Shown in pieces: positions 1 through 64,000 of a stretch of 64,000 bases of DNA. The notes beneath the pieces were generated by a model. It was not told where the DNA came from, made no database searches, and saw only the letters and a program-made list of their open reading frames with translations. Source of the DNA: Tautonia plasticadhaerens (lineage in GTDB: Bacteria > Planctomycetota > Planctomycetia > Isosphaerales > Isosphaeraceae); NCBI RefSeq assembly GCF_007752535.1, contig NZ_CP036426.1, positions 4,836,001 to 4,900,000 of the forward strand, given 5' to 3'. The first letter of the stretch is position 1. The number at the start of each line of letters is the position of its first letter. A program made the position numbers and the translations under genes.

Positions 1-1531
1 CGAAGTCGGCGTCGACCAGCTTGCGGTCGTCGTAGGGAGGGACGAACGCCGGGTCGCCGCCGGGCTCCCGACGCTCGAGGGTGGCGGGGCCGTCGCCGAG
101 GATCGATGTCAGGGGCGCCCCCCGGGTGAGGAGCTGGGGGCGGCCGAGCTTGTCGGGGAAGGTGCCCTGGTGGTCGATGCCGAGCAGGTGGAAGATCGTC
201 GCGGTCAGGTCGTGGGGGCGGATCGGGTCGCTGGCGGGCTCAGCGCCATCCCGGTCGCTGGAGCCGAACACCTGGCCGCCGGAGATCCCGGCCCCGGCCA
301 TGGCGAAGCTGAAGACGTTGCCCCAGTGGTCCCGCCCGCCCTGGCCGTTGATCCGGGGGGTCCGGCCGAACTCGCCGATGGCGACGACGAGCGTCTCGTC
401 GAGCAGCCCCCGGGATTCGAGGTCGTCGAGCAGGGCGTTGAAGGTGACGTCGAACTGGGGGCAGAGGACGTCTTGCAGGCGGTCGGCGTTCTGGGCGTGG
501 GTGTCCCACATCGGGTTGTCGACGGCCGAATCGCCCTCCTCCCGGGTCCAGTTGACGTGCACGAGCCGGACGCCGGCCTCGATCAGCCGACGGGCGAGCA
601 GCACGGTCTGGCCCCAGGGATACCGGCCGTAGCGGTCCCGGACGGCGTCGGGCTCCCGGTCCAGGTCGAATGCCGCCCGGGCCTTGCCGGAGGAGACGAG
701 GTCGTAGGCGTGCTGGGCGTAGCGGTCCCAGCCGTCGAGCACGCCGCCGCGCTCGACCCGCCGGAGGTGGCCGTCGAGCTGGCCGAGCAGGGCCCGTCGG
801 CGATCGACGCGGAGCCGGGGGAGGTCGTCGGGCAGGTCGAGGCCCTCGATCCGGTAGTCGGCCCGGGAGGGGTCGCCGACGAACCGCTCGGGCTCCCAGG
901 CCCGGCCGAGGAAGCCGGCGGTCTGGCCGGCGGGGGTGACGCTGTCGTTGAGCCGCATCAGGTCCGGGATCCAGACCGACGAGAGGGCGGGCAGCTCCTC
1001 GCTGGGCCGGAGCATCTTGACGATCGAGCCGAAATAGGGCCAGTCGGTCGGCTTGATCTGCCGGGCGCTGCCGGGTCCGTAGGGCTGGCCGGTGAGGACC
1101 CAGTAGCCGCTGACGTCGTGGTTGGGGTCGTCGGTGGCGATCGACCGGACCACGGCGAGCCGGTCGGCCCGCCGGGCGGTCCGCGGCAGGAGTTCGCAGA
1201 AGTCGATGCCGGGCACGTTGGTGGCGATCGGCCGGAACGGCCCCCGGATTTCGAGCGGGGCGTCGGGCTTGGGGTCGAACGTCTCGTGCTGGGGGGGGCC
1301 GCCCTGGAGCCAGAGGTAGATGACGTTCTTCGCCCGGCCGAAGGTGGCGCCGTCCAGCCCCCGGGCGAGCGGGGGGGCGGCGGGGGCGGCCGAGGCCGGG
1401 CGTGTCCCGACGCCCGGCCGGAGGAGGTCACCGAGGCCCAGGCCGAGCACGCTCAGCCCGCCGACCCGGAGCCATTCGCGTCGGTTGTGCCCGTCGCAGA
1501 GCCTGGTCGGTCGATCGTCGATCCCGAACAT
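1..1531 (-). CDS. DUF1501 domain protein, 3' end outside window
   Basis: This is a planctomycete-type DUF1501 protein, a sulfatase/phosphatase-fold family of unknown reaction that is usually exported and paired with DUF1549/DUF1553 proteins. The reading frame is open from the ATG at 1531 down to base 1, so at least 510 residues are present and the C-terminus is missing. Visible family segments are an N-terminal RREWLRVGG stretch (a Tat-like start), LWLQGGPPQHETFDPKP near residue 70, and later GEFGRTPRINGQGGRDHWG, which carries the family's conserved metal-site-like residues. A GAGGGGG purine run lies just upstream of the start. It is transcribed divergently from the DUF1549 gene at 1835 and is a paralogue of the DUF1501 gene at 3601. 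No in-frame stop interrupts it. The family call is firm; the biochemical role is unknown. Confidence 0.85.
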   Translation of the reverse strand, partial: MFGIDDRPTRLCDGHNRREWLRVGGLSVLGLGLGDLLRPGVGTRPASAAPAAPPLARGLDGATFGRAKNVIYLWLQGGPPQHETFDPKPDAPLEIRGPFRPIATNVPGIDFCELLPRTARRADRLAVVRSIATDDPNHDVSGYWVLTGQPYGPGSARQIKPTDWPYFGSIVKMLRPSEELPALSSVWIPDLMRLNDSVTPAGQTAGFLGRAWEPERFVGDPSRADYRIEGLDLPDDLPRLRVDRRRALLGQLDGHLRRVERGGVLDGWDRYAQHAYDLVSSGKARAAFDLDREPDAVRDRYGRYPWGQTVLLARRLIEAGVRLVHVNWTREEGDSAVDNPMWDTHAQNADRLQDVLCPQFDVTFNALLDDLESRGLLDETLVVAIGEFGRTPRINGQGGRDHWGNVFSFAMAGAGISGGQVFGSSDRDGAEPASDPIRPHDLTATIFHLLGIDHQGTFPDKLGRPQLLTRGAPLTSILGDGPATLERREPGGDPAFVPPYDDRKLVDADF

Positions 1532-1722
1532 CGGCGTACCCCCTCGGCGGCGATGCCCCTCGGAAACGGCCCCCTCACCGTATCCCCCGGATCGGCGGGC
1601 CGCAACGACGCCCCGGGCCCGGCCGGGGTCGAAATCCACGGGCCTGGATCGAATTCACCCGTGGATCGCGAGATCCCCCGCCCGGCCCCCCGGGCGGTCG
1701 GCCCGAAATCGGCCGGAGGGTG

Positions 1723-1751
1723 TTGCAGTTCAGCGAATGTCCGACTATTGT
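1723..1751 (+). promoter_or_regulatory. Candidate sigma70 promoter of the DUF1549 operon
   Basis: TTGCAG at 1723-1728 is followed after exactly 17 bases by TATTGT at 1746-1751. It sits in the only AT-rich part of the 303-base divergent region, about 85 bases before the ATG at 1835. The rest of that region (1532-1722) shows no other feature. Inferred from hexamers and spacing only. Confidence 0.4.
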
Positions 1752-1834
1752 TAAACACAAAGCTGTGATCGAGACCTTTTCAGCCCGCCCGCCCCGGACC
1801 GGGGGCGGGTCGGACTCGCGAGGGAGGCCAGGCC

Positions 1835-3553
1835 ATGCGAACCCGACTGCTCGGCATCCTCGCCGGCCCGGTCGCCCTCGTGCTGGCGACGACCGCCCGG
1901 GCGGAGGGGCCTCCCCGGCCCCTGCACGAGCGGGTCGACCGACTGATCGAGGACGCGACGGACGGCCCGATGGCCGCCCCCGCCACCGACGGCGAGTTCC
2001 TGAGGCGGGCGTGCCTCGACCTCGCCGGGATGGTCCCGACCGCCGAGGAGGCGAAGGACTTCCTGGATGATCCCTCCCCCTCGAAGCGGGAGCGGCTGGT
2101 CGACCGGCTGCTGGAGGGACCCGGCTACGCCCGGCGGATGCAGTACGCCTTCGACGCGATGCTCATGGAGCGCCGGGGGGACCGGCACGTCCCCCGGGCC
2201 GACTGGGAGGCGTTCCTCCGGCGGTCGTTCGCCGAGAACACGCCGTATGACGAGTTCGCCCGCCGGATCCTCTCGGCCGACGGGTCGGGGCCCGCGGCGG
2301 ATCGGGCCCCGGCGAAGTTCGTGCTCGACCGGGAGGCCGACCCGGACCTGCTGACCCGGGACATCGGCCGGATGTTCCTGGGGAGGGATCTCCAGTGCGC
2401 CCAGTGCCACGACCACCCGCTCGTGGAGGACTACTTCCAGGCGCACTACTACGGCATCCGGGCCTTCCTCGACCGCTCCAGCCTGTTCACCGACCCCGCG
2501 TCGCAGGTCGTCATGCTCGCCGAGAAGGCCGAGGGGGAGACGACCTTCCAGTCGGTCTTCAAGACGAGCGTGACGCATTCCACCGCCCCCCGGGTCCTCG
2601 ACGGACCCCCGGTCGTCGAGCCCGAATTGCCCGAGGACCGGCGGTACGAGGTCGCCCCGGAGAAGGACAAGGTCGTCCGGACGATCCCCACCTTCAGCCG
2701 GTACGAGCACCTGGCCCCGGCCCTGGCGAACGACGGGGTGGACGCCTTCTCCCGGAACATCGCCAACCGGCTCTGGGCCCTGCTGATGAAGCGGGGGCTG
2801 TACCACCCGCTCGACCTGGACCACTCGTCCAACCCGCCGTCGCACCCCGAGGCCCTGGAACTGCTGGCCGGGTGGTTCCGGGACCACGAGTACGACGTGA
2901 AGGCATTCCTGCGAGAGCTGGCCCTCACCCGGGCCTACCAGCGGTCCAGCGAGATCCCCCCCGGGGCGGATCCCGAGGCCGCCGAGCCCTCCCGGTTCGC
3001 GGTGGCGAACCTGGAGCCGCTCTCGCCCGAGCAGCTCGCCTGGAGCCTGATGCAAGGCCTCGGCGTGGTGGCGGCCCACCGGGAGGATGCCGAGGCGGAT
3101 CTCGACCACCTCGACGCGGCGCTCTGCGACCGCTGCAAGGCCGACGAGGGGAGGGAGGCCCGCCGGCCCTGGCGGGTCGAGGAGGCGGTCCACGCCCGGC
3201 TCTCCGGGAACGTCGACGCGTTCGTCCGCTACTTCGGCGCCTCCGAGGGGCAGCCGGACGACTCGGTCGAGGCGGACGTCCACCAGGCGTTGTTCCTGAG
3301 CAACGGGCCGCAGGTCCAGTCCTGGCTCGACCCCTCCGGGTCGAACCTGACGGCCCGGCTGGCCGGGATCGGGGATCCGGCTGGGGTGGCCGAGCCGCTC
3401 TACCTGGCCATCCTCTCCCGACGCCCCTCGGCCGGGGAGCGGGCCGAGGTGCTCGGCTACCTGGAGCGTCGGGGGGCCGATCAGCGGGCGGATGCGGTCC
3501 GGGAGCTGGCCTGGGCGCTCATCACGTCCTCGGAATTCCGATTCAATTACTGA
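1835..3553 (+). CDS. DUF1549/DUF1553 domain protein (planctomycete secreted)
   Basis: The 572-residue product matches the planctomycete DUF1549 plus DUF1553 architecture: an N-terminal signal sequence (hydrophobic stretch ending in ATTARA near residue 22), a DUF1549 region with FLRRACLDLAG near residue 50, a CAQCHDHP segment at 188-195, and a DUF1553 region from about 300 that ends in LITSSEFRFNY, the usual C-terminus. The CAQCH segment is a CxxCH heme-like motif characteristic of the group; the separate cytochrome domain many relatives carry at the N-terminus is absent. The start at 1835 has a GGGAGG ribosome site. The DUF1501 gene follows after 47 bases, the usual pairing. The biochemical role of these pairs is unknown; polysaccharide or peptide handling at the cell surface is often suggested but nothing here proves it. 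Confidence 0.88.
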   Translation: MRTRLLGILAGPVALVLATTARAEGPPRPLHERVDRLIEDATDGPMAAPATDGEFLRRACLDLAGMVPTAEEAKDFLDDPSPSKRERLVDRLLEGPGYARRMQYAFDAMLMERRGDRHVPRADWEAFLRRSFAENTPYDEFARRILSADGSGPAADRAPAKFVLDREADPDLLTRDIGRMFLGRDLQCAQCHDHPLVEDYFQAHYYGIRAFLDRSSLFTDPASQVVMLAEKAEGETTFQSVFKTSVTHSTAPRVLDGPPVVEPELPEDRRYEVAPEKDKVVRTIPTFSRYEHLAPALANDGVDAFSRNIANRLWALLMKRGLYHPLDLDHSSNPPSHPEALELLAGWFRDHEYDVKAFLRELALTRAYQRSSEIPPGADPEAAEPSRFAVANLEPLSPEQLAWSLMQGLGVVAAHREDAEADLDHLDAALCDRCKADEGREARRPWRVEEAVHARLSGNVDAFVRYFGASEGQPDDSVEADVHQALFLSNGPQVQSWLDPSGSNLTARLAGIGDPAGVAEPLYLAILSRRPSAGERAEVLGYLERRGADQRADAVRELAWALITSSEFRFNY

Positions 3554-3600
3554 CGGAAACCAGGATCGTCGGTTCGCACATCCCCGAAGGAGGTCCCGAC

Positions 3601-4890
3601 ATGTGGTGCCCCTATTCCTGCCGGTCGGCCGAGCACGCGATCTCCCGGCGCTCCTTCCTCGGCGGGGTGTCCGCGGGCCTCGGCGCGGTGTCGGGGTTCG
3701 CGGGGAGGCCGATGACCTCGCTGGCGGGAGAGCTGGGCCGCCAGGGCTCTCAGGTCCTGATGGTCTTCCTGCACGGCGGATCCAGCCAGCTCGAGACCTG
3801 GGACCCGAAGCCGGGCACCGCCACCGGGGGCCCCTTCCGGTCGATCGAGACGTCGATCCCCGGCGTGAGGATCTCCGAGCTGCTGCCGAAGACCGCGCAG
3901 CAGATGCACCACCTGTCCCTGCTCCGGAGCCTGAACACCGCCGAGGACGACCACGGCAAGGGCAGTTACCTGATGCACACGGGCCGTCGCCAGGCCCCGG
4001 GGCAGGAGCACCCGCACCTGGGGTCGCTGGCGGCCCGGTTCCTCGCCCCGGAGCGGGACCCCCTGCCCGGCTACATCCACGTGACCGCCGGGGGGGGCGG
4101 CCTGAGCGGCAAGGACGCGGCCTTCCTCGGCCCGAAGTACGGCGCGTTGACGCTCGGCGACGGTAAGCCGCCGGCCAACACCGAGCGGCCCGGGTCGGTG
4201 GAGGAGGCCGAGGACCTGGCCCGCCACCAGCTCCGGATGCAGCTCGACCACCGCTTCGACCTCCGACGCCGGACCGCCGAGACCGAGGCGTACACGACCT
4301 CGTATGAGCAGGCGTTGCAGCTCATGGAGCGTCGGGAGGTGTTCGACGTCTCCAAGGAGCCGGCCCGCGACCAGGAACGCTACGGCTCGCACGATTTCGG
4401 CCGCCACTGCCTGCTCGGCCGGAGGCTGCTGGAGGCGGGGGCCACGTTCGTGAAGGTGTCGCACTCCAACTACGACACCCACAACGAGAACTTCGACTTC
4501 CACCTGGAGCAGGTCGGCGAGTTCGACGTCTCCTTCGCCGCGTTGCTCTCGGACCTGGCCGATCGCGGGATGCTCGACCGGACGCTCGTCGTGGTGATGT
4601 CGGAATTCGGCCGGACCCCCCGGATCAACCAGTACTACGGCCGGGACCACTGGAGCACGGCCTGGTCGGTCGCCCTCACCGGCGCCGGGCTCAAGCGGGG
4701 GGTGGTCCGGGGGGAGACGAACGCCGACGGCACCGAGGTGGTCGACGGCCAGGCGACCGGCCAGGATCTCTTCCACACGTATCTGAGGGCGGTCGGCATC
4801 GACCCGGTGGTCGACGAGTTCGCGGTCAACGGCCGGGACTTCCAGATCGCCGACCCGGCCTCCTTCGCCATCGAGGACCTGCTGGCATGA
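3601..4890 (+). CDS. DUF1501 domain protein, Tat-exported
   Basis: The 429-residue product is a second DUF1501 protein. The N-terminus contains SRRSFLGG at about residues 16-23 followed by a hydrophobic stretch, a clear twin-arginine export signal. Family segments include FLHGGSSQLETWDPKPGT (about 57-74), HDFGRHCLLGRRLLEAGA, and VMSEFGRTPRINQYYGRDHW near residue 340. The ATG at 3601 has a near-perfect ribosome site, AAGGAGGT at 3587-3594; in-frame upstream codons overlap the preceding gene and have no such site. Its stop overlaps the next gene's ATG (ATGA), so it is probably translationally coupled to the WD40 protein. It forms an operon with the DUF1549/DUF1553 gene. Confidence 0.92.
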   Translation: MWCPYSCRSAEHAISRRSFLGGVSAGLGAVSGFAGRPMTSLAGELGRQGSQVLMVFLHGGSSQLETWDPKPGTATGGPFRSIETSIPGVRISELLPKTAQQMHHLSLLRSLNTAEDDHGKGSYLMHTGRRQAPGQEHPHLGSLAARFLAPERDPLPGYIHVTAGGGGLSGKDAAFLGPKYGALTLGDGKPPANTERPGSVEEAEDLARHQLRMQLDHRFDLRRRTAETEAYTTSYEQALQLMERREVFDVSKEPARDQERYGSHDFGRHCLLGRRLLEAGATFVKVSHSNYDTHNENFDFHLEQVGEFDVSFAALLSDLADRGMLDRTLVVVMSEFGRTPRINQYYGRDHWSTAWSVALTGAGLKRGVVRGETNADGTEVVDGQATGQDLFHTYLRAVGIDPVVDEFAVNGRDFQIADPASFAIEDLLA

Positions 4891-5951
4891 CCCGCCCTCG
4901 ACGCCGCTCGGAGGAACCGGAGACCCCCGACGCTGAGGGGACCTGCCCCGTCGCCGACCCGACCCTGGCGCACGTCTCGGCCGAGCTGCCGCACGACCAG
5001 CCCCTGATTTGCTGCGCCTTCGACCCGGCCGGGCGGTTCGTGTTCGCCGGCTCGGAGGACTTCACCGTCCGGCGCTGGGACCTGATCGCCGGCCAGGCGG
5101 CCGCCGTCCCGTTCGTCGGCCACGAGAGCTGGGTCTTCGACCTCGCCCCGACCCCCGACGGCGACACGCTGCTGACCGCCGGGGGGGACGGCCGGGTGAT
5201 CTTCTGGGACGCTGGGGCCCACGAGCCCCTGCCCCGGCTGGTCCTCGACGCACACGACGGCTGGGCCCGGGGGGTCGCCGTCAGCCCGGACGGGACGCTC
5301 GCGGCCTCCTGCGGCAATGATCGGCTGGTGAAGGTCTGGTCGATCGAGGATGGTTCGCTCGTGCACGTCCTGCCCGGCGGTCACGAGAAGCCGGCCTACT
5401 GCGTCGGCTTCCACCCGGGGGGAGACGCGGTGGTGTCGGCGGACCTGTCCGGCCGGGTCGTCGAGTGGGACCTGGCCTCGGGGGAGGAGCGGAGGAGGCT
5501 GGATGCCTCGGCGTTGTACTCGTACAACGGGGGCCAGCAGGTCGATTACGGCGGGATCCGGGACCTCGCCTTCAGCGCCGAGGGGGATCGACTGGCCTGC
5601 GCGGGGCTGGTCAACGCGTCGAACCCGCTCGGGGCGGTCAACGACACGGCCGTCCTGCTGTTCGACTGGGAATCGGGCACGGAGCCGGCGGTGCAGCGGG
5701 GCAAGGGGGACCTGAAGGGGGTCGCCTGGGGCGTCCGGTTCCACCCGGGTGGGTTCCTCGCGGTCGCCTCGGGGGGCTCCGGGGGCGGCCACCTGCTCTT
5801 CTTCCGGCCGGGAGAGGCGGAAGAGTTCCACCGCCTCTCACTTCCCAACACGGCCCGGGGGCTGGACCTGCACCCCGACGGCCTCCGACTGGCCACCGCC
5901 CATCACGACGGCAAACTCCGGATCACCCGGCTGGAGGCGGCCCCGGCCTGA
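4887..5951 (+). CDS. WD40 repeat protein
   Basis: The 354-residue protein consists almost wholly of WD40-type beta-propeller repeats, with blades marked by phrases such as FAGSEDFTVRRWDL, LTAGGDGRVIFWD, AASCGNDRLVKVWSIEDG and VSADLSGRVVEWDLASG. There is no signal peptide or membrane segment, so it is probably cytoplasmic. The first ATG overlaps the stop of the DUF1501 gene by four bases (ATGA), a tight operon link. WD40 proteins often accompany DUF1501/DUF1549 pairs in planctomycetes, although the reason is not known. The propeller fold is sure; the partner is not. A glycine-rich stretch near residue 290 may be a loop of the last blades. Confidence 0.9.
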   Translation: MTRPRRRSEEPETPDAEGTCPVADPTLAHVSAELPHDQPLICCAFDPAGRFVFAGSEDFTVRRWDLIAGQAAAVPFVGHESWVFDLAPTPDGDTLLTAGGDGRVIFWDAGAHEPLPRLVLDAHDGWARGVAVSPDGTLAASCGNDRLVKVWSIEDGSLVHVLPGGHEKPAYCVGFHPGGDAVVSADLSGRVVEWDLASGEERRRLDASALYSYNGGQQVDYGGIRDLAFSAEGDRLACAGLVNASNPLGAVNDTAVLLFDWESGTEPAVQRGKGDLKGVAWGVRFHPGGFLAVASGGSGGGHLLFFRPGEAEEFHRLSLPNTARGLDLHPDGLRLATAHHDGKLRITRLEAAPA

Positions 5952-5982
5952 TCGAGTCTTCGACTTGGGTCGGGCCGCCGGC

Positions 5983-6288
5983 TCAGGGCTTCCGTGCGCC
6001 GTTCTCGAAGGCCTTCTCCAGGTCCTCGATGGCGAAGTCCCCCACGTCGTTGCCCAGCAAGGCGCTGAGCTGCAAGCCGACCAGCGTCTCGCTCGGGTGG
6101 GAGCGGTCGCCGACCAAGCCCAGGAAGGGCTGGGCGCCGACGAGGACGGCCCGGGGCTTGCCATGGACGGTCAGGACGTAGCGGACGTCGGGGTCCTGGA
6201 GTTCGTTGAGGATGGACGGCAGATTCTGGTGCAATTCCCGGCTACCGATGATACGGACGGGGGAATCGGCCTTCTTCTGGCCTGCCAT
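5983..6288 (-). CDS. Phd/YefM-family antitoxin, apparently orphan
   Basis: The 101-residue product has the Phd/YefM N-terminal DNA-binding fold pattern: IIGSRELHQNLPSILNEL, then VRYVLTVHGKPRAVLVGAQ, where the HGKPxAVLV core is diagnostic. Such proteins repress their own promoter and neutralise a cognate toxin. No toxin gene is seen: downstream lies the convergent WD40 gene, and upstream are 207 bases and then tRNA-Ala. An open frame that begins with an ATG near 6408 (MDVEFTESLGRLRSG) overlaps the antitoxin start out of frame; it could be a toxin remnant or chance, and I do not call it. The gene lies on the same strand as the tRNA and directly downstream of it. The family call is good; toxin-antitoxin activity is inferred and doubtful without a partner. 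Confidence 0.75.
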   Translation of the reverse strand: MAGQKKADSPVRIIGSRELHQNLPSILNELQDPDVRYVLTVHGKPRAVLVGAQPFLGLVGDRSHPSETLVGLQLSALLGNDVGDFAIEDLEKAFENGARKP

Positions 6289-6493
6289 GAAACCCGGCCT
6301 CCACCGAGGTGATCAAACACGAGGATGAGCCCGGGTCGGTACTGGAACCAGTGATCCCGGAATCCCGAGCGAAGACGACCGAGCGACTCGGTGAATTCGA
6401 CGTCCATACGGACTAGGGCGACAGCTGAGTGAAGACGGGCCTCAGCAAACGACGGCCGGAAGAGAATTTCCGGGAGAAGAAGAAGATGAAGCG

Positions 6494-6568
<75 letters not shown>

Positions 6569-6664
6569 TTGCGTGTGGTGGTAAGTTATCAGGTGTGCCG
6601 TCGGAAGTCAACGGTCCGACGCCGACGGATTTCGAAGGCCGACCGGCCCGGGGAGCGTGACGCG

Positions 6665-7474
6665 ATGGACGGACGGAGCGAGGGGGATCGGCCCGGGGTC
6701 GGCCTGCTGGTGCTGACCAACGACGACGGCGTCGACGCCCCGGGCCTGGAGGCCCTCCGGGGGGCGAGCCAGGGCCTGGGGGAGGTGCGGGTGGTGGCGC
6801 CGAGCCGGGCGTGGTCGAGCATGGGGCATGCGGTCACGGGCGGGGGGCCGATCCGGGTCGATCGCCGGGGGGAGGGCCGGATCGCCGTGGACGGGTCGCC
6901 GGCCGACTGCGTCCGTCTGGCCCTGCACCACCTGGCGCCGGGGCCGAGCTGGGTGCTGGCGGGGATCAACCGGGGCGGCAACCTCGGGGCCGACGTCCAC
7001 CACTCCGGCACCGTGGCCGCGGCCCGGGAGGCGGTCCTGCACGGCGTCCCGGCGATCGCGTTCTCCCAGTACGTCCGCCGGGACCGTCCGCTGGACTGGG
7101 ACCGGGCCTCCCGGTTCGCCCGGCGGGCCCTAGATCTGCTCTTGGCCCGCCCCTACCGGCCCGGCACCCTCTGGAACGTGAACCTGCCGCACCCGAGCCC
7201 CGAGGACCCCGACCCGGACCTCGTCTTCTGCCCGCTCGACCCCTCCCCCCTGCCCCTCGGCTTCTCGGTCGTCGGCGACGAGGCGACCTACGACGGCGAC
7301 TACCACGGCCGGGCCCGGGTGCCGGGGGCCGACGTGGAGACCTGCTTCGGGGGCCGGGTGGCGATCACCCGGGTCCGGATCCTCCCCGACCCGGACGGGG
7401 CCGCCGAGGATCCCCGGGAGGTCGTGCCGATGAATCCCCGGGCGGGCGGCGCATCGCCGGCGCCGGGGCGATAG
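6665..7474 (+). CDS. surE: 5'/3'-nucleotidase SurE
   Basis: This is a SurE survival-protein phosphatase, which dephosphorylates nucleoside monophosphates using a divalent metal. The 269-residue protein has the signature [15 protein letters not shown] with the metal-binding Asp pair at residues 20-21, [14 protein letters not shown] in the place of the usual Ser-containing ligand loop, [12 protein letters not shown], and the [24 protein letters not shown] block, all in canonical order. The length is normal for the family. The ATG at 6665 is chosen because upstream codons run into the tRNA region; the ribosome site is weak (GGGAG). The FKBP gene follows 70 bases later on the same strand. The call is secure. 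Confidence 0.95.
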
Positions 7475-7544
7475 AATAGGGCGGTCATCCCCGGGTTTCC
7501 GGGTCATCCCCCACGGCAACGCGAAGAGACGGGAGCAGGACACC

Positions 7545-8150
7545 ATGACGACGGTCCTTCGTCGATGGTCCGGTTGGGCATTGGCGGCGACGCTGGCCGC
7601 CAACGCCGGTTGCGGGCAGCCCCCGCCGATGGTCTCCATGACCCCGCCGGGCTCCACCGTCGACCAGCTCACGGTCGACGTCAACGACGACGCGTACAAG
7701 GCCCAGGCGCTGGGCGAGGTGGCGTTGCCCCAGGGCGGTACCGACGGCCCCGGGGGCGAGGCGGCCGTCCCGGACGCCCCGATGATCGAGCCGACGGCGC
7801 CCGGCGAGGAACTCGTCACCGACTCCGGCCTGCGGGTGACGACCCTGGAGCCGGGCGACCCCGAGGGGGAGACCGCCCGGGTCGGGACCACGATCCGGGC
7901 CTACTACAAGGGGATGCTCGAGGACGGCACCGTCTTCGAGTCGAACTTCGGCGAGGAGCCGCTGGAGCGCACGCTCGCGGCGGGCTCGCTGATCCAGGGC
8001 TGGGTCGAGGGGATCGCGGGCATGAAGGTCGGCGAGCGCCGCAAGCTGGTCATCCCCCCGGAGCTGGCCTACGGCGAGCGCGGCTCCCCGCCGGCGATCC
8101 CTCCCGCCGCCCGGCTGACCTTCGAGGTCGAGCTGCTCGGGGTCCGCTGA
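7545..8150 (+). CDS. FKBP-type peptidyl-prolyl isomerase, lipoprotein
   Basis: The 201-residue protein starts with a lipoprotein signal: a hydrophobic stretch and the lipobox-like ANAGC, Cys at about residue 25. It continues through a low-complexity linker to an FKBP domain at about 95-201, marked by [40 protein letters not shown] and [32 protein letters not shown] enzymes catalyse cis-trans isomerisation of X-Pro bonds and assist folding; the signal places this one at the membrane surface. The start is the first ATG after a purine-rich GGGAGCAGGA site. A TAGAAT box at 7472-7477, overlapping the surE stop, may be a -10 element. A GC-rich hairpin follows the stop. Confidence 0.93.
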
Positions 8151-8162
8151 GCGTCGGGCCCC

Positions 8163-8193
8163 GCCGGGCCCGGGCCCCGGCCCGGGGCCCGGC
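8163..8193 (+). terminator. GC-rich hairpin after the FKBP gene
   Basis: GCCGGGCCC at 8163-8171 pairs with GGGCCCGGC at 8185-8193. No T run follows, so this is a terminator-like or RNA-stabilising hairpin and not a classical intrinsic terminator. Confidence 0.35.
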
Positions 8194-8311
8194 CGGTCCG
8201 GCTTGCCGGATCGGCCGGGCTCGGGTAGGGTCCGGTTCGGGTCTTCGGGAGGTCGGCTCGCGGACGGATCCGCGGAGCCCGGACGAGGCCCGGGTCGATC
8301 GGGAGCCGGGC

Positions 8312-9541
8312 ATGGAGGCGGGCCCTCACGTCCAGATCGGACCGCCGCCGGCGGTGGATCGCCGTCCGGGGCCGGTCCGGGTGGCGCTGGTCCACGACTG
8401 GCTGACGGGGATGAGGGGCGGGGAGAAGTGCCTGGAGGTCCTCTGCCGGGCCTTCCCGGCATCCCCCCTGTTCACCCTGATCCACCGGAGGGGGGAGATG
8501 AGCCCCCCGATCGAGGCGATGGACGTCCGGACCTCGCCGCTCCAGCGGTTCCCGGGGATCTTCGAGCACTACCGCCACCTGCTCCCCCTGATGCCGATGG
8601 CGGCCCGCTCCTGGAGGCCCGCCGGGGTGGACGTGGTGGTGAGCCTGAGCCACTGCGTGGCCAAGGCGGTGCGGGTCCCCCGGGGGGTGCCGCACCTCTG
8701 CTACTGCTTCACCCCCATGCGGTACGCCTGGGACGGCCGGTCGGCCTACCTCGACGCCTGGGCCGGCAAGCCCGTCCGGCGCTCCCTGGCCGGGGCCACC
8801 CTGGACCGGCTCCGGGACTGGGACCGGGACACCGCACGAGGAGTCTCCCAGTTCGTGGCGATCTCCGAGACGGTCCGACGCCGGATCGCCCGCTGCTACG
8901 GCCGGGACAGCCGGGTCATCCCCCCCCCGGTCGACACGAATTTCTACACGCCCGACCCCGCGGCCCGGCGGGACGACGCCCCCTATCTCTGCGTCTCGGC
9001 CCTGGTGCCGTACAAGAAGCTGGAGCACGCGGTATCGGCCTGCTCGGCCTCGGGCCGGGAGCTGGTGGTGATCGGCTCCGGGCCGGAGCGCCCCCGGCTG
9101 GAGCGGATCGCCGGGCCGACCGTCCGGTTCCTGGGCTGGCAGCCCGACGAGGTGATCCGCGACCACTACCGGGGCTGCCGGGCCCTGCTCTTCCCCGGGG
9201 ACGAGGACTTCGGCATCGTCCCGGCCGAGGCGATGGCCTGCGGCGCCCCGGTGATCGCCCTGAACCGGGGGGGCGTGGCCGAGACGGTGGACGACCGGGT
9301 CGGCCTGCTCTACGACGAGCCCGGCCCCGAGGGCCTGCTCCGGGCCATCGAGGCGTTCGAGGCCGGGGGCGGTGTCCGGGACGGGGAACTCGCCCGGAAG
9401 AAGGCCGAGGCCCTGGCGCCGGAGGTCTTCCGGGACCGGATGCTCCGGCTGATCGACGAGCTGGTCGAGGGCCGGGCCGTCCTGCCGACGCCCCGCCTGC
9501 CGGGCCGGGCCCGGCTCGGGGCGCGGCGGCTCGCGGGTTGA
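8312..9541 (+). CDS. Glycosyltransferase family 4 protein
   Basis: The 409-residue protein has the GT4 two-domain GT-B layout. The N-terminal domain begins VRVALVHDWLTGMRGGEKCLEV, with the glycine-rich acceptor/nucleotide loop. The C-terminal Rossmann half carries APYLCVSALVPYKKLEHAV near residue 230, ELVVIGSGPERPRLE, FLGWQPDEVIRDHY and the E-x7-E region FPGDEDFGIVPAEAMACGAPVIA, where the two Glu residues bind the sugar-nucleotide. It is a cytoplasmic or membrane-associated enzyme that would add a sugar to a polysaccharide or lipid acceptor; the sugar cannot be told from sequence. The start at 8312 is the ATG nearest the conserved N-terminus. It stands alone on its strand, without other polysaccharide genes beside it. 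Confidence 0.92.
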   Translation: MEAGPHVQIGPPPAVDRRPGPVRVALVHDWLTGMRGGEKCLEVLCRAFPASPLFTLIHRRGEMSPPIEAMDVRTSPLQRFPGIFEHYRHLLPLMPMAARSWRPAGVDVVVSLSHCVAKAVRVPRGVPHLCYCFTPMRYAWDGRSAYLDAWAGKPVRRSLAGATLDRLRDWDRDTARGVSQFVAISETVRRRIARCYGRDSRVIPPPVDTNFYTPDPAARRDDAPYLCVSALVPYKKLEHAVSACSASGRELVVIGSGPERPRLERIAGPTVRFLGWQPDEVIRDHYRGCRALLFPGDEDFGIVPAEAMACGAPVIALNRGGVAETVDDRVGLLYDEPGPEGLLRAIEAFEAGGGVRDGELARKKAEALAPEVFRDRMLRLIDELVEGRAVLPTPRLPGRARLGARRLAG

Positions 9542-9614
9542 AGTCGGGGAGGAGACCTCACGCAGAGGCGCGAAGTCTCAGAGTAGAGGGAGGAGAATAC
9601 CTTCCTTTGCTTGC

Positions 9615-9884
9615 CTATGTGTGAGTGGGAACGAGACATGTCCCGAGATGGCGATTCTTGCCTCTCCCGGGAATCCTCGGCGTGAGGGCGTGGGCCGTTA
9701 TCCACGCATCCGGCAGCAGCCACACCGCGCAGCCCTCGAGCCGGCTCGGCAGCCGCTCCAGCACATCCTTGAGAGAGGCGAAGGGGGCGACCCCCCCAAC
9801 GCGGCTTGCGACTGCCGACGAACCCGGAAGGGGATCGCCGCCTTGCGGCCGACGCGGTCACTCCCGACGAATCAAGACGGTCAT
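9615..9884 (-). pseudogene. Possible broken small gene with internal TGA
   Basis: On the minus strand an ATG at 9884 opens MTVLIRRE and then meets TGA at 9858-9860. The same frame continues for 80 codons to a TAG at 9615, and the continuation contains protein-like phrases such as FASLKDVLERLPSRLEGC and VWLLPDAWITAHAL. Downstream of the TGA there is no ATG or GTG in this frame that would start a sensible gene. I do not recognise the family. It lies downstream of the OmpA-type gene on the same strand, in a patch with other remnants. It may be a decayed gene or a chance open frame. Confidence 0.3.
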
Positions 9885-9993
9885 CACCCGTCCGGTCGCC
9901 GTCCCCGGCGTGTCCGGTATCCCGGGGCGGGAGGGCAGGCGGTTCGGGGCCGAACGACGCCGGTGGACTCCCTGCCGACGGCTGGGGAGGGCG

Positions 9994-10422
9994 TTACAGC
10001 GACAGCAGGAGATGGATCTCGACGCGGCGATTCCTCGCCATGTTCTCGGGGGTCGTGTTCGGGACGATGGGGAACTGCTCCCCGCTGGAGAGCGGCGCCT
10101 GGATCTTCGCCCGGGTGATTCCCTCGGCAACCAAGAACGCCCGCACCTCGCTCGCCCGCAAGTGGCCGAGCTGCTGGTTCCTCGCCACGCCCCCCGAGCT
10201 GCTTCCGAAGCCCTGCACGAGGATCGCGTTCGGCCCGTTCCTCAGGGTCGGCACGATCGACCGCAGCAAGGCACGGTGCTCCGGCTTGAGGGTGTGGCTC
10301 CCCACGGCGAAATTCCAGACGAGATACAATGACGGCGGCGGGGTCGGATGTTGCAGGCGATCGACCTGTGCATCCACCCTGCCGGCGGGATTGGCCCGCT
10401 CCCATGCGACTTCCGGGGTCAT
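9994..10422 (-). CDS. OmpA C-terminal-like domain protein
   Basis: The 142-residue product is mostly one OmpA/MotB peptidoglycan-binding-type domain: ILVQGFGSSSGGVARNQQL, then LRASEVRAFLVAEGI, and near the end NMARNRRVEIHLLL. The N-x2-L-x3-RA and NRRVE signatures are intact, but the GxTD motif, whose Asp contacts meso-diaminopimelate in the family, reads GFGS here, so peptidoglycan binding may be lost or altered. There is no signal peptide or membrane segment, unusual for the family. I prefer the ATG at 10422, which has GGAG eight bases upstream; an in-frame ATG at 10500 has no ribosome site. It is an orphan in an accessory-looking stretch. Confidence 0.7.
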   Translation of the reverse strand: MTPEVAWERANPAGRVDAQVDRLQHPTPPPSLYLVWNFAVGSHTLKPEHRALLRSIVPTLRNGPNAILVQGFGSSSGGVARNQQLGHLRASEVRAFLVAEGITRAKIQAPLSSGEQFPIVPNTTPENMARNRRVEIHLLLSL

Positions 10423-10731
10423 TGCTGCGACTCCGCTGTTGCTCGCCGATCGCGACGATCGTCGCCCCCGTTCGAACCGTCCCGTGGCGGTCGGCGACAT
10501 CGGCGCGTTGCTGGGTGTGAAATAAATTCATACAATCGAAATTGCGAATATCTCGATTCCGTTGCGAGGGGCGATGTTCGCGGCTGTCACGCGATCGACC
10601 AGCATCGATCACACGGTCATCCAGTTATTCGGAGTCGAGGGGCGTTTCCCGTCAGGGGGGCCGTGACCCGACCGTTATGGTGTCCGTCTCACCAACCCCG
10701 TCGCTTGAACGTGTCGTTCGAATGATGGGCA
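10423..10731. other. Intergenic stretch with AT-rich patch
   Basis: There is no supported gene here. Bases about 10515-10560 are strikingly AT-rich against the surroundings, and on the minus strand would lie just upstream of the OmpA-type gene, so they may hold its promoter. The remainder shows nothing I recognise. The composition suggests acquired DNA. Confidence 0.4.
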
Positions 10732-10839
10732 TCAACTCTTCTTCGGCCTGCCGCCGGGCCGGCCACGTGCCCTGGCTGCCTCCAGGCCCGTATTGGTGCG
10801 CTCTCGGATCAGGTTCCGCTCGATTCCCTGCCGTTCATC
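10732..10839 (-). pseudogene. Serine recombinase (resolvase/invertase) remnant
   Basis: The last 31 codons before the TGA at 10732-10734 read GIERNLIRERTNTGLEAARA and then RGRPGGRPKKS. This is an almost exact match to the segment that joins the catalytic domain to the DNA-binding tail in Tn3-type resolvases and Pin-type DNA invertases (consensus E-R-x-L-I-R-E-R-T-x-A-G-L, then A-R-G-R-x-G-G-R-P). Upstream of this the frame loses similarity, so the catalytic serine domain is missing, and the stop comes before the helix-turn-helix. It is therefore a short internal fragment of a site-specific recombinase left by a mobile element. Confidence 0.65.
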
Positions 10840-10965
10840 TTCGCGCCTTCGAGCGAGGTCTCCTGCCGTCGCCTGGCTGCCGGTTGCGACCGCCCCGGCT
10901 CCCCCGTAGGATGGCCGCGATACGGTCCAGCCGCGACATCCGCTCTCCCCGGGCTCGTCGACATC

Positions 10966-12393
10966 ATGAGCAGCACCACGACGGCCGAGCCGGCCGAGGA
11001 CCCCCGCATCGGCATGCTCGACCAGATCCAGGAGCCGCCGTCGACGCTGTCGAGGGCCTTCCGGCAGGTCGGTCCGGGGCTGATCCTGGCGGCGGCGATC
11101 GTCGGCACGGGGGAGCTGATCGCCACGACCCACGCCGGGGCGAAGGCAGGGTTCGTGCTGCTCTGGCTGGTGATCGTGAGCTGCTTCATCAAGGTGTTCG
11201 TCCAGGTGGAGCTGGGACGTTACGCCGTCTCGACCGGCCGGACCACGTTCTCGGGCTTCCGGTCGCTCCCCGGGCCCGGCCCGGTGCTGGTCTGGTGGTG
11301 CGCCGGGATGCTGATGGTGACCCAGCTGCAGATCGGGGCGATGATCGCCGGGATCGGCCAGGCGGCGCACATGGTCCTGCCGGGGGCCTCGGAGACGCTC
11401 GGGCCGGCGCTCGGCCTGGGGGACCGGCCCGAACTGCTCTGGGGGGTGCTGGTCACGGCGCTGACGGCGGCGATGCTCTGGACCGGCAGCTACCGGCTGG
11501 TCGAGCGGACGATGACGGCGTTCGTGGCCGTCTTCACGCTGATGACGGTGCTCTGCGTCGCGTTGCTGCCGAAGGAGGTGGCGATCAACTGGGACGAGAT
11601 CGCCTCGGGCCTCACCTTCCGACTGCCCCGGGACCGGGAGGTGATCATGGCCGCCCTGGCGATGTTCGGCATCACCGGGGTGGGGGCGACGGAGCTGCTG
11701 AGCTACCCCTACTGGTGCATGGAGAAGGGGTATGCCCGGTCCGTCGGGGCGAGGGACGGCTCGGCCCCCTGGGCCGCTCGGGCGAGGGGGTGGCTCCGGG
11801 TGATGCAGCTGGACGCCTGGGTGAGCATGGTCATCTACATGGTCGCCACCGTCGCCTTCTTCCTGCTCGGGGCGGCCGTCCTGCACGACCAGACCGAGGC
11901 CGTCGGCCTGCCCGACCGGGTGGACGAGATGATCAACACCCTGGTCCGGATGTACGAGCCGGCCCTGGGGCCGACGGCCGCCCGGTGGTTCCTCGTCTGC
12001 GGCGCGATCGCCGTGCTCTACTCCACCCTCTTCGCCGCCACGGCCGGCACGGGAAGGCTACTGGCCGACTTCCTCCGGGTCTGCGGCTACTACCCGAGCG
12101 ACTCCGAGGTCTACCGCAGGCGCTGGGTCCGCTTCTTCTGCGTGGCCCTGCCGATCCTGGGGCTGTTGCTCTACATCAGCCTGGGGAACCCGGTGACGAT
12201 GGTCACGATCGGCGGCCTGATGCAGGCGGTGACGCTCCCGCTGATCGCGGCGGCGGCGGTCTTCCTCAGGTACAAGCGGACCGACCAGAGGCTGACCGGC
12301 GGGATGCTCTGGGACCTCCTGCTCTGGCTCTCGATGCTCGGCCTGGTCTTCGCGGGTGGGTACCTGGCGGCCGACCGGCTCGGGATCATCTGA
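10966..12393 (+). CDS. Nramp-family transporter lacking the metal-site motifs
   Basis: The 475-residue protein is a multi-spanning membrane protein with the Nramp (LeuT-fold) pattern, about 11 hydrophobic segments beginning with FRQVGPGLILAAAIVGTGEL. Canonical Nramp proteins carry DPGN in helix 1 and MPH in helix 6, which bind Mn2+ or Fe2+. Here the helix 1 motif reads VGTGEL and the helix 6 region reads FGITGVGATELLSYPY, so both are replaced. It belongs to the divergent Nramp-related branch and its substrate cannot be assumed to be a divalent metal. The start at 10966 is the first ATG of the frame before the conserved region. No regulator is adjacent; the upstream 126 bases separate it from a recombinase remnant on the other strand. 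Confidence 0.85.
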   Translation: MSSTTTAEPAEDPRIGMLDQIQEPPSTLSRAFRQVGPGLILAAAIVGTGELIATTHAGAKAGFVLLWLVIVSCFIKVFVQVELGRYAVSTGRTTFSGFRSLPGPGPVLVWWCAGMLMVTQLQIGAMIAGIGQAAHMVLPGASETLGPALGLGDRPELLWGVLVTALTAAMLWTGSYRLVERTMTAFVAVFTLMTVLCVALLPKEVAINWDEIASGLTFRLPRDREVIMAALAMFGITGVGATELLSYPYWCMEKGYARSVGARDGSAPWAARARGWLRVMQLDAWVSMVIYMVATVAFFLLGAAVLHDQTEAVGLPDRVDEMINTLVRMYEPALGPTAARWFLVCGAIAVLYSTLFAATAGTGRLLADFLRVCGYYPSDSEVYRRRWVRFFCVALPILGLLLYISLGNPVTMVTIGGLMQAVTLPLIAAAAVFLRYKRTDQRLTGGMLWDLLLWLSMLGLVFAGGYLAADRLGII

Positions 12394-12502
12394 CGGGGAT
12401 CCGGAGGGCGGCCCGGCTCGACGACGGGAGGGGCGTCGGCCTATAACGGTCGGGAGACACCGAACCCGACCGCCGTCCCCCCTCCCCCGAGGACCTCCCC
12501 TG

Positions 12503-14932
12503 GTGATCGCCCTGATGCTCCGGGTCCGGCTCCTGATCTTCGCCGGGATCGCGCTCGCGCTGGTCCTGCTGCTGGCCTTCGGCAAGGAAGTCCGCTACGA
12601 CCAGTCGATCGAGTCGTTCTTCGCCGAGGACGACCCGGCCGTGGTCGCCTACCGGGACGCCTCCGGGATGTTCGGCAACGACCAGTTCGTCTTCATCTCC
12701 TACCATGACGAGGCATTGCTGACCCCAGGCGGGATCGATCGGGTCGCCGAGCTGGCCGGGGAGATCCGATCGGCGGGGATCGAGGGGGTGGTCTCGGTCC
12801 AGTCGCTCGACGAGATGCCCCTGTTCTGGCAGCTCGACGACTCCTTGCTCCTGCTGGAGAAGCTGCCGGAGGAGAAGCGCCTGTTCGTGCCCGGCCGGGC
12901 CGAGGTGCTCGACCTCATCAAGGGGGGGCTCTCCGGCGAGGGGGGGGGCCGGTGGGCCACGCCGACGATCGCCGGGGCGATCCGGTCGGCCGGGGAGGAG
13001 CCCGATCGCCTGGCCGAGCTTCGGGGGAGGATCACGTCGCATCCCCTACTGGAAGGGACGCTGGTCGACGACTCGGGAACCTACACCGCCCTGATGACCC
13101 GGCTCCTGCCGGCCGGGGAGCACGACGCCAAGGTCACCGTCTCGGAGCTTCGGAGGATCGCCGACGCCTTCGCCGACCGGCACGGGCTGGACCGCCCCCC
13201 GGCGGTGGTCGGGCCCCCCGTCCTGCTGGCCGACGGCTTCCGGGCCATCGAGGTCGACGGCCGTCGGCTGGCCACGGTCGGCATGCTGCTGATCGGCCTG
13301 GTCACCCTGACGGCCACCCGGAGCCTCTGGTGGGCGGCGGTCCCCCTGATCGCCGGCTGGACGACCTGGCTGGGGACCGAGACGATCCTCGGGCTGCTGG
13401 ACCTCCGGCTGTCGCTCTCCAGCGGGCCCCTGGTGGCGCAGATCATCGTGTTGACGATGCCGGCGGCCAGCCACCTGGCCCTGCACTTCCGGGACGACCT
13501 GAGGAAGACGGCCGACCGCCGGGCGGCGGCCGAGGAGACCTTGCGGTTCGTCTCCGAGCCGATCCTCTGGTGCGCCCTGACGGCGACGGTCGGCTATGCG
13601 GCCCTGGTGTCGAGCAACGTGGTGCCGATCCGGCAGTTCGGCACCGTGCTGGCGATCGCCACGGCGGCGGCCGCGCTGCTGACGCTCCTGCTGGCCCCTG
13701 TGGCGATGGTCCCTCCCGTCCGCCTGGAGATCCCGGTCCGGTACGGGTCGACCTCCCGGCTCTCCTCGGCGATGGACCGCCTGACGGGGGCGGTCTACCG
13801 GCACCCGGGGCCGATCGTCGTCGGGACGTTGCTGGTAGTGGCGCCGTTGGCGGCCGGGATCGCCTTCATCCGGTACGAATCCAACTACATCAATGCCTTC
13901 AAGCCGACGACCCGGGTCGCCCGGGACTACCGGTTCGTGGAGCAAAACCTGGGCGGGATCGGCCTGGCGGGCCTGGTGGTCCCGGTCGAGGGGGGGATCA
14001 CCCCGGAGGCGATCGAGCGGGTCCGGGCCCTTGATGAGGCCGTGCTGGGCATCGAGGCGACGGGAGGCGGAGAGGGCGTCGGCTACGTCACCTCGCTGGC
14101 CACGGTGCTCGACCCGGACGGGAGGCTCGGGGGGCTCGACCCCGGGCGACGGGCCTGGCTGCTCCGGACGAAGCTGGAGCTGATCGCGGCCACCCCGCAG
14201 GCGGACCTGCTCCGGAGCTTCTGGAATCCGGAGGCGGGCCGGGCCCGGACGATGGTCCGGCTCTCCGAGAGCCAGCCGGCCCCGGCCAAGATGGCGATCT
14301 TCGAGCGGGCCGAGGCCCTGGCGAAGGCCGAGTACGGCGGCCTCGCCTACCTCACCGGGCTCTCCCACCTGCTCACGCAGACGACCCGGGGGGTGATCGC
14401 GACCCAGTGGACCACCTTCTCCTGGGCGACGCTCGGGATCCTCGTCATGCTCACCCTGGCCTTCCGGGGGCCGAAGCTGGCCGTGCTGGCGATCCTGCCG
14501 ACCTTGCTGGCGGTCGGCCTGGTGCTGGGGCTGATGGGCTGGCTGGGCCTGAAGCTGGACATCGCCACGGCGCTGGTGGCGAGCGTGGCGCTGGGGCTCT
14601 CGGTCGACGACACGTTCCACTGCCTCTTGCAGTTCCGGAGGCTCCGGCAGACCCGGCCGTTCGAGGAGGCGCTCTTCTCCAGCTACCAGGTGACGGGGCC
14701 GGGGGTGTTGCTGTCGAGCCTGGCGGTGGCCCTGGGGTTCACGGTCCTCCGCTTCAGCGAGTTCGTCCCGTTCGCCACCTTCGGGCTGATGGTCGCCATC
14801 GCCACGGCGGGCAGCTCGCTCGGCAACATCGTGCTCCTGCCCGCCTGCCTGAGCCTGGCCCACCGCCGGGCCAAGCGTCGCCGCCCTCCCTCCCCCGAGC
14901 CCGTCGGGGCCGACGCCGACGCCGAATCCTGA
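12503..14932 (+). CDS. MMPL/RND-family transporter
   Basis: The roughly 809-residue protein has the RND-type duplicated layout: helix 1 at about residues 8-27, a periplasmic domain (YDQSIESFFAEDDP onward), a bundle of helices at about 255-430, then a second cycle with a helix near 440-465, a second periplasmic domain and a final helix bundle from about 630. In the second bundle, VASVALGLSVDDTFHCLLQF holds the acidic pair (DD) typical of proton-driven MMPL proteins, which export lipids or hydrophobic molecules. The start may be GTG at 12503 or ATG at 12515; neither has a strong ribosome site. A TATAAC box at 12442-12447 may be its -10 element. The tail is charged and short. The substrate is unknown. 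Confidence 0.88.
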   Translation: MIALMLRVRLLIFAGIALALVLLLAFGKEVRYDQSIESFFAEDDPAVVAYRDASGMFGNDQFVFISYHDEALLTPGGIDRVAELAGEIRSAGIEGVVSVQSLDEMPLFWQLDDSLLLLEKLPEEKRLFVPGRAEVLDLIKGGLSGEGGGRWATPTIAGAIRSAGEEPDRLAELRGRITSHPLLEGTLVDDSGTYTALMTRLLPAGEHDAKVTVSELRRIADAFADRHGLDRPPAVVGPPVLLADGFRAIEVDGRRLATVGMLLIGLVTLTATRSLWWAAVPLIAGWTTWLGTETILGLLDLRLSLSSGPLVAQIIVLTMPAASHLALHFRDDLRKTADRRAAAEETLRFVSEPILWCALTATVGYAALVSSNVVPIRQFGTVLAIATAAAALLTLLLAPVAMVPPVRLEIPVRYGSTSRLSSAMDRLTGAVYRHPGPIVVGTLLVVAPLAAGIAFIRYESNYINAFKPTTRVARDYRFVEQNLGGIGLAGLVVPVEGGITPEAIERVRALDEAVLGIEATGGGEGVGYVTSLATVLDPDGRLGGLDPGRRAWLLRTKLELIAATPQADLLRSFWNPEAGRARTMVRLSESQPAPAKMAIFERAEALAKAEYGGLAYLTGLSHLLTQTTRGVIATQWTTFSWATLGILVMLTLAFRGPKLAVLAILPTLLAVGLVLGLMGWLGLKLDIATALVASVALGLSVDDTFHCLLQFRRLRQTRPFEEALFSSYQVTGPGVLLSSLAVALGFTVLRFSEFVPFATFGLMVAIATAGSSLGNIVLLPACLSLAHRRAKRRRPPSPEPVGADADAES

Positions 14933-14964
14933 GCCCGCCCGGGTGCGCCCGGGGTGGGGCGGGC
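14933..14964 (+). terminator. GC-rich hairpin after the MMPL gene
   Basis: GCCCGCCC at 14933-14940 pairs with GGGCGGGC at 14957-14964, immediately after the MMPL stop codon. There is no T tract, so intrinsic termination is only a possibility. Confidence 0.35.
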
Positions 14965-15425
14965 GGTGCGCCCGTGTGTGCCCCGGGCGATCGGCCGATC
15001 TCTCGATCCTGAAATGGGTTGGAGGATGGACCTCGGGTTCGTTTCGGGAGTCGAATCGATCGGACCGGGTCCGATGCGCCCCGGCCTCGGTGGACCCGGC
15101 CCCAGCTCGACGTCCGGCCCGTCGGCCTCATGGTGCGCCCCGGGGGCGTCGGCCGGTGCGCACCGACGCCACGGGGTCCGGTCGACTGAACCGATTCCCG
15201 GGAAATGAGATGCGGCGGAGGGGGGCGGTCCGTTTCGGGAGGATCGCGGCGTCGGACGCCGGTCCCGGCCCGCCCGGCGCCGCCCGGCGGGTGGCATCAC
15301 CCGGGCCACGTCCCACGCCCGGGGGAGGCGAGACGGGGTCGGCCCGATCGGTCGGTTCGGATTGCCAAGGAGCAGGGAGCGGGCGACGGATCGCCGCAAC
15401 GAGATCATCGGGAAATCGACCGTTT
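14965..15425. other. Intergenic region, nothing recognised
   Basis: These 461 bases separate the convergent MMPL and acetyltransferase genes. I find no gene, RNA or repeat that I can support. Open frames crossing it are compositional, produced by the high GC content. Confidence 0.5.
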
Positions 15426-15968
15426 TCAGTCACACAATCCGGGATCCCCGGCGGAGGGCGTCCGGAGGGGAGGCTGCCAGGGGGCGTCTGCCCGGTCCAG
15501 CCGGTACACGACGCAGTCGTCGTCGCCGAAGCGTCGGCGTTCGACGGCCCGGAAGCCGAGGCGCTCGTAGAAGCGGTGCGCCCGGGCGTTCGAGGCGAGG
15601 GGGTCGACGAGGACGGCGGTGACGGAGGGGTCGGCGAAGCATCGCCCCAGGGCGAGCCGCATCATCCGGGTGCCCAGGCCCCGGCCGAGGTCGGACGCCT
15701 CGCCGATCCAGAGGTCGATCGCCCGGAGGCCGGGGGGGACGTCCGGCCCCCAGTAGTGGGACTCCTCAAGTCTGGGGTCGATGATCTGGAGGAAGCCGAC
15801 GGGGCGGCCGTCCTCCTCGGCGACGAGCAGCTCCCGCCAGGAGGGGGAGCGGGCCAGCTCGACCCCCCAGGCCCAGTCGTCGTTGGGGTCGGAGGCGATG
15901 ACGTGCGGCTGCTCGTCCCAGTATCGGAGGAGGTCGAGGTCGTCGGGAGTCGCGGGGCGGAGCCTCAT
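15426..15968 (-). CDS. GNAT acetyltransferase, AAC(6')-like
   Basis: The 180-residue protein is a GNAT N-acetyltransferase that moves an acetyl group from acetyl-CoA to an amine. It opens with LRPATPDDLDLLRYWDEQPHV and has VGFLQIIDPR on the central strand. The acetyl-CoA pyrophosphate loop is DLGRGLGTRMM near residue 98. The C-terminal half contains VDPLASNARAHRFYERLGF. The pattern of a leading LRPxTxxDLxLL, a central aromatic WG, and DPxxxNxRAxRxYExxGF is shared with the AAC(6')-type aminoglycoside acetyltransferases, but resistance is not implied; chromosomal relatives act on many amines. GGAGG lies nine bases before the ATG. It sits 69 bases downstream of the giant beta-helix gene on the same strand. 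Confidence 0.88.
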   Translation of the reverse strand: MRLRPATPDDLDLLRYWDEQPHVIASDPNDDWAWGVELARSPSWRELLVAEEDGRPVGFLQIIDPRLEESHYWGPDVPPGLRAIDLWIGEASDLGRGLGTRMMRLALGRCFADPSVTAVLVDPLASNARAHRFYERLGFRAVERRRFGDDDCVVYRLDRADAPWQPPLRTPSAGDPGLCD

Positions 15969-16037
15969 CGCATCGGGCCTCCGACGGAGTGCGAAACGGC
16001 AGCGAGGACGGGCCTCCAGGCCGGAGATTCCGGGAGG

Positions 16038-19000
16038 TCAGGAGCGGCGTCGGGCGACCCGGAGGCCTCCGGCGCCGAAGATGGAGTCGACGGCCGGGGC
16101 GGAGACGGCGACGTCGGCCGAGGGCCCCTGGCCGGTGCCCCGGACCAGCTCGCCGCGCTCGAAGAGGCCGACGAAGTCGTCGCCGGGGTCGCCGTCGTTG
16201 TTGCCGTCGAGCGCCAGGCCGAGGCGGTTGGTCAGTCCGGCCGGGGGGCGGCTGACGACGACCAGGCGGAAGGGAGCGTCGGCGGCGATGGGACGGGAGG
16301 TCCGGAGCGTGACCGTGTTGTCGACCTCGTCGTAGGAGGCCGAGGCGATCGGCACCGTCCCGAGGTTGCCGGCCCGGCCGAGGCTCAGGCGGTAGTTGCG
16401 CACCTGCTCGGCCCGGGGGCGGTTGAGGGGCTCGCTGAAGGTGACGACCACGGAGGAGATCGCGCCGGAGGAGTCCCGGAGTGCGGTGCCGTCGACGACG
16501 AGCGGGCCGCTGTTGCCGACGACCAGGGTGTTGGCGGCCCGGTTGCCCCGGATCACGTTGGACTGCTCCGGCGGGGTGGGCATCGGCCTCAGGCCGGGGA
16601 CCCCGGTGACGAACAGGCCGACCTCGTTGCCGAAGGCGGGCGGGTCCCCGGCGCGGGGGGTGCCGATGACGTTGCCGACCACGGCATTGTCCAGGGCCGC
16701 TTCCCCGGAGATCACGACGCCCGAGCCGAAGTTGCCCGAGACGACGTTGCCGGGCCCCCCGGCGAGGCCGCCGACGGTGTTGCCGGGGGCGTTGTTGAGA
16801 TAGACGCCGCCCTCGGCGTTGGGGATCGGCCGGGTGGTGGTCCGGTCCACGCCGATCATGTTCGCGGCGATCACGTTGGCGGCGGTGCCGGGGGTGAAGG
16901 CCTGGATCCCGACGCCCCCGTTGCCGGAGATGACGTTGCCGGACTCCGGGGTCGGGCCGCCGATCGTGTTGCCGGGCGCCGCGTTGAGGAAGACGCCGCC
17001 GGATCGGTTCGGCAGGGCCCGCTCCCCCGAGGCGTCGGTGCCGATGAGGTTCCCGATCACCGCGTTCCGCGTGCCCCCGGCGTTGGCGATGACCACGCCG
17101 AGCAGGTTGCCGGAGATCAGGTTGCCGGCGCCGGGCTCGACGCCGCCGATCGTGTTCGACGGGGCGCCGTCGATGGTGATCCCGTGCTCGTTGCCGACCG
17201 CGGCGGTCCCGGCCTCGTCCGTGCCGATGAAGTTGCCGAGGATCAGGTTGCCCGAGGCGTCGGGCCCGAAGAGGTGGATGCCGGCGAAGCGGTGGCCGGA
17301 GACGAGGTTCCGGGCGTCGGGGGTCGTGCCGCCGATCGTGTTGCCGGGCGCCCCTTCGAGGTAGATGCCGGTGCTCGCCCCCCGGAGCGATCCGACCCCC
17401 CCGGGGCCGGTGCCGACGAGGTTCCCGGCGACCAGGTTGCCCGAGGCGTACGGCCCGGTGACCTGGAGGTCGACCACCCCGTTGCCGGAGATCAGGTTGC
17501 CGGCGCCGGGCCCGGTGCCGCCGATCGTGTTGCCGGGGGCGTTGTCGACGTAGATGCCGTTCAGGTCGTTGGGGGCCGCGGTCTGCTCGCCGAGCCGGGT
17601 GCCGACCTGATTGCCGGCAACGAGGTTGCCCGAGGCCAGCGGCCCCCGGATCTGGACGCCGACGGCGCCGTTACCGGAAATCAGGTTCCGCTGGAGCGGG
17701 TCGAGGCCGCCGATCGAGTTGCCCGGGGCGTTGAGGATCAGCACGCCGTTGGAGGCGTTGGGGACCGGGAGGCGGCCGGCGACGTCCAGGCCGATGGCGT
17801 TGTTGATGACGAGGTTGCCGGTGGCCATAGGCCCCTCGATCCGCAGGCCGACGCCGTTGCCGGAGATGACGTTCCCCTCGCCCGGGGCGATGCCGCCGAC
17901 GGTGTTGACGGGGGCGTCCCGGAGGGTCACGCCGGCGTCGAGGTTGCCGGGGGTGCCGACGCCGTCCCCGGCGCCGATGGCGTTGCCGAGGATCAGGTTC
18001 GAGGAGGCGGCGGAGTCGACGATGACGCCGAAGGTGTTCCCGCCGATCCGGTTCCCCCGGACCGTGTTCCACCACGAGGCGCTGCGGATCAGCACGCCGA
18101 CGCCGTTGCCGGGCGCCCGGCCGACGAGGCCGATGCTGTTGCCCTCGATGACGTTGTCGAGGGCGGCGTTGGCGACCTGGATGCCGGCAGCGTCCGAGGC
18201 GGAGATCGTGTTCCCCGCGCCGGGGGCGGGCCCGCCGATGAAGTTGGAGTGGGCCTCGTACTCGATCGCCACGCCGGGCCCGGTGCCGGGGAGCGGGAGG
18301 CCGTCGGAGGGCCTCAGCCCGATGGCGTTGCCGAGGACGATGGTGCGTTCGGCGCCCCGGCCGACGATGTAGATGCCCGGGGCGTGGCCGCCGGCGATGA
18401 CGTTCGCCTCGCCCGCCGAGGCGCCGCCGACGGTGTTGTGCGGCGACTCGCTGATCAGGACCCCGGCCAGGCCGTTGGCCCGCACGTCGTCGGCCCCGAG
18501 CGAGGCGCCGATCGTGTTGCCGAGGAGCCGGTTGCCGGAGGTCGTCGCCGGATCCCCGTCCTGGGCCGCGTCGATCCGGCCGGGGGCCGTCCCGAGCAGG
18601 GCGACCCCGGCGGACCGGTTGGCGGCGATGACGTTGCCGTCGCCGGCGTCCGGGCCGCCGACGTCGTTGCCGGAGGCGCCCCGGTGGGCGAGGATGCCGG
18701 AGTTGGAGTTGCCGAGCATCCCGAGGCCGTCGCCGGTGGTGCCGACGAGGTTGCCGAGGATTTGGTTGCCGGTGGCGGTGGGGCCGCCCAGCTCGACGCC
18801 GTTGTCCCGGTTGGCGGAGAGGACGTTGCCCCGGAGCAGGTTGTCGGGGGAGCCGAGGACGGTGACGCCGTCGTCGCCGTTGCCGAGGTCGAGCCGGGCG
18901 TCGGGGTCGGAGCCGAGGACATTGTCGACGAGCTGGTTGCCGCCCCCGGGCCCGACCAGGACGACGCCGCTGCCGGAGAAGCGGTTGATGGTCAGCCCGG

Positions 19001-22000
19001 CGATCGTGGTGCCGCCGGCCGAGACGACGATCCCGTTGGCCCGGGGGCCGGCGAGGGAGCCGTCGAGCTCGACCCGGCCGACGGGCTGGGAGTCGCCGTC
19101 GATCGCGACCGCCTCGGTGAGGGCCGGGAGGGGGGAGCGCGGCCGGATCGTCGCGCCCAGCTCGGCCGGGATGTCGAAGGTGATCGTGTCGACGCCGGGG
19201 AAGGCGTTGGCGAGCCGGATCACTTCCCGGAGCGAGTCGGGCCCGTCGTCATTGGTGTTGAGGACGACGAACGACGGCTCGGCGACGACGGTGATGGCGG
19301 TGGCGGTGTTGTTCCCGGGGTCGGGATCCATCGTCTCGGAGGAGACGGTGGCGGTGTTGGTCAGGGTGCCGACCTCGAAGGCGACGCCGACGATCGTCAC
19401 CGTGGCCGACTGGCCGGGCCCGAGGGAGTCGATCTCGACGGTGGCGACGCCCTCGCCCAGCGTGGGCGTGCCGAACGTGGTGGTGACGCTGGAGGCCAGG
19501 AACCCGGCCGGGAAGGGGTCGGAGACGACCACGCCCGAGGCGTCGTCGGGCCCGAGATTGGACACGAAGAGCGTGTAGGTCAGCTCGCCTCCCGGGAAGA
19601 CGGACTCGGGGGCCGACTTGGCGATGGACAGGTCGGCGGCCCGGGCGATGACGGTCGTCGAGGCGGTGGCGGTGTTGTCGTCGGGGTCCTCGTCGGGCGT
19701 CCGGGAGGAGACGGTGGCGGTGTTGGTCAGGGTACCGACCTCGGAGGCGACGCCGACGATCGTGACCGCGGCCGACTGGCCGGGCCCGAGGGAGTCGATC
19801 TCGACGAGGACCAGGCCGTCATCCTGCGAGGCGGTGCCGAGCGTGCTGGCGACCTCGACGAACTGGAAGCCGGCCGGCAGGGGGTCGGAGACGACCACGC
19901 CCGAGGCGGGCACGAGGCCGAGGTTCGAGACGAGCAGGGTGTAGGTCAACTCGTCGCCCCGGGCGACGACCTCGGGGGCCGACTTGGCGATCGCCAGGTC
20001 GGTGGGCACCTCGAGGCCGGGGGAGAACTCGGAGGTGTTGCCGATCGGGTCGGTGGCGGTCGCGGTGATGAGGGTGCCGGGATCGCCGGCCGGGAACCCG
20101 AGCGGGACGGAGAAGGTCGCGAGGCCCGAGGCGTCGGTCGTCGCCGAGGCGGCGCCGAGGAAGGTGCGGCCCTCGGCGATGCCGTCGGGCTCCTCGGGGG
20201 TGAGGAAGAACTCGATCCGGTAGGGGCGGCCGGGGATCGAGTCGAGCGTGCCCTCGACCAGGATCCGGCCCTGCCCCGGGTCGGTGCCGACCGAGGAGAG
20301 CACGGGGGCGTTCTGGGAGTCGTTGGGGCCGGCGTCGAGGTCGCCGGGGTCGTCGGCCGTCGGGCCGTCGGCGCCGAGGTCGATGCCGAGGCCGTCGTTG
20401 CCGGAGATCGAGTTGCCGAGGATGGCGATGCCGAAGGGCGGGGGCAGGCTCGGGTCCCCCTCCGAGTCGCCGACGGCCAGCTCGACGCCGTTGCCGCCGT
20501 TGGCCCGGATGACGTTGCCCGAGCCCGAGCCGACGCCGCCGATCGTGTTCCGGCTGGCGTTGTTGTGGACCCGGACGCCGGCCAGGGTGTTCTCGGCGAT
20601 GTCGTTGCCGACCACGAGGTTGCCCGTAGTCGCGCTCCGGCTGATGAGCATCCCCCGGCCGATGTTGTGGCGGATGGTGTTGCCCGAGACCTCGTTGTCC
20701 GGCGCGTGGGCGAGGAAGATGCCGGCGGCGAGGAGGTCCTCGTCCTGCCCGTTGCCCAGGCCGGGGGCGAGGTCGGCGTTGGTGCCGACGAAGTTCCCCT
20801 GGATCAGGTTCCCCGAGGACCGGAGGGCGGGCTGGGACTCGCCGTCGGGGGCGGGCCCCCGGATGGCGATGCCGTCGTCGCCGTTGCCGGCGATGACGTT
20901 GGCGGCACCGGCGGCGAGGCCGCCGACGGTGTTGTCCGGGGTGTTGACGAAGTAGATCCCCTCCTCGCCATTCCCCAGGACCGCCGCGCCGGCGGCGTCC
21001 AGGCCGATCAGGTTCCCCTGGACCAGCGTGCCGGAGGCGTTGCCGGGGAACGAGGTGGTGCCGATCAGCGCGAGGCCGTGGTCGACGTTGCCCGAGATCA
21101 AATTCCCCTGCCCCGGGGCGGTGCCGCCGACGGTGGTGTCCCGGGAGAACCGCAGGTGGATGCCGTCGACGGTGTTCGCCAGCCGGGAGGAGCCCGAGGC
21201 GTCGGTGCCGACCCGGTTGCCCCGGATCGTGGTCCCCCGGGCGGCGAGGACCGCCGTGAACTCGTCGTCGAACTGGCCGTCGAGGAACAGGCCGTGGTCG
21301 AAGTTGCCGGAGAGCAGGTTGTCTCGGACGACCGCCCCGGGCACGTCGCCGACGATCCGGATGCCCGACCGGAAATTCCCCCGGGCGGAGGCGCCGGGGG
21401 CGTCGGTGCCGACCCGGTTGCCGAGGATCATCAGTCCGGTCGAGGCGGGCCCGGAGACCTCGACGCCGGAGCCCTCGTTGGCGGAGATGACGTTGGCGTC
21501 GGCCGGGGCGAGTCCGCCGATGGTGGTGTCCGCGGCGTCCTCGATCCGGATGCCGCTGCCGAGGTTGCCCAGCGAGGCCAGGCCGTCGGCCCCGAGGCCG
21601 ATGGCGTTCCCCGCCGCCAGGTTGCCCGGGGCCCGCTCGATGAGGATCCCGGGGGCGGCGGGCCGGATCTGATTCAGGACGGAGACGCTCTCGCCGAGTT
21701 CGTTGAGCACGGCGAGGGTGGACCGGAACGAGAAGTCGACGGGGTCGAAGGTGTCGACCGTCGCCAGGGCCGCCGGGCCGAGGCCGACGGGCACCGTCTC
21801 GGCCAGCCGGAGGGCGTTGTTGGGCAGCCGTCGCAGGAGGGTGACGGCATTCGAGGACCGGTCGGCCGTGGCGACGTCGGAGCGGCCGTCGCCGTCGAAG
21901 TCGCCGATGGCGATCGCCTCGGGGTCGGCCCCCACGGCCCGGGAGGGGCCGGGGACGAAGCTGCCGAGGCTCGGCTGGATCAGGGTCGTGACCCGGTCGT

Positions 22001-25000
22001 CCCCGGCGTTGGCGACGGCGAGCTCGGCCAGGGAGTCCCCGGTGAGGTCCCCGACGGCCAGGGCCGTCGGGCCGTCCCCGGTGGCGAACGCCTGCGCCGG
22101 GGCGAAGGTGCCGTCGCCGTTGCTCCGGAAGTAGAGCAGCTCGTCGGTGTCCACCCGCAGCGCGGCGACGCCGACCTCGGTCTCGAAGGTGTCCGGGTCG
22201 AAGCCGAGGGGGGCGTAGGCCGGGTCGCCGGGGATGAAGCCGGTGGCCAGGGGGACCGGCGCCCCGAAGCCGCCCTGGCCGTTCGAGAAGAGGACGTAGA
22301 GGCCGTCGCCGCCCGTCCCGGTCGGATCCCCGGCCACGATCAGGTCCGGGATCGAGTCGCCGTCGAGGCTGCCCAGATCCAGGCCGTCGACCCGGTCGAA
22401 GCCGATGTCCAGGGGGATGGCCGTGGGGGGCAGCCCGACGTTCCGGGTGAGGACGGTCAGCGGGTCGCCCGGGTTCGCGCTCGCCACGTAGACGGAGTCG
22501 GACTCGTCGGACTTCGCCAGGAGGCTCGGGCTCAGGCCGGGGAGGGGGATCGACTGGTTGAACGCGAAATTGCCCTGGCCGTCTCCCTCGAAGAGGTGGA
22601 CGAATCCGGTCCGGTCGGCGACGACCAGGTCGTCCTGGAAGGTGCCGACCAGGTCGGAGGCGAGGAGGTCGGACAGGTCGTCCATGCCGGGGGTCGGGCC
22701 TTGCAGCACCTGGGCCGGCCCGAACAGCGAGCCGTTGGCCGAGATGACGTTCCCCCCCGCGCCGGACTGGCCGCCGATGGTGTTGGCGGTCGACCCCTGC
22801 CGCAGCGAGATCCCCCCGCCGAGGTTCGGCATCCGGCCCAGCCCCCCGGCGTCGGTGCCGATGAAATTGCCGGCCACGAGGTTGCCGGTCGCCGAGCCGA
22901 GGAACGACCCGAATTCGGCCCGGATCTGGACGCCCTCCCCCGAGTTCCCCGAGATGACGTTGCGGGCCCCGGCCGAGGCCCCGCCGATGGTGTTGTCCAG
23001 CACGTTGACGCCCAGCCGGACGCCGTCCCCGCCGTTGCCCAGGTCGAGGGTGCCGGTCGCGTCGGTGCCGATGAAGTTGCCGGCGACCAGGTTGCGGGTC
23101 GAGAACTCGTCGGTGCTGGAGATCGCGAACAGGATCCCGTCGCCCCCGTTGCCCGAGATGACGTTGCGGGCCCCGGCCGAGGCGCCGCCGATCGTGTTGC
23201 CCGAGGTCGACAGCACGGTGACGCCGCTCGTTCCGTTGCCAATCGCCGAGGTGCCGGCCGCGTCGGTGCCGAGGTAGTTGCCGGCCACCACGTTCCCGGT
23301 GGCGCCCCCGGTCGGCGGGCCCCCCGTGGCCCGGATCCCAACGCCGGCCACGGCGTTGCCCGAGATGACGTTGCGGGCGCCGGCCGAGGTGCCGCCGATC
23401 GTGTTGTTCGAGGCGAAATCGACGGTCACCCCGCTCCCCGAATTGCCCAGCGCCAGGGTCCCGGTGCGGTCGGTGCCGATGAGGTTGCCCAGGATGAGGT
23501 TGCCGGAGGCGGCCGGGCCGGAGACCAGGACGCCGTTCCCGAGGTTGCCCGAGATGAGGTTGCGGGCGCCGGGCGTCGCGCCGCCGATCGTGTTGCCGGG
23601 GGAGGCGTCGGCGACCCGGACGCCTCCGGCGTTCCCCCGGGGGGCGACGCCGGAGGCGTCCGTCCCGAGGAAGTTGCCGACGACGAGGTTGGACCGGGAG
23701 TCGACGACGAGGATGCCGGAGGAGCCGAACCCGCCGACCGCCAGGCCGGTGACCGTGCTGCCGTCGCTGCCGGCCGCCAGGGTCAGGCCGTCGAACGGGT
23801 CCCCCGGGGGGCCGGGCGTCAGCTCGACCAGGATCACCGCGTCGGTGCCCTCGGGCAGGGTGTTGGGGCTGGCGCCGGGCTGGGTGTAGGCGTCGATCAG
23901 GACCGTGTCGGTGACGTCCGGCAGGGCCGTCGCCACGGCGATCGTCTGCACGCCGTTGCCGGGGATGTCGAAGCGGATCGCCTGGGCGCCGGGCACGAGG
24001 TTGGCGTTGAGGATCGCCTGGCGGAGGGAGCCGGCCCCCAGGTCGTCGGTGTTGATGACGAGGAAGGGGTCGAGGGCGAGGGAGAACTCGGAGGTGTCGC
24101 CGGTCGAGGTGTTCGTGGCGGTGGCGGTGAAGCGCACGTCCCCGGGCAGCGGGATGGGGGCGTCGAACTGGAGCCCGGAGAACGTGGCGAGGCCGGCGTC
24201 GTCGGTCGTCACGGTCGCCCGGCCGAGCACGGAGTATCCCTGCAAGTCGACGGGGTCCGGGTCCGAGCGGTCGGCGAAGAACTCGACGAGGAAGTCGGCA
24301 TCCGGGGTGCTGGTCAGTGTGCCGAAAAACTGCACGGTGTCGGCGTCGAGGATGGCGGCCCCGGCCAGCTCGGGGGAGTTCTGGAGGTTGTTGGGGCCGG
24401 CATCCGAGTCGTCGGGGTCGTCGGGGGTGGGGCCGTCGTCGGCCAGGTCGATGCCGATCCCGCCGTTGGCGGCGATCAAGTTGCCGAGGATCGGGTTGCC
24501 GCTAGCGGTGGGGCCGTCGATGACCACGCCGTTGCCGAGGTTCCCGGCGATCGTGTTCCCCGCCCCGGCGACGACCCCGCCGATCGAATTCCGGAGGGCA
24601 TTCGAGACGAGGATGCCCCCCAGGTCGTTCCCGTTGAGCGGCACCCCGCCGAGGTCGGTGCCGATGAGGTTGCCCTGGACCAGATTCCCGGTGCCGGTGT
24701 CCCCGCTCGGCTCCCCGACGATGCGAATCCCGTAGCCCCCGTTGTTGGCGACGACGTTCTCGTCGGGCGGCGACGCGGTGCCGCCGATGATGTTGTCGCC
24801 GCCGAAGGCGATGGAGATCCCGTCGCGCAGGTTCCCCAGGTCGCCGACGCCGGTGACGTCGACGCCGATCCGGTTGCCCCGGATCAGATTGGCGTCGGGG
24901 GTGTCGGGCACGACCGACACGTCGCCGTCCAGGAAGAGGCCGTCCTGGAAATTCCCGGAGAGGACGTTCCCGTCGATCGTGTTCCCGTCGGAGTCCCCGG

Positions 25001-26135
25001 CCACCCGGATCCCCGACCCGAGGTTCCCCAGCGGGAGGCCGTCGTCGCCGACGACCCGAGTCCCCGAGGCGTCGGTGCCGACCCGATTGCCCTGGATCCG
25101 CAGGCCGCCGGCCCCCACCAGCTCGATCCCCGGCCCCTGGTTGCCCGAGACGATATTCACGTCCTGCGCCATCGGCCCGCCGATGGTGTTCCCGGTGGTC
25201 CCCCCCACCAGGACGCCCGCCCCCTGGTTGCCGAGGGCCGCCCCGCCGTCGGCGACCAGGCCGATCAGATTGCCGACGACGAGGTTGCCGAGCGTGCCCG
25301 ACCCGGCGACCTCGACCCCGGGGCCGGAGTTGCCGGAGATGACGTTCCCCCCGCCGACGACGTTGCCTTGGGCGTCGGAGACGAGCACGCCGCCCAGCAC
25401 GTTGCCGACGGCCGAGGTGCCGGCCGAGTCCGTGCCGATGAGGTTGCCGGCCACCACGTTGGCGCTCGAGCCGAACGAGGTGATTGCGACCCCGTGCGCC
25501 GAGTTGCCGGAGATGACGTTGCGGTCGGCCGGAGAGGTGCCGCCGACGGTGTTGCCCGGGGCCGAGTCGATCGCGACCCCGTTGAGGACGTTGCCGGGGG
25601 CGACGCCGGCCGAGGTCGACGGGCCGAGCAGGTTGCCGGAGAGCAGGTTGGCCGACGCGGCCGGGCCGTTGAGGCGGATGCCGTTGTCGAAGGAGTGGAT
25701 CGCGAGGCCGCGGATCGTGCTGCCGGAGGCGTCGATCCGGAGGCCGTCGGCCAGCCCCGTCGTGCCGACGACCTCGATCAGGATCACGGCGTCGGAGCCG
25801 GCCGGCAGGGTATTCGGCCTCGAATCGGGCTCGGAGTAGCCGTCGAGCAAGACCGCCTCGGTGATCGGCGGCAGCGGGCCGTTGGAGCCGTCGAGGGTGA
25901 TGAGGTGGGGGCCTGCGCCGGGGATGTCGAAGCGGATCTCGTCGGCCCCGGCGGTGCCGTTGGCGGAGGTGATCGCCTCGCGGAGCGATCCGGTGCCGGC
26001 ATCGGCGGCGGTGTCGACGGTGAAGACCGCCAGCAGGACGCGAGGCTCCAGCGCCTCCAGGGGGGGCGTCTTCCGGGTCCGCCCGTCGATCGCCCTCGGC
26101 TGCCGACCCGATCCGACCTTGCGGCGCGTCCCCAT
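16038..26135 (-). CDS. Giant secreted beta-helix/DUF11/FG-GAP surface protein
   Basis: This 3365-residue protein is built for the cell exterior. The N-terminus is basic and then carries LEALEPRVLLA near residue 30, the planctomycete LEPR motif found at the start of many very large exported proteins. Most of the chain is about two dozen imperfect units of roughly 60-75 residues with the phrases NTIGG, NVISGN, GV-x-I and GN-x-IGTD, a right-handed parallel beta-helix pattern. SLREA-type segments occur near residues 45, 700 and 2300. Residues about 1145-1480 are an FG-GAP/VCBS-like propeller with IGDFDGDGRSDVATAD. Residues about 2045-2290 hold two DUF11 repeats (DLAIAKSAPE and DLSIAKSAPE). The last 170 residues resemble a Big-type domain followed by a basic tail. 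The ATG at 26135 has GGGAG nine bases upstream and sits just before the LEPR motif. Adhesion or sheath formation is a plausible but unproven role. Confidence 0.85.
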   Translation of the reverse strand: MGTRRKVGSGRQPRAIDGRTRKTPPLEALEPRVLLAVFTVDTAADAGTGSLREAITSANGTAGADEIRFDIPGAGPHLITLDGSNGPLPPITEAVLLDGYSEPDSRPNTLPAGSDAVILIEVVGTTGLADGLRIDASGSTIRGLAIHSFDNGIRLNGPAASANLLSGNLLGPSTSAGVAPGNVLNGVAIDSAPGNTVGGTSPADRNVISGNSAHGVAITSFGSSANVVAGNLIGTDSAGTSAVGNVLGGVLVSDAQGNVVGGGNVISGNSGPGVEVAGSGTLGNLVVGNLIGLVADGGAALGNQGAGVLVGGTTGNTIGGPMAQDVNIVSGNQGPGIELVGAGGLRIQGNRVGTDASGTRVVGDDGLPLGNLGSGIRVAGDSDGNTIDGNVLSGNFQDGLFLDGDVSVVPDTPDANLIRGNRIGVDVTGVGDLGNLRDGISIAFGGDNIIGGTASPPDENVVANNGGYGIRIVGEPSGDTGTGNLVQGNLIGTDLGGVPLNGNDLGGILVSNALRNSIGGVVAGAGNTIAGNLGNGVVIDGPTASGNPILGNLIAANGGIGIDLADDGPTPDDPDDSDAGPNNLQNSPELAGAAILDADTVQFFGTLTSTPDADFLVEFFADRSDPDPVDLQGYSVLGRATVTTDDAGLATFSGLQFDAPIPLPGDVRFTATATNTSTGDTSEFSLALDPFLVINTDDLGAGSLRQAILNANLVPGAQAIRFDIPGNGVQTIAVATALPDVTDTVLIDAYTQPGASPNTLPEGTDAVILVELTPGPPGDPFDGLTLAAGSDGSTVTGLAVGGFGSSGILVVDSRSNLVVGNFLGTDASGVAPRGNAGGVRVADASPGNTIGGATPGARNLISGNLGNGVLVSGPAASGNLILGNLIGTDRTGTLALGNSGSGVTVDFASNNTIGGTSAGARNVISGNAVAGVGIRATGGPPTGGATGNVVAGNYLGTDAAGTSAIGNGTSGVTVLSTSGNTIGGASAGARNVISGNGGDGILFAISSTDEFSTRNLVAGNFIGTDATGTLDLGNGGDGVRLGVNVLDNTIGGASAGARNVISGNSGEGVQIRAEFGSFLGSATGNLVAGNFIGTDAGGLGRMPNLGGGISLRQGSTANTIGGQSGAGGNVISANGSLFGPAQVLQGPTPGMDDLSDLLASDLVGTFQDDLVVADRTGFVHLFEGDGQGNFAFNQSIPLPGLSPSLLAKSDESDSVYVASANPGDPLTVLTRNVGLPPTAIPLDIGFDRVDGLDLGSLDGDSIPDLIVAGDPTGTGGDGLYVLFSNGQGGFGAPVPLATGFIPGDPAYAPLGFDPDTFETEVGVAALRVDTDELLYFRSNGDGTFAPAQAFATGDGPTALAVGDLTGDSLAELAVANAGDDRVTTLIQPSLGSFVPGPSRAVGADPEAIAIGDFDGDGRSDVATADRSSNAVTLLRRLPNNALRLAETVPVGLGPAALATVDTFDPVDFSFRSTLAVLNELGESVSVLNQIRPAAPGILIERAPGNLAAGNAIGLGADGLASLGNLGSGIRIEDAADTTIGGLAPADANVISANEGSGVEVSGPASTGLMILGNRVGTDAPGASARGNFRSGIRIVGDVPGAVVRDNLLSGNFDHGLFLDGQFDDEFTAVLAARGTTIRGNRVGTDASGSSRLANTVDGIHLRFSRDTTVGGTAPGQGNLISGNVDHGLALIGTTSFPGNASGTLVQGNLIGLDAAGAAVLGNGEEGIYFVNTPDNTVGGLAAGAANVIAGNGDDGIAIRGPAPDGESQPALRSSGNLIQGNFVGTNADLAPGLGNGQDEDLLAAGIFLAHAPDNEVSGNTIRHNIGRGMLISRSATTGNLVVGNDIAENTLAGVRVHNNASRNTIGGVGSGSGNVIRANGGNGVELAVGDSEGDPSLPPPFGIAILGNSISGNDGLGIDLGADGPTADDPGDLDAGPNDSQNAPVLSSVGTDPGQGRILVEGTLDSIPGRPYRIEFFLTPEEPDGIAEGRTFLGAASATTDASGLATFSVPLGFPAGDPGTLITATATDPIGNTSEFSPGLEVPTDLAIAKSAPEVVARGDELTYTLLVSNLGLVPASGVVVSDPLPAGFQFVEVASTLGTASQDDGLVLVEIDSLGPGQSAAVTIVGVASEVGTLTNTATVSSRTPDEDPDDNTATASTTVIARAADLSIAKSAPESVFPGGELTYTLFVSNLGPDDASGVVVSDPFPAGFLASSVTTTFGTPTLGEGVATVEIDSLGPGQSATVTIVGVAFEVGTLTNTATVSSETMDPDPGNNTATAITVVAEPSFVVLNTNDDGPDSLREVIRLANAFPGVDTITFDIPAELGATIRPRSPLPALTEAVAIDGDSQPVGRVELDGSLAGPRANGIVVSAGGTTIAGLTINRFSGSGVVLVGPGGGNQLVDNVLGSDPDARLDLGNGDDGVTVLGSPDNLLRGNVLSANRDNGVELGGPTATGNQILGNLVGTTGDGLGMLGNSNSGILAHRGASGNDVGGPDAGDGNVIAANRSAGVALLGTAPGRIDAAQDGDPATTSGNRLLGNTIGASLGADDVRANGLAGVLISESPHNTVGGASAGEANVIAGGHAPGIYIVGRGAERTIVLGNAIGLRPSDGLPLPGTGPGVAIEYEAHSNFIGGPAPGAGNTISASDAAGIQVANAALDNVIEGNSIGLVGRAPGNGVGVLIRSASWWNTVRGNRIGGNTFGVIVDSAASSNLILGNAIGAGDGVGTPGNLDAGVTLRDAPVNTVGGIAPGEGNVISGNGVGLRIEGPMATGNLVINNAIGLDVAGRLPVPNASNGVLILNAPGNSIGGLDPLQRNLISGNGAVGVQIRGPLASGNLVAGNQVGTRLGEQTAAPNDLNGIYVDNAPGNTIGGTGPGAGNLISGNGVVDLQVTGPYASGNLVAGNLVGTGPGGVGSLRGASTGIYLEGAPGNTIGGTTPDARNLVSGHRFAGIHLFGPDASGNLILGNFIGTDEAGTAAVGNEHGITIDGAPSNTIGGVEPGAGNLISGNLLGVVIANAGGTRNAVIGNLIGTDASGERALPNRSGGVFLNAAPGNTIGGPTPESGNVISGNGGVGIQAFTPGTAANVIAANMIGVDRTTTRPIPNAEGGVYLNNAPGNTVGGLAGGPGNVVSGNFGSGVVISGEAALDNAVVGNVIGTPRAGDPPAFGNEVGLFVTGVPGLRPMPTPPEQSNVIRGNRAANTLVVGNSGPLVVDGTALRDSSGAISSVVVTFSEPLNRPRAEQVRNYRLSLGRAGNLGTVPIASASYDEVDNTVTLRTSRPIAADAPFRLVVVSRPPAGLTNRLGLALDGNNDGDPGDDFVGLFERGELVRGTGQGPSADVAVSAPAVDSIFGAGGLRVARRRS
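16520..25720 (-). repeat. Imperfect coding repeats of the beta-helix protein
   Basis: About 24 diverged copies of a 180-220 base unit encode the N-[TS]-[IV]-G-G ... N-V-I-S-G-N ... G-N-x-I-G-T-D phrase. At DNA level the units share short strings such as TTGCCGGAGATGACGTT and CCGCCGATCGTGTTG (plus-strand reading). Copies near 22900-23600 are the most alike, suggesting recent duplication there. The array is interrupted by the FG-GAP part (about 21690-22700) and the DUF11 part (about 19260-20000). Confidence 0.75.
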
Positions 26136-26504
26136 GGCGGTGCACTCCCAGGGACGTGGGACCACGTCCCGTTCGACACACGTTCTCGACTGCCAATCAA
26201 ACTGGGCCGCTCGAATCCGGTTAAGGTCGAGAAACCGGGCAGAATAGGACGAATCTAGGGGCGAGTTTACCACGAAATCAAGGGCGAACCCGCAGGTCGG
26301 CGAATTCGGGGCGCCTCGGGAGATGAGTCCGACCCGGCCGACCCGGAGACGCGTCCCCCCGGAGCGACGCCCCGATCGGGGGAGGAGGGATGCGAGTCGG
26401 CGGCGCTGACACCCACGCAATCGCCGGGGGGAGAAGCCCGGGGCGTGGGCCGGACCGCCGATCGGGCCGGAGGGTCGGCACGGGGGGCGAGGCGAATGCG
26501 CACG
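26136..26504 (-). other. 5' region of the giant gene
   Basis: No gene is supported between the giant protein's start and the tRNA terminator. On the minus strand a TATTCT box (plus-strand AGAATA at 26241-26246) in the least GC-rich part could be a -10 element about 105 bases before the ATG; no good -35 match is seen. The giant gene's frame stays open further upstream to an ATG at 26420, but the protein before the LEPR motif has no signal-like character. Confidence 0.35.
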
Positions 26505-26530
26505 AAAAAACCCGCCAGGGGGCGGGTTTT
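26505..26530 (-). terminator. Intrinsic terminator after tRNA-Asn, possibly bidirectional
   Basis: On the minus strand CCCGCC and GGCGGG form a stem around a short loop, flanked by AAAA upstream and by a run of six T downstream (plus-strand A run at 26505-26510). It begins 35 bases after the tRNA 3' end. The plus strand also ends in TTTT, so it could stop transcripts in both directions. Confidence 0.85.
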
Positions 26531-26564
26531 GCGGGGGAGCGAGATGTCCCCAGATTCGGAAAAA

Positions 26565-26637
26565 CTCCCCGACTAGGACTCGAACCTAGAACCTAGCGGT
26601 TAACAGCCGCTCGCTCTACCGATTGAGCTATCGGGGA
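26565..26637 (-). tRNA. tRNA-Asn(GTT)
   Basis: The minus strand folds into a 73-base cloverleaf: acceptor TCCCCGA/TCGGGGA, D-arm AGCTCAATCGGTAGAGC, anticodon stem AGCGG/CCGCT closing the loop CTGTTAA with anticodon GTT, and T-arm CTAGG/CCTAG with loop TTCGAGT. The discriminator is G and no CCA is encoded. A clear intrinsic terminator follows. Confidence 0.97.
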
Positions 26638-26789
26638 ATGGCGATGTCGTAGGATACGGGGATCGGCCCGCCGAATCAAGGGGGGCGGGGTGGGTCGGGA
26701 GGAAATCGCCCGAGGGGGCCGGCGCCCCATCCCTCCGGCCGGGTTGCGGTCGGCGGGATGGGGATCCATCATCGGGACGATCACGACGA

Positions 26790-26966
26790 TCAGCTCGACA
26801 GTGACCGCTCCTTGGCGCCGGATTTGTCGTGCTGCTCGACCGCCTTCTCCAGGAGCCCGACGATCAGGGCGTTGAGCGACGCCTTGTCTTCCTTGGCCCA
26901 GCTGGCCAGTTGCTCGTGGAGTGATGGAGGCATCCGGATCTGGAAATGAACGACGGTCTCTGGCAT
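26790..26966 (-). CDS. Ribbon-helix-helix DNA-binding protein (Arc-like)
   Basis: This 58-residue protein begins MPETVVHFQIRMPPSLHEQL and continues with SLNALIVGLLEKAVEQ. That is the Arc/MetJ-type ribbon-helix-helix order: one beta strand with alternating residues (VHFQIRMP), then helix A (LHEQLASWAKED) and helix B (SLNALIVGLLEKAVE). Such proteins bind DNA as dimers and often serve as antitoxins, but no toxin gene adjoins it. AGGAGG lies nine bases before the ATG at 26966. It is upstream of tRNA-Asn on the same strand and diverges from the GbsR-type regulator gene. Confidence 0.75.
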   Translation of the reverse strand: MPETVVHFQIRMPPSLHEQLASWAKEDKASLNALIVGLLEKAVEQHDKSGAKERSLSS

Positions 26967-27248
26967 CGGGAGGGGCCTCCTGATCGAGGTTCCGATGGGG
27001 GAGCTTCCACACGACGGCGGCCAGCCGAACGGTCTGGTGCTGAACGTGACAAGCCCGAATGGGAGGATGTGCTCTATTCTATCCTGAACTTTGGCGGGAC
27101 GCCTAGTATCTTCTAACTTCGGATTCGCCGATCGGTCGGTCGCGACTCGCGTTGCGTTGGTGGGTGCCCTCATCGAGGCCCCGGTGGCGGCCGGGCCGGG
27201 CCGGCCGGGCGTCGGCCGCCCCCAGAGCCCCCAGGACGGTGCATAGTG

Positions 27249-27857
27249 ATGACGCAGCCACCCCCGCCAGGCCGGCCGGGCGACGAGCCGGAGGAGCCGA
27301 TCGAGGAGTCCCCGGGTCCCCCCGCCGAGGCCGAGATCATCCGCCAGTTCGTCGAGCACTGGGGGATGATGGCGCGTTCCTGGGGCATCAACCCGACGAT
27401 GGGGGAGTTGTTCGCGCTGCTCTACATCACCGGGTCGGACTGGACGGCCGACGGCCTGAGGCATCGACTGAAGGTCTCCCGGGGCAACGTGAGCATGAAC
27501 CTCCGGGAGCTGATCGCCTGGGGGGTGGTGCACAAGGTCCACCGCCAGGGGGAACGCCGGGAGTACTTCCGGGCCGAGGTCGACGTCTGGACCCTCTTCC
27601 GTCGCATCCTCACCGAGCGGAAGCGTCGGGAGCTGGACCCGACGCTGGCGGTCCTGGACCGGGCGGTCGGCCGGATCGCCGCCGACCCGGATCTCTCGGG
27701 CCGGTACCTCGACCGGATCGGCTCGCTGCGACGGTTCTTCGCGCTGATCAACGCCCTGGCCGCCCGCGTCGACGCACTGCCCCCCTCGGAGCTGGAGGAG
27801 CTGGCCGTGCTGATCAACCCCCCCGATCCCACCCCGGGGCCTCCGGCCGCCGACTGA
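27249..27857 (+). CDS. GbsR/MarR-family transcriptional regulator
   Basis: The roughly 202-residue protein has a proline-rich start, then a winged helix-turn-helix: EIIRQFVEHWGMMARSWGIN, PTMGELFALLYITGSDWTAD, LRHRLKVSRGNVSMNLREL (recognition helix) and a wing VVHKVHRQGERREYF. It then has a helical tail of about 100 residues. This is the GbsR-type layout, in which family members repress osmolyte uptake or choline-to-betaine genes or cell-envelope genes in response to a small ligand. Its target cannot be read here since neither neighbour is an osmolyte gene. The ATG at 27249 follows a GTG at 27246; either could start it. Confidence 0.85.
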   Translation: MTQPPPPGRPGDEPEEPIEESPGPPAEAEIIRQFVEHWGMMARSWGINPTMGELFALLYITGSDWTADGLRHRLKVSRGNVSMNLRELIAWGVVHKVHRQGERREYFRAEVDVWTLFRRILTERKRRELDPTLAVLDRAVGRIAADPDLSGRYLDRIGSLRRFFALINALAARVDALPPSELEELAVLINPPDPTPGPPAAD

Positions 27858-28531
27858 CCCGCCGGGCCCCGCTCATTGGCTCCCGCTCATCGGGCCGTGC
27901 GGGTCGGGGTGCGCCCGGGGAGGCCGTCGAGGAAAATCCAGAGGAAATTTGACTGGCACCCTTTTCAGTCGGAATTGAACCGCCTAGAACATCGTCATGC
28001 CCGGGAGGGCGACCACGAGCCAGCGAGCGGACGGTTCCCGTCAAGTCGCTTGCGCGTTTTGGGCGGAAGGCGTGAGCAACTCACCTCGGGGGTGAGGGCT
28101 TGTCGGGGCCGTAACGAGCCGGGGGCCCGGCACGTCCAAGGGCGTGTCGAGGCCCCCGGCATCTTCGTCGAGGGATCGAGCCGGGGCGATCGAGGCGGAT
28201 CGTCCCGGGGAACTCGTCGGTGGCGCGAGTTCGGTCCCGGCGGCCGGGCGGGGAACTGGAAGTGGAGCCCCGGGCGGCATAGACTAGGGGCCATGGCGTT
28301 TCGACGACCGTCGACTTCCCTCGGGCGAGGGGCGGCGCCGCGCCCGACCGCGGACCCCTCGATCGCCCAACCCGGCCGGATCCGACGCAACCGATCCGAG
28401 AAGGGCCCCCGGGCCGCGAGCCGATCGATCGCGGGCCGATGCGGGGCGACCGGGCCGGGGGCGAGGGTCGTCATCCTCCCGGCCGCCGAGGCCCGGAGCA
28501 TCTGAGGCGGAACCACTGGAGCCGAGCCGAG
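27858..28531. other. 674-base region without a supported gene
   Basis: This lies between the GbsR-type gene and citrate synthase. The stretch 27935-27990 is relatively AT-rich and contains TTGACT at 27949-27954, but I find no matching -10 at normal spacing. TAGACT at 28280-28285 resembles the -10 boxes seen before several genes here, about 250 bases before the citrate synthase start. Nothing else is recognised. Confidence 0.4.
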
Positions 28532-29683
28532 ATGAGCAGCGCGTCGGAGGATACCTATTTCCCGGGCCTCGAGGGCGTGATCTCCAACGAGACGGCGATC
28601 GCCGACATGCAGGGGACCGAGGGCCAGGGCGGGCTCGCCTTCCGGGGTTATGCCATCGAGGACCTCGCCGGCAAGGTCTCCTACGAGGAGGCGGCCTTCC
28701 TGCTGCTGCACGGCGACCTGCCGTCGAAGGCCCAGCTCGAGGAGTTCGGCGGGAGGCTCTCGTCCGCCCGGGCGATCCCCGATCCCCTGGTGACGCTGCT
28801 CAAGGCCGTACCCGAGGGCGTCCACCCGATGGACACCCTGCGGACGGCCGTCAGCGTGCTGGCCCATTACGACCCGGAGGTCAACGCCCCGGTCCAGGAC
28901 CACGCCGCCAACGTCCGCAAGGCCGAGCGGCTGATCGCGCAGATGGCCACCGCCGTGGCCGCCGCCGCCCGGGTCGCCCGGGGGCAGGAGCCGATCGCCC
29001 CGAAGGCGGGCCTCGGCCACGCGGCCAACTTCCTCGCCATGCTCAACGGCGCCGACCCGACCGAGGCCCAGGCCGAGGCGTTCGACCTGTCCCTGACGCT
29101 CTACGCCGAGCATGAGCTGAACGCCTCGACCTTCGCCGCCCGGGTGACCGCCTCGACGCTCTCGGACATCCACTCGGCGATCGTCTCGGCCGTGGGCACC
29201 CTGAAGGGGTCCCTGCACGGCGGGGCGAACGAGAAGTCGTGGGAGGTGTTGCAGCAGGTCGGCGAGCCGGAGAAGGCCGAGCGGTGGATCCAGGACGCCC
29301 TGGCCCGCAAGGAGCGGATCATGGGCTTCGGCCACCGGGTCTACAAGACCGGCGACCCCCGGGCCGTGATCCTCAAGCGGCACTGCCAGCGGGTGGCCGC
29401 CGAGATCGGCGACGACCGCTGGGAGCGGATCGCCGAGCCGATCGAGCGGGCCGTCACCGGGCAGAAGAATCTGCCGCCGAACGTCGACTGGCCCAGCGCC
29501 CGGCTCTACCACTACCTCGGCATCGAGGTGCCGATCTACACGCCGATCTTCGCCATGGCGAGGGTCGCCGGCTGGGCCGCCCACGTCATCGAGCAGCTCG
29601 ACAACAACCGCCTGATGCGCCCCCGGGCCCGATACGTCGGCACCCCGAACCGGGCCGTCCGGCCGATCGCCGATCGGGGCTGA
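28532..29683 (+). CDS. Citrate synthase (or 2-methylcitrate synthase)
   Basis: This 383-residue enzyme condenses an acyl-CoA with oxaloacetate. All three catalytic residues are in canonical context: His194 in YAEHELNAS, His268 in MGFGHRVYK and Asp319 in NVDWPSA. The N-terminus has the short bacterial type II form (GLEGVISNETAIADMQG, then LAFRGYAIEDLA). Sequence alone does not separate citrate from 2-methylcitrate synthase in this short clade; the nearby propionyl-CoA genes make the second possible, but no prpB or prpD is present, so citrate synthase is the default. The ATG at 28532 follows a GAGCCGAG purine-rich site. It is convergent with the large membrane protein downstream. Confidence 0.93.
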   Translation: MSSASEDTYFPGLEGVISNETAIADMQGTEGQGGLAFRGYAIEDLAGKVSYEEAAFLLLHGDLPSKAQLEEFGGRLSSARAIPDPLVTLLKAVPEGVHPMDTLRTAVSVLAHYDPEVNAPVQDHAANVRKAERLIAQMATAVAAAARVARGQEPIAPKAGLGHAANFLAMLNGADPTEAQAEAFDLSLTLYAEHELNASTFAARVTASTLSDIHSAIVSAVGTLKGSLHGGANEKSWEVLQQVGEPEKAERWIQDALARKERIMGFGHRVYKTGDPRAVILKRHCQRVAAEIGDDRWERIAEPIERAVTGQKNLPPNVDWPSARLYHYLGIEVPIYTPIFAMARVAGWAAHVIEQLDNNRLMRPRARYVGTPNRAVRPIADRG

Positions 29684-29731
29684 TTGGCCGCCCCGGATCC
29701 CCCCCTCCCCCGCCGGGAGGGGGGCGGACGG

Positions 29732-32700
29732 TCAGCCGCCGACCAGCGCCTCCTCGGCCTCCTCCCGGTCCTCGAAGGGGAGCTCGGAGGCGGGGTTGGA
29801 GGGGTCGAGCCGGCCGAACCCGCCGAGGGTCCAGACCAGCTCGGTGTAGTGTTGCAGGTCGAGCATGGTGAGGGTCTGGACGGTCCGGAGCGTGAGGATC
29901 TGGTCGCTCCAGAGGTCGGTCCGGAGCATGACCTCGGCCAACCGGGCGCGGAGCGTCGCCACCGGATCGGCGCCGCCCTGGCCCCGGAGGATGCGGGTCC
30001 AGCCCTTGAGGGCCCGGCGGTGCTTGCGGAGGTATCGCGAGGCCCGCGCCCGGGCCTCGCCGTCGAGCCGGGGGACGCAGGGCAGGTCCAGCAGCTCGGC
30101 GATCGGCCGGCGGACGTCCCGGACCGCGTGCCAGAGCGGGACGCCGTTGCCGGGGGCCTCGGGGAGCCCCTCGGGCAGCCGCCTCGGGTCGCCCGACGGG
30201 TCGGCGCCGTGGGAGACGACGGCCCGGATGGCGTCGATCGAGGTGCCGAGCGTCGCCACGTCGTCGTGGTCGGCGACCCAGGCGGTCACGAGGGCCCGGA
30301 GCACTTCGGCCCGGCGTTCGACCAGGTGGGGCAGGTCTTGGTGGAGGACCGCGGCGATGCCGTCGAAGTCCCAGCCGAACTCGCCCAGCCAGCGGGAGAA
30401 CCGGGCGATCCGGGCGCGCTGACCCTCGCGGAAGCGGTCGGCCATCACCCGCTCGTGCCGGGAGGCGCCGATGAAGTCGAGGTCGATCTCCATGAGGGAG
30501 TCGCTGCCGACGCTGATCGGCACGCTCGGCAGGGGGAGGCCGAGGTACTCCACGTCGAACTGGGCCCTCAGGCGGAGCGATTCCATGAAGGCGGGCTTGC
30601 GCATCCGGTGGATCTTCCGGACGGCCGCCTCGTACGACTCCTCCGGCTCGGTCGGGGAGGCGGCGACCGTCGGGTGCAGGATCTCGCGGATCACCCGGGA
30701 GACCCGGGCCACGACGTAGACGGCCCCCCGGGCCGCCCACCAGAGGATCCGCAGCGGGAGCACCAGCAGCTTCCCCTTGGCCAGGAACGACTCGTAGAGG
30801 TGGAAGACGTTGATCGTCCGCTGGGAGGCCGGGGCCCGGTGCAGGGGCAGGCTGCGGAAGGCGCCCCGGAGGTTCTGCTCGCGGTCGTTCTGGAGCAGGG
30901 CGACGACGGCGTCGCCGTATCGGGCGCGGATCTCCTCGTCCCGCTCGGCGTCGGCGATCAGGAAGTCGACGGCGGTGAAGTCGACCGTCTCGAAGAATTC
31001 GGCGGCCTCGGCGCGCTCCCGGGCGGGGGAGAGGCGGTCGGCGTCGGGGAAGCTGCCGACGGGCCCGGGCAGGGCGATCTCGCCCTCGGGCACCCCGAGC
31101 CGGGAGGAGAGCCAGCGGCGGTACCGGGCCCGGACCGACTCCGGGCTGCACGCCAGGCGGTCGAGCGGCACGGCGTGGCGGTTGAAGTCGATCAGCAGCT
31201 TGGCCGTCTCCTGGACGATCATCCGGGTGATGTAGTCGAACCACAGGTAGGGGCCGCCGAAGAGGCTGGCGGCGGCCCGGCTCAGGTCCAGCCGGTCGAG
31301 CCGCTTGCGGCCCTTGAGGAAGTACGGCAGGTTGCTCAGGCTGAGGTTCCGCAGCGCGAGGTTGCCCAGCAGTTGGGTCGACGCCTTGGTGTCGTTGCGG
31401 TGGAAGGGGGAGCCGTCGAGGTAGTCCTGGTAGAGCAGCCGGAGGGTGTGCAGGAAGTCGGACTCGCCCGCCTTGATCCGGGCGTCGAGGCGGAGTCCGA
31501 GCTCGTCGCCGTCGGGGGCCGCCTCGCCGTCCCCCCGGCGGCGCCCGAGGGGGGTGGAGACGGCGAGGACGCCGGCCGGGTCGGTCGCCCCCCCCCCGCC
31601 GTCGAGGTCGTCGGAGGTCCTCAGGCGGATCTCGGGGGCGGTGACGCGCTCGGCCAGGAACCGCAGGTCGCGCTCGCGGTGCAGCTGCTTGAGGCTCTTG
31701 GTCTGGGAGGCGAACTGGGCCTCGACGACCCGCTCGCAGAACTCGGCCGCCTGGTTGGCGATCCTCCGGAACCAGCTGCCGACCTGCATCAGCGCGAAGC
31801 AGACGACGCCGATGACGATCACCGGCAGGCCGAGCTTGTCGGCGAACCAGCCGAGGACCGACCGCAGCCTCAGGCCGAAGGCGTGCATCAGGCCGATCGG
31901 GCGGGGCTCGACGCCCGCCGGCGCGGTCGGGGACGCGTCGGAGGCGGGCACCAGGAGGTAGACCAGGGCGTAGAGGGCGGCGAAGGCGACGCCGAAGGTC
32001 AGCAGGCGGAACGCCGGGCGCCGGGTCGCGTTGACGATCGTCCGGCCGAGCTTGTCCAGGAACAGGGGCGGGGAGACGGTCGCCTGGAGGTCGGCGAAAT
32101 AGTAGACCACGTCCAGGGCCCGCTGCATGGCGTAGCCGAGGTAATTGGCCGCCAGCGCCCCGGCCTCGGCCGGCCCCTTGCGGCGGTGCTCCAGCACGGT
32201 GCGGACGGCCGGCAGGCGGCGGACGACCGGCACGTCGAAGAGTTGCAGGTAGCGGTCGATCGAGCCCACGAAGGCCGGGCCCATCTGCTCGACGAGCTCC
32301 TCGGGGGTCAGCTCGATGAGTCGCTCGACGACCTCCTCGATGGGGATGTCCCGCACCTCGTCCTCGACCCGCTCGGACCACTCGGCCGAGGGGATCTCGG
32401 CCAGCCGGCGGCCCAGGTCCTCCAGCCCCAGCTCGGCCAGCGCGAGCCGCTGCTCGGCGTCGAGCCGGGAGAAGTGCTCGGGGGCCCGGCGCTCGAAGTG
32501 GCGGCGGAGCAGGTACAGCAGGTGCCGGTTGCGGGTCTCGTCGTCCCGGTCGGACTTCGGCTCGAAGAGGATGATGTTCCGGTTGAAGACCGAGGCGTAC
32601 CGCCGCACCAGCCGGTCGGTGAACCGGAAGAAGAAGATGAACAGCCGGGCGAAGCGGATCGCGGGGCGGAGCAGGCGGATGTAGCGGATCAGCCGGGGGA

Positions 32701-34132
32701 GCCGCAGCATCCGGATCGCCCCGACCGTGCCCGCCGAGGACGGCGCGACCAGGACGAAGGCGAGGAAGCCGAAGGGGATCGACGGCAGCACGTCGATCAG
32801 GAAGTGCCTGCGTAGATACAGCAGCTTGCCCGAGACGAGCGAGAGCTTCACGCCGAGGTCGGCGAGGAACACCGAGCAGATCGCCAGGTCGAGCCAGGCG
32901 AAGGCGGCCTCCAACCGGGGCGTGAGCCGGCCCGAATTGGACAGCACCACCTCGACGATGATCTGGGCCGTCAGCACCAGGATGAGCACCAGGATCAGCC
33001 CGTCGACCGCCCTCGGGAACTTCGGGCCGAAGCGATCCTCCAGGCGGGAGGAGAGCTGCTTCTCCTGCCACTCGTTGCGGGCGGTCCTGGCCATGCGGCG
33101 GAACCGGCGGGAGAGGCGGCGGAGGTGGCCGACCGCCTGGCGATCCGCCCCCCGGTCGGCGAGGCGCCGGGCGGCCTCCTCGCAGTCGACGCCCAGCCGG
33201 AGCATGTCCTCCCGGGAGTGGTCGAGCATCAACACGGCCTGGCGGGGCTCGAGTTCCTCCAGCAGCGAGACGATCTCGTTGGACTCCCCCCGGGCCCCCG
33301 CGAGCAGATCGTCCCAACCGAGGGAGGCCGCCTCGGGGGGGAGGTCCCGGAGCCGATCGGCCGCCGAGGCCGCGAGCGCCTCCCGGCGTTCGACCAGGGC
33401 GGGGGCGAGGGGGGGGCGGGGGGAATCGGCCCCGTCCCCCGCCGGGGACTGGGCCTCGACCTCGGCCTGGAGCCGGGAGAGGAGGAAGCGCCGGGCCCAC
33501 AACTCGGGGGGATCGGCGTCCGGGATCGGCCGGCGGAGGATCTGGCCGATCCGGGCCTCCAGCAGCGACCGGCGGAGCGCCTCGGCCCGGTCCGACAGCT
33601 CGACCCGCCTCGGGCCAAGGCCGGGGGAGCGGTCGAGCTGGATGGCGTCCTTGAGCCGGTCCAGCTCGATCCGGGCCGAGACGGCCGGGTGCGTCGGCAC
33701 GCCCCCCTCGACCAGGGCGACCAGCTCGGAGAGCCAGGTCAGGTCGCGCCGGAACCGGTCGAGCAGGGCGGCCTTGCGGACCGGGTCGTCCCCGGGGCGG
33801 GTCAGCAGGGCGCCGAGGTACGACTGGTCGGACCGGAGGCGTCGGGAGGTGATCGCGACGAGCTTCGGGTCGACCGGCTCGGCGTGGTCGAGGGCCGAGA
33901 GCCGCGCGGTGGCCTCGTCCTGGAGGCGTTCGAGCAGGTCGTCGACCTCGGGGTGCGACGGCCGGAGCGGGTCGGGGTCCGACTCGTCGAGCCTGCGGCG
34001 GAGCCTGGTCCCCTCGTGGATGAGGCGGAGCAGCCGGGGGAGCGCCCCGCGGCCCGCGTCGTCGCCGTCGCGGCCCAGCAGTTCGGAGGCCCTCGACAGC
34101 CAGGAATCCTGCCACTCGATCGGGTCGCTCAA
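29732..34132 (-). CDS. 1466-residue protein with voltage-sensor-like membrane domain
   Basis: This is a large protein of no family I can name in full. The first 370 residues are charged and helical, probably coiled-coil. At about 376-505 come four hydrophobic segments: DGLILVLILVLTAQIIVEVV, then LAICSVFLADLGVKL, then a DVLPSIPFGFLAFVL helix, then MLRLPRLIRYIRLLRPAIRF. The last has basic residues every third position, as in S4 of voltage-gated channels. No S5-P-S6 pore or TVGYG filter follows; the chain goes straight into a charged region. Further hydrophobic segments lie near 710-733, 767-785 and 1120-1143. The C-terminal 300 residues look soluble and helical. It may be annotated ion transporter by domain search, but conduction is not supported. 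The GC-rich ATG at 34132 lies in the divergent region with the methylmalonyl operon. Confidence 0.75.
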   Translation of the reverse strand: MSDPIEWQDSWLSRASELLGRDGDDAGRGALPRLLRLIHEGTRLRRRLDESDPDPLRPSHPEVDDLLERLQDEATARLSALDHAEPVDPKLVAITSRRLRSDQSYLGALLTRPGDDPVRKAALLDRFRRDLTWLSELVALVEGGVPTHPAVSARIELDRLKDAIQLDRSPGLGPRRVELSDRAEALRRSLLEARIGQILRRPIPDADPPELWARRFLLSRLQAEVEAQSPAGDGADSPRPPLAPALVERREALAASAADRLRDLPPEAASLGWDDLLAGARGESNEIVSLLEELEPRQAVLMLDHSREDMLRLGVDCEEAARRLADRGADRQAVGHLRRLSRRFRRMARTARNEWQEKQLSSRLEDRFGPKFPRAVDGLILVLILVLTAQIIVEVVLSNSGRLTPRLEAAFAWLDLAICSVFLADLGVKLSLVSGKLLYLRRHFLIDVLPSIPFGFLAFVLVAPSSAGTVGAIRMLRLPRLIRYIRLLRPAIRFARLFIFFFRFTDRLVRRYASVFNRNIILFEPKSDRDDETRNRHLLYLLRRHFERRAPEHFSRLDAEQRLALAELGLEDLGRRLAEIPSAEWSERVEDEVRDIPIEEVVERLIELTPEELVEQMGPAFVGSIDRYLQLFDVPVVRRLPAVRTVLEHRRKGPAEAGALAANYLGYAMQRALDVVYYFADLQATVSPPLFLDKLGRTIVNATRRPAFRLLTFGVAFAALYALVYLLVPASDASPTAPAGVEPRPIGLMHAFGLRLRSVLGWFADKLGLPVIVIGVVCFALMQVGSWFRRIANQAAEFCERVVEAQFASQTKSLKQLHRERDLRFLAERVTAPEIRLRTSDDLDGGGGATDPAGVLAVSTPLGRRRGDGEAAPDGDELGLRLDARIKAGESDFLHTLRLLYQDYLDGSPFHRNDTKASTQLLGNLALRNLSLSNLPYFLKGRKRLDRLDLSRAAASLFGGPYLWFDYITRMIVQETAKLLIDFNRHAVPLDRLACSPESVRARYRRWLSSRLGVPEGEIALPGPVGSFPDADRLSPARERAEAAEFFETVDFTAVDFLIADAERDEEIRARYGDAVVALLQNDREQNLRGAFRSLPLHRAPASQRTINVFHLYESFLAKGKLLVLPLRILWWAARGAVYVVARVSRVIREILHPTVAASPTEPEESYEAAVRKIHRMRKPAFMESLRLRAQFDVEYLGLPLPSVPISVGSDSLMEIDLDFIGASRHERVMADRFREGQRARIARFSRWLGEFGWDFDGIAAVLHQDLPHLVERRAEVLRALVTAWVADHDDVATLGTSIDAIRAVVSHGADPSGDPRRLPEGLPEAPGNGVPLWHAVRDVRRPIAELLDLPCVPRLDGEARARASRYLRKHRRALKGWTRILRGQGGADPVATLRARLAEVMLRTDLWSDQILTLRTVQTLTMLDLQHYTELVWTLGGFGRLDPSNPASELPFEDREEAEEALVGG

Positions 34133-34282
34133 CGTCGTGCTCCGAAAGTACCTGGCTTTTGGGGATGGCCTATTGTCCAGTTTCGATGGGACAGGGTAAA
34201 GGTCGGCGTCGTCGCCGGGACACGGGGGGCCCGGCCGCCTCGGATCGGGGCCGATCGGCCGGGGCGGCGGTGGGGCGTCCGC

Positions 34283-34311
34283 TTGACATGAGGTCGAACA
34301 TCCCGTACCTT
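34283..34311 (+). promoter_or_regulatory. Strong sigma70-type promoter
   Basis: TTGACA at 34283-34288, a perfect -35, is followed after 17 bases by TACCTT at 34306-34311. It points to the leader at 34318 and the CoA-transferase operon. The preceding 150 bases (34133-34282), shared with the divergent membrane-protein gene, show nothing else I recognise. Confidence 0.8.
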
Positions 34312-34317
34312 GGTCTT

Positions 34318-34401
34318 CATCAAGTCGCTCATGACGGGCGACGTTGGATCGGCCAAGTGAGCCCCTTCATGCGATTTCTTTCGCGTGAGAGGGGCTTTTT
34401 T
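34318..34401 (+). ncRNA. Candidate ~84-nt leader or small RNA with three hairpins
   Basis: A transcript from the promoter at 34283 would start near 34318 and meet an intrinsic terminator ending at 34401. It can form three successive hairpins: GTCGC (34324-34328) with GCGAC (34338-34342), TTGG (34344-34347) with CCAA (34353-34356), and the long terminator stem. It has no sizeable open frame with a ribosome site. It may be an attenuator for the CoA-transferase/mutase operon that starts at 34572, or a free-standing small RNA. I match it to no known riboswitch class. Confidence 0.55.
34360..34401 (+). terminator. Intrinsic terminator in the leader of the methylmalonyl operon
   Basis: AGCCCCT (34360-34366) plus TCATGCG pair with CGCGTGA plus AGGGGCT (34390-34396), one bulged G, loop ATTTCTTT, followed by six T. 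It is the best intrinsic terminator in the window after the tRNA-Asn one, and it lies between the promoter and the first gene. Confidence 0.85.
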
Positions 34402-34571
34402 CGTTGCATGCCGCGCACGAAAAACCGAGAACGACCTCGGCCGGTACGCGCGGCTCGCGCCCTCCTTCCCACTCTTCGACGACGACGCGAAGGGAGGCCG
34501 GCCGACGAGGCCGATCCGACCCCCAGACCCGCAGGACGGGCCCTCCCCCGAGAGCCGGAGTTTCCCTGGCG

Positions 34572-36086
34572 ATGGCGACCGCACCCGACTACCCCGAACT
34601 GACCGCCGAGGAGGCGGCCGAACGGATCCCCCACGGGGCGATGCTCGCCGTCGGCGGGTTCACGCCGGCCGGGGCCCCCAAGGCGGTGCCCCGGGCCCTG
34701 GCCCGACGCGCCCGGGCCCTGCACGAGGGCGGGACGCCGTTCCAGGTCCGGGTGATCAGCGGCGCCTCGACCGGGGACGCCTGCGACGACGAGCTGGGCC
34801 TCGCCGAGGCCGTGAGCTGGCGTGCCCCCTACCTCACCTCCGCCCCGCTCCGGAGGCTGGCGAACTCGGGGAAGCTCGACTTCGTCGACATGCACCTCTC
34901 GCACGTCTCCCAGGTGGTGCTGGAGGGGTTCCTCGGCCCGATCGACGTGGCGGTGGTCGAGGCGACGGAGGTGACGCCGGACGGCAAGGTCTACCTGACG
35001 ACCGGCATCGGCAACGCGCCGACGTTCCTCCAGTGCGCGGACGAGGTCATCATCGAGCTGAACGCCCGGCACGACCCCCGGCTCCGGGAGATGGCCGACA
35101 TCCTCGTCCTGCCGCCCCCCCCCAATCGCAAGCCGATCCCGATCAACGACCCGCTCGACAAGATCGGCACGCCGCACGCGCTGGTCGACCCGAGGAAGGT
35201 GATCGGCGTGGTCCGTTCCGACGAGCCCGACGGCGGCCGGGGCTTCACCCCCCCCGACGAGGTCAGCCGGAGGATCGCCGGGCACGTCTCGCAATTCCTG
35301 CTCGACGAGATGGCGAAGGGGCGCATCCCCAGCGGGTTCCTGCCGCTGCAGAGCGGCGTGGGGAACGTCTGCAACGCGGTAATCGCCGGGCTGGCCGAGA
35401 GCCCCGATTTCCCCAAGTTCAAGGTCTACACCGAGGTCCTCCAGGACGCGATGCTCGACCTGATCGCCGCCGGGAGCGTGACCGGGGCGAGCACCTGCTC
35501 GCTGACCCTCTCCGACGAGAAGCTGGGCTGGTTGTACGAGCACTTCGACGACTTCGCCGACAAGATCGTGCTCCGCCCGCAGGAGATCTCCAACAACCCG
35601 GGGATCGCCCGACGGCTGGGGGTGATCGCCACCAACACGGCGATCGAGGTCGACATCTACGGCCACGCCAACAGCACCCACTTCTTCGGCACCCAGGTCA
35701 TGAACGGCCTGGGGGGCAGCGGCGACTTCGAGCGCAACGCCTATCTCTCCATCTTCATGTGCCCGTCGGTCGCCAAGGGGGGGAAGGTCTCGACGATCGT
35801 GCCGATGTGCTCGCACGTCGACCATAGCGAGCACTCGGTCCAGGTCATCGTCACCGAGCAGGGCCTGGCCGACCTCCGCGGCCTGGCCCCGGTGCCCCGG
35901 GCGAGGAGGATCATCGAGTCGTGTGCCCACCCGGCCTATCGGGACTACCTGATGCACTACCTCGAATCGAGCCCGCCGGGGCACATCCGCCACGACCTGA
36001 GGCGCTGCTTCGAGCTGCACTCGAACTTCATCGAGCGGGGCGCCATGCTGCCGGAGCTCGATCCCTCCCGGTTCGGCTCGCGTTGA
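34572..36086 (+). CDS. Succinate/acetyl-CoA CoA-transferase (acetyl-CoA hydrolase family)
   Basis: The 504-residue enzyme belongs to the acetyl-CoA hydrolase/transferase family (Cat1, AarC and YgfH/ScpC relatives), which moves CoA between carboxylates such as succinate, acetate and propionate. It shows GAMLAVGGFTPAGAPKAVP near the start, VISGASTGDACDD, a KVYTEVLQD segment whose Glu288 is the likely catalytic residue of the thioester intermediate, NTAIEVDIYGHANSTHFFG, and the closing VTEQGLADLRGLAPVPRARR. Its length is normal. As first gene ahead of mutA and mutB (gap 33 bases) its probable job is propionyl-CoA plus succinate to propionate plus succinyl-CoA, which closes the Wood-Werkman cycle; acetate cannot be excluded as the other partner. 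It is downstream of the promoter and terminator-bearing leader at 34283-34401. Confidence 0.9.
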   Translation: MATAPDYPELTAEEAAERIPHGAMLAVGGFTPAGAPKAVPRALARRARALHEGGTPFQVRVISGASTGDACDDELGLAEAVSWRAPYLTSAPLRRLANSGKLDFVDMHLSHVSQVVLEGFLGPIDVAVVEATEVTPDGKVYLTTGIGNAPTFLQCADEVIIELNARHDPRLREMADILVLPPPPNRKPIPINDPLDKIGTPHALVDPRKVIGVVRSDEPDGGRGFTPPDEVSRRIAGHVSQFLLDEMAKGRIPSGFLPLQSGVGNVCNAVIAGLAESPDFPKFKVYTEVLQDAMLDLIAAGSVTGASTCSLTLSDEKLGWLYEHFDDFADKIVLRPQEISNNPGIARRLGVIATNTAIEVDIYGHANSTHFFGTQVMNGLGGSGDFERNAYLSIFMCPSVAKGGKVSTIVPMCSHVDHSEHSVQVIVTEQGLADLRGLAPVPRARRIIESCAHPAYRDYLMHYLESSPPGHIRHDLRRCFELHSNFIERGAMLPELDPSRFGSR

Positions 36087-36119
36087 CGGGCCCCCAGGGG
36101 CCCGGGGAGTTCGTTCCCG

Positions 36120-38270
36120 ATGATTGCGAAGGATCTGGACATCGCCGCCGACTTCCCGCCCGTCTCATATGAGCAGTGGCGGGAGAACGCCGAGGCGGAA
36201 CTCAAGGGGGCGCCGTTCGAGAAGAAGCTCGTCGGCCGGACCTTCGAGGGCATCGACATCCAGCCGCTCTACGGGGCGCAGCACTGGAGGTCGGCCGGGG
36301 ACGCCTCGGGTTTCCCCGGCCTCTCCCCGCTGACCCGGGGGGACCGGGTGCTGGGCAACGCCGCCGCCGGCTGGGACATCCGCCAGGAGCACCTGCACCC
36401 CGACCCGGCCGAGGCCAACCGGGCGATCCTCGACGACCTGGAGCACGGCGTCTCCTCGATCCAGCTCCGACTGGATGCCGCCGCCTGCTCCGGCCTGGAC
36501 GCCGACGACCGGGACGCCGTCAGCCTCGCCGGCCAGGACGGCGTGATGGCCTACTCGGTCGGTGACCTCGACCGGGTGCTCGACGGGGTCCGCCTGGACA
36601 TCGCCCCCGTCTCCATCGACTGCGGCGGCTCGTTCCTGCCCGGCGCGGCCCTGCTGGCGGCCCTGCTGGAGGCGAGGGGCGTGGAGCCGTCGGGCGTCCG
36701 GTGCGCCTTCAACGCCGACCCGATCGGCGCCCTGATGCGGGATGGCCGGCTGAACGTCCCGCTGGACGAGGCGATGGCCGAGCTGGCCGACCTGGCCTGC
36801 TGGACCGCCGATCGGTACCCGGAGGCGACGTCGGTGGAGGTGGGGACCGGGGCGTATCACCACGCCGGGGCGTCGAGCACGCAGGACCTGGCCTTCGCGG
36901 TCGCCACGGGGCTGGAATACCTGAGGGCGATGACCGCCGCCGGGCTGGACGTGAACGCGGCCGCCCGGCAAATCGCCTTCGGCGTGAGCCTGGGCACGCA
37001 GTTCTTCCGGGCGATCGCCAAGCTCCGGGCCCTCCGGCTGATGTGGTCGAAGGTGGTGCTCGAATGCGGGGGGGACCCCGACGCCGGCCGGACGATGCGG
37101 CTGAGGGCCCGGACGAGCCGCCGGGTGCTGACCGGGGTCGACCCCTGGGTCAACCTGCTCCGCAACACGGTCTGCTGCTTCGCCGGCGCGGTGGGGGGGG
37201 CCGACTCGATCACGACCGCCCCGATGGACGCGGCCCTCGGCCTGAGCGACCACTTCGCGCGGCACCTGGCCCGGAACACGCAGATCATCCTCCAGGAGGA
37301 GTCGCATCTGAATCGGGTGATCGACCCGGCCGGCGGGTCCTGGTTCCTCGAGACGCTGACCGGGCAGCTCGCCGAGAGGTCCTGGGAGATCCTCCGCCAG
37401 GTGGAGGAGCGGGGCGGCATGATCCCCGCGGCCACCGGGGGGTGGGTCGGCGACCAGGTCGAGGAGGTCGAGGCCGCCCGGGAGGAGGCCATCGCCACGC
37501 GCAAGCTCGTGGTCACGGGGGTGACCGAGCATCCCGACGTCCGGGAGGAGCGGCTCGTCCGCGAGCGGCCGGATTACGCCCGGCTGCGGGCCGAGGCGTC
37601 GACCCGGCTCGTCTCCTGGAGGCGCGACCACAAGGGGGGGGAGGCATTCAGGGCGCTGGCCGAATCGGCCGTCGATGCCGACCGGTCTCCCGGCTCGCTG
37701 ACGGCCGCCGCCATCCGGGCCGCGAGGGGGGGGGCGACGATCGGCCAGATGGCCTCGGCGCTGGCCTCGGCCTCGGGGGGGCGGGAGCCGGCCCGGGTCG
37801 CCCCGCTGGCCGTGCATCCGTATGCCGCGGCCTTCGAGGAGCTGCGGGCCGCCGCCGACATCCAGGCCCAGGAGGTTGGCCGCCGCCCGAGGGTCTTCCT
37901 GGCGAACCTGGGCATCCCGGCCGAGTTCATCGCCCGGTCGACCTACGCGGCGAACTTCTTCCAGGCGGGCGGGTTCGAGGAGGTCAACAACGACGGATTC
38001 CCCGACCCCCGGGCCGCCGCCGAGGCCTTCGCACGCAGCGGGGCGGCGATCGCGGTCATCTGCTCGACCGATGCGCGGTACCAGGAGCAGGCGGAGCCGC
38101 TGGCGAGGGAGCTCAAGGCGTCCGGCGCCCGGACGGTCGTGCTGGCCGGCAACCCGGGGGCCAACGAGGCGCGATACCGGGCGGCGGGGGTCGATCGATT
38201 CATCTTCATCCGATGCGACGTCCTGGGCACCCTCCGGGACCTGCTCCGCGAGGAAGGGGCGCTGCGATGA
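36120..38270 (+). CDS. mutA: Methylmalonyl-CoA mutase, small (beta) subunit
   Basis: The 716-residue protein is the MutA-type partner of the adenosylcobalamin enzyme that interconverts succinyl-CoA and (R)-methylmalonyl-CoA. It retains the TIM-barrel domain ([15 protein letters not shown] early, [21 protein letters not shown] mid-barrel, [18 protein letters not shown]) and a C-terminal flavodoxin-like domain from about 570. In that domain the cobalamin motif DxHxxG is absent: the corresponding stretch reads [19 protein letters not shown]. This is the known state of the non-catalytic subunit. Its stop overlaps the mutB start (ATGA), so the two are translationally coupled. The assignment to the beta subunit follows from order, length and the lost His. 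Confidence 0.95.
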
Positions 38271-40471
38271 GTGCCATCCCGAACTTCAAGGACGTGGGCT
38301 GGGACGGCGGGCCGAGGCCCTCGGCCGACCTCGCACGGTGGCGGGCCGCCGCGGAGGCCGAGGCGGGCCGTCCGGTCGACCGGCTCGCCCGGCCGACCCC
38401 GGAGCAGATCCCCGTCCGGCCGCTCTACACCGCCGCCGACCTCGACGGGCTGGCCCACCTGGACACGATGCCCGGCATGCCGCCGTTCGTCCGGGGGCCG
38501 TACACGACGATGTACGTCGTCCGCCCCTGGACCGTCCGCCAGTATGCCGGGTTCTCGACGGCCGAGGAGTCGAACGCCTTCTACCGCCGCAACCTCGCCG
38601 CCGGGCAGAAGGGCCTCTCCGTCGCCTTCGACCTGCCCACGCACCGCGGCTACGACTCGGACAACCCCCGGGTCACGGCCGACGTGGGCATGGCCGGGGT
38701 GGCGATCGATAGCATCCTCGACATGAAGATCCTCTTCGACGGGATCGCGCTGGGGGACATCAGCGTTTCCATGACCATGAACGGCGCCGTGCTGCCGGTG
38801 ATGGCGCTCTACATCGTGGCCGCCGAGGAGCAGGGCGTCGGGCAGGAGCAGCTCGCCGGGACGATCCAGAACGACATCCTCAAGGAGTTCATGGTCCGCA
38901 ACACGTACATCTACCCGCCCGGGCCGAGCATGCGGGTGATCTCCGACATCTTCCGCTACACCTCGGCGCACATGCCGAAGTTCAACAGCATCAGCATCAG
39001 CGGCTACCACATGCAGGAGGCCGGGGCGACGGCCGACCTGGAGCTGGGCTACACGATGGCCGACGGGCTGGAGTACCTCCGCTCCGGAATCCGGGCCGGC
39101 CTGAGCATCGACGATTTCGCCCCTCGCCTGTCGTTCTTCTGGGCGATCGGCAAGGACATCTTCATGGAGATCGCCAAGCTCCGCGCGGCCCGGCTGATCT
39201 GGGCGAAGATCGTCAAGGGGTTCGACCCGAAGAATCCCAAGAGCATGTCCCTGCGGACCCATAGCCAGACCAGCGGCTGGAGCCTGACGGCCCAGGACGT
39301 GTACAACAACGTGATCCGGACCTGCATCGAGGCCATGGGGGCGACCCAGGGCCACACGCAGAGCCTGCACACCAATTCGCTGGACGAGGCGTTGGCGCTC
39401 CCCACCGACTTCTCGGCCCGGATCGCCCGGAACACGCAATTGTTCCTCCAGGAGGAGACGGATACGGACTTCGTCGTCGACCCCTGGGGCGGCAGCTACT
39501 TCATCGAACGCCTCACCCACGAGCTGGCCCACCGGGCGTGGTCGCACCTGTACGAGGTGGAGCAGCTCGGCGGCATGGCGAAGGCGCTGGAGGCCGGGAT
39601 CCCCAAGATGCGGATCGAGGAGGCCGCGGCCCGGACCCAGGCCGACATCGACTCCGGGGTGCAGACGATCGTCGGCGTGAACAAGTATGTGCTCGAACGA
39701 GAGGATCCGGTCAAGGTCCTCAAGGTCGACAACAAGGCCGTCCGGGAGGCGCAGGTCCGCCGCCTGGCCGAGTTGAGGGCGAATCGGGACCAGGCCGCCG
39801 TCGATGCCGCGCTCGGTCGGCTGACCGAGGCCGCCCGCTCCGGCGGGGGGAACCTGCTGGAGCTGGCGATCACCGCGGCCCGGGCCCGGGCCACCGTGGG
39901 GGAGATCAGCCTGGCGTTGGAAGCCGTTTACGGCCGGCACGAGGCGGAGACGGTGGAGATCGCCGGGGTCTATGCCCGGCAGTTCGGGGAGCGGAGCGGG
40001 GCGATCGCCTCGGTGCAGCGGAGGGTCGAGCGGTTCCTGGACCGTGAGGGCCGACGCCCCCGGATCCTCATCGCCAAGCTCGGCCAGGACGGGCACGACC
40101 GGGGGCAGCAGGTGGTGGCTACGGCCTTCGCCGACTTCGGCTTCGACGTGGACGTGGGGTCGCTGTTCCAGACCCCCGAGGAGGCCGCCCGGGAGGCGAT
40201 CGACAACGACGTTCACGTCGTCGGGGTCTCCTCGCTGGCGGCCGGGCACCTGACCCTGGTCCCGGCGATCCGCAAGGTGCTGGACGACCAGGGGAGGGAG
40301 GATATCCTCGTGGTGGTCGGCGGCGTGATCCCGCCGCAGGATTACGAGGAACTGTTCGAGTCGGGCGCCGTGGCCGTGTTCGGCCCCGGCACGGTCATCA
40401 CCGACGCCGCGCTGAAACTCCTGGAGTTGCTCGATCCCGAGGGCCGCGAGGAGCCGGTCGGTGCCGCCTGA
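38267..40471 (+). CDS. mutB: Methylmalonyl-CoA mutase, large (alpha) subunit
   Basis: The 734-residue catalytic subunit carries out the radical rearrangement between succinyl-CoA and methylmalonyl-CoA with adenosylcobalamin. The substrate barrel has [20 protein letters not shown] near residue 75, [15 protein letters not shown] and [13 protein letters not shown], which holds the active-site His. The C-terminal B12 domain (from about 600) has [10 protein letters not shown] with the cobalt-ligating His610 and later [10 protein letters not shown]. Everything expected of an active enzyme is present. The start overlaps the mutA stop by four bases. MeaB follows eight bases after the stop. The gene is B12-dependent, which is notable given the cobalamin riboswitch 9 kb downstream. 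Confidence 0.97.
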
Positions 40472-40478
40472 GGGAACC

Positions 40479-41537
40479 ATGTCCAACCCAAGCGGGCCGC
40501 CGATCCCGCCGCAGAGGCGACGGCTCTCCCCGGATCAGTACGTCGAGGGCGTCCTGTCCCGGTCTCGGGGCGTGCTCGGCCGGGTCATCACGCTGTTCGA
40601 GTCGCGTCGGCCCGACGACCGGGCGCTCGCCCGGCTCGTGCTCGACACGCTGGTGCCCCACTCCGGCCGGTCGATCCGGCTGGGGATTACCGGCGTCCCG
40701 GGGGCGGGCAAGAGCACGCTGATCGAAGCGCTCGGGCTGAGGCTGCTGGCGGAGGGGCATCGCGTGGCCGTCCTGGCGATCGACCCGTCGAGCCGGGTGA
40801 CAGGCGGGAGCATCCTCGGCGACAAGACCCGGATGGCCCGCCTGAGTGTGGAGGATGACGCCTTCATCCGCCCCTCGCCCACCGGGACGGCCCTCGGCGG
40901 CGTCGCCGGCCACACCCGGGAGGCGATGCTCGCGTGCGAGGCGGCGGGCTACGACGTTGTGATCGTCGAGACGGTGGGCGTCGGCCAGTCGGAGACGGCG
41001 GTGGCGGACATGGTCGACACCTTCCTCGCCGTCCTGATCGCCGGGGCCGGGGACGAACTCCAGGGCATCAAGCGGGGGCTGGTCGAGATGATCGACGTGC
41101 TCGCCATCAACAAGGCCGACGGCGAGAACCGCCCCCAGGTCGACCGCGCCGTCTCCCAGTACCGCAACGCGATCCGCCTGATGCACCCTCCCGAGAGCCC
41201 CTGGATCCCTCCCGTCCTGCCGTGCAGCGCCCGGGAAGGCACCGGCCTCGGGGAGATCTGGGCGCAGGTGCTCGCCCACCGGGCGGCGATGGAGCGGGCG
41301 GGGTTGCTCGCCGAGCGTCGGCGATCGCAGGCGGTCCGGTGGATGTGGGATCTGGTGGAGGAGCAGGTCCGGCGTATGCTGAGGGACGCCCCGGGCACAG
41401 GCGACCTCGCCGCCCGGCTCGAATCGGAGGTCCGGGGCGGCCGGATCTCCGCCTCGTCCGCCGCCGATCGGATCGCCTCGGCCCTCGGCCTGACGGCCCC
41501 ACCGGGGGCCGGGCCGGACGGGCCGGGCCCCCCTTGA
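40479..41537 (+). CDS. meaB: Methylmalonyl-CoA mutase-associated GTPase MeaB
   Basis: The 352-residue G3E-type GTPase protects and reloads methylmalonyl-CoA mutase with adenosylcobalamin. The P-loop GVPGAGKST is at residues 72-80, the switch region has AIDPSSRVTGGSILGDKTRM, then VETVGVGQSETAVADMVDTF and the guanine-specificity motif NKAD near residue 210. The C-terminal helices (SQAVRWMWDLVEEQVRRML) form the usual dimerisation arm. The ATG at 40479 is preferred over an in-frame GTG at 40461, which would overlap mutB, because GAGGG lies just before it. Its place immediately after mutB is the classic arrangement. Confidence 0.96.
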   Translation: MSNPSGPPIPPQRRRLSPDQYVEGVLSRSRGVLGRVITLFESRRPDDRALARLVLDTLVPHSGRSIRLGITGVPGAGKSTLIEALGLRLLAEGHRVAVLAIDPSSRVTGGSILGDKTRMARLSVEDDAFIRPSPTGTALGGVAGHTREAMLACEAAGYDVVIVETVGVGQSETAVADMVDTFLAVLIAGAGDELQGIKRGLVEMIDVLAINKADGENRPQVDRAVSQYRNAIRLMHPPESPWIPPVLPCSAREGTGLGEIWAQVLAHRAAMERAGLLAERRRSQAVRWMWDLVEEQVRRMLRDAPGTGDLAARLESEVRGGRISASSAADRIASALGLTAPPGAGPDGPGPP

Positions 41538-41597
41538 AATCGAACCGAAACCTCATTTCGACGATCCGACGATCTTCAACGGATGGAGTCCGAATCC

Positions 41598-43112
41598 ATG
41601 GCACGCACGGTCGAGGTCACGGAGCTCGCCCTCCGGGACGGTCACCAGAGCCTGCTGGCGACCCGGATGGCGCTGGAGGACATGGTCCCCGCCTGCGAGG
41701 ACATCGACCAGGCCGGCTACTGGAGCGTCGAGTGCTGGGGGGGGGCGACCTACGACTCCTGCATCCGGTTCCTCAACGAGGACCCCTGGGAACGGTTGCG
41801 GACCTTCCGCAAGCTGATGCCGAATTCCCGGTTGCAGATGCTCCTGCGCGGGCAGAATTTGCTGGGATACCGGCACTACGAGGACTCGGTGGTCGACCGC
41901 TTCGTTGAGAAGTCGGCCGAGAACGGCATGGACGTCTTCCGGGTCTTCGACGCCCTGAACGACATCCGGAACCTCCGCCGCGCCATGGAGGCGGTCCGGC
42001 GGACCGGCAAGCACGCCGAGGGGACGATCTGCTACACGACCTCCCCCCTGCACACGGTCGGCAAGTTCGTCGAGATGGCGAAGCGGCTCCAGGACCTCGG
42101 ATGCGACTCCATCTGCATCAAGGACATGGCCGCCCTGCTCCGCCCGCAGCCGGCGTACGACATCGTGAAGGGCATCAAGGAGTCGTGCGGCCAGGAAACT
42201 ACGGTCCATGTCCACGTCCACTCGACGACCGGCGTCACGCTCGTCAGCCTGATGAAGGCGATCGAGGCGGGCGCGGACATCGTCGACACGTCGATCTCGT
42301 CCCTCAGCCTCGGCCCGGGGCACAACCCGACCGAGGCGCTGGTCGAGATGCTGGAGGGCACCGGGTACACCACCCGGCTCGACAAGGATCGACTGCTGAA
42401 GATCAAGGACCACTTCGCCCGGATCCGGCCGAGGTACGCCGAATTCGAGTCGAAGTTCGTGGGGGTGGAGACGGAGATCTTCGACAGCCAGATCCCCGGC
42501 GGGATGATCTCCAACATGGAGAGCCAGCTCCGGCAGCAGGGGGCCGGCGACCGGGTGAAGGAGGTGCTCGCCGAGGTCCCGAAGGTCCGCCAGGTGGCCG
42601 GATTCCCCCCCCTGGTCACGCCGTCGAGCCAGATCGTCGGCACGCAGGCGGTCTTCAACGTGTTGATGGGGCCCTACAAGGTGCTCACCGGCGAGTTCGC
42701 CGACCTGATGCTCGGGTACTACGGCGAGACGATCGGCGACCGGGACCCGGAGGTCACCCGGCTCGCCGCCGAGCACAACAAGAAGGACCCGACCACCGAC
42801 CGCCCCGCCGACCACCTGAAGCCCGAGTGGGACGGCCTGAAGGCCAGGGCCACGGCCCTCGACGGCTGCGACGGGACCGATGAGGACGTGTTGACCTACG
42901 CGATGTTCCCCCAGGTGGCCCCCAAGTTCTTCGCGGGGCGGTCCTCGGGGCCGAAGAACCCGGGCAAGGACCCGGTCTCGGCCGCCGCCAGCGCCGCCGC
43001 CGCCAGCCCGGCCGCCCGGGCCATCGACTCCAAGGGCCCCGTCACCGGACCCATCACCTACACGGTCCGGATCGGCGACACGTCCCGCACGGTGACCGTC
43101 GAGCCCGCGTGA
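41598..43112 (+). CDS. Transcarboxylase 5S-type subunit (pyruvate/oxaloacetate carboxyltransferase)
   Basis: This roughly 504-residue protein is the 5S/OadA-type carboxyltransferase, which moves carboxyl between carboxybiotin and pyruvate (giving oxaloacetate) or the reverse. The barrel begins EVTELALRDGHQSLLATRMA, with DxxQS at the active site; the carbamylated Lys is expected in CIKDMAALL (Lys175), and the metal ligands in HVHVHSTTGVT. The SSLSLGPGHNPTEALVEMLE and GGMISNMESQLRQQG blocks are near-identical to propionibacterial 5S. A C-terminal linker of about 60 residues, rich in Ala and Pro, ends in a short beta-rich tail. There is no fused biotin domain; the carrier is the separate gene at 45230. 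I prefer ATG 41598, with GGAG upstream, over ATG 41583. Confidence 0.93.
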   Translation: MARTVEVTELALRDGHQSLLATRMALEDMVPACEDIDQAGYWSVECWGGATYDSCIRFLNEDPWERLRTFRKLMPNSRLQMLLRGQNLLGYRHYEDSVVDRFVEKSAENGMDVFRVFDALNDIRNLRRAMEAVRRTGKHAEGTICYTTSPLHTVGKFVEMAKRLQDLGCDSICIKDMAALLRPQPAYDIVKGIKESCGQETTVHVHVHSTTGVTLVSLMKAIEAGADIVDTSISSLSLGPGHNPTEALVEMLEGTGYTTRLDKDRLLKIKDHFARIRPRYAEFESKFVGVETEIFDSQIPGGMISNMESQLRQQGAGDRVKEVLAEVPKVRQVAGFPPLVTPSSQIVGTQAVFNVLMGPYKVLTGEFADLMLGYYGETIGDRDPEVTRLAAEHNKKDPTTDRPADHLKPEWDGLKARATALDGCDGTDEDVLTYAMFPQVAPKFFAGRSSGPKNPGKDPVSAAASAAAASPAARAIDSKGPVTGPITYTVRIGDTSRTVTVEPA

Positions 43113-43154
43113 ACCGGGCGTGCGAGCGACCGATCGAGAAAGGACGAGGCAGCG

Positions 43155-44720
<1,566 letters not shown>

Positions 44721-44762
44721 TCGGCGCGAGATCGATGAACCCTGATCGGAGGATCGGATCCC

Positions 44763-45089
44763 ATGCCCCCCGAGTCGCACGACCTGTCCCGGATCCTCGA
44801 GGCCGTCGAGGCCCTGAGGGGCGAGGTTGCCCGGCTGTCCGCCCGCGTCTCGGCGATCGAGGCCTCGGCCCCGGCCTCCCCCGCCGGGCTCGCCCCCCAG
44901 GCGGCCGACCGGGCGTCCGACGCGATCGGCCCGGAGCTGGCCTTCGCCATCTCCGCGGCGGTCGCCGCCTACCTGGGCAAGCGGGCCCACATCCGTCAGA
45001 TCCGCCTGCTCGGCTCGGCGGCCTGGGCGCAGCAGGGGAGGGTCACGGTGCAGGCGTCGCACCGGCTGCAGGTCCAGCACGGATCCTGA
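44763..45089 (+). CDS. Small MmdD/MmdE-like assembly subunit (inferred)
   Basis: A 108-residue protein: a short N-terminal coiled-coil (ILEAVEALRGEVARLSARVS), a low-complexity linker, then AISAAVAAYLGKRAHIRQIR and GSAAWAQQGRV. The last part resembles the C-terminal domain of the delta/epsilon subunits of sodium-pumping methylmalonyl-CoA and oxaloacetate decarboxylases (xAxxAAYLG, then RxIRR, then W-x3-GR). The N-terminal membrane helix of OadG/MmdD is missing, so this version is soluble. Its likely role is to hold the 5S, 12S and biotin-carrier parts together. The relation is inferred from pattern only. It lies 42 bases after the 12S gene; it has a GGAGG site before the ATG. Confidence 0.65.
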   Translation: MPPESHDLSRILEAVEALRGEVARLSARVSAIEASAPASPAGLAPQAADRASDAIGPELAFAISAAVAAYLGKRAHIRQIRLLGSAAWAQQGRVTVQASHRLQVQHGS

Positions 45090-45140
45090 TCGAGTTCCCC
45101 GGCCGTCCCCGCGTGCGACGGACCCCGAACCGACACCGAA

Positions 45141-45158
45141 GGGGGCCGCCGGGCCCCC
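45141..45158 (+). other. GC hairpin between small subunit and biotin carrier
   Basis: GGGGGCC at 45141-45147 pairs with GGCCCCC at 45152-45158 around a four-base loop, in the 140-base gap within the operon. No T run follows. It may slow polymerase or protect upstream message ends, helping to set the ratio of carrier to enzyme subunits; this is an inference. Confidence 0.35.
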
Positions 45159-45229
45159 GGGTCGGCCATCCCAGACCCCACCCGACCCCGCGATCGGACC
45201 CGGCCGGCGTGGCCTTCGAGGAGCGAACG

Positions 45230-45622
45230 TTGAAACTCAAGATCACCGTCGACGGCAGAGTCTTCGAGGTCGATGTCGAGGTCGCCGAGCCGGAGCCGAT
45301 GAGGCCCTCCTACGTCCCGCCCTCCGGCCACGCCCGGATGCCGGCCTCGCCGGCGGGCCCCCCGGCCTCCCCGGGGGCCGGGCCGGGCCCGGCACCGGTG
45401 GCGGACGAGGCCAAGGTCTGCCGGAGCCCGCTGGCCGGCGTCGTCTCCCGGGTCGAGGCCAGGCCGGGCCAGGCGATCCGGGTCAATGACGTCCTGATCG
45501 TGCTGGAGGCGATGAAGATGGAAACGGTCATCACCGCCCCGGTCGCCGGCGTCGTCTCCCGGGTCAACGCCGGGGTCGGCGACGGCGTCCAGCAGGGGCA
45601 GGTGCTCGTCGAGTTCGAATGA
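45230..45622 (+). CDS. Biotin carboxyl carrier protein (transcarboxylase 1.3S type)
   Basis: This 130-residue biotinyl carrier shuttles carboxyl between the 5S- and 12S-type subunits. The N-terminal strand KLKITVDGRVFEVDVEV is the 1.3S/AccB-like start, followed by a Pro/Ala-rich linker and a biotinyl domain (about 62-130) with two half-repeats PLAGVVSRV and PVAGVVSRVNAG around EAMKMET, where Lys96 is the biotinylation site. The start is inferred to be TTG at 45230: GAGGAG lies five bases upstream, it puts KLKITVDG at the N-terminus as in relatives, and no ATG or GTG serves. A rare start in a gene whose product is needed in bulk is worth noting. Confidence 0.92.
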   Translation: MKLKITVDGRVFEVDVEVAEPEPMRPSYVPPSGHARMPASPAGPPASPGAGPGPAPVADEAKVCRSPLAGVVSRVEARPGQAIRVNDVLIVLEAMKMETVITAPVAGVVSRVNAGVGDGVQQGQVLVEFE

Positions 45623-45724
45623 CGGGCATCGATCCCCCCGGGGGCCGCCCGTCTCGGGCGCCCCGGGCGGCCCGAATCGAAATGGAGCCCGGCCCCCGGG
45701 CGATCACCGAACGAGGAAGGTCCC

Positions 45725-46144
45725 ATGACACCGGTCAAGGCGCTCAACCACATCGGCATCGCGGTCCGATCGATCGAAGAACACCGCCCGTACTACGAAG
45801 GCACCCTCGGCGCCGAGTTCGAAGGGGTCGAGGAGGTGGCCGACCAGAAGGTCCGCGTCGGCTTCTTCCGCATCGGCGACGTCCGATTCGAGTTGCTGGA
45901 GCCGCTCGACCCGTCGAGCACCATCGCCGGCTTCCTCGACAAGCGGGGGGAGGGGATGCACCACGTCGCCTTCACCGTGGAGGGGATCGAGGACCGCATC
46001 GCCGAATGGAAGGCCGGCGGCCTCCGGATGATCGACGACGCGCCCCGTCCGGGGGCCCACCACATGCGGATCGCCTTCGCCCACCCCAAGAGCACCCACG
46101 GCGTGCTCACCGAGCTGTGCGAGCCGGCCGGCGGCCAACCCTGA
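45725..46144 (+). CDS. mce: Methylmalonyl-CoA epimerase
   Basis: The 139-residue enzyme interconverts (R)- and (S)-methylmalonyl-CoA, needed because the mutase and the carboxyltransferase use opposite epimers. It is a vicinal-oxygen-chelate fold protein with the metal ligands visible in LNHIGIAV (His9), the HHVAF block (His79-His80 region) and VLTELCEP (the Glu). Segments RVGFFRIGDVRFELLEPL and GMHHVAFTVEGIEDRI match the family over their whole length. The ATG at 45725 follows an ACGAGGAAGG site. It is the last gene of the operon; a strong GC hairpin follows. Confidence 0.95.
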   Translation: MTPVKALNHIGIAVRSIEEHRPYYEGTLGAEFEGVEEVADQKVRVGFFRIGDVRFELLEPLDPSSTIAGFLDKRGEGMHHVAFTVEGIEDRIAEWKAGGLRMIDDAPRPGAHHMRIAFAHPKSTHGVLTELCEPAGGQP

Positions 46145-46165
46145 GCGCCGCCCTCCCCGGCCCGG

Positions 46166-46187
46166 CCCGCCCGACCCGTCGGGCGGG
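46166..46187 (+). terminator. Hairpin at the end of the methylmalonyl operon
   Basis: CCCGCCCGA at 46166-46174 pairs perfectly with TCGGGCGGG at 46179-46187 over a CCCG loop, 22 bases after the epimerase stop. It lacks a T run, so it is a likely transcript end or pause site but not a textbook terminator. Confidence 0.5.
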
Positions 46188-46374
46188 TCGCGGCGTCGAA
46201 CACGGATGGAACATTCATCCAATCGGAGGTCTCCGAAGGATTTCATTTGCAGGTCGCCGCGGCCCGCCGCATGATCATCGGGCCGGGACGAGACACGTCG
46301 ACGCGGGTCGGTCCGATCGTCGGCCGCCCCGCCGACCCGCCCGAGCGGCGGTGCCCCGGCCGGGGACCTTCTCC

Positions 46375-48213
46375 ATGAGGCGTGCAGTGCGGCGGGGAGG
46401 AGCCCGGGCGCCGGCGGGGCGCGTCGGGTGGGCGATCGCGGTCGCGGCGGCCGGGGCCCTGCTCGGGCCGCCCGGGCCGGCCTCGGCGGAGGACCGGGTC
46501 GAGACCTCGTTCGAGGGGGCCTCGTACGACCGCTGGGTCTTCCGGCCCATGCCGGGGCCGCCGGGGTCGAAGTGGCGGGCCGAGGACGGATTGCTCGTCG
46601 GCACGGTCCGCCCCGGCCCGGTCGGCTACAACGCTTTGCGGTTCCTGGCCGACGTCCACCTCGTCGGCGACTTCGAGGTGGTCGCCACCTACGACGTGCG
46701 GTCCCTGCCGAAGCCGAAGACGTTGCCCGACTTCGAGGTCTGGGAGCAGGCTAACGTCATCGAGCTGCACCTCTCCAACGCCTCGGGGGAGGTCGGCGTC
46801 TACCACAACCACCGGCCCGACGGCCAGGGCATCGGCTTCTTCGCGCGGATCCCCGGGGGGGAGGACGGCTGGGCCCACCTGCCGACCGCGGCGACCTGGG
46901 GGCGGCTCGGCATCCGTCGGGCCGGCGAGACGTGGACCCTCTTGCATGGGGCCGAGGACGGCGAGCTCGCCTCCCTCGGGGAGGCCGTACTCGGGACCGA
47001 TCCGGTCGACTACCTGGCCCTGATGGCCGTCCCCATGAACACGACCTCGGGCCTCGAAGTCGGCTTCCGCGACTGGTCGATCCGGGCCGACCGGGTCGTC
47101 CGCCTCCAGCAGCCGCCGAGGAGCCGGGCGCCGTATTACTGGGCCGCGGGGGCCCTGCTCGTGGCGATCGCCGCCGGCCTGATCGCCTGGCGGTGGCGGG
47201 CTTCCCGGGACGCCGGGCCGGCGACGAGGGCCGCCGCGACCCGACGCGGGTTCACGCTGATCGAGGTGCTCGTGGTGGTCGCCGTGATCGGCATCCTGGT
47301 CGCCCTGCTGCTGCCGGCGGTGCAGATGGCCCGGGAGTCCTCCCGCCGGGCCCAGTGCTCGAACAACCTCCGGCAGATCGGCCTGGCGCTGCACAACTAC
47401 GAGGCGGCGTTGCGGGCCTACCCCTTCGGCGTCGGCGGCTGGGCGCCGGCCGGGAGGGAGCCGCGCTGGTCGGCGCACTCGCAGCTGTTGCCGTACCTTG
47501 AGCAGCCGGCGCTCTTCGACGCGCTGAACTTCGTCGGGGTGCCCTGGGCGCACGACCCGATCCCCGACAACCTCTGGAACCGGTCGATCCTCCAGGCGAC
47601 CGTCTCGGGCTTCCTCTGCCCGTCCGACGCGGTCTCGCCGGCCGACACGCTGGTCTACGGGCATAGTTCCTACCGCGGCAACGCCGGGACGCAGCCGATC
47701 AACCTGCCCGGCGACTCCCCGGACGGCTCGGGGCGCAACGACGGTGCCTTCTGGTTCCAGAGCGCCATCAGGACGGCGAACGTCCGGGACGGGCTGGGCA
47801 ACACGGCGATGTTCAGCGAACGCTGCCTGTTCGACCCCGGCCTGGTCGACCCGCTGGGCGACTTCTTCCTCTCGGGCGACTCGATCGAGTCATGCCGGTC
47901 GGCCGGCCCGATGACCTCGCCCCGGATGCTGGTGGCGAACCAGCGGCCGGGGGGGCGTTGGGCGGACGGCAATGCCCTCTACACGAGGTATCACCACGTC
48001 CTGCCGCCCGGCAGCCCGAGCTGCCTGCTCGGGGGGATCGAGGACTACGGCAGCCCGGTCGTCTCGACGGCGTCGAGCCGCCACCCCGGCGGGGTCAACC
48101 TGCTCACCGGAGACGGCTCGGTCCACTTCGTCAAAAGCACGATCGACCCGGAAGTCTGGAAGGCCTACGGGACCGTCGCCGGCGGCGAGGCGGTCCCGGG
48201 GCTCGGCGATTGA
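46375..48213 (+). CDS. Exported domain fused to DUF1559 pilin-like protein
   Basis: This 612-residue chimera has an N-terminal signal peptide (hydrophobic stretch ending in GPASAED near residue 40). A beta-rich exported domain of about 200 residues (VETSFEGASYDRWVF, then VIELHLSNASGEVGVYHNH) looks like a laminin-G/glucanase-like jelly roll. A transmembrane segment follows at about 262-282. Only then does a type IV pilin-like start appear, RRGFTLIEVLVVVAVIGILV, with the prepilin cleavage point between Gly292 and Phe293. The rest is a DUF1559 domain (ARESSRRAQCSNNLRQIGLA) ending in the H-x9-DG region HPGGVNLLTGDGSVHF. Prepilin motifs are normally at the extreme N-terminus, so the internal position is odd. 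The frame is continuous; no frameshift is needed. The ATG at 46375 is the first after the gap. Confidence 0.75.
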   Translation: MRRAVRRGGARAPAGRVGWAIAVAAAGALLGPPGPASAEDRVETSFEGASYDRWVFRPMPGPPGSKWRAEDGLLVGTVRPGPVGYNALRFLADVHLVGDFEVVATYDVRSLPKPKTLPDFEVWEQANVIELHLSNASGEVGVYHNHRPDGQGIGFFARIPGGEDGWAHLPTAATWGRLGIRRAGETWTLLHGAEDGELASLGEAVLGTDPVDYLALMAVPMNTTSGLEVGFRDWSIRADRVVRLQQPPRSRAPYYWAAGALLVAIAAGLIAWRWRASRDAGPATRAAATRRGFTLIEVLVVVAVIGILVALLLPAVQMARESSRRAQCSNNLRQIGLALHNYEAALRAYPFGVGGWAPAGREPRWSAHSQLLPYLEQPALFDALNFVGVPWAHDPIPDNLWNRSILQATVSGFLCPSDAVSPADTLVYGHSSYRGNAGTQPINLPGDSPDGSGRNDGAFWFQSAIRTANVRDGLGNTAMFSERCLFDPGLVDPLGDFFLSGDSIESCRSAGPMTSPRMLVANQRPGGRWADGNALYTRYHHVLPPGSPSCLLGGIEDYGSPVVSTASSRHPGGVNLLTGDGSVHFVKSTIDPEVWKAYGTVAGGEAVPGLGD

Positions 48214-48388
48214 TCCGGCGTTTCCTGGGTCGATCCCCCTCGGGTGTCCGGGGCCTCGGCCGTGACTCCCCGGTCGCCGAGGCCCCCGGCCGGTTCCTCT
48301 CGGCCGAGTCCTCGGCCACCCCGGCCCCCGGAGGTACGGCTTCCCGGTCAATGCGGCCCGGGGCGTCGCGGCCGCGGTCCGCCGCCGC

Positions 48389-49261
48389 TCAGCGGTGCAG
48401 CCGGTCGGAGATCGCCCGGACGGTGGGGGAGGCGGGGTCGATCGAGGCGGCGTGGGCGATGGCGTCTCGCGCCGCGTCGAGGTCGTCGGCCTGCTCGAAG
48501 GCGAGGGCCAGCATGCAGGCGAGGTCGGCGCGGCCGGGGAAGCGTTCGGAGGCGAACCGGAGGTCGTCCAGGGCACCTTCGGTGAGCTGGAGCGCCACCC
48601 GGGCCCGGCCCCGGACGGCCCTGGCGTCGGGGTCGTCGGGGGAGAGCTCGACGAGGTGGTCGAGCCGGGCGAGGGCCGACTCGGGCTGATTGCGGTCGAG
48701 CTGGATCGAGGCGACCCGCATCAGGGCCTCGGGCGTGTCGGGCTCGATCCGGAGGGCCCGGAAGTAGGAGGCGAGCGCCTCGTCGGGCCGGCCGAGCCGT
48801 TCCAGCGCCCGGGCCCGGCCGAGGTGGGCCCCGGTCTGGCCGGGGTCGATCTCGATGGCGGCGTTGAAGCGATCGATCGCCCGGTCGAGGTGGCCGCGGT
48901 CGGCCTCGATCCGGCCCAGGCCGATCAGGGAGTCGACGTCGTCGGCGTCCCTCTTCAGGGCGAGGCCGAAGGCTTCGGCGGCGTCATCGACCCGGCCGAG
49001 CTCCACGTAGATGGCCGCCATCCGGGCCGGGGCGTCGGCCGATCGGGGATCGGACTCGGAGAGCCGGGCGAGGAGGTCGAGGGCGCGGGCGAAGTCCCGG
49101 GAATCGGCGGCGGCCCGGGCCTGCCGGCTGAGTTCCCGACGCTGCTCCCAGCGTCGGGCATCGGGCCCGTCGAACGGCCTGGGGCCGAGCCCCGCGCAGC
49201 CGGCCGAGAGGGCCGCGAGCACACCAGCCAGGACGGCCCCTCGCCCCATGCCACCTCCCAT
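48389..49261 (-). CDS. TPR-repeat lipoprotein
   Basis: This 290-residue protein begins with a lipoprotein signal (GAVLAGVLAALSAGCAGLG, lipid-anchored Cys near residue 22). The remainder is tetratricopeptide repeats: ADSRDFARALDLLARLSESD, YVELGRVDDAAEAFGLALKR, GHLDRAIDRFNAAIEIDPGQ, LGRPDEALASYFRALRIEP and three weaker units. TPR arrays bind other proteins; a role in envelope assembly is likely but the partner is unknown. The ATG at 49261 has GGAG nine bases upstream; an internal ATG at 49249 is possible. It diverges from the cobalamin-riboswitch operon. Confidence 0.88.
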   Translation of the reverse strand: MGGGMGRGAVLAGVLAALSAGCAGLGPRPFDGPDARRWEQRRELSRQARAAADSRDFARALDLLARLSESDPRSADAPARMAAIYVELGRVDDAAEAFGLALKRDADDVDSLIGLGRIEADRGHLDRAIDRFNAAIEIDPGQTGAHLGRARALERLGRPDEALASYFRALRIEPDTPEALMRVASIQLDRNQPESALARLDHLVELSPDDPDARAVRGRARVALQLTEGALDDLRFASERFPGRADLACMLALAFEQADDLDAARDAIAHAASIDPASPTVRAISDRLHR

Positions 49262-49547
49262 CGATTCGGCTCCGGTCCGCCGTCGGCCCACGCCCGATCC
49301 GGGCCGACGGTAAATTCCCCCTTCCCGCACCATCGGCAGGGTCGTGCGCCGAGCTTGAGGATTCTTCCGGGAAAACGGCCTCGATTTCCGGGGTGGGCCG
49401 CCCCGGGCCCTGCCCGGGCCGGCCGCCCTCGCCGGATCGGGGGCCATGCGACACGGGCCCGAGGGGGAGGTCGGCGGGGGATCCCTCCCCTCCCCTCCGC
49501 GACGGGTTCGGTCCGGGGCGGGGAGGCGGAACGGCCGGACGTTTCGG

Positions 49548-49577
49548 TTGACGCCGGCATGGCGATGCCGTTACCAT
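49548..49577 (+). promoter_or_regulatory. Promoter of the cobalamin-riboswitch operon
   Basis: TTGACG at 49548-49553 and TACCAT at 49572-49577 are 18 bases apart and would start transcription just before the riboswitch P1 stem at 49598. The -10 resembles TACCTT of the promoter at 34283. The rest of the 336-base divergent region (49262-49547) shows no other feature. Confidence 0.6.
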
Positions 49578-49597
49578 CCGCGTTCCGTCATCAGACG

Positions 49598-49797
49598 CGA
49601 GGTGACCGTCCCCCGAAGCCTTCGGGGGCGGTGAACAGGGAACCCGGTGCGAATCCGGGACGGCCCCGCCGCTGTGACCGGGCAGTCAACGAGCCCCTCC
49701 CCTCCTCCAGCCATTGTCGATGAGCCCAGGCGCACGGCGCGGGGGTCGCGATGAGAAGGCTTGGGGCTCGTGCCCGGGAGTCAGAAGACCTACCTCG
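49598..49797 (+). promoter_or_regulatory. Cobalamin (B12) riboswitch
   Basis: The closing stem P1 is CGAGGT (49598-49603) with ACCTCG (49792-49797). Inside are the diagnostic conserved blocks of the AdoCbl-type cobalamin riboswitch: GGGAACCCGGTGCGAATCC, CGGCCCCGCCGCTGTGACC, and the closing B12 box GGGAGTCAGAAGACCTACC (49777-49795; class consensus AGYCAGGAGACCTGCC). It precedes the three-gene operon at 50003-52897 by about 205 bases. In the expression platform a hairpin ATCCCCC (49920-49926)/GGGGGAT (49943-49949) lacks a T run, so control by start-site masking or Rho is as likely as intrinsic termination. High B12 is expected to turn the operon down. Confidence 0.95.
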
Positions 49798-50002
49798 AGT
49801 CGCTCCCGGCCCTGCTCTGCGAGGGACGAGCACGCCGGGCGGAATGCGTCGAGACCTCCGTTCGACCCCCGTTCCGAGGACCCCCCCGGTTTGCGGCCGC
49901 CGATCGCCCGGTCGGACGAATCCCCCTGCCCCGGCCCGACCCGGGGGATCGAAGGGATCCGGCCGAGGGTGCGTTCCCGTCCGCTCGCCGGGACCATCAC
50001 CC

Positions 50003-50824
50003 ATGAACCGACCGAACCCCATCCGGGGCGCCTGCGCGCGCCCATCCCGGGGCGACGGCTTCACGCTGATCGAGCTGCTGGTGGTCATCGCGATCATCGG
50101 CGTGCTCATCGCCCTGCTGCTGCCCGCCGTCCAGGCGGCCCGGGAGGCCGCCCGACGGGCCCAGTGCCTGAACAACCTCCGCCAGATGGGCCTGGCCCTG
50201 CACGGCTACCACGACACCGCCGGGCATTTCCCCCCCGGCGGCTGGCTCCGGAGGCCGGGAGAGCCGATGCGGTGGCTCGCCTGGTCGGCCCTGCTGCTGC
50301 CGAACCTGGAGCAGCCGGACCTGTTCGACGCGATGAACCTGGCCGTCGCGCACGACCACGCCGCGAACGGCACCGCCGCCCGGACGGTCCTCGACGTCTA
50401 CCTCTGCCCCACCTCCCGGCGCGATGACGACCGCGTGGACGGCCGGGGGGCCTGCGACTACGGCGGCATCTACGGCGAGCGGATCACCTCGCCGAACAAC
50501 CCGCCCAAGGGGCCGATGCTCTACGACCGGGCGTTCCCCGTCGCCGCGATCCGGGACGGCACCTCGCAGACGATCTTCATCGCCGAGGACTCCGCCTGGG
50601 GCGACGGCCAGTGGATCTACGCCCGCAACGTCTTCGACCAGGCGTTCGCCATCAACACGGCACCCGGCTTCGAGAACGACATCCGCTCCGACCACCCCGG
50701 CGGGGCCCTCGCCCTGCTCGGCGACGGTTCGGCCCGGTTCCTGAAGGAGACGATCGCGCTGAGGCCGCTGGCCGCCCTCTGCACCCGGGCCGGCGGCGAG
50801 GTGATCTCGGCCGACCAGTATTGA
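50003..50824 (+). CDS. DUF1559 pilin-like protein under B12 riboswitch
   Basis: The 273-residue protein starts with a basic leader and the prepilin motif [20 protein letters not shown], so prepilin peptidase should cut before the Phe and leave an N-terminal hydrophobic helix that anchors it or enters a pseudopilus. DUF1559 features follow: [20 protein letters not shown], a central beta-rich region, and the C-terminal H-x9-DG element [23 protein letters not shown]1559 genes are very numerous in planctomycetes and their function is unknown. This copy is special because it is the first gene after the cobalamin riboswitch and is followed after 62 bases by the DUF4465 gene, suggesting a part in B12 handling at the surface. 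That role is inferred. Confidence 0.88.
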
Positions 50825-50886
50825 GCCCGATCTTGATCCGAACATCCCCGAGACCGAACACCCGACCCCGACGAGAACATCGACCG

Positions 50887-51804
50887 ATGACGATCCGACC
50901 GACCGCCCCCCTGCTGCTCGCCCTGGCCCTCTCCGCCCCCGCGATGGCCGAGGGCGTGGCCGACTTCGACGACCTGACGCTCCCCGCCGACTCCTACTGG
51001 AACGGGCCCGACCCCGGCGGCATCCAGGAGCCCGACCCCTTCGGCGGCGACCTGCCGGTGACCGTCGGCGCGTTCGAGAGCGGCGGGGCCCGGTTCTCGA
51101 ACCGCTACAACCCCAACTACGCCTTCGACGGCGTGACCAACTGGGGGGGCTTCGCCTACTCCAACGTGCAGGACACGACCACCAAGCAGTATTCCAACCA
51201 GTTCGCCGCCTTCGCCGGCACCGGGGCCGGGCCCGGCGCGGACAACTACGCGGTGGGCTTCGGGTACAACGACGACCTCGACCCGACCGATTCCGGGCAG
51301 TTGCTCGACCTTCCCTGGGTCGAGCTCCCCGACGGGGCCGCCCCCCTGAGCATGCTCGTCACCAACACGACCCTCACCGCGCTGACGATGCTCGAAGGGG
51401 ACGATTTCGGCTTCACCGGCCCCTTCGGCGGCCCTTCCGGCACCGACCCCGACTGGTTCAGGCTGACCGTCTTCGGCACCGACGCGTCGGGGGCCGCCCT
51501 GGCCTCGTCGGTCGAGTTCTACCTGGCCGACTACCGGGGGGATGACGACTACGTGATCCGGGACTGGACCGAGGTCGACCTCTCCACCCTGGCCGGGGCG
51601 ACCCGGCTGCACTTCAACCTGACGTCGTCCGACACCGACCCGATCTTCGGCATGAACACGCCGGGGTTCTTCGCGCTGGACGACCTCCGGTTCTCCGGGG
51701 TGACGGCGATCCCCGAGCCGTCGACCCTGGCGATGCTCGGCCTCGGCCTTGCGGGTGCGTCGGCGATCGCGACCCGACTCCGACTTCGTCGCCGGGCCGC
51801 CTGA
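50887..51804 (+). CDS. DUF4465 protein with PEP-CTERM anchor, candidate B12-binding surface protein
   Basis: This 305-residue exported protein has a signal peptide (ALALSAPAMAEG near residue 20), then a DUF4465-type domain: DFDDLTLPADSYWNG, FSNRYNPNYAFDGVTNWGGF and SNQFAAFAGTGAG, then DWFRLTVFGTDASGAAL, YLADYRGDD and NTPGFFALDDLRF. It ends with a PEP-CTERM sorting signal: IPEPSTLAMLGLGL followed by an Arg-rich tail. From memory, DUF4465 proteins occur in Bacteroidetes cobalamin-uptake loci, where surface lipoproteins of this type bind B12; the riboswitch upstream fits. In planctomycetes the anchor is PEP-CTERM and not a lipid. The domain call is firm; B12 binding is inferred from context. Confidence 0.85.
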   Translation: MTIRPTAPLLLALALSAPAMAEGVADFDDLTLPADSYWNGPDPGGIQEPDPFGGDLPVTVGAFESGGARFSNRYNPNYAFDGVTNWGGFAYSNVQDTTTKQYSNQFAAFAGTGAGPGADNYAVGFGYNDDLDPTDSGQLLDLPWVELPDGAAPLSMLVTNTTLTALTMLEGDDFGFTGPFGGPSGTDPDWFRLTVFGTDASGAALASSVEFYLADYRGDDDYVIRDWTEVDLSTLAGATRLHFNLTSSDTDPIFGMNTPGFFALDDLRFSGVTAIPEPSTLAMLGLGLAGASAIATRLRLRRRAA

Positions 51805-52051
51805 CGGCCGGCCGCCCCGGCGGGCCGGTGCGGCGGATTGAATTGAATCGAGCGTGACCTCCCCTGACCTCGGGGGAGGCCGCCCCGGGACGTCCTCCCG
51901 GCGACGGGACGGGCTCCCGATCGAGCGAGGGCCGGGCACGGTGCCCGGACCGAGGATCTCCGTCCGCGCGTCGGTCCCCCGCCCGCCGGATCCCGGCCGG
52001 GCCCGATCGGGGTGCGCGCGTCGACCCGACTCGACCTTCGAAGGGAATTCC

Positions 52052-52897
52052 ATGCGCAACTTCGTGCAGATGACCGCGATCGCCGCCCTTGCCGCTGCCC
52101 TGGCCTCGGCCTCCCCGGCGGTCGCCGGGCCGTTCGACCCCCAGGCGGGCCTGCCGGGCTCGCTCGCCATCTCCCGGGACGACAGCCGGATCGTCGGCTG
52201 GGGGGCCAGCGTCGCCGAGCTGGTCCGAGGCCCCCAGGACCTGGCCGACCCCGGCGGGCCGCTCGCCTCGTTCGGCTCGGCCGCCGACGCGATCGGCGCG
52301 GCCGACGGCCGGATCGTCAGCCTCGGCGACGGCGGGAGCATCACGCTGGGCTTCGACGCCCCCATCGTCGACGGGGCCGGTGCCGACTTCGCCGTGTTCG
52401 AGAACGGCTTCGGCCTGGGAGGGGGGCTGGCCTTCCTGGAGCTCGCCTTCGTGGAGGTCAGCTCCAACGGCGTCGACTTCTTCCGGTTCGACGCCGCTTC
52501 CCTGACCCAGACGAGCACCCAGGTCGGCGGCTTCGGCGCCCTCGACGCCACCGAACTGCACAACCTGGCCGGGAAGCACGTCGGCGGCTTCGGGACGCCG
52601 TTCGACCTGGCCGAACTCGCCGGGCGCTCCCCGTTGCTCGACGTGGACGCGGTCCGTTACGTCCGGCTGGTCGACGTGGTCGGGTCGATCGACCCGGGCA
52701 TCGGGAGCCTCGATTCGCTGGGGAACCTCGTCAACGACCCGTATCCCACCCCGTTCGCTTCCGGGGGCTTCGACCTGGACGCCGTCGGCGTCTTGCACGC
52801 CATCCCCGAGCCGTCGAGCCTGGCGATGGCGGCGGCCGGGCTGTCGGCGGCCGGTGTCGCCGTGGCCCGCCGTCGTCGGTCGCCACGGGCGGGCTGA
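52052..52897 (+). CDS. PEP-CTERM surface protein of B12-locus type
   Basis: This 281-residue exported protein has a signal peptide ending near SPAVAGPF. Its domain is marked by AGLPGSLAISRDDSRIVGW, IVSLGDGGSITLGFDAPIVD, ADFAVFENGF, LAFVEVSSNGVDFFRFD and LAGKHVGGFGTPFDLAEL, then NDPYPTPFASGGFDLDAVGV. It ends in IPEPSSLAMAAAGL and a basic tail, a PEP-CTERM signal. The domain resembles the cell surface protein that, as I recall, accompanies DUF4465 and the BtuB-type transporter in Bacteroidetes cobalamin loci. It is the third gene after the riboswitch; a 247-base gap precedes it, so it might also have its own promoter. A GAAGGGA site precedes the ATG. No TonB-dependent transporter adjoins. Confidence 0.82.
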   Translation: MRNFVQMTAIAALAAALASASPAVAGPFDPQAGLPGSLAISRDDSRIVGWGASVAELVRGPQDLADPGGPLASFGSAADAIGAADGRIVSLGDGGSITLGFDAPIVDGAGADFAVFENGFGLGGGLAFLELAFVEVSSNGVDFFRFDAASLTQTSTQVGGFGALDATELHNLAGKHVGGFGTPFDLAELAGRSPLLDVDAVRYVRLVDVVGSIDPGIGSLDSLGNLVNDPYPTPFASGGFDLDAVGVLHAIPEPSSLAMAAAGLSAAGVAVARRRRSPRAG

Positions 52898-52919
52898 CCC
52901 ATCCCGTCCGGGACGAAGT

Positions 52920-53891
52920 TCAGCCGACGCCGCAGGCGGCCCGGGCCCGGTCGAGGACCTGGCGGGCCGCCTTGCGGGCGCGGTCGGCGCCGGACGCCTT
53001 CACCTCGGCGACCCGCTCGGGGTGGGCCAGCAGCTCGGCCCGGCGCTCCCGGGCCTCGGCGAAGTGCTCGATGATGAGTTCCGCCAGCCGGGCCTTCACC
53101 GGGCCGTAGCCGAGGCCCCCTTCGAGGTACTGCCGCTTCACGGCCTCCCACTCCTCGGCGGGGGCGACGAGGCGGAAGAGCAAAAACAGGGGGAACTCGT
53201 CGAGCTTGGACGGGTCGCCGGGCTCCTCGGGGGGGCGGCTGTCGGTGACGAGCCGCTTGCACTTCTTGGTGATCGCCTTGGGGTCGTCGAACAGCTCGAT
53301 GGTGTTGCCGTAGCTCTTGGACATCTTCCGGCCGTCGGTGCCGGGGACCACGGCGACCTGGGGCAGGATGTAGGGCTCGGGGAGCTTGAAGGTCTCGCCG
53401 TACGTGTTGTTGAAGCGCTCGGCGACGTCCCGGGTGATCTCCAGGTGCTGCTTCTGGTCCTGGCCGACGGGGACGAGGTCGGCGTCGTAGAGCAGGATGT
53501 CGGCCGCCTGGAGCACGGGGTAGGCGAACAGGCCGTGCTCGGAGGGAAGGCCCTGCTGGATCTTGTCCTTGTAGCTGACGCACTTCTCCAGCCACCCCAT
53601 CGGCGTGACGGTCGTCAGCAGCCAGGCCAGCTCGGTCGTCTCCGGCACGTCGGACTGGACGAACAGGGTGACGTGCTCCGGGTCGATCCCCAGGCTCAGC
53701 AGCGTGACCACCACGTCGTCGGTGTAGGAGCGCAGGGTGTCGGCGTCCCGGACGCTGGTCAGGGCGTGGTAGTTGGCCACGAAGTAGAAGACCTGGGCCT
53801 CCCGCTGCAGCTCCAGGTACTGGCGGATCGCCCCGAAGTAGTTCCCCAGGTGCAGCGGGCCGGACGGCTGGATCCCGGACAGGACTCGCAT
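52920..53891 (-). CDS. trpS: Tryptophanyl-tRNA synthetase
   Basis: The 323-residue class I aminoacyl-tRNA synthetase charges tRNA-Trp. The HIGH-type motif reads PSGPLHLGN at residues 9-17, and the KMSKS loop is DGRKMSKSYGN near residue 185. Other family marks are YFVANYHALT, YPVLQAADILLYDADLVPVG and QDQKQHLEITRDVAERFN. The ATG at 53891 begins MRVLSGIQPSG, exactly as in relatives, so longer upstream openings are not needed. It converges on the PEP-CTERM gene with 22 bases between stops. The call is secure. Confidence 0.97.
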   Translation of the reverse strand: MRVLSGIQPSGPLHLGNYFGAIRQYLELQREAQVFYFVANYHALTSVRDADTLRSYTDDVVVTLLSLGIDPEHVTLFVQSDVPETTELAWLLTTVTPMGWLEKCVSYKDKIQQGLPSEHGLFAYPVLQAADILLYDADLVPVGQDQKQHLEITRDVAERFNNTYGETFKLPEPYILPQVAVVPGTDGRKMSKSYGNTIELFDDPKAITKKCKRLVTDSRPPEEPGDPSKLDEFPLFLLFRLVAPAEEWEAVKRQYLEGGLGYGPVKARLAELIIEHFAEARERRAELLAHPERVAEVKASGADRARKAARQVLDRARAACGVG

Positions 53892-54128
53892 CGGTGGCGT
53901 GCTCTCTCGATCGGACGGTCGGCCGGACGTCGCCGGGGTTCGTGTCCCTCGGCCGGGGCGCAACCCGACCGGGTCGGCCCGATCGGCCGACGCTCCGATT
54001 CCTACTCTAGCAACCCCTCCGCCCGATGGCCAAGGCGAGGAGGGCCGCATGGCGGCCGGGCCCGCAATATCGGACGATCGGGCCCGAATCACGGGTGGTC
54101 CCCATTCCCCCCGAAGAGGAACCGACCG

Positions 54129-55577
54129 ATGCTCGTGCTCCCGACCGCGCTTGCCGTCCTGATCGCCCCACCGATGGTCGTCCCGGATGCCGACCCCGAC
54201 GACGGGGGCGCCGGACTGGTCTCCCGGCTGGAGGAATACATGGAGGCCGCCGACGCCGTCCAGAAGTTCAACGGCTCGGTGATCGTGACCAAGGACGGCG
54301 AGCCGCTGCTGGCCAGGGGCTACGGGCTGGCGAACTTCGAGCACGAGGTCCCGAACACCCCGGGGACGAAGTTCCGGCTCGCCTCGGTCACGAAGCAGTT
54401 CACGGCGATGGCGGCGCTGATCCTGGCGGAGCGGGGGAAGCTCGGCCTTGACGACCCGATCTCCGAGCACCTGCCGGAGACGCCCGAGTCGTGGGGGGGC
54501 GTGACGATCCGGCACCTGCTGACGCACACCTCGGGCATCCCCAGCTACACGGGGCTCTCGGGGTTCTTCGAGGAGAAGAGCATCCTGCCGCTCTCCCAGG
54601 AGGAGCTGATCGGCCTGGTCCGGGACCTGCCCCTGGAGTTCGAGCCCGGCTCGGAATACCGCTACAACAACTCGGGGTACTTCCTCCTGGGCATGATCAT
54701 CGAGCGGGCCTCGGGGTCGACCTACGAGTCGTTCCTCCGGGAGGAGATCTTCGAGCCCCTGGGCATGGAGGACAGCGGCTACGACCGGGCCGGGCCGATC
54801 CTCAAGGGCCGGGCCTCGGGCTACGAGCGGGTCGGCGAGTTGGTCCGCAACTCTCGGTACCTCGACATGGGCCTCCCCTTCTCGGCCGGGGCCCTGTATT
54901 CGACGGTCGAGGATCTCGCCCGGTGGGACCGCGCCCTGGCCGAGGGCAAGCTGATCTCGGGGGAGTCGTACGAGGCGATGTGGACCCCTGTGAAGGACGA
55001 CTACGCCTTCGGCTGGCTCGTCCGGGAGCGCGACGGCCACCCCGAGCAGGAGCACGCCGGGGGGATCAACGGCTTCACGACGCAGGTGATCCGTTACCCC
55101 GACGACGGGGTCTTCGTGGCCGTGCTCGGCAACGTCGTCCCCGAGCCGGTCGGCGAGATCGCCCGGGACCTGGCGGCGGTCGTCCTCGGGCTGCCCTACG
55201 AGGTGCCCCGGCCCCGGGCGATCGTCGAGGTCGACCCGGCCATCTTCGACGACTACGTCGGCCGGTATCGGATCTCCCCGGAGATGGTCCTGGAGATCGT
55301 CCGGGAGGGGGATCGCCTCCTCGGCGCCCCCAGCGGGCAGGACCGGGCCGAGCTGTCCCCCACCTCCGAGACCGAGTTCTTGGTCGAGGCCGTCCGGGCC
55401 GAGGTCGAATTCCTCCGGGACGACGAGGGGAACGTGACCGGGCTGGTCCTCATCCAGGGCGGCCGGACGATGCAGGCCGACCGGCTCGACGACACCAAGG
55501 AGGAGGAGGCCACCCCGGCCGGGGACCACGACCGGGAGGCGGGCGATGGGGACGAGGAGCCGGACCAGGCCGGCTGA
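54129..55577 (+). CDS. Serine hydrolase of the beta-lactamase (class C/PBP4*) family
   Basis: The 482-residue protein has a short N-terminal hydrophobic stretch (LVLPTALAVLIAPPMVV), probably a signal peptide. The serine hydrolase domain carries SVTK (Ser86, Lys89), YNN (Tyr179-Asn181) and HAGGINGF, the HxG of the third motif, in the right order. Family members are esterases, peptidases or cell-wall hydrolases; few are true beta-lactamases. The C-terminal 100 residues (FDDYVGRYRISPEMVLEIVR) look like the small DUF3471-type beta domain and end in an acidic tail. The ATG at 54129 has AGAGGA upstream. No neighbour hints at a substrate. Confidence 0.9.
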   Translation: MLVLPTALAVLIAPPMVVPDADPDDGGAGLVSRLEEYMEAADAVQKFNGSVIVTKDGEPLLARGYGLANFEHEVPNTPGTKFRLASVTKQFTAMAALILAERGKLGLDDPISEHLPETPESWGGVTIRHLLTHTSGIPSYTGLSGFFEEKSILPLSQEELIGLVRDLPLEFEPGSEYRYNNSGYFLLGMIIERASGSTYESFLREEIFEPLGMEDSGYDRAGPILKGRASGYERVGELVRNSRYLDMGLPFSAGALYSTVEDLARWDRALAEGKLISGESYEAMWTPVKDDYAFGWLVRERDGHPEQEHAGGINGFTTQVIRYPDDGVFVAVLGNVVPEPVGEIARDLAAVVLGLPYEVPRPRAIVEVDPAIFDDYVGRYRISPEMVLEIVREGDRLLGAPSGQDRAELSPTSETEFLVEAVRAEVEFLRDDEGNVTGLVLIQGGRTMQADRLDDTKEEEATPAGDHDREAGDGDEEPDQAG

Positions 55578-55729
55578 CCGGGGACCTCGACGGGTTGCCG
55601 ACCGGGCCGGCCGGGCGCCTGCCTCGTTCGGGGTGGACCGGCCCGGCCGCCCGTTTGCTAGGATGGGAGCCGGATCAGGCTCGGGCCACCATCGAGCCGG
55701 GCGCCCGGCGGCGTCCGGGGCCGGGGCCG

Positions 55730-56176
55730 ATGAGGCCCCAGACGATGATCGGCATCTTCGACGAGCACGGCGTCCGCTTCCGGTATCCGACCGACTGGGA
55801 GGTCGAGGTCGAGGTCGACGGCCCCCGGACCACGGTCGCCGTGAATGCGCCGGACGGGGTCGCATTCGCGCTGGTCTCCCTGGACGAGGAGTGCCCCGAG
55901 CCCGCCGAGGTCGCCGGCAATGCGCTCGACGCGATGCAGGAGGAGTACCCCGACCTGGACGCCGTGCCGGTGCTGGAGACGATCGACGGCCACCGGGCGA
56001 TCGGCCACGACGTCGAGTTCCTGACCCTCGACTCCACCAACGCCTGCTGCATCCGCTGCTTCCGCACCCCCCGACGCACCGTCTTCCTGCTCGGCCAGTG
56101 GTCCGACCTGGAGGGGGACGACCCGGCCTCCCGGTTCCAGCTGATTCGGGACTCGATGGAAGAGACCGACTCCTGA
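55730..56176 (+). CDS. Small hypothetical protein, PsbP/LpqN-like pattern
   Basis: The 148-residue soluble protein begins near MIGIFDEHGVRFRYPTDWEV and alternates strands and helices: TVAVNAPDGVAFALVSLDEE, CPEPAEVAGNALDAMQEEYP, HDVEFLTLDSTNACCIRCF, RRTVFLLGQWSDLEGDD. The opening phrase (hydrophobic-x-YPxDW) and the order of strands resemble the PsbP/DUF1795 fold, but I cannot name the family with confidence. No signal peptide. Start 55730 or 55745. A TAGGAT box at 55659-55664 may be its -10 element. Confidence 0.7.
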   Translation: MRPQTMIGIFDEHGVRFRYPTDWEVEVEVDGPRTTVAVNAPDGVAFALVSLDEECPEPAEVAGNALDAMQEEYPDLDAVPVLETIDGHRAIGHDVEFLTLDSTNACCIRCFRTPRRTVFLLGQWSDLEGDDPASRFQLIRDSMEETDS

Positions 56177-56233
56177 CCCCTGAGCCCGATCGCCCGATCC
56201 GGGATGGGATGGATCGGCCGCCCCGACGGTCCC

Positions 56234-59200
56234 TCATTCGGGAGATCCGGGTTCAACCCGGAGAGGGCGCGACCGGCCCTCCCCGGCCCGATCGCTTCCC
56301 GGGCGCGGCGATGCGGCCCGGCCCAGGAATTCGCCGATCCGACTCGCCAGCGACGGGCCGCCGAGGTCGAAGACGTCGGCGTGGCCGGCGTCGGCGACGG
56401 TCTCGACCTCGGGGCGTCGGTCGTCGGGGAAGGCGTCGGCGAGGCGACGGGCCTCGACGATCGGCGCGATCCGGTCCTTGCCGCCCTGGAGGATGAGGGC
56501 GGGGACCGAGGCCCGGGGGGCCAGGTCCACGGGCCGGGGGCGGTCGAGCGGGACCCCCGCGATCCGGGCGGCCCGGGAGAGGACGAGCCCGGCCAGCAGG
56601 CCCGCGCCGGGGATCGGCAGGCGGGAGAGCCGGGACGCCAGGGCCCGTCGGAGGTCGGCATAGGGGGCCTCCAGGACGATCGCCCGGATCCGGTCGTCCT
56701 CCGTCGCCGCCCGCAGCGCGACGGCCGCCCCCATCGAGCGGCCCCAGGCGACGACGGCGGCGCCGGGATGGTCGACGAGCAGGGCGTCGACCCAGGACCG
56801 CAGGTCCCCGGCCTCCCGGGCGCCGAAGGTGCAGCGGTCCCCGTCGCTCCGGCCGAAGGAGCGGAGGTCGGGCACGAGCACCGACCAGCCGAGGCGGTGC
56901 AGCGCCTCGGCCCGTCCCCTCATGCTCGGGGACGCCTCCGCCATCCCATGCAAGACCAGGGCGAACCGATCGGGCGTGTCAGGCCCGCCGCCCCGGGCGT
57001 CGAGCCGCCAGCCCCGGAGCGTCAGCCCGTCCGCCGAGGTGATCGAGGCCGACCGCCAGGGCCCCGGGAACGGCTCATCCGAGGGGTTCGCCCGGCCGGG
57101 CAGGACGAGGGACCAGGCCCCGAAGTGGACCACAGCAAGGGCCAGGCAGAGCCAGACGCCGAGGGCCAGGCCGCCCACGGCCGCCAGCAGGCGGGCCGCC
57201 CCCGGGGGCGGCCGGACGCCGAGGGAAGCGGCGATGAACCGATTCCCGGGCTTCGGATCCGACGGGCCCGGCCGGCCGCCGACGGACCAGCCCGGGCCGC
57301 CCCCGGGCTCGGCCTCGCGGGGGCCGAGGCTTCGGAGCAGGACGGCCCCGCCCTCCGCGGTCCGGAGCACCGGGATCCCCCGTTCGTCGAGGCTCGCCAG
57401 GGGGTCCGTCGCCCCCGCCCGGGGGGCCCGCTGGCTGCTGACGACCAGCCCCGGGGAGGCCCAGTCGTAGAGCCAGCCCGGGTTGGACGACCGGCCGCCG
57501 TGATGAGGGGCGAGCATGGCGTCGATCGGGAAGCTCGGCCCGGCGACCAGCTCGGCGAGCCCGGCGCCTTCGAGGTCGCCGGTCAGCAGCAGGTGCCGGC
57601 CCCCGGCGGGGAGGTCGAGCACCAGGCTCCGGTCGTTGTCCGGCGCGTCGGGCAGCCAGCCCGGGGGCGGGTGCAGGGCCCCCGCGGTCAGCCCCGGGAC
57701 CAGTCCGATCCGGTCGCCGGCCCTCGCCTCGACGACCGGGACGCCCCGTGCCCTGGCGTCGTCGAGCACGGCGAGCACCGCCGAGTCGTCGCCGTCGCCC
57801 TCGAACCCCTCCGGCACGACCAGCCGGCCCACCTCGAACCGTTCGAGCAGGTCGGGGACGCCGTTGTAATGGTCGGCGTCGGCGTGGGAGATGACCAGCG
57901 TCTCCAGCCGTCGGACCCCCCGGCCCCAGAGCGCCGGGGCCGCGATCCGGCGGCCGACGCCCGGGTCGCCCGACCGGCCGCAGTCGTAGAGGGCCGCCGA
58001 GCCGTCGGGCCCCTGGATCACGACCGACAGGCCGTGGCCGACGGCGAGCACCTCCACCTCGGTCGTCTCGGGCCGGTGCGGCGCGAGCGTCGCGATCGAG
58101 CCGAACGCCCCCACCAGGCCGACCCCCAGCCAGGCCGTCCTCCTCGCCGGCACCGGCCACCGGGCCGCCGAGGCCCGGCCCGCCATCGCGAGCGAGGCGT
58201 AGAAGGCGACCACCCAGCCGGTCGTCGGGGTCGGCACGAACGCATGTCCCATCGGCACCGCCTCGGCCCGGTGGACGACGCCCATCGCAAGCCCGAGGGA
58301 GGCGTCGCAGGCCCAGGCCGCCGGGGTGGCCAAGGGGGCCCAGACGGCCGAGAGCATCAGGGCCAGCCCGCCGCTACCGACGGCGACCCCGGCGACCGGG
58401 ATGAGCGGGAGGTTCAGCAGGATGCCGATCGGCGCCACCACGTTGAACCTCCAGGCCACCAGCGGGGCCGTCGCCAGCGAGACGGCCGCCGAGGCCGCCA
58501 GTGCCGCCACCGGGTAGAACGCCGCCCGCCGCACGGCCCGCCGCCAGCGGGGTTCCAGCCGACGTTCCAGCTCGTCGAGCGGGTCGCCTTCCGGGTCGGG
58601 CCCGAAGAACCGGCCCTCGACCCGTCGCACCATCGTCGGAACGCCGAGGGCCAGCACCCCGACGGCCAGGAACGAGAGCTGCCAGCCGACCGAGAACAGG
58701 ACGGCCGGGTTGATCGCCATCGTGATCGCCGCCGCCAGGGCGATCGTGTTCGAGGCCCTGGCCTGCCGGTCGAGGATCGTCGCCAGGCAGACGGCGGCGA
58801 CCATCGTCGCCGACCGGCCGACCGACGGCGACCAGCCGACGAGGGTGGCATAGCCGATCGTCGCCGCCAGGACCAGGCGGGCCGCCCCCTTGAGCCCGAG
58901 GCCGAGCAGGATCGAGAGCAGCCCCAGCCCCCCCGCCACCGCCGAGAGGTGCAGCCCGGAGATCGCCAGCAGGTGGGCCGCGCCGGTCCGGGAGAAGGCG
59001 TCGGTCGTCTCCCCGTCGATCCCCCCCCGGTCTCCGATCAGCAGGGCCGAGGCGACCGGCGCCGTCCGGTCGCCGAGGAGATCCGAGAGCCGACGATCGC
59101 CCCAGGTCCTGGCCTTGCCGAGCCATCGCAGCAGGGGGCGGGGCCTCCCCTCGGGGTCGAGGCCGAGCCCGGCCGGGTCGTCGACCGAGAGCCGCAGGCG

Positions 59201-59860
59201 GACTCCTCGGGACCGGTGGAAGTCCCTCGGGTCGCGCTCGCCGGGGTTGAGCGGCCCGGCCAGCAGGGCGATCGAGCCGGCCGCCTCGACCGGGTCCCCC
59301 ATCTCCAGGTCGGTCCGGTCTCCCCCGGCGGAGACGACCGCCCGGCCCGAGGCGGGATGCCAGGACCGGCCGTCGCTGGCCGCGGTCAGTTGCAGCTCGA
59401 ACCGGGTGTAGCCCTCGTCCCCGGGCCGGTCCGCGACGCCTGCCTCCCGGTACTCGGGCACGGTCCGGAGGAACCCCCGCACCCAGCCCAGCCTCGCCTC
59501 GGTCGAGACGACCCGGGAGAGGTCGTCGGGCGCCAGGTCCGACCACCGGGCGTGGTGCCGGCCGCCGCCGAAGGCGGCGATCGCCAGGAGCAGCGCCGGG
59601 TAGACGACCCGGGGCCTCCGCAACGTCGCCAGCGCGACCGCCGAGCAGGCCAGCGCGAGGATCGCCCAGGTCGCGGTCCCGCAGGGCTCGACCCGACGGT
59701 CGGCGAGGATCCCGGCCGCCATCGCGATCGCCACCGGCACCATCGGCCGCACCTTGCCCGGCCGGGCCCTCCATCCCGCTCGGAAGGGCCGGCCCGGGTC
59801 ATCCCGGGGCGGGGGAAGGTCGGGCGAGGTGCCGTCGGTCGTCGGGCTCGGCGGGGTCAC
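56234..59860 (-). CDS. ComEC/Rec2-type DNA channel fused to alpha/beta hydrolase
   Basis: A 1208-residue fusion. Residues about 45-600 are a ComEC-type membrane protein with the competence core (SRTGAAHLLAISGLHLSAVA near 290, SVGRSATMVAAV, SVGWQLSFLAVGVLALG). Residues about 610-850 form its metallo-beta-lactamase-like domain (LVISHADADHYNGVPDL, LLLTGDLEGAG, APHHGGRSSNPGWLYD). After one hydrophobic segment near 890-910 an alpha/beta hydrolase occupies about 935-1185: FALVLHGMAEASP, the nucleophile elbow WGRSMGA (Ser near 1037), an Asp in LQGGKDRI and the His of AGHADVF. ComEC moves single-stranded DNA across the inner membrane; a hydrolase tail is not part of standard ComEC. Start is GTG at 59860; an ATG at 59743 also precedes the first helix. 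Confidence 0.88.
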   Translation of the reverse strand: MTPPSPTTDGTSPDLPPPRDDPGRPFRAGWRARPGKVRPMVPVAIAMAAGILADRRVEPCGTATWAILALACSAVALATLRRPRVVYPALLLAIAAFGGGRHHARWSDLAPDDLSRVVSTEARLGWVRGFLRTVPEYREAGVADRPGDEGYTRFELQLTAASDGRSWHPASGRAVVSAGGDRTDLEMGDPVEAAGSIALLAGPLNPGERDPRDFHRSRGVRLRLSVDDPAGLGLDPEGRPRPLLRWLGKARTWGDRRLSDLLGDRTAPVASALLIGDRGGIDGETTDAFSRTGAAHLLAISGLHLSAVAGGLGLLSILLGLGLKGAARLVLAATIGYATLVGWSPSVGRSATMVAAVCLATILDRQARASNTIALAAAITMAINPAVLFSVGWQLSFLAVGVLALGVPTMVRRVEGRFFGPDPEGDPLDELERRLEPRWRRAVRRAAFYPVAALAASAAVSLATAPLVAWRFNVVAPIGILLNLPLIPVAGVAVGSGGLALMLSAVWAPLATPAAWACDASLGLAMGVVHRAEAVPMGHAFVPTPTTGWVVAFYASLAMAGRASAARWPVPARRTAWLGVGLVGAFGSIATLAPHRPETTEVEVLAVGHGLSVVIQGPDGSAALYDCGRSGDPGVGRRIAAPALWGRGVRRLETLVISHADADHYNGVPDLLERFEVGRLVVPEGFEGDGDDSAVLAVLDDARARGVPVVEARAGDRIGLVPGLTAGALHPPPGWLPDAPDNDRSLVLDLPAGGRHLLLTGDLEGAGLAELVAGPSFPIDAMLAPHHGGRSSNPGWLYDWASPGLVVSSQRAPRAGATDPLASLDERGIPVLRTAEGGAVLLRSLGPREAEPGGGPGWSVGGRPGPSDPKPGNRFIAASLGVRPPPGAARLLAAVGGLALGVWLCLALAVVHFGAWSLVLPGRANPSDEPFPGPWRSASITSADGLTLRGWRLDARGGGPDTPDRFALVLHGMAEASPSMRGRAEALHRLGWSVLVPDLRSFGRSDGDRCTFGAREAGDLRSWVDALLVDHPGAAVVAWGRSMGAAVALRAATEDDRIRAIVLEAPYADLRRALASRLSRLPIPGAGLLAGLVLSRAARIAGVPLDRPRPVDLAPRASVPALILQGGKDRIAPIVEARRLADAFPDDRRPEVETVADAGHADVFDLGGPSLASRIGEFLGRAASPRPGSDRAGEGRSRPLRVEPGSPE

Positions 59861-59898
59861 GGGGTCGATGTTCCGGGAGGGGGCGTCGTTGCCGTCTC

Positions 59899-59926
59899 CC
59901 CGCCCACTCGACTTCGGGTGGGCGGG
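59899..59926 (-). terminator. Hairpin after the coiled-coil gene
   Basis: CCCGCCCAC (59899-59907) pairs with GTGGGCGGG (59918-59926), between the coiled-coil gene's stop and the start of the ComEC-type gene on the minus strand. There is no T run, so it is a possible but not typical terminator. Confidence 0.4.
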
Positions 59927-60032
59927 CGGGATGGGCCGAGGGCGCGGTGCGTCCGACCGATGCGAGCCGCGTGACCCCGGCCCGCCCCTGACGTGTCAGA
60001 GGGCGGGACCGGGCCCGTCGGCATGGGGTCGT

Positions 60033-61016
60033 TCACCGGCCGCGTCGATCGCGGCGGATGCCCTGGATGAGGTCGAGGATCCGATCCGCCGTGTCGAACA
60101 CCTCGTCGATCAGGTCCCCCTCGACCTCGACCTCGACCTCGAAGTCTTCGTCCAGCTCGTCCCGGAGGGGCAGGCCCCGGTCGCCGCCGAAGTCCTCGTC
60201 GATGCCCCGGATGAGGTCGAGGATCCGATCCGCGGTGTCGACGACGTCCTCAAGCTCGATCCCATAATCGTGTTCGTCCGAGTCGCCCCCGACTCGGACG
60301 CCCGGCTCGATCCGGGCCTCGTCCCGGTCGGCCTCGGGCCCCGGGTCGCCTTCCTGGCCGCGGAGGACCCGGCCGAGCTGGAACTCGGCCTCGACGAGCT
60401 GGGCCCGGGACTCGGCGAGCTGGGCCTGGGCGTCGGCGAGGGCCATGCGGCCCTCGAACCCCTCCCCCGCCGACGCGACGCCGCTCGCCATGGCACGATC
60501 CAGCTCCTCGATCCGCTGCCGACAGGCGTCGAGCCGCATCTCGGCCGCCTCCAGTCGGGAGCGGGCGGCCTCGACCCGGGCCTCGGCCACCCGGGCCTGG
60601 TCGGGGGCGTCGAGCCGCCCGGGCCTGGGGCCATCACGGGGCTCGTCCGCCTCCCCGGGCCCGGCCGCCGGATGGTCGGCCTGGGCGCGGGCGGCCTCCC
60701 GGAGCTGATCGGCCTCGACCTCGGCCCGGGCCAGCTTCTCGATCAGTTCGAGGATCACCTGCTCCCGATCGGCCAGGCGTTCCTCGGCCTGTCGACGGAC
60801 CTCACGTTCCTGGTCGAGGAGCCGTCGAAGCTCCCGGAACTGCTCCGGGAGCCCGGGCTCGCTTCCGGTCCTGCTCGACCCTTCGGGCCGGTCCCCGCCC
60901 TCCTGCTCGGGGGGGGGCTCGATGGCCACCCGGGCCCCGGCCGGGGCGGGGAGGGCGAGGAGCAGGGCGATCAGGCTCGCCCCGGTCATGGCGGAACGGG
61001 TGATGCGCGGTGACAT
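60033..61016 (-). CDS. Secreted coiled-coil protein with repeated acidic tail
   Basis: A 327-residue exported protein: signal peptide (TGASLIALLLALPAPAGA), a long charged coiled coil at about 55-215 (EQFRELRRLLDQEREVRRQA, LEAAEMRLDACRQRIEELDR, ADAQAQLAESRAQLVEAEFQ), and an acidic C-terminus. The tail contains an internal duplication, VVDTADRILDLIRGI and VFDTADRILDLIQGI, separated by an acidic stretch with EDFEVEVEVEGD. It belongs to no family I recognise; the coiled coil with a hydrophobic duplicated element suggests an envelope scaffolding or binding role. GGGAGGAG precedes the ATG at 61016. Confidence 0.8.
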   Translation of the reverse strand: MSPRITRSAMTGASLIALLLALPAPAGARVAIEPPPEQEGGDRPEGSSRTGSEPGLPEQFRELRRLLDQEREVRRQAEERLADREQVILELIEKLARAEVEADQLREAARAQADHPAAGPGEADEPRDGPRPGRLDAPDQARVAEARVEAARSRLEAAEMRLDACRQRIEELDRAMASGVASAGEGFEGRMALADAQAQLAESRAQLVEAEFQLGRVLRGQEGDPGPEADRDEARIEPGVRVGGDSDEHDYGIELEDVVDTADRILDLIRGIDEDFGGDRGLPLRDELDEDFEVEVEVEGDLIDEVFDTADRILDLIQGIRRDRRGR

Positions 61017-61255
61017 GGCGGTCTCCTCCCCGGGTCGGGGCGCGTCGGCCGGTCCTGCTCCCCCGCGAGGGCAGGTTCGCCCGACCGCGTCGCCGATTAT
61101 ACCCGTCGCCGGGTGCGACCGCATGGATGAATCCGGGGGCCGTCCCCCGCCCTCAGGGAGACGATCTCCGGGATCGTCGCTAGAATGGAGCGGCGCTTGG
61201 GCGCTTGAACGCCAGATCAGACCGGAACGCTTTGGACCCAGCCCCTCCCAGAGTC

Positions 61256-61495
61256 ATGGCCGACCCGACCCACAAGGTGCCCGAGAACGCCCCGGGACGC
61301 TATTACGTCGACGACACCTGCATCGACTGCGAGCTGTGCCGGGAGCTTGCCATCGGCAATTTCCTCCGATGGGACCAGAACCGCTACTCCTTCGTCGCGC
61401 GGCAGCCTGAGGGACCCGAGGAGGAGTCGGCCTGCCGTTCCGCGATGGAGGAGTGTCCCGTTGAGGCCATCGGCTGCGACGGCGGCGACGACTGA
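61256..61495 (+). CDS. Single-cluster [4Fe-4S]-type ferredoxin
   Basis: This 79-residue soluble electron carrier has the ligands of one cubane cluster: Cys22, Cys25 and Cys28 in CIDCELC, and Cys67 in ECPVEAI. The D-x-x-CIxC-x2-C ... CPVEAI frame matches small ferredoxins that hold one cluster in a two-strand fold; the second cluster's C-x2-C-x2-C set is absent. The strongly acidic composition is typical. Its electron partner is not evident: the PhyH-type gene follows 37 bases later and may be co-transcribed. TAGAAT at 61181-61186 may be its -10 element. Confidence 0.9.
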   Translation: MADPTHKVPENAPGRYYVDDTCIDCELCRELAIGNFLRWDQNRYSFVARQPEGPEEESACRSAMEECPVEAIGCDGGDD

Positions 61496-61532
61496 GCCGG
61501 CCCCCTCCCCTCGGTTTTCCGAACCCCTCGCC

Positions 61533-62297
61533 ATGCCGACCGTCCCTGACGACCTCGCCGATCGGATCGACCGCGACGGCTTCGCCGTGGTCCCCGGGGT
61601 GCTCGACGATGCCGAGGTCGACGCGCTGATCGCCGCCGTCGGCCGGGCCGAGTTCGAGGCGACCCGGCTGGCCGACCCCGCCTCGCTCCGCCGGGGCAAG
61701 AGCGTCTACGGCCTCCGGGATCTGCTCGGCCGGGTCCCGGAAGTCCGGATCCTGGCCGCATCTCCCGAGATCCGGGGCCTGGTCGAGCCGGTGCTCGGTC
61801 CCGGGGCGTTCGCCGTCCGGGGGCTCTGGTTCGACAAGACGGCCGGGGCCAACTGGAACCTCCCCTGGCACCGGGATCTGACCGTCGCCGCCCGGGCCCG
61901 GGTCGACGCCCCCGGCTTCTCCTGCTGGACGGCCAAGGCCGGGATCCCGCACGCCTTGGCCCCCCCCGAGGTGCTCGACGCGATGCTCACCATCCGCCTG
62001 CACCTCGACCCCGCCGGGCCCGACAACGGCCCCCTGCGGGTGCTGCCCGGCTCGCACCGGCTCGACGGCCGGGACCCGGGCGAGGTCGCCCCCTGGAGGG
62101 CCCGGGTCCGGCCGGTCGAGTGCGCGGTCGATCGCGGGGGGGCGGTCCTGATGCGGCCGATGCTGCTGCACGCCTCGAACTCGGCGAGGTCCCCCCGGCA
62201 TCGCCGGGTCGTGCACCTGGAGTTCGCCTCGGCGCCGCTGCCGGGGGGCGTCGAATGGTATGATGAGGTCCGCCCCGGGCACGGCCCCGGCCTCTGA
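61533..62297 (+). CDS. Phytanoyl-CoA dioxygenase (PhyH) family protein
   Basis: The 254-residue protein is a Fe(II)/2-oxoglutarate dioxygenase of the PhyH type. The N-terminal RDGFAVVPGVLDDAEVDALI is typical, the iron-binding facial triad begins with WHRD (His, Asp), and the distal part has LRVLPGSHRLDG and RPMLLHASNSARSPRHRRVV, containing the last His and the Arg that holds 2-oxoglutarate. Substrates of this family are very diverse and cannot be told here. It follows the ferredoxin by 37 bases; dapF follows after 39 bases, so the three may be one operon. The length is normal. Confidence 0.88.
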   Translation: MPTVPDDLADRIDRDGFAVVPGVLDDAEVDALIAAVGRAEFEATRLADPASLRRGKSVYGLRDLLGRVPEVRILAASPEIRGLVEPVLGPGAFAVRGLWFDKTAGANWNLPWHRDLTVAARARVDAPGFSCWTAKAGIPHALAPPEVLDAMLTIRLHLDPAGPDNGPLRVLPGSHRLDGRDPGEVAPWRARVRPVECAVDRGGAVLMRPMLLHASNSARSPRHRRVVHLEFASAPLPGGVEWYDEVRPGHGPGL

Positions 62298-62336
62298 CGC
62301 CGCCCAGCCGCCCGACCCCGAGAGGACGATGGCCCC

Positions 62337-64000
<1,664 letters not shown>

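Follow-up and report, generated by a model that had tools for sequence, protein, structure and literature searches.

A putative ANTAR-type antitermination leader upstream of a propionate fermentation operon in Tautonia and its planctomycete relatives

INTRODUCTION

The RNA targets of ANTAR proteins that have been tested carry hexanucleotide loops with an A at position 1 and a G at position 4 in both of their hairpins.(PMC3369931) A second system with a bearing on this work is the NmpRSTU phosphorelay of Myxococcus xanthus, which includes the protoglobin kinase NmpU, the RR-RR protein NmpT and the RR-kinase NmpS. In this relay the oxygen-active globin kinase blocks the phosphorylation of the output protein by the second kinase, and its discoverers already noted nmpSTU homologues in Planctomycetes.(PMC6211767, PMC11841059)

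The DNA analysed here, called the window, is a 64-kb stretch of a Tautonia genome (family Isosphaeraceae). Planctomycetes are mostly grown as aerobes, and to our knowledge no regulator of their switch to fermentation has been worked out. The window contains a short promoter-terminator element ahead of a succinate CoA-transferase gene. The analysis below leads us, with good confidence, to regard this element as a cis-acting leader for antitermination that serves a hypoxia or fermentation regulon and represents a planctomycete variant of the ANTAR targets.

RESULTS

Anatomy of the leader

The features of the element and of the genes that follow it are listed in Table 1. Both promoter hexamers with their 17-nt spacer were confirmed in the sequence, as was the predicted intrinsic terminator, which ends ~85 nt after the start and 170 nt before the CoA-transferase ATG. 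Two smaller hairpins had been proposed to precede it; the first stands as P1 and shows strong covariation, but the second had to be redrawn as P2, which overlaps the 5′ arm of the terminator. In the window copy P2 has three standard pairs only, the fourth being a C-A mismatch. The region 34313-34405 folds with an energy of −41.4 kcal/mol as compared to −27.1 ± 2.9 kcal/mol for shuffled sequences (z = −4.95), and 0 of 200 shuffles folded equally well. A scan for strict consensus promoters and terminators reported neither part of the element. The promoter was missed because its −10 hexamer TACCTT is a weak box that matches TATAAT at only 3 of 6 positions, and the terminator because a bulge interrupts its stem; the empty scan is a limit of the scanner thresholds.

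Table 1. Coordinates of the leader, the operon downstream of it and the sensor operon of the Tautonia genome (window positions unless another locus is given).
Feature	Position	Strand	Details
Promoter	34283-34311	+	−35 TTGACA 34283-34288; 17-nt spacer; −10 TACCTT 34306-34311
Whole conserved RNA	34321-34401	+	covariance models R1-R3; 93.1 bits with R1; sole copy of the RNA family in the window
P1 hairpin	34324-34342	+	GTCGCTC-ATGAC-GGGCGAC; pentaloop ATGAC with invariant G3
P2 mini-hairpin, putative antiterminator	34351-34363	+	GGCC-AAGTG-AGCC, loop AAGTG; 3′ arm is the terminator 5′ arm
Intrinsic terminator	34360-34401	+	AGCCCC...GGGGCT-TTTTTT, T tract 34396-34401; from fold; mutually exclusive with P2
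Succinate CoA-transferase, first controlled gene	34572-36086	+	ATG at 34572; TIGR03458, 700.9 bits, over cut-off; Pfam PF02550/PF13336
Methylmalonyl-CoA mutase small subunit	36120-38270	+	TIGR00642, 486.7 bits, below equivalog cut-off
Methylmalonyl-CoA mutase large subunit	38729-40471	+	NF006944, 1020.9 bits, over cut-off; true start upstream of 38729
MeaB, mutase-associated GTPase	40461-41537	+	NF006958, 457.7 bits
Methylmalonyl-CoA carboxytransferase 5S subunit	41583-43112	+	NF008984, 948.7 bits
MmdA-like methylmalonyl-CoA decarboxylase/carboxytransferase alpha subunit	43155-44720	+	TIGR01117, 761.7 bits, below cut-off
Locus of the Tautonia sensor operon, L202	G000:C1:5828000-5846000		
Protoglobin-HK	L202 7295-8686		
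RR-RR	L202 8683-9432		
RR-PAS-HK	L202 9429-10913		
Type-B CheY-ANTAR response regulator	G000:C1:5838909-5839490		

Comparison of the copies gave a consensus order of promoter, P1, a linker of ~7-12 nt, P2 and terminator. The consensus of P1 is GYCGCUC-RYGAN-GGGCGRC and that of P2 is GGCY-ANGNN-RGCC, and the terminator 5′ arm GCCCC has GCC in common with P2. The loops are 5 nt long in 105/105 copies of P1 and 103/106 of P2. Their third position is a G in all 63 copies of the family alignment for both hairpins, and in the wider alignment in 105/105 (P1) and 102/106 (P2). Position 1 is a purine in both loops, in P2 mostly A/G. The loop-closing pairs covary, with C-G or U-A in P1 and U-A, U-G or C-G in P2.

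The 3′ arm of P2 (columns 67, 68 and 71 of alignment A10) is also the terminator 5′ arm that pairs with columns 141-139. The terminator fold was more stable than a fold with P2 enforced by a mean of 5.9 kcal/mol, and by 9.7 kcal/mol in the window copy; the default state is therefore predicted to be off. A promoter of the form TTGAC-N16-18-TAnnnT with at least 8 of 12 positions matched was found in 66% of 105 copies as compared to 7% of shuffles. The end of its −10 box mostly lies 5-12 nt ahead of the RNA model, a nearly fixed distance.

A succession of promoter, short RNA and terminator like this one is found at lambda pR′ and at AlpA-controlled genes. In antitermination of the Q, AlpA, put or LoaP type, polymerase is modified by a factor loaded near the promoter and then passes the terminator. 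We consider a mechanism of this kind extremely improbable here, since a conserved P2 that is exclusive with the terminator would be needless for it and the regulator that is linked to the RNA carries an ANTAR domain (see below). Leader-peptide attenuation through the short ORF ATGACGGGC...AAGTGA in the leader of the window copy was considered as well and rejected: many copies lack the ATG, and the ORF is not conserved.

Distribution and covariation of the RNA family

Short homologues of the element were found in relatives by BLASTN, and a covariance model (R1) was built from six aligned copies. At the loose cut-off of E ≤ 1, R1 gave matches in 39 of the 45 genomes of the family and up to 42 copies per genome. 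A second strong copy in the Tautonia genome precedes pyruvate:ferredoxin oxidoreductase. A third one (L089, G000:C2:64701-64780; 56 bits with R2) lies before a beta-helix protein gene. When 294 genomes from the whole phylum were searched with R2 and 16 candidates per genome were scored, the window genome alone was matched, which is not evidence of absence from the others.

The original prediction had found no similarity that could be placed. Likewise, Rfam 15 gave no match to the element at the gathering threshold or at E ≤ 10, neither with the cobalamin model nor with any other riboswitch model, and the sole Rfam match at E ≤ 10 from a wider-threshold search of the stretch was a chance match elsewhere. 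The leader family is apparently undescribed.

In an alignment of 67 copies, 96.5% of the cells held standard pairs as compared to 84.5% after shuffling, where it should be noted that alignment to a covariance model is biased toward its structure. Compensatory cells numbered 130, against 28 in the shuffles, and the covariation signal collapsed when the pairing partners were slid. Conservation of the stems in relatives, which had been set beforehand as the test of the prediction, was indeed found, with changes on both sides in 14 of 17 pairs. The lower stem of the terminator was 98.8% paired and the upper stem 93.8%, with all six pairs of the latter compensated. Among 96 distinct copies the P1 helix was 94.8% paired, with changes on both sides in 6 of its 7 pairs. 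In the same set P2 was 93.5% paired although it was never part of the search model; the composition of its pair 55-65 was UA35/UG30/CG16/GC1. With homologues in relatives, a family that a covariance model recovers and promoter-like sequence that keeps its offset from the RNA, the claim that the structure goes beyond chance is borne out.

Genes downstream of the leader

The operon in the window encodes the central enzymes of the methylmalonyl-CoA route of propionate fermentation. On its other side the element adjoins a divergent ORF of 1509 amino acids (29586-34115, − strand) that has no Pfam or NCBIfam match. Farther downstream, an ORF of 864 amino acids (45619-48213, + strand) has a prepilin-type N-terminal motif that begins near residue 542, and its start is probably mis-extended. 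A cobalamin riboswitch (49583-49811, + strand; Rfam RF00174, 77.8 bits) occurs near genes for DUF1559 and DUF4465/PEP-CTERM secreted proteins and may mark a planctomycete B12-capture system.

Of 57 newly fetched copies, 53 had their nearest downstream gene in the same orientation (p = 3e-12); the ORFs behind this count came from a simple script, and individual strand assignments may be wrong. Divergent gene pairs have one RNA copy for each gene. An attenuator had been among the proposed layouts, and the copies fit it: they are terminator-bearing leaders that stand immediately ahead of genes on the same strand. An independent small RNA had also been proposed and found no support. With the switch off, the default product would be a terminated RNA of ~80 nt that should accumulate, and such transcripts, which have their own promoter and terminator and occur in many copies per genome, might act in trans on mRNAs or sequester the ANTAR protein. 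The position of the copies nearly always just upstream of a same-strand gene and the separate copies in divergent pairs argue against this, and we regard it as highly improbable.

In relatives, the genes after the copies encode PFOR, a succinyl-CoA-ligase-like protein, PPDK, PRPP synthase and phosphoribosyltransferases. Others encode Usp, HSP20, BON, M50-CBS, cytochrome c and cyclic-nucleotide-binding proteins as well as HPr, CsrA and sigma factors. A raw tally of 104 downstream proteins gave BON 6, HSP20 6, PPDK 5, CsrA 5, sigma-70 5, PFOR 4, Usp 4 and phosphoribosyltransferase 4. Judged from these predicted functions, the regulon reads as a low-oxygen or dormancy programme.

An ANTAR regulator linked to the RNA

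ANTAR genes were sought because the P1-P2-terminator arrangement resembles ANTAR targets (PMC3369931). Genomes that bear the RNA tend toward one ANTAR gene more than those that lack it. With profile A8, the ANTAR proteins of the family fell into two well separated types, scoring at least 284 or at most 176 bits; overall, type B was defined by a score of at least 206 bits, the other full-length ANTAR type scoring at most 176. Within the family, the RNA (E ≤ 1e-4) was present in 28 of 30 genomes with type B and in 1 of 15 without it. Among 22 genomes outside the family, RNA matches were found in G046 and G054 only, which are among the only three of these genomes that have a type-B-like protein above 200 bits. 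In G046 the RNA lies 4.5 kb from the ANTAR gene and in G054 1.1 kb. For the pooled 67 genomes, of which 33 have type B, the RNA occurred in 30/33 with and 1/34 without it (Fisher 1.6e-14), and it was found within 10 kb of the type-B gene in 13 of 30 genomes where 1.08 were expected (P = 9e-13); both counts cover related genomes, so the p-values overstate independence.

Within genera g7 and g14, genomes mostly had both the RNA and type B or neither of them, with G064 as an exception. Type B occurs without a detected RNA in G064 and G039 and with weak RNA matches only in G006, and in G012 (81% complete) the RNA is present while the type-B gene was not found. The type-A ANTAR paralogue was rejected as the partner: most genomes of the family carry it, among them genomes that lack the RNA, so that it cannot account for the distribution of the latter. 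The type-A CheY-ANTAR gene of the Tautonia genome lies at L100 2051-2617 (G000:C1). In another genome, at least 7 RNA copies are spread over ~35 kb together with stress, respiration and regulator genes (L068 and L069, G017:C36); a type-B ANTAR gene is also present in this cluster, which is possibly a hypoxia island.

The co-occurrence with an ANTAR gene bears on the metabolite riboswitch that the original prediction had allowed for. A small molecule such as an acyl-CoA, pyruvate, PRPP or a nucleotide could bind the RNA and free the operon from the terminator, as a conserved 5′ hairpin, a linker and a terminator ahead of metabolic operons and the covariation would permit. Only ~40 nt of conserved structure precede the terminator, and no metabolite is common to controlled genes as diverse as those for Usp, HSP20, BON, CsrA and sigma factors. 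Because of this diversity, and because the presence of the RNA tracks the ANTAR gene, we consider a metabolite riboswitch very unlikely; the diversity of the controlled genes was also the ground for rejecting a B12, biotin or CoA riboswitch.

The ANTAR reading was further examined at the level of the protein. In an alignment to EutV (6wsh), mapped by eye from the printed alignment, type B retained the flipped-G-holding residues Arg142, Lys149 and Glu160, with Tyr164 replaced by Phe. Arg168, Met172 and Arg175, which EutV uses for contacts elsewhere in the loop and stem (PMC8934654), are replaced, which is in keeping with a changed loop. No papers linking ANTAR proteins with planctomycetes were found in the open-access literature.

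The sensor operon

In Tautonia, G002 and other genomes the type-B gene is the last of an operon with the order protoglobin-kinase, RR-RR, RR-PAS-kinase and ANTAR, and it overlaps the end of the RR-PAS-HK gene. Three proteins of the NmpUTS kind, a protoglobin-HK, an RR-RR and an RR-HK, are thus encoded together and in the gene order of the Myxococcus relay, and the output protein at the operon is a CheY-ANTAR protein, with no NtrC-like response regulator. The heme-binding His (His102 in the G002 protein) is kept in 39 of 40 aligned protoglobin sequences. At nine loci (L134, L135, L138, L139, L141, L143, L148, L152 and L168) the protoglobin gene is immediately preceded by an RNA match, most of these matches being of a weaker, diverged form. 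This position suggests autoregulation of the sensor operon in several loci. No clear leader was found ahead of the operon in the Tautonia genome.

The signal sensed by this relay could be something other than oxygen, such as NO, redox or energy state, or a PAS ligand, the RNA still being an ANTAR target. Besides O2, globin domains also accept NO and CO as ligands, the second kinase contains a PAS domain, and a protoglobin domain was found in only 39 of the 80 type-B loci. Many of the loci without protoglobin are cut by contig ends, however, and the conserved heme His, the fermentative character of the regulon and the match of the operon to the Nmp relay (PMC11841059) all point to oxygen, so that we consider another signal unlikely, though less so than the other alternatives above.

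DISCUSSION

The RNA family with its covariation and exclusive pairing, its position before same-strand genes, the make-up of the regulon, the co-occurrence and proximity of type B and the architecture of the sensor operon are read directly from the sequences; from them we infer the binding of protein to RNA, the direction of the switch and oxygen as the signal. By default, transcription would begin just ahead of P1 and end at the terminator ~85 nt on, leaving the operon off. Upon activation, the CheY-ANTAR regulator would be phosphorylated, dimerize and bind the paired hairpins P1 and P2. With P2 held in place, its GCC bases would no longer be available to the terminator, so that polymerase would read into the propionate-fermentation operon. 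The most likely signal is low oxygen. The heme (protoglobin) kinase encoded in the operon of the ANTAR protein would sense it, and the RR-RR protein and the RR-PAS kinase would relay it, as in Myxococcus Nmp. For this planctomycete group at large, it seems fairly likely that a global hypoxia regulon is controlled at termination by an Nmp relay with an ANTAR output and pentaloop targets, and that its sensor operon is autoregulated in some lineages.

The proposal offers a concrete circuit from a heme sensor to an RNA, with R1-R3 as search models by which the regulon of a genome can be recognized, and would extend ANTAR recognition to a new class of loops. If it is true, a global low-oxygen response is run through RNA and not through promoters, with fermentation and stress genes stopped until the relay fires. 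One phosphorelay then seemingly replaced promoter activation by antitermination as its output and kept its role in hypoxia.

The predicted regulon resembles the DosR dormancy regulon of Mycobacterium, which has heme sensor kinases and includes Usp, HSP20-type, CBS/M50 and phosphoribosyltransferase-like proteins. DosR binds promoters, whereas the planctomycete leaders would act at termination.

Like the described ANTAR targets (the EutV eut leaders, the NasR nasF leader and AmiR; PMC3369931, PMC8934654), the new leader has two small tandem hairpins with a short linker followed by an intrinsic terminator, similar conserved loops in both hairpins and a second hairpin that shares bases with the terminator 5′ arm and excludes it. 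In both cases an ANTAR response regulator that is encoded nearby co-occurs with the RNA. The new leader differs in having R1/G3 pentaloops (RYGAN and ANGNN) instead of A1/G4 hexaloops, a longer P1 of 6-7 pairs, tens of copies per genome and an occurrence in planctomycetes, and its type-B ANTAR protein is without the conserved Arg168, Met172 and Arg175 of EutV. Since it does not have the A1/G4 hexaloops of the strict definition, we regard it as a variant and not as a member of the ANTAR targets. The actinobacterial ANTAR RNAs are similar in forming ANTAR-dependent regulons with large numbers of leaders (as many as 36 in a genome), but have hexaloops and few terminator overlaps, and no oxygen relay is reported for them (PMC8164766). 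The planctomycete system resembles Nmp in that its three relay genes occur together, its sensor operon is putatively autoregulated in several loci and its predicted hypoxia genes include those for Usp and CBS-domain proteins, as in Myxococcus. The output differs: in Nmp the NtrC-like NmpR acts on promoters, whereas in planctomycetes an ANTAR antiterminator would act on RNA leaders.
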